This document shows positions 1 through 39,327 of a DNA stretch of 39,327 nt, one piece after another. How positions within the stretch are numbered: position 1 is the stretch's first letter; each line of letters opens with the position of its first letter. The stretch is taken from positions 1-39,327 of IMG/VR virus record IMGVR_UViG_3300037485_001466; one strand, 5' to 3'. The DNA comes from a virus. The notes under the pieces were generated by a model that worked only from the letters and a program-made list of their open reading frames with translations, made no database searches and was not told the origin of the DNA. The position numbers and the translations under genes are program-made.

Positions 1-1
1 G

Positions 2-619
2 TGCAACACCGTCTGTGGAGCCCCTCGCTCCGGCACCGGCTGTAAGGTCAACGCGCCCCTCATGATCCTTGGACAGAACCCTCCACAAGACCCGGTACGT
101 GGGTTGCATGGAGCATACCTGCTCCACTACAAGGACGAGTCCATCCGTGGTCCACATGAGAAGCTCGTCCATCGGCTCGTCGCCCACCTTGGGCTGGAGA
201 CGAAGCAGGTCTACGCTACGCAGACCGTGAAGTGTCAGACTCCCGACAACGCTATCCCCGGCATGGATGTTGCCAAGCTCTGCTCCATCAAGTATCTGGT
301 GCGTGAGATCGCTGACGTAAACCCGTTGGTGATACTCGCGTTTGGGGACATCGCATGGCGCACACTAAACGAGCGGTTTCCCATATCAGATAATGAATGT
401 GAAACATTCATTATTAAACCCGTAGGTGGCTCCTGCGACATCGACGCTCGCAGGTGGGGCATGATGATCAAAGCTCCGCATCCGTCTACCGTGGTGCGCT
501 TCTGTCAGGAGGATGACTGGCTCAAGCAGATTGGTGAGCAGTACGAGAAGGCGAAGCTGTGCCCCCGTCCGCTCACTCACCGGGAAGTAGCCATTGCCAA
601 GTGGAGGCAACATGCATAA
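2..619 (+). CDS. Uracil-DNA glycosylase, family 4-like (5' end outside window)
   Basis: This frame is open from the left edge, so the gene starts outside the window; the ATG at 62 would remove conserved N-terminal sequence. Seen directly: Cys residues just after the edge (C-N-T-V-C and a third ten residues on), then ILGQNPPQDP, later VKCQTPDNAIP with a following Cys, a VILAFGDIAWRTL segment, and PHPSTVVR near the end. In family 4 uracil-DNA glycosylases four Cys bind an iron-sulfur cluster, the VKCRPPxNRxP segment follows the core, and a HPS motif contacts the uracil. The protein would remove uracil from DNA, as base-excision repair or as part of nucleotide handling. The active-site loop GQNPPQD differs from the usual GExPGxxED, so another role in the superfamily is possible. 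Its stop overlaps the next gene by 8 bases. Confidence 0.72.
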   Translation, partial: CNTVCGAPRSGTGCKVNAPLMILGQNPPQDPVRGLHGAYLLHYKDESIRGPHEKLVHRLVAHLGLETKQVYATQTVKCQTPDNAIPGMDVAKLCSIKYLVREIADVNPLVILAFGDIAWRTLNERFPISDNECETFIIKPVGGSCDIDARRWGMMIKAPHPSTVVRFCQEDDWLKQIGEQYEKAKLCPRPLTHREVAIAKWRQHA

Positions 620-1046
620 CGCGAACGGTCACAAGGTCTACATCGCCACGGGCTACTCCAACAAAGCCGAGCACAACGCCGTGCGAGACGAGTGCTTGCG
701 CTACGGTCTTGAACTCACTCACGACTGGACACTCAAGACGCACAAGCTACCGCTCACTCCGCACGCGTGGCGCACCATCGCCAAGGCAGAGAAGCAAGGC
801 GTCCTACGCGCCGAGCTTATTATCGTGCTGCTCCCCGGTGGAATGGGTACGCACACGGAGCTTGGCATGGCTCTGGCGTGTGACATCCCCGTGCTGATCC
901 ATACCACCGACGACGACGTGTACTACACTCGCAACGAGACAGTACCCTTCTACCAACTCGCCAACGTGATCTTCTCCTGCGACGCCAAGTCTATCGCTTG
1001 GCACGCTGCTCGTACCCTCAACCGGAAGCAGGAATATCTACCATGA
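612..1046 (+). CDS. Nucleoside 2-deoxyribosyltransferase-like protein
   Basis: The start at 612 is chosen over an upstream in-frame codon at 594 because GGAGG at 603-607 lies five bases before it. The 144-residue product begins with a short lead, then VYIATGYSNKAEHN, and has GGMGTHTELGMA with Glu about residue 83. This is the pattern of the nucleoside 2-deoxyribosyltransferase family, where a Gly-rich loop is followed by the nucleophilic Glu of the form GGxGTxxElG. Such enzymes swap or hydrolyse bases on deoxyribonucleosides or their monophosphates, acting in the cytoplasm. Beside the uracil-DNA glycosylase it suggests that the phage manipulates the host nucleotide pool. Related Rossmann-type proteins of the DUF4406/lysine-decarboxylase-like groups look similar, so the exact substrate is unknown. 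Confidence 0.6.
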   Translation: MHNANGHKVYIATGYSNKAEHNAVRDECLRYGLELTHDWTLKTHKLPLTPHAWRTIAKAEKQGVLRAELIIVLLPGGMGTHTELGMALACDIPVLIHTTDDDVYYTRNETVPFYQLANVIFSCDAKSIAWHAARTLNRKQEYLP

Positions 1047-1240
1047 AAGAGCTGATCGCCCTCACCAGTCCTGACGGGACTACTCGTTACTACGACGACC
1101 AACAGAACGAGTACTCTGTTACTCACATTCACCTCCGAGCGGAGGTACCTCAAGTTCTGGCCATCGTCTACGAGAACGCCCTGTGGCAACAAGGCAAGTC
1201 TCTCTACCAACTCGCTGCCAAAGATGTGGTGTCCTCATGA
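1043..1240 (+). CDS. Small hypothetical protein, 65 aa
   Basis: The start at 1043 overlaps the previous stop as ATGA, the common junction in this operon. A longer in-frame reading from 998 would lie inside the previous gene and is unlikely. The product begins MKELIALTSPDGTTRYYDD, then a mixed helical part ending YQLAAKDVVSS. I do not recognise a family. Codon choice resembles that of its neighbours, and its stop overlaps the next start by four bases, so it is very probably translated by coupling. No transmembrane segment or metal-binding motif is seen. Confidence 0.6.
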   Translation: MKELIALTSPDGTTRYYDDQQNEYSVTHIHLRAEVPQVLAIVYENALWQQGKSLYQLAAKDVVSS

Positions 1241-1542
1241 TCCTCGTCATCCTCCACCCGCACACACGCAGCGGAAAGACCCACCTCGCCAAGGGTATCG
1301 CCGGTGCGTTCGACGCCCCCTACTACAACGACGTGAACGCCGAGGAACTCCGCGCCCGTCGTCCCGAGATCTTCACTCACATCGGCGCTGGTGATCTGGT
1401 CACCATCGTCATCGACTCCAGCTTGAGTAAGGAAGAGACGCACCGTTGCTTCCGCCTCTGCGAGGAGTGGCGCAAGTACACCGAGGTGTGCTACTGCACG
1501 CCCGTTCTTCCCGAGACGATCCAGCTTGCTCTGGAGAAGTAA
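1237..1542 (+). CDS. Small P-loop-like protein, 101 aa
   Basis: The start at 1237 forms an ATGA overlap with the gene before. Residues 1-20 read as a beta strand (MILVILH) followed by HPHTRSGKTHLAK, close to a Walker A loop (GxxxxGKT/S) but with His in place of the first Gly. A second hydrophobic strand, DLVTIVIDSS, could be the Walker B strand. The protein is much shorter than a typical kinase or ATPase. It may be a minimal nucleotide-binding protein or a degenerate kinase. It directly precedes the primase-helicase gene, sharing one base with it (TAATG), which hints at a replication role but does not prove it. Confidence 0.6.
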   Translation: MILVILHPHTRSGKTHLAKGIAGAFDAPYYNDVNAEELRARRPEIFTHIGAGDLVTIVIDSSLSKEETHRCFRLCEEWRKYTEVCYCTPVLPETIQLALEK

Positions 1543-4500
1543 TGGCGTCAGACCCAACTGGTCGGACTACCACCCACCAGTCTAAAGACCCGCTTAAGGT
1601 CCGCCTTCTGGAGAAGGTGGACTTTCCGCTTGAGTACTCTCACTTGCTCGGCGAGGGCCGTGGCAATGTCCGGTCCTGCTTTGCTCACGCGGACGCTACT
1701 CCGTCGCTGTCCTTCAACCCGAAGAACGGAGCATGGAAGTGTCACTCGTGTAACGAGAAGGGGGATGTGTTCTCCCTGTTCGAGAAGGTCAAGAAGTGGT
1801 CCTTCCCGGAAGCCTACGAGTACCTGCTCCACAGGTACAAGCTGTACGATGAAGTACGAGCTATGTGGAACGCAGGCAACAAGCACGCGTTCAAGACGTA
1901 CCCTCTGGTACTTGACGAGTCGTGGAAGAATCGTATTGCACTCAACATGCAAGAGTGGTACGGTGCTCCGGAGCGAGTGAAGTTCATGAAGGACCGCTAC
2001 GGGCTGGAGCTTGAGACGCTCTACGCCTACAAGATCGGTCTATCCAAACAAGAGCAACGGGTATGGATTCCCGTCTTTGCCAAGGAGAACTCTACTGGCG
2101 AGGCCATCAAACCCTTCGTCAATGTACGTAGGCATGACGCGTTCCGAGCATGTGCCGAGTGGCGCAACAAGAAAACCGGAACCTTCCTCTCAAAGAAGGA
2201 GATCCCCACTAACGCCAGCGACATGCTCGCTCTTGAGACGAGCCCCGACTCGGAGTACGAACCCAAGTGGGGCGATCGTGGTGGCAAGGTAATCAGCATC
2301 AAGAACCACGGGTCTTGCTACCTGTATCCGATGCACGTCATGTTCGACTCACCGGCCATGTACGTGACGGGTGGTGAGCTTAAGGCTCTGCTGCTCATCC
2401 AACATGGGTTCCCGGCCGTCACGTTTACTACGGGTGAGAACTCCTACCCTGCTGACCTGCTACCTCTCTTCTTGAAGAAGCGGGTGCGGGTCATTATGGA
2501 CGTAGATGAAGCAGGTATCCGTGGTGCGAACAACCTTGCGCAAGTGCTCGCCAACAGCGGAGCCATCGTAGAGGTATGCGACTGGGGCGACGACATCATC
2601 AAGGCTCTGCCTCCGAAGGGGGACATCACCGATTACCTGCGTCTCGCAGGATGGAACAAGGAGGCGATGGACTATCTGACGTGGCGCTCGGTGGAGCGTC
2701 AGCAGGTAGACGAGGATACCATGCTCACCCCTACCTTGGTAGGTGAGCATGTAGACACCGACAATCTGGTAACCATCCCGTTCAACCAACTTGTCAACCC
2801 ACAGAACCTCAAGAAGTGGGTCAAGGTGAACGGCTTGGTAGCAGGTCGCGGCGAGGCTCCCTTCGCAGTTCCTCGTCGTGTCACTGTCACTTGTGACGTA
2901 GGCCGCACGACTGGTAAGCCTCAGTGTGTGGACTGTCCTCTGCCTCGATGCGGGTTCACCCGTAAGGTAGAGTTCACCATCGAGAAGCAGGTCGAGATGC
3001 TCGGTGGTGGCGACGAGATGGTGAAGAAGGAGGTGCGTATTGCCCTCGACCTTCCCAAGTGCAACGCCCCTAACTTCGAGACGGAACACTCCGTAATTGA
3101 AGAACTCGTCCTGTCTCCGCGTATCGACATGGACCAGAACTCTGGCGTAGACAAGGATGACTTTGAGTATGCCCATCGTAGCGCGCTGGTAATCCGTGAG
3201 GAGAAGATCGACCTCAAGGAGAACCAGACGTACATGATGTCCGGCAAGATCATGGCGGCTCCCAAGACGGGGAAGTTTATCTTCGCGGCTCGCAAGTTTG
3301 AGAACCTCGAGAACGACATCCTCCACTACCGCCACAACCTCGAAGAGTTCCGTTCCATGCAGCACGAGATGGGATGCGCGGACTATCAAGATCCAGTGGC
3401 TTCCAAAGCCGCTCTCAACCAGATCGTGACGGACATGCGCGAGCACATCACCAACATCTATGGTCAGGACGACATGATCCAGACCGCTCTGTTGTCCATG
3501 TTCGTACCGTTCCAGTTCTCGATCAAGAACGTTCGGTGTGAGCGAGTGTGCCCGGCGTTCATGATCCTCGGCGACACCAACACGGGCAAGAGCACCGTGG
3601 TCAAGGCTATGATCCGTCACTACGGAGCGGGACGCTATGCTACGATGGAGTCGCAGGCTACGTTCGCTGGCCTCGTAGGTGGCAACTACAACTCGGGTCG
3701 GAGTAACACGTTTACGTGGGGCCTGCTACCTACCAGTCACCGGGGCTTCGCTGCTCTTGACGAGATGGGTGAGATGCCTTTGGAGATTCTCGCTGGCTTG
3801 AGCAACCTGCTTACCAACGGGATCGCCGAGCGCACTACTGTCTCCGGAGTGCGCAAGACGTTGGCCAACGTTCGCCTCCTGTACATGTGCAACCCTCGCG
3901 GAGCCAAGCCGTTGGGCTCGTACAGCAATCCTCTTGATGCCGTCATGGGTGTCATGGGTACTGTGCAAGCGATGGGTCGGCTGGAGTTTGTACACGTCCA
4001 GCAGCGCAAGGATGACGCCTCGTTCTTCAATCAGAACCGTACCCCGTCCGGCCCGCTGCTCTACACCAAGGAGCTTGCCCGTGCTCACATGCGCTGGGCG
4101 TGGGCCGCGAAAGAGTTTGTGTTCGTGAACACAGACTTCCTGTATGAGAAGGCTACCGCCCTCGTACACAGGTTCGGTCAGAACGGACTCCTGCTCGCAG
4201 CGCAAGCGAGGTTCAAGATCGGTCGTCTTGCTTGTGGACTGGCCTTGCTTACCATGAGCAGTCACGACGCTACCAACGTGATGATCTATGACCACCATGT
4301 ACAGATGGCGTATGACATGTTCGTTACCTCCTACGGGGATGGTAGCGCCGAGACTCCGCAGGCAGGAGTGTTGCACCCGCAGATCGTTGGTCTGCTCAAC
4401 AGGTTCCCTCGGTACATGAACCTCCGGTTCCTTGCGACCAGTGACAACTGGAACAAGGCGGATATGGACGACGCCATCGGAGAAGAAGCGTCAGGCGATC

Positions 4501-4628
4501 TCATCAGTCTGTTGCAGTTTACCCTCGGGCTCATTACCCGTAGGGGTAGCAACTATTGGGTCAGGAATCCGAAGCTCCTTGAACAACTTGAGGAGTACAT
4601 CACAACACGCGAGCGAGGTGAGCGATGA
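1542..4628 (+). CDS. Primase-helicase: DnaG-type primase fused to MCM-like AAA+ helicase
   Basis: The start at 1542 overlaps the previous stop (TAATG) with GGAGAAG at 1533-1539; an open frame back to 1446 lies in the previous gene. The 1028-residue product has, in order: a CHC2-type zinc finger (C46, H49, C67, C70); a Toprim domain with Glu near 279 (TGGELKALL) and DVDEAG near 320; a second cysteine cluster at about 450-472 (TCDVG...CVDCPLPRC), reminiscent of the zinc-bearing N-terminal part of MCM; and an AAA+ core with Walker A GDTNTGKST at 677-685, Walker B FAALDEMGEM near 740, an insert ending VSGVRKTLANVRLL, sensor CNPRG near 783 and MGRLEFV in the arginine-finger area. This order matches MCM/helix-2-insert ATPases, not the RecA-type helicase of T7 gp4. 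It should prime and unwind at the phage fork. The family call for the helicase part is by motif reading only. Confidence 0.8.
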   Translation: MASDPTGRTTTHQSKDPLKVRLLEKVDFPLEYSHLLGEGRGNVRSCFAHADATPSLSFNPKNGAWKCHSCNEKGDVFSLFEKVKKWSFPEAYEYLLHRYKLYDEVRAMWNAGNKHAFKTYPLVLDESWKNRIALNMQEWYGAPERVKFMKDRYGLELETLYAYKIGLSKQEQRVWIPVFAKENSTGEAIKPFVNVRRHDAFRACAEWRNKKTGTFLSKKEIPTNASDMLALETSPDSEYEPKWGDRGGKVISIKNHGSCYLYPMHVMFDSPAMYVTGGELKALLLIQHGFPAVTFTTGENSYPADLLPLFLKKRVRVIMDVDEAGIRGANNLAQVLANSGAIVEVCDWGDDIIKALPPKGDITDYLRLAGWNKEAMDYLTWRSVERQQVDEDTMLTPTLVGEHVDTDNLVTIPFNQLVNPQNLKKWVKVNGLVAGRGEAPFAVPRRVTVTCDVGRTTGKPQCVDCPLPRCGFTRKVEFTIEKQVEMLGGGDEMVKKEVRIALDLPKCNAPNFETEHSVIEELVLSPRIDMDQNSGVDKDDFEYAHRSALVIREEKIDLKENQTYMMSGKIMAAPKTGKFIFAARKFENLENDILHYRHNLEEFRSMQHEMGCADYQDPVASKAALNQIVTDMREHITNIYGQDDMIQTALLSMFVPFQFSIKNVRCERVCPAFMILGDTNTGKSTVVKAMIRHYGAGRYATMESQATFAGLVGGNYNSGRSNTFTWGLLPTSHRGFAALDEMGEMPLEILAGLSNLLTNGIAERTTVSGVRKTLANVRLLYMCNPRGAKPLGSYSNPLDAVMGVMGTVQAMGRLEFVHVQQRKDDASFFNQNRTPSGPLLYTKELARAHMRWAWAAKEFVFVNTDFLYEKATALVHRFGQNGLLLAAQARFKIGRLACGLALLTMSSHDATNVMIYDHHVQMAYDMFVTSYGDGSAETPQAGVLHPQIVGLLNRFPRYMNLRFLATSDNWNKADMDDAIGEEASGDLISLLQFTLGLITRRGSNYWVRNPKLLEQLEEYITTRERGER

Positions 4629-4834
4629 ACAAATATAGAATAGTCCGCATGGTACACAACTGCACCATAGACGTAGAGGAATGGACCTTGGGCCAATGGT
4701 TCGACGTGAAGTACCTTCCCTTCTACATGAAGGAGTCGGTAAATCGTTCTGGTGAGATCAAGTGCGGGTTCTACTCTGTTGAGCCACAGCACACTGACGA
4801 TGCCGAGCGTCTGGTGGAGGAGGCATTGTCATGA
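4625..4834 (+). CDS. Small hypothetical protein, 69 aa
   Basis: The start overlaps the primase-helicase stop as ATGA. The product begins MNKYRIVRMVHNCTIDVEEW and contains aromatic and charged residues typical of a small folded beta-rich protein, ending in a helix (DDAERLVEEALS). No known family is recognised. Overlaps on both sides place it in the replication operon, so it is likely co-translated with the helicase genes. Confidence 0.6.
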   Translation: MNKYRIVRMVHNCTIDVEEWTLGQWFDVKYLPFYMKESVNRSGEIKCGFYSVEPQHTDDAERLVEEALS

Positions 4835-5031
4835 TTAGCATGAAAGCCAAAGGTGGCACCAGTATCCATCTGTCATTCTCTGTTAGGTGGTATGGCAACC
4901 ACTGGACATCGTACTCTCTCTGCAAGGGAAGGTTCTCCGAGCAACGTGACGTACTACGTCCGAAGTTTAGGATGGGAGATACATGGTGCCATGTGTGCGA
5001 GGGTGTATTCAATGGGTGGGTCAAGTCATGA
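4831..5031 (+). CDS. Small Cys-containing hypothetical protein, 66 aa
   Basis: ATGA overlaps on both ends fix this frame between the primase-helicase and the RecD-like gene. The product carries C31 and a C53-x2-C56 pair (TWCHVCEGVF), which could bind zinc together with a His, but only three Cys are present, so this is tentative. A competing frame beginning at 4853 is a shadow: it has no ribosome-binding site and poor codon choice. Function unknown. Confidence 0.55.
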   Translation: MISMKAKGGTSIHLSFSVRWYGNHWTSYSLCKGRFSEQRDVLRPKFRMGDTWCHVCEGVFNGWVKS

Positions 5032-6557
5032 GCCTCACCCTCGCCATCAGCATGGCCTACCAAGATGGGCACACGGTCCTCACCAAGAGCGATGCGCAGT
5101 TCTATGCTCGCAAGAACAACATGCGCTGGACTCAAGCGGAGATTGATAACCTCACGGCCGACGGAACCGTCGTGCGGGTGGGCGCGGATTATGGGCTTTC
5201 AAAGCACCTTTATTCGGAAGCCCGTATCGTCGTCGCTATGGCCCCTACCTTGCCCCACAATCAACGTAAGGCGCGCACCCTGCCTACCCCTGTGCTTGGT
5301 AGCCAAACGTCCAGCCTATCCACAAGCCAGCTTAAGGAAACGGCACTCCTGCTAACGGCGTTGGGAACCGGCGGGGTAGCGACGTTGACGGGCCGCCCGG
5401 GATCGGGTAAGACGTATCTCACAGCGAGGCTGATTGAGGTGATCAAGGCAGCAGGTATCAGTGTAGCTTGTTGCGCTCCTACCGGCAAAGCAGCGAGCGT
5501 GCTGTCCCTCAAGGTAGGGTGCGAGGTTACCACCATCCACCGTCTCATCGGCTACCGGCCCGGTCAGTTGTTTGTAGAGAACCCCATCCACGCCGACGTG
5601 GTAGTGGTAGACGAAGCTTCGATGATTGACTCGTTCATGATGGCGAACCTGCTGGAGTGTTGCCGTGACCACGTCAAGTTCGTCCTGCTCGTAGGCGACC
5701 CGAACCAGCTACCTCCTGTAGAAGCGGGCTGCCCCTTCCTCGACCTTACTCGCGCGGAGACAATCACTCATGCACATCTATCTGAGCCTCAACGACAAGC
5801 CGAAGGGTCAGGTATCCTTGCGCTGGCCAATGACTTCATGGACGGTCTTGTGGGACCTCGATACCCGAACGTCCATCTGTTCAAGCCAGCAGACATATAC
5901 CGAGAGGCGGTTGATCTCTACTGTTCGGATCGAATCTCCAAGCGGTTCGGTCTGGACGATGTGCAGCGACAGGCACTTCTGCTTTCACCCGTCAAGAAAG
6001 AGAAGTTCACCGTAAGCACGGAGAACTTGAACACCACCATCAGTCACCGTCTCCATCCCGACCGGAACATCAACAAGCTCAAGTTCACCACCAACGACAG
6101 AGTGATGTTCACGGTCAACGACTATGGACATGGCTACGTCAATGGGGAGATGGGAACGTTGGTGGCGTACAAGCCGAAGGGCAGACTCGCTCACATCGTC
6201 AACGACAGTGGCAAGGACTACAACCTCGAGGACTACAACCTTGCCTACAAGTGTGAGTGGGCCTATGCCCTTACTGTCCACAAGAGCCAGGGGAGTGAAT
6301 CAGAAGTAGTAATACTACTTCTCGATAAGCAAGCCCGCTTCATGTACACGAAGAACCTAATCTATACGGCGATCACTCGGGCCAAGAAAGAGTTGATCAT
6401 CATGGGAGACTGGCAGCTTCTCGTTGACGCGGCTAAGAAGCCAGAGGTCAGGCACACCGCGCTGTCTTGGCTGCTTGAGCATCTCGACGTGGCGGAACGG
6501 ATTTGTAACGACAATGGCACAGCAGACTTGTCTGCATTTGTTAATGGACTCACATGA
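5028..6557 (+). CDS. RecD-like superfamily 1 DNA helicase
   Basis: The start at 5028 overlaps the previous stop as ATGA; the in-frame codon at 4983 lies inside the previous gene and is not used here. The 509-residue product has a poorly conserved N-terminal segment, then Walker A GRPGSGKT near 122-129, motif Ia CCAPTGKAA, motif II VVVDEAS near 192, motif III GDPNQLPPVEAG near 223, and the C-terminal VHKSQGSE and YTAITRAKKELII segments of the UvrD_C_2 fold. This is the layout of RecD2/Dda-type 5'-3' helicases. It probably works in replication restart or recombination with the primase-helicase and the nearby nuclease. It is shorter than RecD2, lacking most of the long N-terminal region. Confidence 0.88.
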   Translation: MSLTLAISMAYQDGHTVLTKSDAQFYARKNNMRWTQAEIDNLTADGTVVRVGADYGLSKHLYSEARIVVAMAPTLPHNQRKARTLPTPVLGSQTSSLSTSQLKETALLLTALGTGGVATLTGRPGSGKTYLTARLIEVIKAAGISVACCAPTGKAASVLSLKVGCEVTTIHRLIGYRPGQLFVENPIHADVVVVDEASMIDSFMMANLLECCRDHVKFVLLVGDPNQLPPVEAGCPFLDLTRAETITHAHLSEPQRQAEGSGILALANDFMDGLVGPRYPNVHLFKPADIYREAVDLYCSDRISKRFGLDDVQRQALLLSPVKKEKFTVSTENLNTTISHRLHPDRNINKLKFTTNDRVMFTVNDYGHGYVNGEMGTLVAYKPKGRLAHIVNDSGKDYNLEDYNLAYKCEWAYALTVHKSQGSESEVVILLLDKQARFMYTKNLIYTAITRAKKELIIMGDWQLLVDAAKKPEVRHTALSWLLEHLDVAERICNDNGTADLSAFVNGLT

Positions 6558-6575
6558 ACCTTTGGGATATTCTAC

Positions 6576-7208
6576 ATGCACGAGGTAAGCAAACTACGGA
6601 TACGCAGCGTGTTCACGAAGCTGGACCTGTCGATGGTCCCGTGCCGGTCGCACCGCTCGTTGAGCCCGAGCCTGTTCTTGCAGGAGGAGGTGGAGTTCTT
6701 GGAGCCACGGGTGCCGAAGGAACTATTCCATCTGGATCTGGAAGCGATGCTGCTGAACTACGAGATGTGGTACAGGTGGGAGAAGGAGAACCCGGAGGAT
6801 GGGGAACTCCTGACGTTGAACATCGGGAGCGTAAGTTCTACGATCAGATGCCCGACGAATCCCAAGACGCCTATATGCTACGTTTGCAGACGCTCACTGG
6901 ATCTGTTCACTTTCAGCCTCAAGGACGTACACGGTCTGCCAAGAGGGTTCTGCCCGTTACACGTATGGGAGAACGGGGTACGCAAGGAGTACCCGTCAGC
7001 GGTCAGCGAAGCAAAGAGGAACAATCAGAAGCCTCCGACAGAGGACAGCTACCTCGCAGCGCGACGCTCTTCTACAGTCCGCCAGTGGAACAGGGAGGAC
7101 GCGCTCTGGTGGGAGAACCAGAAGGCGCTCAGCACTCCAAGGTACTTGAGTTGGCTGGAGAGACAGAAGGATGCACAGGGGATCTTACTCTCCCAACCCT
7201 CACTGTGA
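6576..7208 (+). CDS. Putative zinc-binding protein, 210 aa
   Basis: This frame gives a protein rich in Trp, Tyr and Phe with a likely zinc site C101-x2-C104-x21-C126-x2-H129 (ICYVC ... FCPLH). Its codons end mostly in G or C, as in neighbouring genes. The same DNA is open in a second frame that starts at 6554 and runs into the methylase; there the translation is low-complexity (Gly, Pro, Val, Glu), as expected from an accidental frame. I therefore take this frame as the real one. The start at 6576 has only a weak upstream purine run, so a slightly different start is possible. Function unknown; it may bind nucleic acid. Confidence 0.62.
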   Translation: MHEVSKLRIRSVFTKLDLSMVPCRSHRSLSPSLFLQEEVEFLEPRVPKELFHLDLEAMLLNYEMWYRWEKENPEDGELLTLNIGSVSSTIRCPTNPKTPICYVCRRSLDLFTFSLKDVHGLPRGFCPLHVWENGVRKEYPSAVSEAKRNNQKPPTEDSYLAARRSSTVRQWNREDALWWENQKALSTPRYLSWLERQKDAQGILLSQPSL

Positions 7209-7213
7209 CCAGT

Positions 7214-8257
7214 ATGCTGGTTGGCAAGTCTCCTACTACAGTGGTAGAGGGGTACTTTCCGCCGTTGGCGCAGGGAGCGCCTGGCATTGGGCCTCGCCCC
7301 GACATCGAGGAGTACGAGTCTACATTCGAGATCGATCCGTACTCTGAACGCGCCTTCGAGCAAAGCTGGCTTGCCCCTACCGAGTCACTCATCGCTCGGA
7401 TGGGAGCCAAGAGCCAGCTTCGTACTTGGTTGGTGCAGAACTTCCCTCCGTGTCACACCTACGTGGAGCCGTTCGGCGGGTCGTTCAAGGTGCTACTCTG
7501 GAAGCCAACGGCGAACAAGATTGAGATCATCAACGACATCGACGCCGACCTTGTTCACTTCTTCCATTGGGTCTGCCACGACCCCAAGCGTCTGGTCAAG
7601 ACGATCAACTCCGTACCTATGCACGAGGCGGTCATCCTTGGTATGCGTAAGGGGCTCATCAAGCAGGAGCTTCATGGACTGGAGCGGGCCGCTGCGTTCT
7701 ACATCAGCAACTCGTCTGCGTTCAATGCCAAGGCGGCGCTCACCAACTACGCGAGCAGTCCGCACTCGTTGATGAATATCAAGATCAGCGAGAAGCAAGT
7801 GCTACTGGTAGCGGCCCGCTTGGATAAGGTGGACATGCGGAGCACCGACTTCCGCCGGGTAATCAACTCCGCGAACAAGGATCTACAGCCGGACAAGTAC
7901 CCGCCCGGGGGCGTTTTCTTTTACTTGGACCCTCCCTATTGGGGGACAAGTGGTTACGTTAGTAGCCAAGGTGCCAGCACCTTTGGATGGAAGGAGCAGG
8001 TCGAGCTTGCCGACTACTGCAACTCCATCGACGAGATAGGTAACAAGTTCATTCAAACAAACTCGGACCACGCTGACTTGATGGACCTGTATGGGAGCTT
8101 CAAGCGACCAGACGGCACCAACAAGTTCTTCGTGGTACGGCGCGACGTGTACTACTCGTTGGCAGGTAAGGGCGAGGATCGCGGAGACGCCGGTGAGTTC
8201 GTGATCAGCAACTTCCCTCTGGATCAGAAGGCCAAACAGAAAGGACTATTCTCATGA
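7214..8257 (+). CDS. DNA adenine methyltransferase, Dam/D12 class
   Basis: Motif GAKSQL near residue 63 (the AdoMet motif X, GxKxxL), then YVEPFGGSFKVL near 84 (motif I), DIDADLV, and DPPYWG near 239 (catalytic motif IV, DPPY) are in the right order and spacing for an alpha-class N6-adenine methyltransferase. It would methylate adenine in phage DNA, for restriction avoidance or control of replication or packaging. The start is uncertain: the frame is open back to 6554, where an ATGA junction with the helicase gene exists, but the upstream 220 codons look non-coding in this frame. The ATG at 7214, five bases after the zinc-protein stop, gives 347 residues, a little long for the family. Confidence 0.82.
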   Translation: MLVGKSPTTVVEGYFPPLAQGAPGIGPRPDIEEYESTFEIDPYSERAFEQSWLAPTESLIARMGAKSQLRTWLVQNFPPCHTYVEPFGGSFKVLLWKPTANKIEIINDIDADLVHFFHWVCHDPKRLVKTINSVPMHEAVILGMRKGLIKQELHGLERAAAFYISNSSAFNAKAALTNYASSPHSLMNIKISEKQVLLVAARLDKVDMRSTDFRRVINSANKDLQPDKYPPGGVFFYLDPPYWGTSGYVSSQGASTFGWKEQVELADYCNSIDEIGNKFIQTNSDHADLMDLYGSFKRPDGTNKFFVVRRDVYYSLAGKGEDRGDAGEFVISNFPLDQKAKQKGLFS

Positions 8258-8550
8258 ATCAAACTCTACAAGAACTTTGTACGGCGTATGTCCAGCGTCT
8301 GCGCTCCGAGGCAATCGCTATGGTATACAACGACATCTGTAGCAGCGGCAAGAACATTTGCATCGCTACGCAAGATGGCCGCTATACTACAGTACTCATC
8401 TCTCACAGAGAAGTTATGACGTGTGGTGCACATGAGCTTCTCGACCTGATCCAAGACAGGCTGGATGCTGCAATGAAGATCCTCTTACCTCCGTCTACCA
8501 AAGATTTCCTCAGTGACATCATGGCTGACTACTACAGGAGTGTGCTATGA
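8254..8550 (+). CDS. Hypothetical protein, 98 aa
   Basis: ATGA overlaps both the methylase stop and the next start. The product is mostly helical at both ends (TLQELCTAYVQRLRSEAIAM and AHELLDLIQDRLDAAMKILL) with a short strand pair in the middle (ICIATQDGRYTTVLISH). It has no recognised domain. Its position suggests that it belongs to the same DNA-handling operon. Confidence 0.6.
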   Translation: MNQTLQELCTAYVQRLRSEAIAMVYNDICSSGKNICIATQDGRYTTVLISHREVMTCGAHELLDLIQDRLDAAMKILLPPSTKDFLSDIMADYYRSVL

Positions 8551-8772
8551 CCTACGACGAAGCCGTCTACTTCCTCCGCAACGCCAGCAAACCGAATGAT
8601 ACTCGTGAAGCATCTGACGTAGCGGTGTTGCTCAACCTTCAACATCGTCACCAGCGCCTTCGTCCCGAGGGGAACGGTCCTCAACCAAGGCAACACTGTG
8701 GTAATGAACAAGCTCGACTTCTACGAGAACATGCCGGAAGGGCCATTCTCACTTTGGTGGGTGAATAAATGA
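8547..8772 (+). CDS. Small gene interrupted by an apparent +1 frameshift
   Basis: The gene starts with an ATGA overlap at 8547 and reads MTYDEAVYFLRNASKPND in the first frame. After about 8633 that frame turns into Gln/Arg/His-rich text, while the frame one base later reads FNIVTSAFVPRGTVLNQG and ends EGPFSLWWVNK with the typical G/C-ending codons of the operon. The switch must lie between the stop in the second frame at 8620-8622 and about 8640. The second frame ends at 8770-8772, overlapping the next ATG as ATGA; the first frame would end at 8766-8768, just before the same ATG. A sequencing or assembly error, a real mutation, or programmed slippage (for example at the CTT-C around 8637) would each explain it. 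The joined product would be about 74 residues, of unknown function. Confidence 0.55.
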
Positions 8773-8921
8773 CCCACCTTCGCATCATCCCCGCCATCGA
8801 CCGGAGCAAGAAGTACACAGTACCTTGCCCGAAGTGCCTCGCACCCAAGGGGCACTATTGCGTCAATCTGTACAAGGGTAAACATATGAACATCCCCCAC
8901 ATTGAGAGGAAGGTAACATGA
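8769..8921 (+). CDS. Small zinc-finger protein, 50 aa
   Basis: This short gene is bounded by an ATGA overlap with the next gene at 8918. The translation has C20-x2-C23-x7-C31 with H39 and H44 after a GK turn. The pattern C-x2-C-x-A-x2-G-x2-C ... G-x-x-x-H is a familiar one in very small phage zinc-finger proteins thought to bind DNA. Partners and targets are unknown. Codon choice matches the operon. Confidence 0.6.
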   Translation: MTHLRIIPAIDRSKKYTVPCPKCLAPKGHYCVNLYKGKHMNIPHIERKVT

Positions 8922-9244
8922 ACGAGAAGATGCGCGAGGTAATGCGCGTAGGCGGCGACATGAAAGAAGCTATGGCGAGAGACGTAGCGAACCATATGCG
9001 AGCCGTGCTTGAGAACATCGTGCACAGGCCAGTAGTTGACTCAACACCAATAGGAGTATCTATGAACGACGACATCGAAGCCCGCAAGATCGACCTACGC
9101 AACGAGATGCTCGCAGAGGCATGGAAGCGTAGGTTTCCCAACGACGTAGAGCCTACCCATGAGGAGTTAGAAGCGTTCTTCTCCGGGCTGGTGAAGGTTG
9201 CTTCTCCAGGTGGGAATAGGAGACAGCGCCGTGAACGAAACTGA
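8918..9244 (+). CDS. Hypothetical helical protein, 108 aa, possible internal start
   Basis: Translation from 8918 gives MNEKMREVMRVGGDMKEAM followed by more helix and a basic tail (GGNRRQRRERN). A second in-frame ATG at 9062 is preceded by AGGAG at about 9052-9056, a better ribosome-binding site than that of the first start, and would give a 60-residue form beginning MNDDIEARKIDLRNEM. Either two products are made or the shorter form is the main one. The basic tail could contact nucleic acid. No family recognised. Confidence 0.5.
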   Translation: MNEKMREVMRVGGDMKEAMARDVANHMRAVLENIVHRPVVDSTPIGVSMNDDIEARKIDLRNEMLAEAWKRRFPNDVEPTHEELEAFFSGLVKVASPGGNRRQRRERN

Positions 9245-9644
9245 CTTCAACTTCGTGTTCCTTGCCTCCTGTACCGCCACCTATGGTGACCGCTACTGGC
9301 TGCGTAAGACGCACATGGACCAGTACACGGGCTCCGGCACGGGTGACTTCGTTGGTCACATACAGGGCAAGCACGTAGAGATTGAGATGAAGGTGAAGCC
9401 TAACCGGCCGTCGCCCGAGCAGATCAAGTCTCTGAACAACGTGCGTCGTACTGGAGGCTTTGCTGCCTGTGTGATCTACACCCCAGAGTGCAGCTACCTT
9501 GTCCTCCCGGAGCAATGCAATCCATTCAGCTATCGAGACTCTGCTCGGTGGCTTCCGCTTCCGCACTACTCGATCCCCACACGCGAGGGCAAGAAGGCTA
9601 CCCGCCTAATGCTCACCGCACTTTCAATCGCACTTGGAGTCTGA
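9231..9644 (+). CDS. VRR-NUC-type nuclease
   Basis: The start is taken as GTG at 9231, preceded by AGGAGA near 9218; the frame is open to 9198 but without a good site. The 138-residue product has D39 in GTGDFVGH, then VEIEMK with E52 and K54, and S-x-E-Q at 61-64, followed by GGFAACVIYTPE. This is the D...ExK...Q core of the PD-(D/E)xK superfamily as seen in the small stand-alone VRR-NUC nucleases of phages. Such enzymes cut branched or single-strand DNA and are often found beside SF1/SF2 helicases, as here with the RecD-like gene. It overlaps the previous gene by 14 bases. Confidence 0.75.
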   Translation: MNETDFNFVFLASCTATYGDRYWLRKTHMDQYTGSGTGDFVGHIQGKHVEIEMKVKPNRPSPEQIKSLNNVRRTGGFAACVIYTPECSYLVLPEQCNPFSYRDSARWLPLPHYSIPTREGKKATRLMLTALSIALGV

Positions 9645-9645
9645 A

Positions 9646-10392
9646 ATGAAACTCAATGTCAAATGTACGCAACTGGAGTTCGGAGGAGAACTGCTCCCCG
9701 CATGGATGGTCGAGCTTCCATGGGGAGACAAGAAGATGCTCTCCCAGAGCCAGTTCGACGAATGGCTCAACAAGAGCGTGGACCTCACCGTGCCGCCAAC
9801 CGCCATGAGCATGGCAGAGAAGATCGCGCTTGCAGAGAAGAAGGCTCTACGCGAAGTGGTGGTGATCGAGACGTTCGTGGAGGCCACCGAGCCACCCCGC
9901 TACAACGAGGACGACGCGATCAAGAAGCTCGGATTGCAGATCCCTGCTGGCATCCCGGGCGTGCTCGTCAACAACGAGGCTGGCCCCGATGGCGGCATGA
10001 TGGGTTTGCAGGAGGCGAAGGAGTTGTCCGACCTATTCTGCAACTCACGCAACCGGAGCACGCAGATCAGCGTCGTCAAGAAGTTCCTCCCCACGAGCCT
10101 GCACCACTTGATGACCATCGCTTCTGTGATGGACCGCAACCTGCGTATGCAGATCGCGCTCATCCAGTCGGAGAACTTCGGCGAGCGCGGACGGGGTAGC
10201 ATGATCCCCGGCGGCTGGGCAGAGTTCGTTGACTACCAGTACAAGGGAGAGCAGGTCGCCGTCATGGAAGCAGCCGGGATCAAGATCGAGCAGCGCGACG
10301 TGACCGGCGACGACAACCTCGAGGTGCCCGATTGGGAGCGGTCGTTCGGCGTGGACGACCTGAACTCCAAGTGGGCGTCGATCAAAAAGTAG
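9646..10392 (+). CDS. Hypothetical protein, 248 aa, strongly codon-biased
   Basis: ATG 9646 is preceded by GGAG at 9636-9639; an upstream TTG at 9634 is less likely. The product has an N-terminal beta-like part, a helical segment (MAEKIALAEKKALREVVVIETF), and acid-rich middle and end. No domain is recognised. Codons end in G or C more uniformly than in earlier genes of the operon, a trait shared with the next gene and the capsid genes, which suggests high expression. A single-strand DNA-binding or other abundant replication protein would fit, but nothing in the sequence proves it. Confidence 0.65.
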   Translation: MKLNVKCTQLEFGGELLPAWMVELPWGDKKMLSQSQFDEWLNKSVDLTVPPTAMSMAEKIALAEKKALREVVVIETFVEATEPPRYNEDDAIKKLGLQIPAGIPGVLVNNEAGPDGGMMGLQEAKELSDLFCNSRNRSTQISVVKKFLPTSLHHLMTIASVMDRNLRMQIALIQSENFGERGRGSMIPGGWAEFVDYQYKGEQVAVMEAAGIKIEQRDVTGDDNLEVPDWERSFGVDDLNSKWASIKK

Positions 10393-10428
10393 TCAGTGTC
10401 AGTCAACAATCAACAAAGAGAATCAATC

Positions 10429-10785
10429 ATGACCAGAGAAGAACTCGCCAAGAACATCTACAACGACTGGACGCAGCTTGGAGGCTGGGTGCCGTGGGTT
10501 GACGGAGGAAACAGCCTCATGCAGGACAAAGCCCGTGACGAAGCAGCCAAGCAACTCCCGCTGGAGCAGCGTTCCGATTGGGAGCCGTGGCAGCAGCGCG
10601 TCATCGACGAGAGCAAGGATCTGTCCGAGAAGATCCAGAAGCTCGGGTCTTACATCTTCAACGGCAAGCAGGACCACGTCAGCGACATCGACTTCAATCT
10701 GCTCGTGGAGCAGATGAAGCACATGAACGGCTACAGCATCGTGCTTCGCGACCGCATCGCGCGCTTCAACCTGGCGTCCGCTTAG
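10429..10785 (+). CDS. Conserved-looking phage protein with WVPWVDGGNS motif, 118 aa
   Basis: The ATG at 10429 has AAAGAGA at 10414-10420 before it; a GTG at 10396 in the same frame has no such site. The product has an N-terminal helix (EELAKNIYNDWTQL), then GGWVPWVDGGNSLMQDKARD, and a C-terminal helical pair with repeated spacing of hydrophobics (LLVEQMKHMNGYSIVLRDRI). Small proteins with such a W-x-P-W-x-x-GGNS part and helical tail recur in unrelated phages, sometimes under the loose name crystallin beta/gamma motif protein; their role is unknown. It is the last gene of the rightward operon, and its stop overlaps the stop of the converging late operon. Confidence 0.6.
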   Translation: MTREELAKNIYNDWTQLGGWVPWVDGGNSLMQDKARDEAAKQLPLEQRSDWEPWQQRVIDESKDLSEKIQKLGSYIFNGKQDHVSDIDFNLLVEQMKHMNGYSIVLRDRIARFNLASA

Positions 10786-13700
10786 AAGCTGAGCCTCCCG
10801 CTCTTCTTCGACTGGCGGTAGCGTCCCATGTTCGGGGCGCTACCGCTATCTACATCTTGGATGCGTTGCAGGAGGTTGCTCAACGCGTCGATGCGCCCCT
10901 TGTTGATATAGTATTTGCCAGTAGTAGTATCCGTCTTGTACGCAGAGATACCGAGGAAGTTCTTGGAGAGTTGCCAAGTATCCAGTCCCTTGCGAGTCTC
11001 GCCATCCATCTCGTAGACGGTCTTGAGCAGGCCAATCATCCTACCATGTGGGATCTTGTTCATCACCCAAGCCATCGTAGGGTTGTTGATGCTCGCCTTC
11101 TTGACTCCTGCCTGTGCGGGGCTGTAGCCCACAATCTCCTTGAGCCAAGCTGGGCTGGATGCCCACTCGTCTGCGTTAGCTGGAGCGTCCAGATCCCTAC
11201 CAGTGTAGAAGTCCCTCTGTACGAGAACCTCGGCAATGCGCATAGGAACGAACGACCCTCGTGAGGCGATGTGCCTCAAGAACTGATCGGAATCGTTGTC
11301 CGCCCCCGGGAGTACGGCAGACATCATAGCCGAGGCGTCCTCCAAGGCAGAGCCGAAGCCGGCTACGTTGACTACGGAGCCCTTACGCTTCTTCTCCGGG
11401 TCTGACAAGAACTTGCCAACCACGTCCCAATCTTTCGCCTTGGCGTAGAGGGATGAGTTCTTCGACGTAAGTGCGAGCTTCTCGTCCAAGCTGTCAGGCA
11501 TGTCCTCTGGGTCTACGTGGGCAGAACTGTTCCAGTCTTTGAAGAACTTGAATACCGTGGCAATCTTACCTGGGTCTTCGAGCGTCTGGAACGCGGTATG
11601 CCTCAGCGCGAGCTTCGTCCAACTGTAGAACGGGATTGCGCGCCGCATGAATCTACGCTCGAATACCGACATCGAGTGGTAGTTGTTCATGTGACGGTAG
11701 ACCTGCTCAGCGGCTTCCGACGCAGAGCCACTACGCTTGAACTCGTTCATAAACAGAGCCACTCGGAACGGCATCTCAGTAGCTGCCTCGCCCGGACGGA
11801 TGAAGGGTTTCCAGTCCGACTGGAGCAGACCTGCTACGCCACGCTTGCCCGCTACGGGGATACCTCTCCCTTTGATGCCAAGTGCTACTGCACCCATAAG
11901 AGCAGAGTACTCGGCGAACTGGTTGTCTTGGTCAAGGAGGCCAGCGTTTACGCCAGCCTGACCAACCACAGCACCACCAATGCCACCAAGAGTTGCTCCA
12001 GCCATGACGCCATTGAGGGCTCCCTTGAAACGAGTAGCGACCGGCATCGCACCGAACATCTCGCTCGATTGCATACCGTGATGGATGCCACGAATAGACA
12101 TCTGCTCGTCAAGCTCGCGCAATGTCATACTGCGGCCTGAGCGAGCAGTAACTACACGGTCCCCGAAACCCTCCAAGAACTTCTTGGTACGGGGGACGGA
12201 CCAGCCGAACAGCTTGTCACCCTCTCCGTAGCGGAGCAAGCCATAGGCTACTCCGGAGAGCATGTCTGCTCCGTTGGAGAAGCCATCCGTAGGATCGAGG
12301 AAGTCTACCCCGGTGCGCAGAGCGGTAGTTTGAGCAGCCTGCAATGCGTTACGTCCGTAGTAACCTGCGAACGGCAGAGTCATCTGCAACTTGAGGTAGT
12401 TCTGAAACGCATCCATGTTTCTGATTGCGGAACGTGCCCACTCCGACATACCTTCCGGCAAATCTGGAGCTTCCAAGTCCTTCAAGACTTTGGCCACTCC
12501 TTCTGGGATGTAGACCTTGTGCGTGATGGTCTTGGACTCCAATCGGTTCAGACCAGTCTGTACGATTGGTGGTGCGTCAATGCCACGAGCGAGGCGATGC
12601 TGATCCTCAATGGCGGCTGTCAACTGGTTCTTCAAGCCTACGTCATCAGGCGAGGCTGCGGACGCTTCACGGAGGCGGCGAACCTTATCAGCCGGAGTGA
12701 GCTTATCAATGATGTTGGGCTCACCGAGGATACCAGACGACGTAACTCCGTCGGTAGTGGCTTCCGCGTTGCGCGTCTTTGCAAGCTCTGAAAGGTGCTC
12801 GCGCTGCGCCTTGTTGAGTTCCTTACTCTGCTTGAGCAGGTCAGCATAACTGTCACCTGCTGGAGTCAACGACTTGACCTCTGCCTGCGTAGTCTTGACC
12901 TGAGCCTTGACTTCCTTCACACGCTTGCTGATGACCTTGAGCTTAGCGGCTGCGTCCTTGTAGCCTTCAAGACCACGCTGTGCGATCTTGAACTCGCGGG
13001 CAGCAGTCTCAGCAGCAATCTCACGCTTGCGAGATTCAAGAAGCTCGTCGAGTAGCTCCTTCTTCTTGAGCGCGGCGACGTGGCCCTTGAGTGCCTCATT
13101 GACGCGAGCACGTTTATCGTTGATGAAGTCAAGTGCTCCGCGACGACCTTCGAGGGCGGCCGTACCCTTCTCTGTGGAGTGGGGAGCGCGGGTGGTAGCG
13201 GAGACAGCAGCCCTGTCTACAAGCAACATCTCCGCATCAGCAATCTCACCAGGCTCAGGCTTGATGCGCCTCGCCACCTGACTCGTCTTGTCAAGCACAC
13301 CCTCAATCGTAGACACGCCACGGTCGAGGTCGTTCATCTCTGGCAGGAAGTTACCTTGGTACTTGCGCGTAGACGTGAATGTCCACTCAACGAGCCTGTC
13401 TGCTGCACGAGCATCGTACTTGCGCTGACGGCCAGTACCTTTGGTTGCTGCGTCAACAAGCTCTCCAGCATGATTGAGCGTTGGGCTTGCGTGCGTGTAC
13501 TGCTCCAAGCTGTCGAGGATAATGTCCACGTCTGCTTGGTACTGGACACCGTTCTTATGACCGAGCATGATGTAGGAATGTTGCGCGATATTCTCTGATG
13601 TGAACCCGAGTTTGGCGTAGATGGTATCCAGATGGTTCAGGTCAGTAGCCAACGGCTCTGCTGTGTCCACAATGTTGCCAATCATTCGTCGTGTTGCGTG

Positions 13701-16127
13701 AGCAAGCACTACCAGAGACTCCGGCAACTGCGGCACAAGGTTCTTGAACTCGAACCCTGTGCTCATGTTGGCAAGCGCCTTCTTGATCCCAGCCGCCTTG
13801 CCGGAGGTGATCCATTGCGCTTCACGCGCATGGTGGGTCCACGCCGCCATGACACGCTGCTCTACATCCGGGATAAACCCGGTCAACTGAGAGTCCAGAT
13901 TCTCCATTGTGAACCGATGGAACCCTTGCAGTAGACCTACTGCACGGTTGACATCACCTTTGGTTCGACCTACGGAGGTAGCGAAGATGTCCTTCCACTT
14001 CTCATGCTTCGGGTCAGCAAACATGTTCATCATGGTTTCGACCGGAAGCTCATCTGCCAGTTCCGGGGCGTTGTCAGTCATCGACGACAACTTGCCGGGA
14101 TTGAACTTGAACCGATCCGGGATGGGAGAGTTGAGCCCATCTGCGCCAGCCTTGTAGTGAAAGCGGGCAGCCTCGTTGTAGAGGTTGTCGCCAACACGCT
14201 CGGTAGTTTTCTTGCTCAAGAATCCAAGCAGATTCCTGTTGTAGAACAGGTCACCTTCCTTGAACCCGAGCTTGGACAGCGCCCCATTGCGAGCAGCATA
14301 GACCTGTCCGATGTTCATGATCTCATTCGGCCCATCGGAAATGCGACGAATCATGCCGACCACTACATTCTTAGCGGCACTATTACCCACGAACGAGGCG
14401 TGAACAATCGCTTGCGGGAGGCTGTACTTCTCCATCACGTACTTGAACAGGTCGCCTTTGGCAACCATATCAATAGACGCCCGTTGACGACGCTTGAGGA
14501 TCTCCAGCGGGTCCGTGATGAAAGCACCTGTCCCGTAGATGTCCTCACCCTCTGCGATGGAAGCGATAGCCCGGTGCTTGATGTACTTGTTCGCCTGACC
14601 AGAGAGAATCTCTTGGCCGTTCTTCTCCATGATCTTCGTGTACATGCGCTTTACGCCGGGAGAGGCGATATGGGTCACGTAGTCCTCGATCTCCTCCAAC
14701 GGATAGCCAGCGCCCTTCTCGTACTCGGCGATGTCGTCAAGCCCCTTACGGAAGGCAACGATAGCTGCCTCTGTGGCGTCGTCGAACACATCGTCGAATA
14801 CGCCAGCAGCGCGGCGCTCTACAGAGGTGACAATCTGGCTGCGAGACTTCTCCGTAAACAGACCTGCCTTCTCGAAGATGGACTCGAAGTGACGAGTCTT
14901 TGCTGCCATGAGTTGACTTGTGCCAACTTGCATGAGTTGAATCTGCTGGTTGATCTCAGCCGGAGCTTGCCAACCCTTGTCGAAGTTGTCGAACAGCCAC
15001 TCCATCGGCTTCGCCACAATGGACGGAGCCGAGATGACCTTGTTCTTACCAGCGAGGAATCGTTGTGCCTTGTTGATGTCGTAGACACCACGCTCCTTCG
15101 TGAAGAAGGTAGCCGTCTCTTGAAACATGTCATCGACGCCGTAGCCTGCGAACTTGCGTACTTTGTTGCCAGCTACAGCGCCGAGCTTGTCAGCGTTCTT
15201 GACGATAGTTGCACGGGCAGCTTCACCTGCTGGAGCGATCACTCGCTTGATCTTGTTCCACTTCGTACCGTTGGAGATCTGGGCAAGGTACTCCTTCTGG
15301 AGTGTCGGGAAGTTCTGTACCAGATGATCCGTGATCTTCGCATACTGCGCGGCGACGAGCTTGCCATCAAGGCCGCCGTGTGCGAGGACTTCTGCGTGCA
15401 ACTGTGGCGACAGTCGTTGAGCAGCGAAGTCAAACATCGCCTTGCCGAACGGCGTCTGTGTGAGAGTCTGCCCCGCACCTACGAGCTTCTCTGAACCAGA
15501 TGCGGCACGCGCTCCTTGAGATACGGTAACCTTGGCACCAGCAGAGCTACCAAGCGTCAGGTAACTTGTGGGGTCAAGAGCGATGTCGGCCACGAGCCCA
15601 AACGTGAAGTTGGCTGTGTCCTCGTCGAGGCCGAAGTAGTTGTTGTTGAACACTCCGTTCTCGTCGAACAGTTGAATGAAGGACTTCTTGTTGCGCCATG
15701 CGTCGCGGAAGGCTCCAGTAGAGAAGCCAACTGACGGGGCAAGCAAGCTGTCAGAGTAAGCGTTGTCCTTCGCGCCCTCCGTAGCTCCGTGTGCGACAGA
15801 AGCTATGAAGTGGTTCGGCATGAGGAACACATCACCGAGCCCCTCCAAGAAGGAACCAGTGTTGTTCTCGTTCTTCTGGCCGGTGAGCTTTTGCAGCCAC
15901 GTAGAGTGATCTGTACCTTTCGCTTCGGCGTATTCCTCTGACGAGATTACGCCCTGCGCCTGCGCCTGCTGAAGCTCCCAATCCTTCTGCGCGTACTGGT
16001 GCTTCTGTGCCCGCAGATCCTCTACGCCAATGATACCATCATCGGGATGATCGTTGAAGCCAAAGCCAGAACGTGAGAGGACACGACGATTTGCCTCGTC
16101 AGAATCGTAGCGGCTACTATATGGCAT
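10782..16127 (-). CDS. Giant internal virion/ejection protein, 1781 aa
   Basis: The largest gene in the window is the last of the late operon. Its start shares one base with the stop of the preceding gene (TAATG). The protein is mostly helical, with a long charged coiled-coil-like stretch at about 1020-1115 (rich in K, E, A), a glycine-zipper and hydrophobic stretch near 1370-1420 (GGIGGAVVGQAG), and RRAIPFYSW near 1496. Following two smaller coiled or Gly-zipper proteins, it takes the place of T7 gp16 or similar ejection proteins that enter the cell with the DNA. No lysozyme-type (SLT) catalytic motif or polymerase motif was recognised, so the enzymatic content, if any, is open. Position and size, rather than homology, support the call. 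Confidence 0.6.
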   Translation of the reverse strand: MPYSSRYDSDEANRRVLSRSGFGFNDHPDDGIIGVEDLRAQKHQYAQKDWELQQAQAQGVISSEEYAEAKGTDHSTWLQKLTGQKNENNTGSFLEGLGDVFLMPNHFIASVAHGATEGAKDNAYSDSLLAPSVGFSTGAFRDAWRNKKSFIQLFDENGVFNNNYFGLDEDTANFTFGLVADIALDPTSYLTLGSSAGAKVTVSQGARAASGSEKLVGAGQTLTQTPFGKAMFDFAAQRLSPQLHAEVLAHGGLDGKLVAAQYAKITDHLVQNFPTLQKEYLAQISNGTKWNKIKRVIAPAGEAARATIVKNADKLGAVAGNKVRKFAGYGVDDMFQETATFFTKERGVYDINKAQRFLAGKNKVISAPSIVAKPMEWLFDNFDKGWQAPAEINQQIQLMQVGTSQLMAAKTRHFESIFEKAGLFTEKSRSQIVTSVERRAAGVFDDVFDDATEAAIVAFRKGLDDIAEYEKGAGYPLEEIEDYVTHIASPGVKRMYTKIMEKNGQEILSGQANKYIKHRAIASIAEGEDIYGTGAFITDPLEILKRRQRASIDMVAKGDLFKYVMEKYSLPQAIVHASFVGNSAAKNVVVGMIRRISDGPNEIMNIGQVYAARNGALSKLGFKEGDLFYNRNLLGFLSKKTTERVGDNLYNEAARFHYKAGADGLNSPIPDRFKFNPGKLSSMTDNAPELADELPVETMMNMFADPKHEKWKDIFATSVGRTKGDVNRAVGLLQGFHRFTMENLDSQLTGFIPDVEQRVMAAWTHHAREAQWITSGKAAGIKKALANMSTGFEFKNLVPQLPESLVVLAHATRRMIGNIVDTAEPLATDLNHLDTIYAKLGFTSENIAQHSYIMLGHKNGVQYQADVDIILDSLEQYTHASPTLNHAGELVDAATKGTGRQRKYDARAADRLVEWTFTSTRKYQGNFLPEMNDLDRGVSTIEGVLDKTSQVARRIKPEPGEIADAEMLLVDRAAVSATTRAPHSTEKGTAALEGRRGALDFINDKRARVNEALKGHVAALKKKELLDELLESRKREIAAETAAREFKIAQRGLEGYKDAAAKLKVISKRVKEVKAQVKTTQAEVKSLTPAGDSYADLLKQSKELNKAQREHLSELAKTRNAEATTDGVTSSGILGEPNIIDKLTPADKVRRLREASAASPDDVGLKNQLTAAIEDQHRLARGIDAPPIVQTGLNRLESKTITHKVYIPEGVAKVLKDLEAPDLPEGMSEWARSAIRNMDAFQNYLKLQMTLPFAGYYGRNALQAAQTTALRTGVDFLDPTDGFSNGADMLSGVAYGLLRYGEGDKLFGWSVPRTKKFLEGFGDRVVTARSGRSMTLRELDEQMSIRGIHHGMQSSEMFGAMPVATRFKGALNGVMAGATLGGIGGAVVGQAGVNAGLLDQDNQFAEYSALMGAVALGIKGRGIPVAGKRGVAGLLQSDWKPFIRPGEAATEMPFRVALFMNEFKRSGSASEAAEQVYRHMNNYHSMSVFERRFMRRAIPFYSWTKLALRHTAFQTLEDPGKIATVFKFFKDWNSSAHVDPEDMPDSLDEKLALTSKNSSLYAKAKDWDVVGKFLSDPEKKRKGSVVNVAGFGSALEDASAMMSAVLPGADNDSDQFLRHIASRGSFVPMRIAEVLVQRDFYTGRDLDAPANADEWASSPAWLKEIVGYSPAQAGVKKASINNPTMAWVMNKIPHGRMIGLLKTVYEMDGETRKGLDTWQLSKNFLGISAYKTDTTTGKYYINKGRIDALSNLLQRIQDVDSGSAPNMGRYRQSKKSGRLSF
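10815..10846. terminator. Hairpin at the convergence of the two operons
   Basis: A perfect 9-bp stem (GCGGTAGCG at 10815-10823 with CGCTACCGC at 10838-10846) and 14-base loop lies about 30 bases past the rightward stop and inside the last codons of the leftward 1781-residue gene. It could stop transcription of the rightward operon and stabilise the 3' end of the late messenger. No U-run follows on either strand, so simple intrinsic termination is doubtful. Confidence 0.4.
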
Positions 16128-17266
16128 TACCCTTCCTCGCCTACGAGTGAGCCGTCAGACTCATCGTACATGGATGATTGTTCCTTGTGGATCATGCTGG
16201 CCTCGAAGTAAGCAATGACGGCTTCCTTCATGTTGGCCGGGATACCATCACTCTTCATGACGGCATCCCTCATCTTGCTTGTAGCGTCCTGCACTTGAAG
16301 GTCGCGCATACTGCCACGCCCTTCGTTTGGTAGGGCAAGGTAACGCGCCATAGCTGCGTTGCGATCAAGCTCAATCTGGTTGATGTCAGCCATGCCGACC
16401 TGACTGAACTTGGTTGTGTCCAACTCCTGCATACCGGAGTACTCATCTACTGGACCTTCGACAGCAGTAAGCTCTGTCACCGTGTACTGCTTGCCATCTT
16501 TCGGTGGCGCGAGACGACCTGCCATCTCACCAGCGGACTGAGCGGTGGCCTGCCTACGGATGAGTGTCTCCTTGTCCTTGAGGAGAGCCTCTACACCGCC
16601 GGGACGCAGGTGACGCTGAATCTCCTGTCTCGCAACAGCTTGCTCCTGTGCTGACAACTGCGGGACGTTAGCCTCGCCAGTGACGCGACCACCGTACTGC
16701 GACACTAAAGCCTCTTGGACCGCGGCGTTCATATCCGTGATGTTGCCAGTGACGGGGTCGGTGTACTTAGCCTTGGCCTCTATGACAGACGTGAGCTTCT
16801 GCTCGTTCGTGAACTGACGCTCCTGCAAGGAGTTCTGCTGACGAGCTACCTCGTTGTCCACCTTGATGTTGTACCGCTGTGTGCGTTCGCCCTCGGCTGC
16901 AATGTGGAGTTCCTTCTTGCGGGTACGAGAGTTCTCCTCGGAGTCGTGCGCCTTCTGCTTGACAGACTCGTCTGCCTTGAACATGGTATCGTACTTCATA
17001 CGATGGTTCGCCATCGTCTCCTTGAGGTTCTCCAACCCAAGAGTATGGTTGCGATCAAGCTGGTTCTGCTCGTTCATATTCTCGAGTTGCTCGATCCGGA
17101 ACGCCAAGTCCTGATCGTACTCGCGGACCTTCTCCTCATAGTCTTGGTCGTAGCGGCGCATGTCCTCATTGTACTGCTCGCCTTGGGCCTTGCCTTTGAA
17201 GGCTCCAGCTACGCCAGAGACGACGGACGAGATAGCATCGGGCTTGTTGATGACGGCGGTGGGCAT
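16127..17266 (-). CDS. Coiled-coil internal virion protein, 379 aa
   Basis: Starts MPTAVINKPDAISSVVSGV and then shows a long run of helix from about residue 30 to 165, dominated by E, Q, R, N and D with many Gln/Asn and few Gly or Pro, typical of a coiled coil. The C-terminal half is mixed. It lies between a Gly-zipper protein and the giant protein, the position held by gp15-like proteins in T7-type phages. It is probably packed inside the capsid and ejected, building the channel across the envelope. No enzymatic motif was seen. Confidence 0.55.
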   Translation of the reverse strand: MPTAVINKPDAISSVVSGVAGAFKGKAQGEQYNEDMRRYDQDYEEKVREYDQDLAFRIEQLENMNEQNQLDRNHTLGLENLKETMANHRMKYDTMFKADESVKQKAHDSEENSRTRKKELHIAAEGERTQRYNIKVDNEVARQQNSLQERQFTNEQKLTSVIEAKAKYTDPVTGNITDMNAAVQEALVSQYGGRVTGEANVPQLSAQEQAVARQEIQRHLRPGGVEALLKDKETLIRRQATAQSAGEMAGRLAPPKDGKQYTVTELTAVEGPVDEYSGMQELDTTKFSQVGMADINQIELDRNAAMARYLALPNEGRGSMRDLQVQDATSKMRDAVMKSDGIPANMKEAVIAYFEASMIHKEQSSMYDESDGSLVGEEG

Positions 17267-17267
17267 G

Positions 17268-18761
17268 TTAGTATCCCAGGTAGTCGCGCTTGTACGCGTA
17301 CAACGAGTTGTAACCAGAGTTCAAGAACGCTGCGTAGTCCTCTGGTGAAAGACCGGAGGCAGCAACGTCTTGGTTGTACTTGTTCGGTTGAAGCTGATGA
17401 GCCACGCCCATAGCACGAGGCGTGTAGGCGTTGAGAGCTTGCTGTGCAGCTTCTCCGCGAGGGTCGGTGGTCACGACAGGCGTTGACGGCATACCAGACA
17501 AGTCGCGAGTCATCTGCGCGGGAGGGCGCTCTGCTATGGGTGCAGGCCACGGAATACCTCCAAAGGCCGGTTTGTTGAGCGCTGCACTTATGGAGGCCGT
17601 CTGCTGGTAGCCCGGCTTGTTGAAGTCGTATGCTGGTACGGCCTCCCCCGGATCACTCGTAGGGTACTCGGTCATGTCGAACACTTGCGAGTTGACACCT
17701 GCTTCTGTCGAACTCACCCCATCGTCAAACGCTGGGATAGAGATCAACTTGTCAGCATCTCCCGTAGCCGCGGCTGTCTCGGGAGAGACGTTGTAGACAG
17801 TTCCAGACGGTGCGACAACGGGTACACGCGGGGCACGGGCAGGGGTGTTTCCCGGGCCGGAAACCGGGGTAGACGGGCGTTTCACAGGGCTAACCGTAGC
17901 CGTGGAAGGGGCGACGGTGGGCGCGGTAGACGGGGCAACGGCGGGCGCCTGGACGGGGTAGGCCGCCCCGCCCGCATAGACAGGAATCTCTGGGGTAGGG
18001 GCGTAAAGCACGGGAGGCTGCGTGGCAACGCCGTTACCTTGTGCTTGCAGCACGTTGGAGTCAGCACCCCACCACGATCCCTCTGACGTAGCAGGATCTT
18101 GCCACACATTCGCTTGCGCCGCCTGTACGTCAGCCGGGTCAGCCTGTGCGTTGGGGTACGCAGAGCGACCCTTCTTCATGGTCCCGTACATGGCGGTAGC
18201 TTGGCTCAGGTCACCCCACATCTGGGAGCGATCTTGCGGCGCGGCGTTGTTGGCAAGAGCCTGTGCGACCTGGTACTCTTGCAATACCTGTGCGCGACGA
18301 CCCTGCTCCGCCTGCTGGGCAGCAAGGAACATGCCCGGCTTCTCGGCGCTTGCCTGCATGGCTTGGTCGCGAGAGGTCTGTTGTAAGAGTCCAGCCGTAG
18401 CGGCTCCAGTCAGGTTGCCGCGAGAGGCCGCCTGCTGGGCCTGCAAGGTCTGGTCCTGATTGCGGACAGCGTTGGACAGAGCGGCTTGGCTCAAGAAGCG
18501 GTCGTACTGGTCACGGGAGTTCAGGTCACGGTTGAGCGCGTCCTGCTGCTCGGCGGCGATTCTTGCCTTCTCCTGATCCTTGCCTGTGGTGTAGCCACCG
18601 ACCATAGCTCCACCAATGCCGCCGATGAGTGTACCCCACGGGCCGAACGATGAGCCAGCAGACGCACCGCTCGCAGCCCCAGAGCCAATACCACCGATCC
18701 AGTCGGAAGCATTGTACTTGTAGTCGGTTGCTCTGGTGGCTTGGTAGTTGCTACGGGACAT
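17268..18761 (-). CDS. Gly-zipper internal virion protein, 497 aa
   Basis: I start at 18761 because GGAG lies about seven bases upstream; the frame is open to 18812 but this would overlap the previous gene by 62 bases. Near residues 21-56 there is a glycine-zipper stretch (IGGIGSGAASGASAG, then LIGGIGGAMVGG) that can insert in a membrane. A Gln/Ala-rich helical region follows, then a Pro/Ala/Val/Thr-rich low-complexity linker near 265-320, and a Tyr-rich C-terminus. This resembles the first ejection protein (gp14-like) of podoviruses, which forms the outer-membrane part of the DNA channel. Function is by position and composition. Confidence 0.55.
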   Translation of the reverse strand: MSRSNYQATRATDYKYNASDWIGGIGSGAASGASAGSSFGPWGTLIGGIGGAMVGGYTTGKDQEKARIAAEQQDALNRDLNSRDQYDRFLSQAALSNAVRNQDQTLQAQQAASRGNLTGAATAGLLQQTSRDQAMQASAEKPGMFLAAQQAEQGRRAQVLQEYQVAQALANNAAPQDRSQMWGDLSQATAMYGTMKKGRSAYPNAQADPADVQAAQANVWQDPATSEGSWWGADSNVLQAQGNGVATQPPVLYAPTPEIPVYAGGAAYPVQAPAVAPSTAPTVAPSTATVSPVKRPSTPVSGPGNTPARAPRVPVVAPSGTVYNVSPETAAATGDADKLISIPAFDDGVSSTEAGVNSQVFDMTEYPTSDPGEAVPAYDFNKPGYQQTASISAALNKPAFGGIPWPAPIAERPPAQMTRDLSGMPSTPVVTTDPRGEAAQQALNAYTPRAMGVAHQLQPNKYNQDVAASGLSPEDYAAFLNSGYNSLYAYKRDYLGY

Positions 18762-19893
18762 TGTCGAACTCCGCATTACTGCTGTCGTCGATGTAGGCAG
18801 TCTCGCGACCATAGTAGAACTCTACTGTGACGGCCGCGTTCTCCCAAAGGGAGAGGAGGTTCGGATGCTGGATTTCAGGGATGAAACCTCCACCTCCGAT
18901 AGGTGGTTGGCTCGCTTGGTTGGCGGTATTATTGTATACCGTGATCCATCGGCTGTCAAGGTTCATATCGGTAGGAAAGGCAAGGTTGTAGCGCCAATGC
19001 CCGGGATTCCACACTGTCGAGTTATTCTCGGTGAAACCCTTGATACCTCCATCTCGGTACTTAAAGGAGAAGTTGTAGTCTCTTCCACCAAGGAGAGGTA
19101 CTTCTCCAGTGAGCTTCATGAGTGTACGTTGCGATGTGTAGTACGTCTTCTCACGAATCTTCTTCCAACTCACATATGGAGCCATCGCGCCGTTGGAGCC
19201 GATGAGGTTCGGATTCGAGTTGATGAAATCTGTGCCGAGAACGGGGTTGGTGTCCACGAACAAGCCAACTCTGCTCATGTGAAACTCGCGTTTGTTTACG
19301 ACACGCTCAAGATCCTCTGCGGCTGTGTAACCGTGAGTGAACCAGTAGAGTTGGTGGAAGTTGAGAGAGCCTTTCGCCGATCCTCGAACGCGTGCTACGC
19401 AAGGTTCCTTGACGTAAACCTTCTGACTTGCACCCGGAATGGTGAGCCAGAATGAGAAGCACAGGTCGTCAGAGAACCTGTTGATGGGCCAATACGCTGG
19501 AGGCCAGCCCGGGATACCTGCGCTGGTGAGTCCATCCTCCTGCCACTGGTAGTACAGGCTTGGACCGGGCTTTCCGAGCAACTCCATAGCGATGTTGCGC
19601 CAGTCGTTTGCGGTACTGTCTATCATAGGAGGATCAAACGTCGTGCCGCACCTGTATGTGACATCGAGCACGCCGTTGAGCGTGGACATCCCATTGACAA
19701 GCAGCGGCTTGGCGAAGCTCGTTGACGAGGTGACACGTCCGCCGGTATATCGGAGGATGTGGTAGCGATTGAATGTGTTGGCGAAGTCCGCCGCGACGAG
19801 GCCACAACGGATCAAGTCCTGCAACGTCTCAAAGTTGTCATCGAAGATGCTGACTTTGAGGGTATCGCCGAGTGCAGTAAAGGTGACAGGCAT
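18751..19893 (-). CDS. Virion protein, probable tail-associated, 380 aa
   Basis: Its start shares a base with the stop before it (TAATG) and its end overlaps the next gene by 11 bases. The translation is rich in aromatic residues, Asn and Gly (for example WNPGHWRYNLAFPTDMN), typical of a beta-rich virion protein, with no signal peptide or helix bundle. It belongs to a cluster of three such proteins between the nozzle-like protein and the ejection proteins. It may be a tail spike, fibre or tail-hub decoration. No catalytic motif recognised. Confidence 0.5.
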   Translation of the reverse strand: MPVTFTALGDTLKVSIFDDNFETLQDLIRCGLVAADFANTFNRYHILRYTGGRVTSSTSFAKPLLVNGMSTLNGVLDVTYRCGTTFDPPMIDSTANDWRNIAMELLGKPGPSLYYQWQEDGLTSAGIPGWPPAYWPINRFSDDLCFSFWLTIPGASQKVYVKEPCVARVRGSAKGSLNFHQLYWFTHGYTAAEDLERVVNKREFHMSRVGLFVDTNPVLGTDFINSNPNLIGSNGAMAPYVSWKKIREKTYYTSQRTLMKLTGEVPLLGGRDYNFSFKYRDGGIKGFTENNSTVWNPGHWRYNLAFPTDMNLDSRWITVYNNTANQASQPPIGGGGFIPEIQHPNLLSLWENAAVTVEFYYGRETAYIDDSSNAEFDNVP

Positions 19894-20579
19894 TAGGCGT
19901 TCTCACGAGCGTTGAGTTCGATGATGGCCCATGCGTAGGACTCGTAGATGATCCCCTCGCCGGCGTCATAGTTGACACAGTTGGAGTCCAGCATCACACA
20001 GTAGGCGTTGTTGACAGTCGCGTTTCCCATCGCCGGAGAGCCACCAAACGTCGCAACCAACTGGATTGCATGGTCACTCGGCGTGTTGATCGGAAAGTAG
20101 TTGGCAGCACCAGTGAGATAGTGCTTCTGCTTGATGGTACGGTAAAGAGGCTTAGCATCCCCACAGCTATTACCAAGCCACCGGATAGTTGAGTCAATCG
20201 CAGTCCATGTAGCTCCGCCATCGGTGGATCGTCCGATGCAAGCTCGAGTAGGGCGACTGTAAGGAGCAGGCTCCTGAGCGCCGGTACAGCCCACCATTGC
20301 TTGAACATGGACACGCATCTCCGTGTTGCTTGACGCTACGTGCTTGACTACTGCGTTGGTGGCGTACCACCCAGCGTAGCTCACGTTGATTACCGTCAGC
20401 GGATCTTTGTCGCACATGAGCGCGATCTTGACCGGCTCTTTGATGTGACGGTACTCGATGGCAGTAGGCTCAACTGTACGAGTCAGCAACTTGGTAGTGT
20501 TGACGAACGTAGTGAGTGCGGTAAAGCGAGCTTCAAGCTCAGCCTTGAGTACCTTTACGGAAAGTTTGTTGGCGTACAT
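19893..20579 (-). CDS. Virion protein, possible tail fibre or spike component, 228 aa
   Basis: The N-terminus is helical (VKVLKAELEARFTALTTFVN), like the short coiled stem that anchors many fibres, followed by a beta-rich body containing STDGGATWTAID, a BNR/Asp-box-like S-x-D-x-G-x-x-W turn found in sialidase-type and other beta-propeller proteins. A single Asp-box is not enough to call an enzyme. With its neighbours it forms the probable adhesion or tail-tip group. Confidence 0.5.
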   Translation of the reverse strand: MYANKLSVKVLKAELEARFTALTTFVNTTKLLTRTVEPTAIEYRHIKEPVKIALMCDKDPLTVINVSYAGWYATNAVVKHVASSNTEMRVHVQAMVGCTGAQEPAPYSRPTRACIGRSTDGGATWTAIDSTIRWLGNSCGDAKPLYRTIKQKHYLTGAANYFPINTPSDHAIQLVATFGGSPAMGNATVNNAYCVMLDSNCVNYDAGEGIIYESYAWAIIELNARENA

Positions 20580-20580
20580 G

Positions 20581-21210
20581 CTAACGCAGCACCTTTCGCA
20601 GATTTACCGCGCAGGAGGTAACCTTGAACTTTCCGATGCTTACGACTACTACTGACAGGCGACCACGACCGTTGAGTCCTACGAACCCAATCTGGTTTCC
20701 GAGCGTGAGCCCGTAGCTGTTGCTGAACGGAGCGCCGTCAAGAGGAACCTCGGTAGCCGGGTCGAGAGCCGGGTCGAGGTTTGTCTTGTAGTTGTATCTG
20801 ACGAGTTGGTCAACCTCAATGAAGTCCTCGCCAGCATACAGCGGCATACCATCAAGAGTCGGTACCGCCATGATCATGTTGCTGGCGGCGGCAGATCCTA
20901 CCTCCACCTTGATTGACCACGTAAGTACACCTTCAAAGAAGGAGTCGTCACTCGTTACGTCGATGGTAGTAGCGACGATTGCGTACCCCATGTCCGGCAC
21001 AATGAAGCTAAGAGAGGAGCCGAAGTTGGCTTGGTACTCCTCCCAACTGTCGATGTCGAAGGAAGCGCGAGTGAACTGCTTCGGCTGGATGGACTGCCCA
21101 CCAATCTCGTTGAGACGCTTGCTGGCGTACAGGAACAGTTCCTCCATACGTCGGCGGTCGAGCGCGTCTCCGTTTGCGAGGAAGTGGGGTCTTACCATTC
21201 CGCCAGTCAT
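20581..21210 (-). CDS. Virion protein, 209 aa
   Basis: It begins MTGGMVRPHFLANGDALDRRRMEE..., with an early helix, then strands and loops rich in Ser, Val and Gly. Its start overlaps the stop of a 45-codon gene as ATGA. No family is recognised. Its place after the tail-nozzle-like protein and before two further beta-rich proteins suggests a structural role at the tail. Confidence 0.5.
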   Translation of the reverse strand: MTGGMVRPHFLANGDALDRRRMEELFLYASKRLNEIGGQSIQPKQFTRASFDIDSWEEYQANFGSSLSFIVPDMGYAIVATTIDVTSDDSFFEGVLTWSIKVEVGSAAASNMIMAVPTLDGMPLYAGEDFIEVDQLVRYNYKTNLDPALDPATEVPLDGAPFSNSYGLTLGNQIGFVGLNGRGRLSVVVVSIGKFKVTSCAVNLRKVLR

Positions 21211-21344
21211 AGGATTACTCCGTCAACTTTGTCTGGTGGGAGGTGGAGTTCTTTCTGAATCAGCGGGAGATTCTTCTCCGACACTGGACGCTTGGACTTC
21301 TGGCGCCAGATCACTTTGTTCAGCGGTGGGGCTTTGAGGCTCAT
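21207..21344 (-). CDS. Small basic protein, 45 aa
   Basis: A short gene that fills the only gap between two late genes. Its ATG at 21344 overlaps the stop of the 676-residue gene (ATGA), and its stop overlaps the next ATG (ATGA) in the same way, which is strong evidence for translation. The product reads MSLKAPPLNKVIWRQKSK at the start and is Lys- and Pro-rich. Function unknown; it may be a minor virion or assembly peptide. Confidence 0.6.
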   Translation of the reverse strand: MSLKAPPLNKVIWRQKSKRPVSEKNLPLIQKELHLPPDKVDGVIL

Positions 21345-23371
21345 GTGATGGAACTCCTTCCCTCGTTCCCGAAGGAGAGCCCCATAGCCTTGAGGCGTAC
21401 ACGGTGTCCAGTAGGGAAGGTGAGTTCGATAGCATGGGAGTAGCCGGGCACGCCCTTACCCAACTGTGGAGTGATCCACACGTCCCGAGGGGAAAGCCAG
21501 TCAGGTTGCTCGGTGTACAGAAACTTCTCATCCCACCACGGGTGTGGGAAGGTCTGCCTACTCATCGACGACTTGCTTGGCATCGAGTGGGTAGGGTACG
21601 ACGTGGAAGGAGTGGTGGTGAACTCACCCTCCACCTGTACGTCGAAACCGTCTACAGAGGAAGGTTCCATCAGTAGCCGGATGTCTACCAGATTGCGCTG
21701 CTGCATCGGTGAGGCTTGGTCTGGGATCAAGCCCTTGAAGTAGGCCACCGCGGTAGCTGGGAAGTCTCCCTTGAACAACTCGTAGATGCTATCGTCGCAG
21801 CCGAGGATGCAATCCTTCCAGACTGTTACGTCGAACACCTTCTCTTTGATCAGGAACCAATGTTGGTTCACCAGATCGTAGATAATCAGGTAGTTGTTCT
21901 CGTTGGACACCGAGTCCTTGTTGATCGTGAGCACGTACCAGTTACGGTACTTGCACGCGGTGTGGATGAAGAACCGGCTGTCAACATACAGGTCTTGCAG
22001 GAAGTACGGAGCTTCTACTGTGGTGTGTTTCTGCCCATCATAAAAGCCAAACCCGTCAGACCAAAGACCAAAGATAGCGCCACCAACGTCCACAAAAGAA
22101 CGTCCATAGTTCGACCCCCGAGCTTTGTTCTGCTCAAGTACGGCCATCAAGCCGTTGTTGTCGTAGAGGACCTCTACGGTAGAACGAGTGATCACTACCA
22201 CGCGGTCGGAAAGCTGAATCACGCACCGCACATGGTCAAGGGCGTGATACTCGTTGAGAGGGCGGAACTGCCCAAACAAGGCTACGTCCGAGAACGTAAG
22301 GCGGTACGGGTCTTCATGTCCAGCAAGAAAGATCCGTCCGAGAGCCGAGCATCCGATAGTCGCCTGTGTAGGGCCACGGACGGTAACGTCGATAGGAGTC
22401 TGCTCAGCAAGCGTTCCATCCGAGATACGGAGGACAGCTCTTCCAGTAGTAGTTTCCTCAACGATTGTGTCGGTCCAGTAGAGTCCACGTTCACCGGCAC
22501 CTCCGTCAGAGTTGAGTGACTGCGTGCGGCCAATGCGAACCCCAGCAATGTGAGACTCGATCATCGGCGGGTAGTAGTCGAGGGTAAGAAAGCGTACAGC
22601 CTTGTAAGCCGGGTTGTCAGAGTAAGATGGTGAAGAAGCTGCCGGATCGTTTCCGTAGTAGAGATCCCTATTGGGGATAACTGTGATTGCTCTGCTCGCG
22701 GAGCTAATGCAACCATGGTTACCATACTTGTCGAAGAACTGGACTACACACTCGTAGATGCCATCTACCCTTGTGGTTCCGTCTACACCGAGATTCTCTC
22801 CTGGCCCATTGTGAGGAGTTACACCGGGCCAGAAGTAGCACTTGTATCTGAAAGCGCCATAGCCATATGAGATAGAACTTGTCTCGGTGTACGGGATCTG
22901 CGTCTCGCGAGCGTCCGGAGCCATCGGGGCTTCCTGTACGCCGAGAGGGTGAACACCCTCTACCCCATCCCACATCTGTACTGCATCACCAAAGTTAACC
23001 ACAATGAGCTTAGACTCATGAACAAACAGATACGGGTAATAACCCGCTGCTCCGAAAGTCTGCCCGGTGAAGGTGTATAGTACCTCGTATCCATTCCCAT
23101 GTACCCTACAGAGTTCTGCTCCACGAACGAACACGATATGCTCGTATCCGCGCACGTCGCGAAACACAAACACTCGCGTGATGTTCTTGTTGGTCGTAGG
23201 CGGCACGTCCTTGTTGGAGGTGACGCGCACGAACATGTCTACCCTACCCGGGTAGTTGACAAGGTAGCCCTCGTCGTCCGGGTAGAAGTTGTAGCTCCCG
23301 TCGCCCAAGGACAGAGTGTTGACCTGCTCACGACCAGTAAGGCCAGCAAGGAGGAAGAACATCTGTTCCAT
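21341..23371 (-). CDS. Tail nozzle/tubular protein B-like, 676 aa
   Basis: The start overlaps the stop of the adaptor-like gene by a base (TAATG). The protein is almost all beta strand, with repeated blades (VVVITRSTVEVLYDNNGL, GAIFGLWSDGFGFYDGQ, NWYVLTINKDS) as in the beta-propeller nozzle of T7-like tails (gp12). It follows an adaptor-like gene, as gp12 follows gp11. It would form the distal tail tube through which DNA leaves. Recognition is by fold pattern and gene order, not by a sequence match. Confidence 0.6.
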   Translation of the reverse strand: MEQMFFLLAGLTGREQVNTLSLGDGSYNFYPDDEGYLVNYPGRVDMFVRVTSNKDVPPTTNKNITRVFVFRDVRGYEHIVFVRGAELCRVHGNGYEVLYTFTGQTFGAAGYYPYLFVHESKLIVVNFGDAVQMWDGVEGVHPLGVQEAPMAPDARETQIPYTETSSISYGYGAFRYKCYFWPGVTPHNGPGENLGVDGTTRVDGIYECVVQFFDKYGNHGCISSASRAITVIPNRDLYYGNDPAASSPSYSDNPAYKAVRFLTLDYYPPMIESHIAGVRIGRTQSLNSDGGAGERGLYWTDTIVEETTTGRAVLRISDGTLAEQTPIDVTVRGPTQATIGCSALGRIFLAGHEDPYRLTFSDVALFGQFRPLNEYHALDHVRCVIQLSDRVVVITRSTVEVLYDNNGLMAVLEQNKARGSNYGRSFVDVGGAIFGLWSDGFGFYDGQKHTTVEAPYFLQDLYVDSRFFIHTACKYRNWYVLTINKDSVSNENNYLIIYDLVNQHWFLIKEKVFDVTVWKDCILGCDDSIYELFKGDFPATAVAYFKGLIPDQASPMQQRNLVDIRLLMEPSSVDGFDVQVEGEFTTTPSTSYPTHSMPSKSSMSRQTFPHPWWDEKFLYTEQPDWLSPRDVWITPQLGKGVPGYSHAIELTFPTGHRVRLKAMGLSFGNEGRSSIT

Positions 23372-24648
23372 TAGTTCCTCCAGTTGAGGTTTTCAACCCA
23401 ATCGTCACCCAACGTACCCGGCTGATCCCGGTTGTGAGTCTCTGGTCCCACGTCGTCGTTGCCGGACGAGCGTGTGACCGTAATCAAGTAGTTCAACTGA
23501 CCACGGAAGGCCATCAAACACTTGCGGTACTCTTCTGGGGTACGGGTAGACAGGTTGATGAGTCCCGTCAGGTAGATGCGGAGAAGCTCAATCATCGAGT
23601 CGTTGGTTCCCAACTCGATGAGATCTTCCTCATGCGGGCGGAACGACCAGTTGTTGAGGTGCTCCACGTACAGGGTGCGTACCGTGTCGTCCGGCGGGGA
23701 AAAGAGTCGGATGGTAGACCAGCTTCCATCCCAATGGCGCTCCTTGCCATAGAACCACGAGCCAGTGAACGTGTCACGGAGGCCGGTGGCAAGGGGGCTA
23801 CGTGTCTGGATGCTCCACATAGGGCACCGGACTCGGTTCGGATCGGCTACCGAGCGGTACAAGCGCAGGCTGTAGGAGGTTCCCTCCAACTGGTCGGCGT
23901 TGACCGGGTTACCATACGTCACCATCGGCTGAAAGCCTACCGAGGTATACTTGAGCGTAGGCCCCGGAGCCGACTCCAACCCTGTCTCGGAGTCGAAGAT
24001 GGTGTAGAAGTAGTAGATGATCTTGCCCGTCGTCTCCCAAGCTACCGCGTTCACGCCGGTTACTGAGGGAGGGAACAGCGGGGAGGGGAGGCGAACATTG
24101 TCCGACTCCATGTAGGCACGAGGAAGACCTACATCCTGCTGGAAAGTGAACCTCCCGTGGAACAGACGGGTCTTGTATGCCTCGCTGTAGCGGGACAGCT
24201 TGAGGCTATCAACCTCTACGGTACGCAGACGGGTAGTAGGGAAGGAGAACTCGTCCCGGACGAGGCTGATCGTCGTGGCGGTAGACGAGCCCTTGATGCC
24301 ACGGTCCACATAGATGCGAGCCGGGTTGGTCTTGCCGATGTCGGTGGTGCGATACCACTCGTCACCGAGCTTTACCTTGCGCCCGGTGTAGGAGTAGGTT
24401 ATGGCAACCAGCGGGGCCGAGCAGGTGATGTAGGAGTCACCCTCGGTCCATGTGAAGGTGACGCCGGAAGCCTCAGAGACAGACTTGAGCGTAAGTCTGC
24501 TCTTACTGGTCCAGTTCCACGACCAGCCGTACTCGCGAATGAGGTTGACGGCCTCCTCGATCCAGCGATAGAACAGGTCCATCTCCCCGGACTTGCCGAG
24601 GGACGCAGCCATGAAGTCTACGAGGGATTGTACGGATTCTGTTTTCAA
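23371..24648 (-). CDS. Tail tubular protein A/adaptor-like, 425 aa
   Basis: The N-terminus (VQSLVDFMAASLGKSG, then FYRWIEEAVNLIREYGWSW) resembles the helical part of podoviral head-to-tail adaptors that bind the portal. A long insert of strands follows, with a fibronectin-like segment (IIYYFYTIFDSETGLES), and a final helical segment (EEYRKCLMAFRGQLNYLI). Compared with T7 gp11 (about 200 residues) it is twice as long. It probably links the portal to the nozzle. No enzymatic motif was seen. Confidence 0.55.
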   Translation of the reverse strand: MKTESVQSLVDFMAASLGKSGEMDLFYRWIEEAVNLIREYGWSWNWTSKSRLTLKSVSEASGVTFTWTEGDSYITCSAPLVAITYSYTGRKVKLGDEWYRTTDIGKTNPARIYVDRGIKGSSTATTISLVRDEFSFPTTRLRTVEVDSLKLSRYSEAYKTRLFHGRFTFQQDVGLPRAYMESDNVRLPSPLFPPSVTGVNAVAWETTGKIIYYFYTIFDSETGLESAPGPTLKYTSVGFQPMVTYGNPVNADQLEGTSYSLRLYRSVADPNRVRCPMWSIQTRSPLATGLRDTFTGSWFYGKERHWDGSWSTIRLFSPPDDTVRTLYVEHLNNWSFRPHEEDLIELGTNDSMIELLRIYLTGLINLSTRTPEEYRKCLMAFRGQLNYLITVTRSSGNDDVGPETHNRDQPGTLGDDWVENLNWRN

Positions 24649-24669
24649 GAGCTTGGCCTTTTAAGCGGA

Positions 24670-24701
24670 AGAGCCGGGGCGGTGTGACCCGCCCCGGCTC
24701 T
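24670..24701 (-). terminator. Strong hairpin after the capsid gene block
   Basis: A perfect 13-bp GC-rich stem (AGAGCCGGGGCGG at 24670-24682, its complement at 24689-24701) with a 6-base loop lies in the only sizeable gap of the late operon, just downstream of the 239-residue capsid-associated gene. In the minus-strand messenger it is not followed by a U-run, so it may attenuate or protect the 3' end of the abundant capsid messenger rather than fully terminate. Confidence 0.55.
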
Positions 24702-24722
24702 GTTGCGGGTAGCTAAGCAGGC

Positions 24723-25442
24723 TTAGCGGTAGCGCCGCTTGGGCAGGACGATCTCGACCTTGATGGTGCTCGCACCGCCGACAGTCTCCAGCGCGCGGGC
24801 GACCGCCTCACCGTAGCGGGGGCTGGCGTCGCCGGTCATGTTCTTGAACAGTGTGGAGTTGATCGATGCGACGCTGGTGGGGTCGAAGTCGACCGCGTCC
24901 ATGAGCTTGCCGTCCGTGGCGGACGAAGCGATGAGCATCTCGCCGGAGGTCACCGCGTCGCCCGTGTAGACGTACCAGACGCCGCCACGGATGAGCCAGA
25001 GGAAGTCGCCCTCCTCGATGGTGAGGCAGCGGAAGTTCTCCTGCTGGTCGGCGTTGTCCGTGGCGTGCGTGAAGTAGTCCGCGAACAGGAAGCCGGCGAA
25101 CTCGCGGGCCTTGGAGCCGCTGGTGCAGAGCGCGCCAGTCTCCAGCAGGCCGTAGTTGTCCTTGGTCGGAGTGATCGTGGCGACGCCCGTGGCGCTGTAG
25201 GCGACCGTGGCGATCTCCAGCGAGCCAGCGCCGACCGGGTGCAGGTAGGGCACGAGTTCGAGGTAGTACTTGACGCCAGCGGTCGTCTCGTAGAGTACCT
25301 TGCGGACGACGCTCCCGTCGTACATGTCGGAGGTGACGATGATGCGCCGATTGGCGATGTCCGCCGCGCGGACGACCACGTCGGGCTGGAGCAGCTTGCT
25401 CGAAGGGTCGAGGTCGGTGAAGATGCCGGTCTGGTTGCGCAT
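24723..25442 (-). CDS. Capsid-associated protein, 239 aa
   Basis: The product has MRNQTGIFTDLDPSSKLLQP at its start and a beta-rich body ending in KVEIVLPKRRYR. Codons are strongly G/C-ending, as in the major capsid gene, suggesting abundant expression. It is the last gene before the hairpin. It may be a head decoration protein or minor capsid protein; no family is recognised. Confidence 0.5.
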   Translation of the reverse strand: MRNQTGIFTDLDPSSKLLQPDVVVRAADIANRRIIVTSDMYDGSVVRKVLYETTAGVKYYLELVPYLHPVGAGSLEIATVAYSATGVATITPTKDNYGLLETGALCTSGSKAREFAGFLFADYFTHATDNADQQENFRCLTIEEGDFLWLIRGGVWYVYTGDAVTSGEMLIASSATDGKLMDAVDFDPTSVASINSTLFKNMTGDASPRYGEAVARALETVGGASTIKVEIVLPKRRYR

Positions 25443-25451
25443 GATTGATCC

Positions 25452-26096
25452 TTACGCGTGGTAGGAGAGGGAGCAGGTGATGGCCCGGGCAGCGGCGGCA
25501 GAGCAAGACGCCTTCGCCCGGATCTTGGAGTTCGCCGGGATGATCGGGCCGGTCAGAGGGAAGAACCCGGAGTTGTTGGCCTGACAGAAGAAGCGACCGA
25601 ACTCGATGTCGGTGTCTCCGTAGTAGAGGACCACTTCGGCGTACTCACCGGCTCCGAGGTCGCTGATCTGGACGTTCACACCACGAACGATGAACGCGGT
25701 CGTGATTGCGTTGGCGGCGACGATCTGCGCGAACGCTCCGAGCGTGTTCCCAGCGGCGTCGCAGGTTACGGCCACCCCGGCGGCGAGCGTCGGGTAGACC
25801 TTCATAACCCCGGTGAACCGTGCGAGGATGAGCACCGCGTTGGCAAGCAACGTGGTCACATTCCCCTGCATCGTGGTGATTGTCCCAGGAATGGTCGTGT
25901 TGACCGCGGTCCAGGTGGTGTCAATGACCGACTTCGCCGTCGCGAGAGCGGTGGCGGTCGCAGCGGCCGTCGCCGGGACACCGGCTTCGATGAGGGTCAG
26001 GATTCGGCGAAGGAGAAGCTGCATGACGTTGTACTCGAGGTCAGAGGGTTTGGAAACAAGAGCGGCGCGTCGGTTAGACGCGCCATCCGAGTCCAT
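25452..26096 (-). CDS. Probable head decoration or fibre protein, 214 aa
   Basis: The first part is helical (VMQLLLRRILTLIEAG) with an Ala/Thr-rich low-complexity stretch (PATAAATATALATAKSV), giving a likely trimeric stem, then a beta domain (VRGVNVQISDLGAGEYAEVV ... FFPLTGPIIPANSKIRAKAS) like those in capsid-surface proteins. It sits directly after the major capsid gene, typical for a decoration protein. Codon bias is strong. No homologue is named. Confidence 0.5.
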   Translation of the reverse strand: MDSDGASNRRAALVSKPSDLEYNVMQLLLRRILTLIEAGVPATAAATATALATAKSVIDTTWTAVNTTIPGTITTMQGNVTTLLANAVLILARFTGVMKVYPTLAAGVAVTCDAAGNTLGAFAQIVAANAITTAFIVRGVNVQISDLGAGEYAEVVLYYGDTDIEFGRFFCQANNSGFFPLTGPIIPANSKIRAKASCSAAAARAITCSLSYHA

Positions 26097-26099
26097 GTG

Positions 26100-27209
26100 C
26101 TACCACGTTTCCCAACGGCTGCCGTTGTCCGAGCCAGCGACACCGTTGTCGTTGAGGCGGCTGACGCCGAGGTTCATCGAGGTGATGGTCCACTCGGTCT
26201 GCTGCAACTGGCGGTACGGGCTGCGAGGCACAATCTTCCGCATGTTGATGTTCGGGTGCTGGATGATGCCAAAGCAGCCGTTCAACTCCAGAGCGGAGTT
26301 CTTGCCGATGTCCTCGAGGTCGCGGTCCAGCTTGGCGGTGTCGCGCGAGTCGCCCGTGCGGTTCGAGTCGTACTTCTCGTCGAGGTGGAGAGCGTAGATG
26401 GAGTCGGCCGGGCAGGAGGGGTCCCATGCCATCGGGATGCCATCGAAGAGGAAGTTCTGGAAGCCGAAGTCGGCCGCCTTGCGTTCCGTCATGAGATGGT
26501 ACGGGGTGCTCATCTCGAGCATGGCGCGCTTGAACAGGTTGAAGCACGCCTTCGTGGTGATCAGGTCCGACGGGATAAGCGTCGTGTTGGTCGTGTTGTT
26601 GATGAGGCTCAACAGCGCGAGCACGCCGGCCGGGAGGGTCGTGCCAGCCGAGATGGTCCCGAAGTTCGCCGCGAGCTGGACGTACTGGTTGCGGAACCAA
26701 GGCTTCGTAGCCTTGTTGACTCCGCTGACCACCGCGGTCTGCGAGCCGGGCGCGGCCTTCTCGAGGATGGTGCTCAGGCCGTCGGGCTGCTTGCCACCGG
26801 AGCCGGTCCAGAGCGCAGCGGCGAGGGTGCGGCGGAGCGCCCACGACGTCTCCATCGCCTGAATCTCCAACTGGTCGAAGACCTGGTTGGGATCGTGCTC
26901 CTTCTGCCACATCTCCAACTGGTCGAACCCGGAGGGAACGACGCAGTAGCGGTTCGTCCAGTAGCCCATTGCCGGCTGGGTCGAGGTCGCGTCTGGGAGT
27001 GTGTCGCCCTTGTCGATCCACTTGCCCATCTGGGGAGGGGCGATGTAGAACGGCACCTGCAAGGAGTCGTAGACCTTGAAGATGTTTCCCGCCTGCCGCA
27101 TCCGGTAGTACAGGTAGTTCTTCAACATCTCCTGGACGACGAGCTTCTTGGCGCGCTCATCGACCGCTTGGATCAGCGGCAGGGACTCGGTGTAGGTGCG
27201 AGGCGTCAT
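26100..27209 (-). CDS. Major capsid protein, HK97-like
   Basis: The 369-residue product lacks any catalytic motif and shows the pattern of HK97-fold coat proteins: an N-terminal helical arm (AKKLVVQEMLKNYLYYRM), a middle region with AMETSWALRRTLAAAL, and the FGFQNFLFDGIPMAWDPSCP segment that recurs in many coat proteins around the E-loop/P-domain area. It follows a scaffold-like gene and precedes decoration genes. It builds the icosahedral head. Codon choice is highly biased, in line with being the most abundant virion protein. Confidence 0.82.
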   Translation of the reverse strand: MTPRTYTESLPLIQAVDERAKKLVVQEMLKNYLYYRMRQAGNIFKVYDSLQVPFYIAPPQMGKWIDKGDTLPDATSTQPAMGYWTNRYCVVPSGFDQLEMWQKEHDPNQVFDQLEIQAMETSWALRRTLAAALWTGSGGKQPDGLSTILEKAAPGSQTAVVSGVNKATKPWFRNQYVQLAANFGTISAGTTLPAGVLALLSLINNTTNTTLIPSDLITTKACFNLFKRAMLEMSTPYHLMTERKAADFGFQNFLFDGIPMAWDPSCPADSIYALHLDEKYDSNRTGDSRDTAKLDRDLEDIGKNSALELNGCFGIIQHPNINMRKIVPRSPYRQLQQTEWTITSMNLGVSRLNDNGVAGSDNGSRWETW

Positions 27210-27218
27210 CTTGGCTCC

Positions 27219-27869
27219 TTAAGGGGTGGTCAACCGACGATACTCGTCGGGGTTGTCTCGCTGGAGGATCTCCCTGATGGTCAGGGGACGATCCGCCTGC
27301 GCGGTCTGAGGCTGGGTTGCGGGACGCTGCGACTGAGCAGTCTGTTGCTGCTGGGCAGGCTGCTTGGTGGCCTTGAGCTTCGCCTCGTACTGGCGAGCGC
27401 CCCGGTCCTCAGCGTCCTTGATGATCTTGTTGATGTTGTGAAGGACCAACAGATCCTTCGGGGTGAGGTCTCCGCCGGCCTTGCGGGCCGCAAACTCACC
27501 ATACTTGCGTACCTCGTCAGGAGACGAGAAGTGGTGCGAGTAACCCGGGGCAATCTCGGTGATGCCCTGAGCTACGTTGATCATGTCCTGCTGGAAGGTA
27601 CGGAACCGAGCGACCTGAGCCTGCTGGTCCTGGTACTTGCGGAACCCGTCCGCATTGTACTCCTTGGGAGGCTCCGGATCGTTGATGGGCGCGAGGAACC
27701 CGGAGAGTGCGCTCCGGTTTCCGGCCACATCGATCTTGGGCTCAGCCGAAGCCGCCGCCGCAGGAGCAGTCTGCCCCGAGGAACTCGGAGTCTGCACGCC
27801 GTCGTTGACAGGTGCAACCTGCGACGGGGCCGAGTCGGTGGGTGCGGGGGTATCGATGATGTTGTCCAT
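27219..27869 (-). CDS. Capsid scaffolding protein
   Basis: The product is 216 residues and placed directly before the major capsid gene. It has a disordered Pro/Ala/Ser-rich N-terminus, a central helical segment (FRKYQDQQAQVARFRTF), then a Gln-rich run (PAQQQQTAQSQRPAT) and a short C-terminal helix (TIREILQRDNPDEYRRL) that could bind the coat protein. Low-complexity ends around a helical core and gene position are characteristic of scaffolds. No protease motif is present. Confidence 0.72.
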   Translation of the reverse strand: MDNIIDTPAPTDSAPSQVAPVNDGVQTPSSSGQTAPAAAASAEPKIDVAGNRSALSGFLAPINDPEPPKEYNADGFRKYQDQQAQVARFRTFQQDMINVAQGITEIAPGYSHHFSSPDEVRKYGEFAARKAGGDLTPKDLLVLHNINKIIKDAEDRGARQYEAKLKATKQPAQQQQTAQSQRPATQPQTAQADRPLTIREILQRDNPDEYRRLTTP

Positions 27870-27877
27870 GTAGTTCC

Positions 27878-28345
27878 TTACAGGCCAAGAGTGTTGATGA
27901 AGTCCTGCTCAGCGAAGAAGGTCTGTTCGGCCAACTTTGCTGCGCGGGCGGTAGGGGCAGGGGTATCACCCTGATGGAAGGTCGAGTGCTGGGAGTCAGA
28001 GATTCCAGAATCCTGACCAGCGCAGTAGAGGTCGAGGCCCTCGCGCTTCATGTAAGTCTCCTGCTCCGCTTTGGAGTGGAAGATCACATCTTTGCGAGCG
28101 ATCATGGGCTTGCCGTCAGGCGTGATACCGACCTGCTCCGGGCAACCCTTAACCTTGATGGGCCAAGGGTTTCCGGCGGAACCACCACCAGAGATGACCA
28201 CTTGGGGAGTGTTCAACTTTGGGGTGAAAGAGGTGTTGGAGCAGGACGGACAGGGGATGGCCGGTGCGACGTTGTACGATGACATGGTACGAACACACTC
28301 AACCGTCGCGCGGCATTGTGAGCAAGTCCAGTCGTATCGAGGCAA
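27878..28345 (-). CDS. Zinc-ribbon protein (FmdB-like N-terminus), 155 aa
   Basis: The start is a TTG at 28345, supported by GGAG about ten bases upstream and by the conserved opening. Residues 1-45 read YDWTCSQCRATVECVRTM followed by a CPSCSN pair, matching the short FmdB-type zinc ribbon (Y-x-W/F-x-C-x-x-C ... C-x-x-C). The later part has ARKDVIFHSKAEQETYMKR and is otherwise unassigned. Sited between portal and scaffold genes, it could be an assembly factor or regulator of late genes. Confidence 0.62.
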   Translation of the reverse strand: MPRYDWTCSQCRATVECVRTMSSYNVAPAIPCPSCSNTSFTPKLNTPQVVISGGGSAGNPWPIKVKGCPEQVGITPDGKPMIARKDVIFHSKAEQETYMKREGLDLYCAGQDSGISDSQHSTFHQGDTPAPTARAAKLAEQTFFAEQDFINTLGL

Positions 28346-28347
28346 GG

Positions 28348-30261
28348 TTACATTTCTCCGGTTCCGGTGCCTGTCCTCAGCGCCCCTGAAAGTGCGTTAC
28401 CGAGGTTCACACCTCGGTCACCCATCTGTCGTTCGGGATGCTGTCCGGCTCCTGCATCCATCATACCTTGCCCTTGTGGAGCAAGGCCAGAAATATCTTG
28501 CAGGGCGGCGGAAAGCGCAGGGTTAACCGCCGGAATCGCCGCTGCGCCCGCCCGGGCCATCAGCATGGTTGGGGTAAGGCCGAACTTCCGCACGAACTGA
28601 CGAGCGATCTCCGGCTGATTGAAGAACTGGAGAAGCGCTCCACCAGTGTCAGAGTACAGCAGTCTCAGAGCCTGCACGAGGATGAGCCTGTCCTCTGTGG
28701 TGGCTGACTGGTCGGCATCACGAAGCTGAACCTCGTAGATGTACGACGAAGTGAAGTCGTGAGTGCCAGCGTCCATCGACACCATGTCGGACCCGTACTG
28801 ATACTTGCGGCTACGAGTGCTGTTGAACATGGCTACGAGGTGCATCAGCTTGAGCACCACCTGAACGAGCGCATCGTTCACAGGATCTTTCATGCCCTCC
28901 ACGTTGATGCCGGTAGCATCGAGGAGAGCTTGCGTCTGACGAGCGGTAATGTCCTTGACCGCTTGTCCACGGTCCAGGTCGGAGGAACCGCTCGACGACT
29001 GAGCCTGACCCTTGATCCAGTTGATTGCCGCGATCAAGTTCTGGTCGAACGACTCCTCACCGATCCGCTTCACAGCGTTCGGGTCGTTGATCTTGATCAC
29101 GCCGTTGTAGTTGTCGTCGTTGAGCTTCTTGTCCTCACCGTCTGCGAGGCCAGCCGCATCGGGTACGCCCCACTTGCGGTTGAGCATCCGGTTGAGAGAG
29201 CGGAACATCGCCTTGCTGCCCTTATCGAAGGCGTCAGCATAGGGCTTCAACTCCTCTGCGAGGGTGATGTCGTACATCTTCTTGAGCTTGGACAGCTTCA
29301 CCGGAGTGAGCGGGATCATGCCTCCGAGCGGAGCCTTGGCGCACTTGACAACATTGTGTGGCTCGTTGAAGATGTAGGAGACGAAGTAGTTGTTGTACTC
29401 CGGATCGTTCCGGTCCCGGATGATCCAAAGCTCCGCGACCATGAGCATGTTTGGGAACAGCTTGATGTTGTCGCCCTCCACCGTCTCGAACAGGTAGATG
29501 AACTCAGAGTTCACGGCAGCCTTGTTGGGGTACTGATACCCGCTCATGGTCTGCAACTCCTTGATCGTGAGGAATCGGAAACGACAGATGTAGTCCATCC
29601 CGTCCCGATCTTTGGCGTTCAGGTTCGTGATCACGTAGCGCGGGTCAACGGACGCGGCCCACGGGTAACCGAACAGAGGTGAGAAGATCGGCGCGGGCTC
29701 AGGGGCCTCGGCCTCGGAGGGGAAGCTCTCCAACGGGGAGAAGGCATCAACCTCCTCGGTAGGTACGCCCCGCATCTGGAGGTCCTCAGCGGGCACTTCC
29801 TCGAAGCGGTCGATGTTCTCGCGACCGCCCTCCACGTTCGGCGTGGTGAGCTTCCTCATCATGTCGAGGGAGTACGGGTCCATCGGGTGCCCCACTTCGA
29901 CCCACCCCTGCGAGGCCCACGTAGCAGAGGTGAGAGCGTCCTTGAACGCGTCGGGCACCTTGGCGATACGAGACACAGACTTCGCCACGATGGCGGCGTT
30001 CTCTGCCTGATCCTTGAAGTCAGGGTCGTCAGGGTCGATGGTGATCTCGGGGGTGCTCGCGAGCAGCCGGGAGTGCAGCATACGAACGAACTCGCTGGCG
30101 AGGTTTCCGGTACGGTTACCTCGGGCGTTGCTGGAGTCGTCGCTGTTGCGGACCAGAGCGTAAGCCTCGGCCCACTTCTTGTCAAAGCGCCCGCGGCGAG
30201 TGATGAGATCGCTCTTGATGCGGAGATCCCAAGCGGCGAGGTTTTCGATGGGGATGTTCAT
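28348..30261 (-). CDS. Portal protein
   Basis: The product (637 residues) starts at 30261, the ATGA overlap with the terminase stop, with GGAGG about ten bases before; an ATG at 30270 is only one base from that site and is less likely. Content fits a portal: helical N-terminus, RMLHSRLLASTPEITIDPDD, a strand-rich wing region and a long stem helix region near the C-terminus, with Gly/Gln-rich tail (GQGMMDAGAGQHPERQMGD). It is flanked by terminase and scaffold genes, the canonical place. It forms the dodecameric vertex for packaging. Confidence 0.78.
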   Translation of the reverse strand: MNIPIENLAAWDLRIKSDLITRRGRFDKKWAEAYALVRNSDDSSNARGNRTGNLASEFVRMLHSRLLASTPEITIDPDDPDFKDQAENAAIVAKSVSRIAKVPDAFKDALTSATWASQGWVEVGHPMDPYSLDMMRKLTTPNVEGGRENIDRFEEVPAEDLQMRGVPTEEVDAFSPLESFPSEAEAPEPAPIFSPLFGYPWAASVDPRYVITNLNAKDRDGMDYICRFRFLTIKELQTMSGYQYPNKAAVNSEFIYLFETVEGDNIKLFPNMLMVAELWIIRDRNDPEYNNYFVSYIFNEPHNVVKCAKAPLGGMIPLTPVKLSKLKKMYDITLAEELKPYADAFDKGSKAMFRSLNRMLNRKWGVPDAAGLADGEDKKLNDDNYNGVIKINDPNAVKRIGEESFDQNLIAAINWIKGQAQSSSGSSDLDRGQAVKDITARQTQALLDATGINVEGMKDPVNDALVQVVLKLMHLVAMFNSTRSRKYQYGSDMVSMDAGTHDFTSSYIYEVQLRDADQSATTEDRLILVQALRLLYSDTGGALLQFFNQPEIARQFVRKFGLTPTMLMARAGAAAIPAVNPALSAALQDISGLAPQGQGMMDAGAGQHPERQMGDRGVNLGNALSGALRTGTGTGEM

Positions 30262-32441
30262 TGGAGCCATTCCTCCGCATCCAGCAGGACGCAGTCAGAG
30301 AGTTTGAAACCTTTCTGTGGTTCTTCTACAACCGTGGGAACTACATGTTTGACAATCACCGGAGCTTTTATGTCCTTGCCTCCGCACCGCCACAACCTAC
30401 AAGTCTGCGAGTGAGCCTCGGCCATCACTCCGTCGTCATGGAAACCGGCCGCCGCTTGCGGCTTCACTTTCGCCCCTATCATCTTGTTGATGAAGTGTTC
30501 AATCTGCGAGTACAGGTACGCGTAGAAAATGCGCTTTGGATCACGCGAATAACTTGCACGCAACTGTGCGAGCAGATCGGGCCGGTTACTCCCCACTACG
30601 GTCCACATCCGATCTTGGATAGGGCGCGTCTCTGGTTGTGAGGTGTAGAAGTTGTTCGGATAGCCTGTCTTGATCACATCCATGAGGACAGTGTAGCCCA
30701 CACTGTTGCGCTCACCGTTGATCCAAGCCATATTGTACAGACGAGCCACCAAGATCAGATGCAACCAGAGTTCTTCCGGTCGGCACCTACCATGCCATAC
30801 CGCCACGGTAGATCCAAACTTGTTCTTGATGGAGATGAACGATTCGTCGGGCTCATTCTCTCCACCCGACTTGGCTACCGTCTTTCCCTCTGAGATGTCT
30901 ACGCCTGCGTAGTATTCCATCCCTGGTTCTGGAGCTTCCCAGATTTTAAGCTCACCGAACTTGTCGTCTACCAACTTGGGTAGCAGATTGTGGTGGGAGC
31001 AAGGTCGAAGATGGTCCGCAAACCCGTTGGCGTCTACCACCCGACCAGTAAAGCTCGGTGGAATCAGGTTACGAGCCATGATCTTGAGCGTAGACGGGGC
31101 AAAGTAGGTGGACGCTACGTTACGCCACGCATGTTCCGGAGTAGTAGGGTACTCTTGGTCGAAACTGGAGCGATTGCCGTTGAACTTCCGCTTGATCTGG
31201 TGGCGACGCCAGAGGATCTGCTCAAACCTAAGATGGTAGCGTTGCGCGTACTGTTCTTCGTTGAGAGTTATGTTCTCGCCAGTCTCTTCGTCGATGTAGG
31301 TGTCGAACAGGTCCTCATCGTTGTTGGCATAGTCGGGAAGAACCCGATTACTCGGGATGGCATACTCAGGAGAGATGTGCCAAGGCAGGAACACGGGGTA
31401 AACGTAGCTGTCCTCCCCGCCCTTCTGCTCCATCGCCAGCGTCCAGCCCTCGTAGAAGGCGTCCATACCGACGGCGGTAGACTCATCGACGTGGACCGTC
31501 ATGATCGAGTCAGGCAAGCCGGGGAGCACGGAGTTCTGTACCTCAAGAGCCCGCTTGGCAGGCCACTTGGGCTTCTCGGACTCGTGTACGACGTGGATCA
31601 TCTCCGACGTACCGGGGTTCGGAGCCTGTGCGGACTCGAAGAATATCTTGGAGCGGTTACTAAGGAATACCACTCCACCTTCACGCTTCACCATCTTGGG
31701 AAGGTGAGGGAAGATCTCCTTAATCCGCTTCAACCACTCGATCACCATGTCTCTCTTGGTGACGTTGTGCTCATCTTTGTCGATGATAAACATGACATGG
31801 TAGCTGTCTTGGGTCAGACACATCCAAACCCAGAAGGCAAGCAGGTAGGTGGTACACCCAAGCTGCCGAGCCTTGAGGATCTTCAGCCGCAGAGGCTTCT
31901 TCTGGATGAACATCACCTGCGCGAAGAGCGCCCATAGCTCCTTCTGCGCATGGTTCAGGATGAAAGGCCCCGATCCACCGTGGGGGAACTCTGGGTTCAT
32001 ACCCGGACGGTAGGTAATCTGGAGCGCGTGCTTGCAGAAGTGCTCAAAGTCCGACCGAACTCGCTTGGGATCGGGGAACTCGGCCAGTTGAACCACTGGT
32101 TTTACGGGTAGGACCGGCTCGGTGAGTACGGTGACTACCTCTTTCTCGAAGGGCTTCCGCTTGACCGGCTTGGCAAAGCTCTCTTGCGTAGCCAAATCCA
32201 GTAGCGCCTGCTTACGAGCCTGTGAAAACTGCTCGCGAGTGATCTCGTTGTCGTACACGACCCTACTAAGGTCGCAGTACTCCTTGATCTGCGCGTTCAG
32301 AGTATCAAGCTCAGCCCGAAGTTGCGCCTCCTTATCAGGTTTGGCGTTCTTCAAGAAGATGCTGACTACGCTCCGTCTACCAATGAGTTCCAATACTGTG
32401 GACTCAAGGAACAGAGCGTCATTGTCATTCCTCTTTGACAT
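30258..32441 (-). CDS. Terminase large subunit
   Basis: The 727-residue product has an N-terminal extension of about 150 residues, then ATPase motifs: deviant Walker A KARQLGCTT at 190-198 (Lys before, not after, the Gly), as in many phage terminases, and IHVVHESEKPKWP near 282-294 in the Walker B area. The C-terminal half contains YYAGVDISEGK, an RNase H-like nuclease start with Asp. It drives packaging and cuts the DNA, with a helical small partner encoded just upstream. The first 150 residues have no recognised function. Confidence 0.85.
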   Translation of the reverse strand: MSKRNDNDALFLESTVLELIGRRSVVSIFLKNAKPDKEAQLRAELDTLNAQIKEYCDLSRVVYDNEITREQFSQARKQALLDLATQESFAKPVKRKPFEKEVVTVLTEPVLPVKPVVQLAEFPDPKRVRSDFEHFCKHALQITYRPGMNPEFPHGGSGPFILNHAQKELWALFAQVMFIQKKPLRLKILKARQLGCTTYLLAFWVWMCLTQDSYHVMFIIDKDEHNVTKRDMVIEWLKRIKEIFPHLPKMVKREGGVVFLSNRSKIFFESAQAPNPGTSEMIHVVHESEKPKWPAKRALEVQNSVLPGLPDSIMTVHVDESTAVGMDAFYEGWTLAMEQKGGEDSYVYPVFLPWHISPEYAIPSNRVLPDYANNDEDLFDTYIDEETGENITLNEEQYAQRYHLRFEQILWRRHQIKRKFNGNRSSFDQEYPTTPEHAWRNVASTYFAPSTLKIMARNLIPPSFTGRVVDANGFADHLRPCSHHNLLPKLVDDKFGELKIWEAPEPGMEYYAGVDISEGKTVAKSGGENEPDESFISIKNKFGSTVAVWHGRCRPEELWLHLILVARLYNMAWINGERNSVGYTVLMDVIKTGYPNNFYTSQPETRPIQDRMWTVVGSNRPDLLAQLRASYSRDPKRIFYAYLYSQIEHFINKMIGAKVKPQAAAGFHDDGVMAEAHSQTCRLWRCGGKDIKAPVIVKHVVPTVVEEPQKGFKLSDCVLLDAEEWLQ

Positions 32442-32823
32442 CTATGACCAGCAACGTATCACGGGCGTGGACATTCTGGATGATGGACCCGTTGACCTGC
32501 TTGGGAGCATACTGCTGGTACATGTCGTCCGTGGTGGGCGACGCCGTGTGCATCACTTCAGGGGAGAGGCCCATATCACCACCATCCAGAGCGTCAAGAA
32601 CCATAGCACCGCGAGCCACGTCGGCGGGATTGATGGTAACGACTTCCTCGAAGAGCATCCGGTTACCCGCACCGTCAACACGGTACCTCCGGGAGATGCG
32701 CTCACCTTTGATGACGACGGCGACATTCTGCTCCAACTGGTCCCGGTCAATGAGACCCTTATCCCTCATGCGCGTAAGCAGCAGAGAGCGCGTTTGTTCG
32801 AGGTCGTTACGACGGCCGGACAT
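32425..32823 (-). CDS. Possible terminase small subunit, 132 aa
   Basis: It lies immediately upstream of the large subunit gene, overlapping it by 17 bases. It begins MSGRRNDLEQTRSLLLTRMR with likely helices and is otherwise mixed. Small terminases diverge fast, so the call rests on size, basic helical start and position. A clear helix-turn-helix was not seen. Confidence 0.45.
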   Translation of the reverse strand: MSGRRNDLEQTRSLLLTRMRDKGLIDRDQLEQNVAVVIKGERISRRYRVDGAGNRMLFEEVVTINPADVARGAMVLDALDGGDMGLSPEVMHTASPTTDDMYQQYAPKQVNGSIIQNVHARDTLLVIDVKEE

Positions 32824-33064
32824 CGGACTGTTGCTGTTGCTTCGGCGTGCTGTCGATCTTCATGTCCTTGTACTGAAGGCTCAAGGTAACGCCAGCAAGA
32901 GCGGCGATGATGACCAGACCGAGGACGCCAAAGACGCCCATCGTGATCTGGAGCTTGCCAAAGCCTTGCTGGATCACCTTCGTCTGCTCCTTGCGCTCTT
33001 CGGATGCTACTTCCAGAGTGTCCTTGAACAACTGGAAGATCATCTCGAAGTTATCGGTAGACAA
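32807..33064 (-). CDS. One-span membrane protein, holin/spanin candidate, 85 aa
   Basis: The likely start is TTG at 33064 with GGGGAG upstream, as residues before it in the open frame are Arg/Ser-rich and shadow the preceding peptidase gene. The product has an N-terminal amphipathic helix (FQLFKDTLEVASEERKEQTK), one membrane span at about 40-63 (TMGVFGVLGLVIIAALAGV) and a short polar tail with a Gln run. Adjacent to the M15 peptidase, it may be the holin or a spanin-like protein. An unrelated membrane role cannot be excluded. Confidence 0.5.
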   Translation of the reverse strand: MSTDNFEMIFQLFKDTLEVASEERKEQTKVIQQGFGKLQITMGVFGVLGLVIIAALAGVTLSLQYKDMKIDSTPKQQQQSDVRPS

Positions 33065-33503
33065 TGTAGCTCCCCCTCTTGTCACACTGGAGCATTTGTC
33101 GCCGGTTCGCCTGACGTTCGAGACGCTCACCCGATCGGCACGATACATGGATGAACCCGCGATTGGGGTAGAGGATCGCTTGGTCGAACGGGAGCTTGCT
33201 ACGAACAAGCATCTCGAACGCCAGCCGGAGCGGCATGTTGAGGGGCACACAGTCGGTGGCCTCGCCCTTCATGTGCTGGGAGTCTGGCTCCCCACCCACC
33301 GCGTCGTTCAAGGCTTGGTTCCGATACCAAGAGTTGACTTGGATGGGACCAACCTTCTCGCGCCATGGCTCAAGGACGTTCTGCGCACAGTAACGCATAC
33401 GCTCCTCGATCAGCGGGGGAAGCTCCTCAATCCGCAGCCCGTGGCTGTTGACGAAGCACTCGTCGAAGCCGAAGTGTGCGGAGAGAGATGGGAAGTTGCT
33501 CAC
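33051..33503 (-). CDS. M15-family peptidoglycan peptidase (endolysin candidate)
   Basis: The start is GTG at 33503, overlapping the previous stop. The 150-residue product has NSWYRNQALNDAVGG, then SQHMKGEATD with H77 and D84, an acidic residue at 107 (LPFDQAI), and IHVSC with H119. This H-x6-D ... H set is the zinc site of the M15 D-Ala-D-Ala carboxypeptidase/endolysin family, which cleaves peptide cross-links of the cell wall. No signal sequence is visible, so it would need the neighbouring membrane protein to reach the wall. Confidence 0.78.
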   Translation of the reverse strand: MSNFPSLSAHFGFDECFVNSHGLRIEELPPLIEERMRYCAQNVLEPWREKVGPIQVNSWYRNQALNDAVGGEPDSQHMKGEATDCVPLNMPLRLAFEMLVRSKLPFDQAILYPNRGFIHVSCRSGERLERQANRRQMLQCDKRGSYIVYR

Positions 33504-33739
33504 GCCTTCTTCCCCAGATGCAAGCTCAGGAAGAACTTGACGATGGCGAACGCCACAGGTCCATCGACGGCATCGACCACGACGCCGACCGGACCCATCT
33601 CGTCGAACGGAAGGAGTCCATCGACGATGGCTACCACTTCACGGATGACCTCGTCCTTGGACTTGCCGGACGCTGTGAGCGCGTGAGCGATGTCCACGAT
33701 TTCGGTACGGTGGGTCTTGAGGAGGTTCACGATTTTCAT
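33500..33739 (-). CDS. Small hypothetical protein, 79 aa
   Basis: It overlaps genes on both sides as ATGA/GTGA junctions. The product has an N-terminal helix (MKIVNLLKTHRTEIVDIAHAL), a conserved-looking LLPFDEMGPVGVVVDAVDGP stretch and a hydrophobic helix FAIVKFFLSLHL. The last helix is short for a true membrane span. It may be part of the lysis or virion set; no family is recognised. Confidence 0.5.
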   Translation of the reverse strand: MKIVNLLKTHRTEIVDIAHALTASGKSKDEVIREVVAIVDGLLPFDEMGPVGVVVDAVDGPVAFAIVKFFLSLHLGKKA

Positions 33740-34104
33740 GACAGCAGCTTGATCCAGATGACGTAGGAGTAGGTGTCGCCAGCGTCGCCGTCGAGGTTGG
33801 CGTAGAGCTTCAAGTTGGCATCAACCTCGCAGATCGCTTGGATGTCCGCGGTGTCGAACAGGTCGGCGGCAGCCGTCACCTGTGTGCCGCGGTACTCTTG
33901 CGAGATGAGTTCCGCCGCTGCTCCGGTTACGGAGAACACCCGCGGACGCTGCTTGGTCACGCCAGCGCCCGCAGTGCGGACGGACTTGAAGCGGCAGATC
34001 TCTACGCGAGGGAGTACGCTATTCGTCGCTGACGGAACAGCAAGCTCGATTTGAGCATTGCCAGCTACGGAGCCAGCGAACTTGAGGTAGGTGTCACGCG
34101 CCAT
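33736..34104 (-). CDS. Small beta-rich protein, 122 aa
   Basis: The ATG at 34104 has GGAGG nine bases upstream; an in-frame ATG at 34119 overlaps this site and is disfavoured. The product has alternating hydrophobic strands (IELAVPSATNSVLPRVEICRF, YSYVIWIKLL) and no cysteine pair. Its form is that of a small decoration protein or head-tail completion factor, but this is only an impression. Confidence 0.5.
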   Translation of the reverse strand: MARDTYLKFAGSVAGNAQIELAVPSATNSVLPRVEICRFKSVRTAGAGVTKQRPRVFSVTGAAAELISQEYRGTQVTAAADLFDTADIQAICEVDANLKLYANLDGDAGDTYSYVIWIKLLS

Positions 34105-34105
34105 T

Positions 34106-34531
34106 TTACTTGCCTCCAAAGAAGTCGAACAACTCGGCTGGCTTCACCCCAGCCTTGATGCTCTGGCTGTCAGGGGCGTTCCCCGTGACGTCGGGGTTCA
34201 GGGGCTCGTCCGAAGCTACTGGAGTCGCCTCATCGCCCGTCGTATCGTCACCTTTCGCAAGCGGCTCTTGCGAAGCCGGGGCCGGTGTCTCGCTTGCGGT
34301 GTTGCCCGGACCAGCAATGTTTACTGAGTTGTTCTCAGCAGTCCGCAAGCGGTGAAGATTGAGAGCAGAAAGAAGCTTGTCCTCCACGTCGATGACGTAG
34401 GTGTGGACGTCCTCAGTGGTAACCTTCCCGATCTGCTCGCTGATGTGAGCAGGGAAATCGAGGGTCACCGTGGCACCGTTCGCGACCTGACGAAGAATGA
34501 CGCGAAGGATGAGGGCTGCGACGTGGTTCAC
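34106..34531 (-). CDS. Hypothetical protein with acidic, low-complexity C-terminus, 141 aa
   Basis: The N-terminal half is helical and compact (NHVAALILRVILRQVANGAT, then DVEDKLLSALNLHRLR). From about residue 70 on the sequence is Pro/Ala/Glu/Asp/Thr-rich and probably unstructured until a last FDFFGGK. A disordered acidic tail after a small helical head recalls assembly or DNA-mimic proteins, but no family is recognised. Confidence 0.5.
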   Translation of the reverse strand: MNHVAALILRVILRQVANGATVTLDFPAHISEQIGKVTTEDVHTYVIDVEDKLLSALNLHRLRTAENNSVNIAGPGNTASETPAPASQEPLAKGDDTTGDEATPVASDEPLNPDVTGNAPDSQSIKAGVKPAELFDFFGGK

Positions 34532-34731
34532 TTCTGCACCTTGTAGGCTTCGATCTTGGCGATCAGGAGGTAGTACTCGTCTCCAGTACGCACGTAGTCG
34601 TTCATGGCTTGAGCCATGAAGTAGCTCGCGTCTACTGCCTTGGGAACCTTTGCATAAGCCGCATCAATCTCGGCCTTGGTGGGCCGGTCGTTCGGGTCAT
34701 GCTTGGCGAGTCGGTCGAGAAGCTTCTGCAT
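34528..34731 (-). CDS. Small helical protein, 67 aa
   Basis: The start at 34731 shares one base with the upstream stop (TGATG); a longer open frame reaches 34836 but runs through that gene. The product is all helix: MQKLLDRLAKHDPND, then TKAEIDAAYAKVPKAVDA and a final IAKIEAYKVQK. Function is unknown. Confidence 0.5.
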   Translation of the reverse strand: MQKLLDRLAKHDPNDRPTKAEIDAAYAKVPKAVDASYFMAQAMNDYVRTGDEYYLLIAKIEAYKVQK

Positions 34732-35435
34732 CACGTCCACTCGGTGAGTTCGATGTTTGGCGGCTGTGTACCCAGAGCAGCCGGGACGCAGGGATAGACC
34801 CCGCCCAGCGCAATGACACCAGAGGCCGCACCCCAAAGAGCCTGGTCATCACCGACCGGGAACGTCCTGCGCCACGTCGGCTGCGTGCCGATACCTCCGG
34901 TACAGGCTGTCCTCATCGCAGCATAGACATGAACGCCTGCCGGGATCTCCGTCGTGAACGCCGCTGTGTTCCGCTTGAGGCCAGTACCCACGGCCCAGGT
35001 CGTGATGTTGCCATCCGCGGCGACGACGAGACAGGTCAACGACATCCCTCCACCGCGAGGCTCGGTCGGGCCAGACATGATCGCGAACTCACCAATCTGG
35101 TTGACGGACCCCATCACGGCAGTAAGCATCGCGCGGACATGCTTGAAGGTCGTGGGTCGCTGCGTGTAGCCGCAGTAGACGGCGTGGAGTACGCCGCTGG
35201 TGGAGGGGTTACCAGATGAGTCTGCGGTGAGCGCGCTGCGCCATGTCGCTCCGTGCGGATCAATCTTGGGGAGGCCAAGAGCGGCGACGGCAACTGGGTC
35301 AGTGACCGAAGCCAGTACCTCCAGCCCTGTTGCTCCGGGAGCAGCAGCATCGGCTATTGCTGTCAGGTTGGCGCTCAACGGCTGAGCACCAAGAGACGTT
35401 ACCGTCTGCATCCGGGCTTTGTTGGGCTTATCCAT
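34731..35435 (-). CDS. First gene of the late operon, beta-rich protein, 234 aa
   Basis: It begins MDKPNKARMQTVTSLGAQP, then a helical stem-like part and a beta-rich domain with Gly/Thr-rich loops (GPTEPRGGGMSLTCLVVAAD). A receptor-binding or head-fibre protein would fit. The ATG at 35435 sits only about 7 bases after a possible promoter -10 element, so translation may be leaderless, or the ATG at 35411 may be the real start; no clear ribosome-binding site lies before either. Confidence 0.55.
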   Translation of the reverse strand: MDKPNKARMQTVTSLGAQPLSANLTAIADAAAPGATGLEVLASVTDPVAVAALGLPKIDPHGATWRSALTADSSGNPSTSGVLHAVYCGYTQRPTTFKHVRAMLTAVMGSVNQIGEFAIMSGPTEPRGGGMSLTCLVVAADGNITTWAVGTGLKRNTAAFTTEIPAGVHVYAAMRTACTGGIGTQPTWRRTFPVGDDQALWGAASGVIALGGVYPCVPAALGTQPPNIELTEWT

Positions 35436-35441
35436 GCGTAC

Positions 35442-35470
35442 CCTATATATAGGAGTGGGGAGAAGTGCAA
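35442..35470 (-). promoter_or_regulatory. Candidate leftward late promoter
   Basis: On the minus strand TTGCAC (35470-35465) and TATAGG (35447-35442) are 17 bases apart, within a TATATATAGGG stretch. It is the only gap upstream of 25 kb of closely packed late genes. The TATAGGG end also resembles promoters of single-subunit phage polymerases, so the polymerase class is open. Confidence 0.45.
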
Positions 35471-35490
35471 GAATATTCTGATAAGGCAGG

Positions 35491-35518
35491 TTGACAGCAG
35501 GTTATTCGCGGTTACTAT
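35491..35518 (+). promoter_or_regulatory. Candidate rightward promoter for the small secreted peptide gene
   Basis: TTGACA at 35491-35496 is a perfect -35 match, followed after 16 bases by TACTAT (35513-35518). A start site near 35525 would leave just the GGAAGG ribosome-binding site (35526-35531) before the ATG at 35537. It diverges from the late promoter. Confidence 0.5.
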
Positions 35519-35536
35519 ATACACTGGAAGGTGCCT

Positions 35537-35662
35537 ATGTGGTTGATGCTGATTCTCTTGCTCTGCTGCTCACAGCCATTTACGACGTATGAGAGACATT
35601 GCTACATTGACGATGTGGAGGTTCTCTGTGAGGACGGGGAAGATGACTCTGGCGACTCTTGA
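35537..35662 (+). CDS. 41-aa secreted or lipoprotein-like peptide
   Basis: A short gene with GGAAGG six bases before its ATG and its own candidate promoter. The product opens with a very hydrophobic run (MWLMLILLLCCSQP) ending in Cys-Cys-Ser, then an acidic tail with two more Cys and many Asp/Glu. This looks like a short lipoprotein signal with lipobox Cys at position 10 or 11, though the residues before Cys are Leu rather than the usual Gly/Ala/Ser and no basic residue leads. Phage lipoproteins of this size act as outer-membrane spanins or block superinfection. An uncleaved membrane peptide is the alternative. Confidence 0.5.
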   Translation: MWLMLILLLCCSQPFTTYERHCYIDDVEVLCEDGEDDSGDS

Positions 35663-36023
35663 ATAACTGCGGTCCTGTTTCGGGGCGAGGTCCCAGATGA
35701 AGGATATTGTCCCGCGCGGGCGTGGGGCAGGTCGCGGTCCTTGGCGCCCCATACTGACCCGTTAGTCGGTTGCACACTCATGCGCAGATATAGCTCGGCC
35801 TGTCACACACACGCAAACCGAGCTATCCAAGCTAAGACCGAGCTAACTCGGCCGCGCCCGTTGGCACCAGTCGCGCTCTGGCGTCGATCCGCCCGTTGCG
35901 CGTAGGGGCGTAGCGGCCCAGATGTCAGAAACCCCGTAGCGGCGAAATGACGCTCTGACGGCGTTTAGGGGTTTAGGGGTAGATCCCTCATGTAGTTTCG
36001 AGGTCTGGTGCGGAAAGGCACTA
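35663..36023. other. Noncoding stretch with hairpins
   Basis: No gene with a ribosome-binding site is seen. A perfect 9-bp stem (ATAGCTCGG 35790-35798, complement 35818-35826) with 19-base loop is followed by a second hairpin (CCGAG 35838-35842, CTCGG 35847-35851) sharing the same CCGAGCTA half. A GC palindrome CCCGCGCGGG lies near 35720. These could end the message of the small peptide gene or bind protein. A TTTAGGGG direct repeat occurs near 35970. Confidence 0.4.
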
Positions 36024-36100
36024 GGGGACGAGGGCAGCCGACGGCAGGGGACGAGGGCAGCCGACGGCAGGGGACGAGGGCAGCCGACGGCAGGGGACGG
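36024..36100. repeat. Three 23-bp tandem repeats plus partial fourth
   Basis: Identical 23-bp units, each beginning GGGGACGAGGG and ending CCGACGGCA, occupy 36024-36046, 36047-36069 and 36070-36092, with a partial copy GGGGACGG at 36093-36100. The units are G-rich on the plus strand. They may bind a protein, mark an origin or packaging region, or be a slippage-prone neutral repeat. Confidence 0.85.
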
Positions 36101-36203
36101 CGTGAGCATGGTGCATTTACGGACGAACGCCGGTTATTCCGTTTACAGTGGGTGTACTCAACGTCACTATCGGCCGCGAAGCTGCGTTTACGCCGAGAAA
36201 CCC

Positions 36204-36215
36204 TTGACGCGTCAA
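36204..36215. promoter_or_regulatory. 12-bp perfect palindrome TTGACGCGTCAA
   Basis: The palindrome is a possible operator for a dimeric DNA-binding protein. Its half TTGAC(G/A) recurs at 36293 and 36651 and, on the minus strand, four times at 36896-36939. No promoter -10 element is evident next to it. Confidence 0.4.
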
Positions 36216-36640
36216 ACAGGGTGCAGAGAAACCGATCGGCGACTACACTCGGTGCAACCTGCATTATCCGCCGAAATACTCACCCGAAAGTCTTGACGTT
36301 GCTTGCGTACAACAGGGAGAAACAAGGATGTTCCTTCACACTTTCAGATCACTACCCCCCCTAACTATACAGATACATACTACTCTTCTTCTATGTCATT
36401 GATATTGCTTACACCCATTCGGATTCTGGTGCTGCTCTGTTACACACTATCTGTCAAGGGTATCTGATCAGATTCTCAATAATAGCTATTAGTGCAGCTT
36501 CAATGTACTCAATCACTTTCCTTAATGATTCTACACTCATGGAAGAAACGTAGGTGCTATCTGCATAGTTGGAAGGTACACCGATCCGATGTCTTCCCAG
36601 CCCCGCCCCGGACGGCCGAAAGTGAAGGGTATAAACGTTT
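36216..36640. other. Noncoding stretch, AT-richer than its surroundings
   Basis: No convincing gene on either strand. From about 36360 to 36590 the DNA is visibly richer in A and T than the flanks, which would ease strand opening next to the repeat-rich area that follows. A 28-codon minus-strand reading (36454-36540) lacks a ribosome-binding site and is not called. Confidence 0.4.
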
Positions 36641-36652
36641 GGAAAGCCCCTT

Positions 36653-36682
36653 GACAGCGCCCGGGTAACCAGACAGCGCCCG
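36653..36682. repeat. 11-bp direct repeat pair
   Basis: GACAGCGCCCG occurs at 36653-36663 and 36672-36682, 19 bp apart from start to start. The first copy overlaps a perfect TTGACA at 36651. Possibly a protein-binding pair; no -10 element is clear downstream. Confidence 0.6.
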
Positions 36683-36720
36683 ATCCGACCCGTCAGAGCA
36701 CCTCGTAAGTACCTGATATC

Positions 36721-36741
36721 ACTACAGATTCCCCCTGTAGT
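36721..36741. other. Short hairpin
   Basis: ACTACAG (36721-36727) and CTGTAGT (36735-36741) form a 7-bp stem around a 7-base C-rich loop. It lies between the direct repeats and the 17-bp dyad cluster. It could be a terminator without U-run or a binding site. Confidence 0.4.
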
Positions 36742-36795
36742 AGAGATGCACGCGTAGGGGCCGAATACCTAAGCAATATCACGCACTTAGCTCCA

Positions 36796-36880
36796 TGTGA
36801 CGCTTTACGTCATGCTACGATCCGCATGGTAGGCTCTATGTGACGTAAAGGGTCACCTCGGACTGACGTAAATGGTCACA
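36796..36880. repeat. Three copies of a 17-bp dyad (candidate iterons/operators)
   Basis: Copies are TGACGTAAAGGGTCACC at 36841-36857, TGACGTAAATGGTCACA at 36864-36880, and one in inverse orientation at 36796-36812 (reads TGACGTAAAGCGTCACA on the minus strand). Each unit has inner symmetry TGAC-N7-GTCA. The direct pair is 23 bp apart. This is the kind of array bound by an initiator or regulator. Confidence 0.75.
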
Positions 36881-36895
36881 TGCCCGGGCGCGCTC

Positions 36896-36939
36896 GTCAA
36901 GGAAGTGTCAAGCAAGCGTCAAGGAAGTGTCAAGCTCAG
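36896..36939. repeat. Four 11-bp helically phased repeats
   Basis: GTCAAGGAAGT, GTCAAGCAAGC, GTCAAGGAAGT and GTCAAGCTCAG run end to end at 36896-36939. The 11-bp period places each GTCAAG on nearly the same face of the helix. On the minus strand each contains CTTGAC, related to the palindrome half at 36204. They directly precede the structured-RNA region. Confidence 0.8.
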
Positions 36940-37950
36940 ACGGGCCATGAGTTAAGTGCCTGTTATCATTACCTTGGCACGGCCATTGCTAAGACCCTGT
37001 TTGCCGGTGAAATGGCACACGGGTAGCAAGCGGTTCCAGTCCGTAGCTAACCGCAAGGTTTCTACAGACTCCGCCTTGACAGTCTCCGCAAGGAGGTTAC
37101 ATGGTACGGGTAAGCAGAAACGAACGGTGTACGGCAGCTAACGCCATAAAGATAGCTGCATTGACATTCTGGTAAGTAACGTCAAGATGCCACCGGGCAT
37201 AAGACGGTAAACCCGCAAGTAAGCACGTCGTGAGACAGTACTGAACGCGGGGACGGCGAAGAGCCGATCATCCGTTAAGTATCCGGGTACCCCGCGACGC
37301 TCACAGAATAAGAAAGCTCTTTGCAAGGATAGGACATCTCACATCTGACTATCAGTCAAGCACGCATACCCTGCTCAATACAACGTAGCAGACACGGGCA
37401 AGACTTCCATCCCGAAGGGTTTACACCCCGAGCGAGATGTGCCAAGCAAGACAATGATATGGTGCGCAAGCGTAAGACTACCTGCAAACGGAGGTAGCAG
37501 ACAGCGCAACTAAGGCCCTAACGGGTAGGATGTTAGCTGACACGGCGTCAAAGAAGAAACGTTCCTAAGCGAACGGACGCAATAGTATAGTTGTCAGTGA
37601 TTAATCTCCGGAGTACGGAGTATCCGAGTAAGACAAACACCTTGTAATGGGGTGACTTGTTAGGCAAATAGAAAGGACAAGCGCGGTAAACGAGGTACGC
37701 TTTCATAGGCGCATCTTAGCTAACCCGCCGCGCTTGAGATAGTAGGCTACATGCTAAGCTGGTAACACGTTAGGCCGCACACTGAGGCTGACGGCGCATG
37801 TAGTGACTACAGGGTAACGGCGGTGAGCGTACAACGTGCAAACGTCAGGGCGCTCACTACCCGCTATGAACGCACAGCGATAAAGTGTAACATGGACCAT
37901 TAAGCGTCCGCTCATAAGCTGTGCGTTCATACCGGGTATGTCCCCCGGAC
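36940..37950 (+). ncRNA. Candidate very large structured noncoding RNA (~1 kb)
   Basis: No credible gene lies here, yet perfect stems follow one another along the whole stretch. Examples: TTGCTA/TAGCAA (36986-37029); a nested stem 37030-37074 made of GCGG/CCGC, AGTC/GACT, GTAG/CTAC and AACC-GCAA-GGTT; CTCC-GCAA-GGAG (37084-37095); GCAGCTA/TAGCTGC (37134-37159); CGCGGGG/CCCCGCG around CGGC-GAAGA-GCCG (37246-37296); CTACCT/AGGTAG (37478-37497); 8 bp AAGCGCGG/CCGCGCTT (37679-37735); 8 bp CTACATGC/GCATGTAG (37747-37803); GTGAGCG/CGCTCAC around ACGT-GCAA-ACGT (37823-37857); 13 bp ATGAACGCACAGC and complement (37866-37930); CCGGG/CCCGG (37932-37948). GCAA tetraloops appear only when read on the plus strand, which sets the orientation. 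Size, phage origin and architecture recall GOLLD and ROOL RNAs; I cannot match a family. Ends are approximate. Confidence 0.75.
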
Positions 37951-37971
37951 AACGCAACGAGGTAACCAACT

Positions 37972-38139
37972 ATGTCAATGATCCATCTCGAAGAAGTCTA
38001 CGCCACGCTCACCGCAGCGGCCATGCCTTGCACCTCCAATGAAGGCTGGCACCGTGCGGCCCGTAAAGCAGCGCGGGATCTCAAGGCGGGCGATACCCGT
38101 GCAGCCGTGCTCTTCGTGGCCCGGTGGGGTGTGAAGTGA
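37972..38139 (+). CDS. Small helical protein, 55 aa
   Basis: The ATG at 37972 follows GAGGTAAC at 37959-37966, the leader seen before other genes here. The product starts MSMIHLEEVYATLTAAAMP and has a basic helix (WHRAARKAARDLKAGD). It is the first gene after the large structured RNA. Its stop overlaps the next GTG start by four bases. Function unknown; the basic helix may bind nucleic acid. Confidence 0.6.
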   Translation: MSMIHLEEVYATLTAAAMPCTSNEGWHRAARKAARDLKAGDTRAAVLFVARWGVK

Positions 38140-38366
38140 GCGAACGTCAAGATCGTATCGACATCGGAGCGCGCTTGATCGAGCGCGACATGATCGGTGC
38201 GTGTGCCTTCGAGGCACGACTGAGCTACCCGATCCAGCGCATGACACATGATCTGTTGATGAACGAGATCATGTACCAGAAGGATACCGGCGTAGCTAAC
38301 GCCGACTTCCTCGCCGATCTGGAGAAGTTGCGTACTGCACTCCGTCAAGTGATGCGCTACTACTGA
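38136..38366 (+). CDS. Small helical protein, 76 aa
   Basis: The GTG at 38136 overlaps the previous stop (GTGA), so the two genes are coupled. The product is almost all helix (IDIGARLIERDMIGACAFEA, HDLLMNEIMYQKDT, DLEKLRTALRQVMRYY) with mixed charge. No family is recognised. A long minus-strand reading across this and neighbouring genes is a shadow. Confidence 0.6.
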   Translation: MSERQDRIDIGARLIERDMIGACAFEARLSYPIQRMTHDLLMNEIMYQKDTGVANADFLADLEKLRTALRQVMRYY

Positions 38367-38376
38367 CAACCACGGC

Positions 38377-38395
38377 CCGGGCGACGCTCGCCCGG
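38377..38395 (+). terminator. 8-bp GC hairpin after the coupled gene pair
   Basis: CCGGGCGA (38377-38384) pairs perfectly with TCGCCCGG (38388-38395) around a 3-base loop. It lies ten bases past the stop of the 76-residue gene and is not followed by a U-run. It may protect or separate messages. Confidence 0.45.
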
Positions 38396-38398
38396 TGT

Positions 38399-38436
38399 CC
38401 GCTATAGCCCCGCGTGCTAACGTCGGGCTATAGCGG
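38399..38436 (+). promoter_or_regulatory. 12-bp hairpin upstream of the bL12-like gene
   Basis: CCGCTATAGCCC (38399-38410) and its exact complement (38425-38436) enclose a 14-base loop. It stands directly before the leader of the bL12-like gene, so it may insulate or tune its translation, or be an RNA processing site. The stem holds the sequence CTATAG, reminiscent of phage promoters, but no longer match was found. Confidence 0.5.
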
Positions 38437-38451
38437 GTAATGAAACCTGCA

Positions 38452-38465
38452 TAACCAGAGGTAAC
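38452..38465 (+). promoter_or_regulatory. Recurring leader TAACCAGAGGTAAC with ribosome-binding site
   Basis: The same leader, AGAGGT preceded by CC and followed by AAC, is found at 38866-38879 before the 80-residue gene and, with one change (TAGCC), at 39290-39303 before the last gene; a shorter GAGGTAAC precedes 37972. All place AGAGGU 6-13 bases before the ATG. It is a shared, probably strong, translation start element. Confidence 0.7.
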
Positions 38466-38471
38466 CAAGAT

Positions 38472-38807
38472 ATGATCCGTATCATCGCACAGAGTTTCAG
38501 CGTCATGGAGGCAACTTGCGCCATCAGTTTCGGCGAGGTTGTTGGCTACGGGAACACGATCCGACGCGATACCGTCAACGATCGGAGGTACATCCTCCCG
38601 TTGACGGAGAAGATCACGGCGATCAAGATGTACCGCTACTGCAATGGCGGGGAGCCCGGGCTCAAGGAGTCGAAGGAACTCATCGAGAAGCTCATCGAGA
38701 TGGGTGTCAAGGTTGTGGAGTTTGAGATCAACACGTCTCACTTCCACGTCAACAATACCGGGTACGCCGAGAAGCTCGGCGCCGTCCAGTCTACGATCAT
38801 CTACTGA
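38472..38807 (+). CDS. Protein with ribosomal bL12 C-terminal-domain-like segment, 111 aa
   Basis: Residues 45-75 contain LTEKITAIKMYRYC then GLKESKELIEKLIEMG. In bacterial ribosomal protein bL12 the C-terminal domain has K-x-x-VIK-x-VR-x-x-TGLGLKEAK-x-LVE, the helix that contacts translation factors. The match of KI..IK...R.....GLKE(S/A)KELIE is good, with a 3-residue insertion (NGGEP) and no bL12 N-terminal dimerisation part. The first 45 residues are different. Virus-encoded bL12-like proteins are known; this one may bind host ribosomes or translation factors. The gene has a leader and hairpin upstream. Confidence 0.6.
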   Translation: MIRIIAQSFSVMEATCAISFGEVVGYGNTIRRDTVNDRRYILPLTEKITAIKMYRYCNGGEPGLKESKELIEKLIEMGVKVVEFEINTSHFHVNNTGYAEKLGAVQSTIIY

Positions 38808-38880
38808 CAGTAGTACGAGTTGAGCCGGTGGCACGAGCCGTCGGCTGCGCCCGCACTATCGCGGATAACCAGAGGTAACT

Positions 38881-39123
38881 ATGCTTTCATACGAAGAACA
38901 GAAGGCGGCCGTGCAGGTCGCGGTCGACAGCTTCCCGATTGAGTTCGGCCTGCGAGGCTTTCCCGGCGAGAAGTTCCGTGTCTCTCCGAGCGCGAGCTAC
39001 TACAGCACGAGCTACGGAGTGATGATCTACACGCAACGCTACGACCACGAGCGCGGCTGGCTCGACTTTGCCAAGGGTAGCCCCGGCGAGTTGCGTGCGC
39101 AGATCGTCAAGCTGCCGGCGTGA
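38881..39123 (+). CDS. Hypothetical protein, 80 aa
   Basis: The ATG at 38881 follows the shared AGAGGTAAC leader; a hairpin (AGCCG 38823-38827, CGGCT 38842-38846) lies in the gap before it. The product has a helix (SYEEQKAAVQVAVDSF), then beta-rich text with several Tyr and Ser (SASYYSTSYGVMIYT). Its stop overlaps a following GTG. Function unknown. Confidence 0.6.
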   Translation: MLSYEEQKAAVQVAVDSFPIEFGLRGFPGEKFRVSPSASYYSTSYGVMIYTQRYDHERGWLDFAKGSPGELRAQIVKLPA

Positions 39124-39251
39124 GACACTACAGTACGCCGGTACGAGGTACTACGTGGCTCAGTATCTACTGGGGCCACGAGGTATACGGTGATGTCAAC
39201 ACTTGGGTGATGGGCGGACGAACGTACCTCGCTACGTGGCGTCGCCGCTGA
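39120..39251 (+). CDS. Small aromatic-rich protein, 43 aa
   Basis: The GTG at 39120 overlaps the previous stop as GTGA, the same junction as at 38136. The product reads RHYSTPVRGTTWLSIYWG at the start and ends in TWRRR, with five Trp or more Tyr among 43 residues. It is too short for a family call, but coupling and codon choice support it. Confidence 0.5.
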   Translation: MRHYSTPVRGTTWLSIYWGHEVYGDVNTWVMGGRTYLATWRRR

Positions 39252-39262
39252 CGGCCTTTCCG

Positions 39263-39284
39263 AACGCATCGATCAAGGTGCGTT
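39263..39284 (+). other. 6-bp hairpin before the last gene
   Basis: AACGCA (39263-39268) pairs with TGCGTT (39279-39284) around a 10-base loop, just upstream of the shared leader. It repeats the hairpin-leader-gene order seen before 38472 and 38881. Confidence 0.4.
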
Positions 39285-39304
39285 GCGATTAGCCAGAGGT
39301 AACT

Positions 39305-39327
39305 ATGTATATGATCCCATTCTACTG
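39305..39327 (+). CDS. Start of a gene cut by the right edge
   Basis: An ATG at 39305 follows the AGAGGTAAC leader at the usual distance. Seven codons (MYMIPFY) are visible before the window ends. Nothing can be said on function; the operon clearly goes on to the right. Confidence 0.55.

Follow-up and report, generated by a model that had tools for sequence, protein, structure and literature searches.

A kilobase of noncoding, RNA-like sequence before the early genes of a phage: a candidate large structured RNA

What might a phage use a kilobase of DNA for, if that DNA holds no credible gene and stands directly in front of a set of early-looking genes? Such a segment occurs in the window analysed here, by which we mean the whole of a 39,327-base IMG/VR virus record. 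Several suggestions can be made regarding its role, and they differ in whether the segment acts as RNA, acts as DNA or does nothing in particular.

The phage and the setting of the segment

Profile searches identify a terminase large subunit (30258-32441), a major head protein (26100-27209) and a D12-type DNA methyltransferase (6554-8257) in the window, while similarity to phage records identifies a primase/helicase (1446-4628) and a RecD-like helicase (4983-6557). Judged by its sequence, the source is a tailed phage and a very isolated one; its capsid and portal matched nothing in about 50,000 phage records. The structural genes run leftward. The early-looking genes (37972-39123) and the replication genes, which lie at the opposite end of the record, run rightward. 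No tRNA was found in the window. The largest protein of the phage (1,781 aa, leftward, 10782-16127) has weak relatives, at 24-30% identity, in two related records, G045 and G046. No terminal repeat was found at the window's ends, positions 1 and 39327. The distance from control region to primase is about 9 kb in G046, as against about 3 kb in the window with its ends joined, and the record may be missing several kilobases of early genes.

The features around the segment are as follows.

36023..36099, no strand assigned: three perfect tandem 23-bp repeats, GGGGACGAGGGCAGCCGACGGCA, in the control region
36794..36882, no strand assigned: three operator-like palindromic copies of TGACGTAAA(G/T)GGTCAC, in inverted and direct orientation
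36895..36935, plus strand: four GTCAAG units at 11-nt phase, immediately before the RNA-like segment
36940..37970, plus strand: noncoding RNA-like segment of about 1 kb, candidate large structured RNA or structured leader, marked by lack of ORF and periodicity, by A/T skew and by GCAA hairpins
37972..38139, plus strand: orphan ORF of 55 aa, the first early one behind the segment, with a GAGGT ribosome-binding site
38124..38366, plus strand: early ORF, 80 aa, no family
38472..38807, plus strand: early ORF, 111 aa, no family

The noncoding interval extends from about 35,650 to 37,971, and 3-base periodicity is absent throughout it; repeats occupy the part up to about 36,935. The TGACGTAAA(G/T)GGTCAC copies, upstream of the early operon, are probably sites for a repressor. 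The segment lies where an earlier note on this DNA had put it, flanked by a control region rich in repeats and by an operon that looks early. The first early ORF begins about 20 nt past the last hairpin of the segment. Further along, a hairpin of 13 bp that contains an inner GC stem (38395-38440, z -5.3, no T run) stands between the ORF that ends at 38366 and the one that starts at 38472, and is possibly an RNA processing or stability element. Three consecutive early genes share a nearly identical leader, AACCAGAGGTAAC(N)ATG, at 38453-38469, 38867-38883 and 39291-39307; it is absent from the rest of the window.

The segment belongs to the longest part of the window that is free of ORFs (36365-37974). 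Its longest stop-free stretch in any of the six frames is 68 codons, its 3-base periodicity (1.2-1.4) lies well below the genome median of 10.6, and its six-frame pieces match nothing in the phage loci compared. The claim that it contains no credible gene is thus upheld, and a check for reading frames running through the region found none that was credible. The plus-strand AT skew of 0.226 is the highest among 39 bins of the window, and the A content is also the highest. The A excess and the hairpins with GCAA loops set the segment apart from the rest of the noncoding interval, and the skew and the loops fall on the same strand (plus). One ORF of 24 codons (37101-37175) lies inside the segment with AAGGAGG in front, a site that overlaps a GCAA hairpin. 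Neither a sigma-70-type promoter nor an intrinsic terminator was found at the ends of the segment.

Hairpins, predicted fold and tests against chance

The predicted elements, all on the plus strand, are listed below; the individually scored hairpins were chosen for folding well, so their z-scores are somewhat flattering.

36956..37467: domain I (predicted), with a long-range, two-part closing stem
37027..37078: three-tier hairpin with a GCAA cap at 37053-37056, z -4.0
37084..37095: CTCC-GCAA-GGAG hairpin, overlapping the possible Shine-Dalgarno sequence of the 24-codon ORF at 37101
37246..37296: 7-bp stem around a CGGC-GAAGA-GCCG pentaloop hairpin and a second hairpin, z -2.3; the GAAGA pentaloop is lambda boxB-like
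37470..37955: domain II (predicted), with only a weak 4-bp closing stem, pair probability 0.57
37676..37738: 10-bp stem with an inner hairpin, z -3.5
37820..37860: stem with an internal loop, capped by ACGT-GCAA-ACGT, z -4.0
37858..37938: 3'-terminal 20-bp compound (double) hairpin, 81 nt, with a perfect 14-bp core, z -7.2

The predicted closing stem of domain I pairs 36964-36970 with 37453-37459 and 36973-36980 with 37439-37446, at a pair probability of about 0.7; it was equalled in 14 of 400 shuffles. Near the 3' end there is a perfect stem of 14 bp (37865-37878 with 37918-37931), and no stem of this length arose in 300 shuffles. It also corrects the range of 4-13 bp given earlier for the stems. 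When folding was scanned in 150-nt windows, only the 3' end of the segment stood out (37840, z -4.8, the second lowest window).

Three GCAA hairpins with perfect 4-bp stems are present on the plus strand (37049-37060, 37084-37095 and 37834-37845). Not one of 1000 dinucleotide shuffles contained as many as three GNRA hairpins whose stems reached 4 bp; GCAA closes three of the six tetraloop hairpins in the segment versus none of 140 in window positions 1-35640 (1 of 140 on the other strand); and a linker, YAAGAC, occurs six times versus 0.7 in shuffles, although GCAA and YAAGAC were spotted in the very sequence tested, which makes these P values post hoc. The statement that such loops are confined to the plus strand is correct for GCAA but not for GNRA loops generally, as the minus strand of the segment has one GNRA hairpin, with GTAA. 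Other long ORF-free gaps, in distant relatives, carried no comparable GNRA signal.

The sheer number of stems is a different matter. Perfect stems of 6 bp or more number 27 in the segment, compared with 20.4 ± 4.5 in dinucleotide shuffles and 28 ± 6 in windows taken elsewhere in the phage. The at least twenty stems reported before are hence real, but their count is not unusual, and being near both shuffles and other windows it is no evidence for a structured RNA. The same ambiguity affects folding energy. The whole region folds with z -3.3 on the plus strand and -3.8 on the minus strand (100 shuffles each), lower than shuffles on both, but this is within the range of coding windows of the same phage, which average -1.8 (sd 1.5) with several at -4 to -6. 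Positional entropy and the number of certain pairs in the segment did not differ from shuffles.

Known RNAs help to calibrate these values. Under the same folding test the ROOL RNA of plasmid pMP118, its strand fixed by cmscan, gave z -1.2, and the lncRNA of phage ICP1 gave z -2.5. Since a proven ROOL RNA and the ICP1 lncRNA score so modestly, single-sequence energy can neither prove nor refute an ornate RNA. The controls carry a wider caution, which is that single-sequence folding energy fails to separate proven ornate RNA from coding DNA.

Known RNA families and the two relatives

If the segment is an RNA, does it belong to a known class? It had been suggested that it might be a member of a class such as GOLLD or ROOL, or of a new one. 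A search of the whole window with 4,227 Rfam families gave no credible match and none at threshold; on 36400-38500, with E up to 10, there were two matches, the best at 15.6 bits (E 5) on the minus strand. The covariance models of GOLLD (RF02032) and ROOL (RF03087) gave no match on the window, while in a positive control the same tool found the known ROOL plasmid with the ROOL model at E 6.5e-28. Membership in GOLLD or ROOL is therefore rejected.

ROOL and GOLLD RNAs form homo-oligomeric cages, GOLLD as a 14-mer and ROOL as an octamer. As a candidate RNA, the segment would resemble GOLLD in being phage-borne and noncoding, with nested stems and a similar length (about 800 nt or more for GOLLD), but it does not match the Rfam model, which covers the conserved 3' half. 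With ROOL it would share being phage-borne, noncoding and large, but the Rfam model of 574 positions is unmatched. tRNA islands are often near GOLLD and ROOL (PMC12286853), whereas the segment has no tRNA nearby.

A closer parallel may be offered by ICP1, whose most abundant transcript is a lncRNA of about 800 nt from an ORF-less gap of about 1 kb between ORF139 and ORF140 (PMC7567579). Both loci are ORF-less gaps of about 1 kb without tRNA neighbours, and both have an A-rich RNA strand, a GNRA-capped hairpin and no credible Rfam match. The differences are that the ICP1 lncRNA lies at the lysis cluster and ends in an intrinsic terminator (a GC hairpin and a T run), whereas the segment stands at an early control region and has no such terminator; and that expression of the ICP1 lncRNA is known by RNA-seq, whereas the segment is known here from its sequence. 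Sequence similarity between the two does not go beyond chance. Shared k-mers and local alignment are at chance level, and blastn of the segment against a phage collection containing ICP1 matched no record. Kinship by way of three shared 9-mers, which are motif-like words, was considered and rejected, their number being at chance.

Searches for homologues of the segment itself were equally silent, in collections from which records very close to the window may be missing. Blastn with E up to 10 against phages and plasmids, and against 48 viral records and 398 bacterial genomes of one phylum, returned chance words only, and gapped DNA patterns of the predicted loops gave only chance matches in viral and genome collections. 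A phylum-wide search with the capsid gene found no match, and terminase and primase profiles led to no relatives closer than 22-33% identity. A capsid-protein scan recovered two relatives, G046 (45,238 bases, with repeated ends) and G045 (24,216 bases), at about 46% identity in the capsid and about 42% in the terminase.

In both relatives TGTCAAG/CTTGACA repeats, related to the GTCAAG units of the window, stand before the early genes. In G046 an early ORF (L128:12757) starts about 25 bases behind CGTCAAGAC repeats. In G045, oriented like the window, three long TTGACATTTTGTTGACA-containing repeats come first, and the first early ORF (L129:593) begins no more than about 90 bases behind them. A kilobase of noncoding sequence behind the control-region repeats is lacking in both. 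Since both are without it, the segment was either gained in the lineage of the window or lost in the two others; on this comparison it is lineage-specific. The G045 repeats (L129:678-853) are three 31-nt copies with two TGTCAA units each at 11-nt phase. This phase also occurs in the window at 36896-36929, which suggests a shared regulator or promoter type.

What the segment may be

A large untranslated structured RNA is the most economical reading of the segment, and we think it probable that it is a structured RNA of one kind or the other, either stand-alone or the leader of the early operon. More specifically, it is possible, and we favour it tentatively, that a lineage-specific structured RNA of about 1,000 nt accumulates separately as a stable RNA. 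The best reading is an unclassified, early-transcribed structured RNA comparable to the ICP1 lncRNA of about 800 nt. That it represents a new class of ornate phage RNA, whose length of about 1,000 nt would exceed that of typical GOLLD and ROOL members, we regard as rather doubtful.

In a first alternative the RNA is the same but is a structured 5' leader, which remains attached to the early mRNA and controls it in cis by attenuation, antitermination, RNA stability or ribosome access. The short distance to the first ORF and the lack of an intrinsic terminator in between are what such a leader would look like. The GAAGA pentaloop hairpin at 37254-37266, together with a boxA-like GCTCTTTGCA at 37316, recalls parts of the lambda and P22 nut sites, which lie in an early transcript. 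The resemblance is weak, as the order is reversed, the copy single and buried in 1 kb, and no N-like antiterminator was recognised. To our knowledge, phage leaders such as nut or put are far shorter than 1 kb, and the relatives manage without any such leader. We consider a leader unlikely. A stand-alone RNA is preferred by analogy with ICP1, GOLLD and ROOL, because the segment is long and because the relatives lack it and yet regulate the same operon, but the preference is only a modest one, since no terminator separates the segment from the ORFs.

It would be still more surprising if the segment had no dedicated function, being noncoding filler, the remains of decayed genes or a handful of very short ORFs, with hairpins that are partly due to chance. 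The unexceptional stem number, base-pair certainty and energy agree with this, as do the 24-codon ORF with its AAGGAGG site and the absence of the segment from the relatives. GCAA hairpins and a 14-bp stem are nevertheless unlikely by chance, the six-frame pieces match nothing in the phage loci compared, and we know of few cases in which unused DNA of 1 kb is kept in a phage genome. Marginally less probable again is a DNA element, such as a replication origin, a partition site or an array for a regulatory protein, in which the inverted repeats would work at the DNA level. The segment borders on tandem repeats, on palindromes of operator type and on GTCAAG units with an 11-nt phase, at the point where transcription diverges, and the folding z is similar on both strands. 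But the control repeats end at about 36935 with no iterons within the segment, the GCAA loops and A skew are strand-specific, and the cumulative GC skew has no turning point there.

If a stand-alone RNA is correct, the following picture can be drawn. Transcription would run rightward from the control region at 36.0-36.9 kb, placing the RNA at the start of the early transcript, from which it might be released or processed. From about 36,950 on it would form two or more domains built of nested hairpins and connected through A-rich linkers, in which a helix-AA-GAC-helix arrangement recurs, with GCAA-capped hairpins available for tertiary contacts. The very stable terminal double hairpin would protect its 3' side, and the stable RNA would most likely accumulate during infection. 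It may serve as a scaffold or form an assembly, like the cages of ROOL and GOLLD, which might hold for the ICP1 lncRNA too. Under the more demanding suggestion of a new class, the RNA would have been acquired by one phage lineage between the early control region and the first early gene, and would be among the first products of infection.

GOLLD, ROOL and the lncRNAs of ICP1 and phage K are abundant in infection, and their function is unsettled. If our reading is true, an unrelated RNA at the very head of an early operon would be an argument for the repeated invention of such RNAs by phages, and at least one large phage RNA would be tied to the takeover phase instead of to tRNA islands or lysis.
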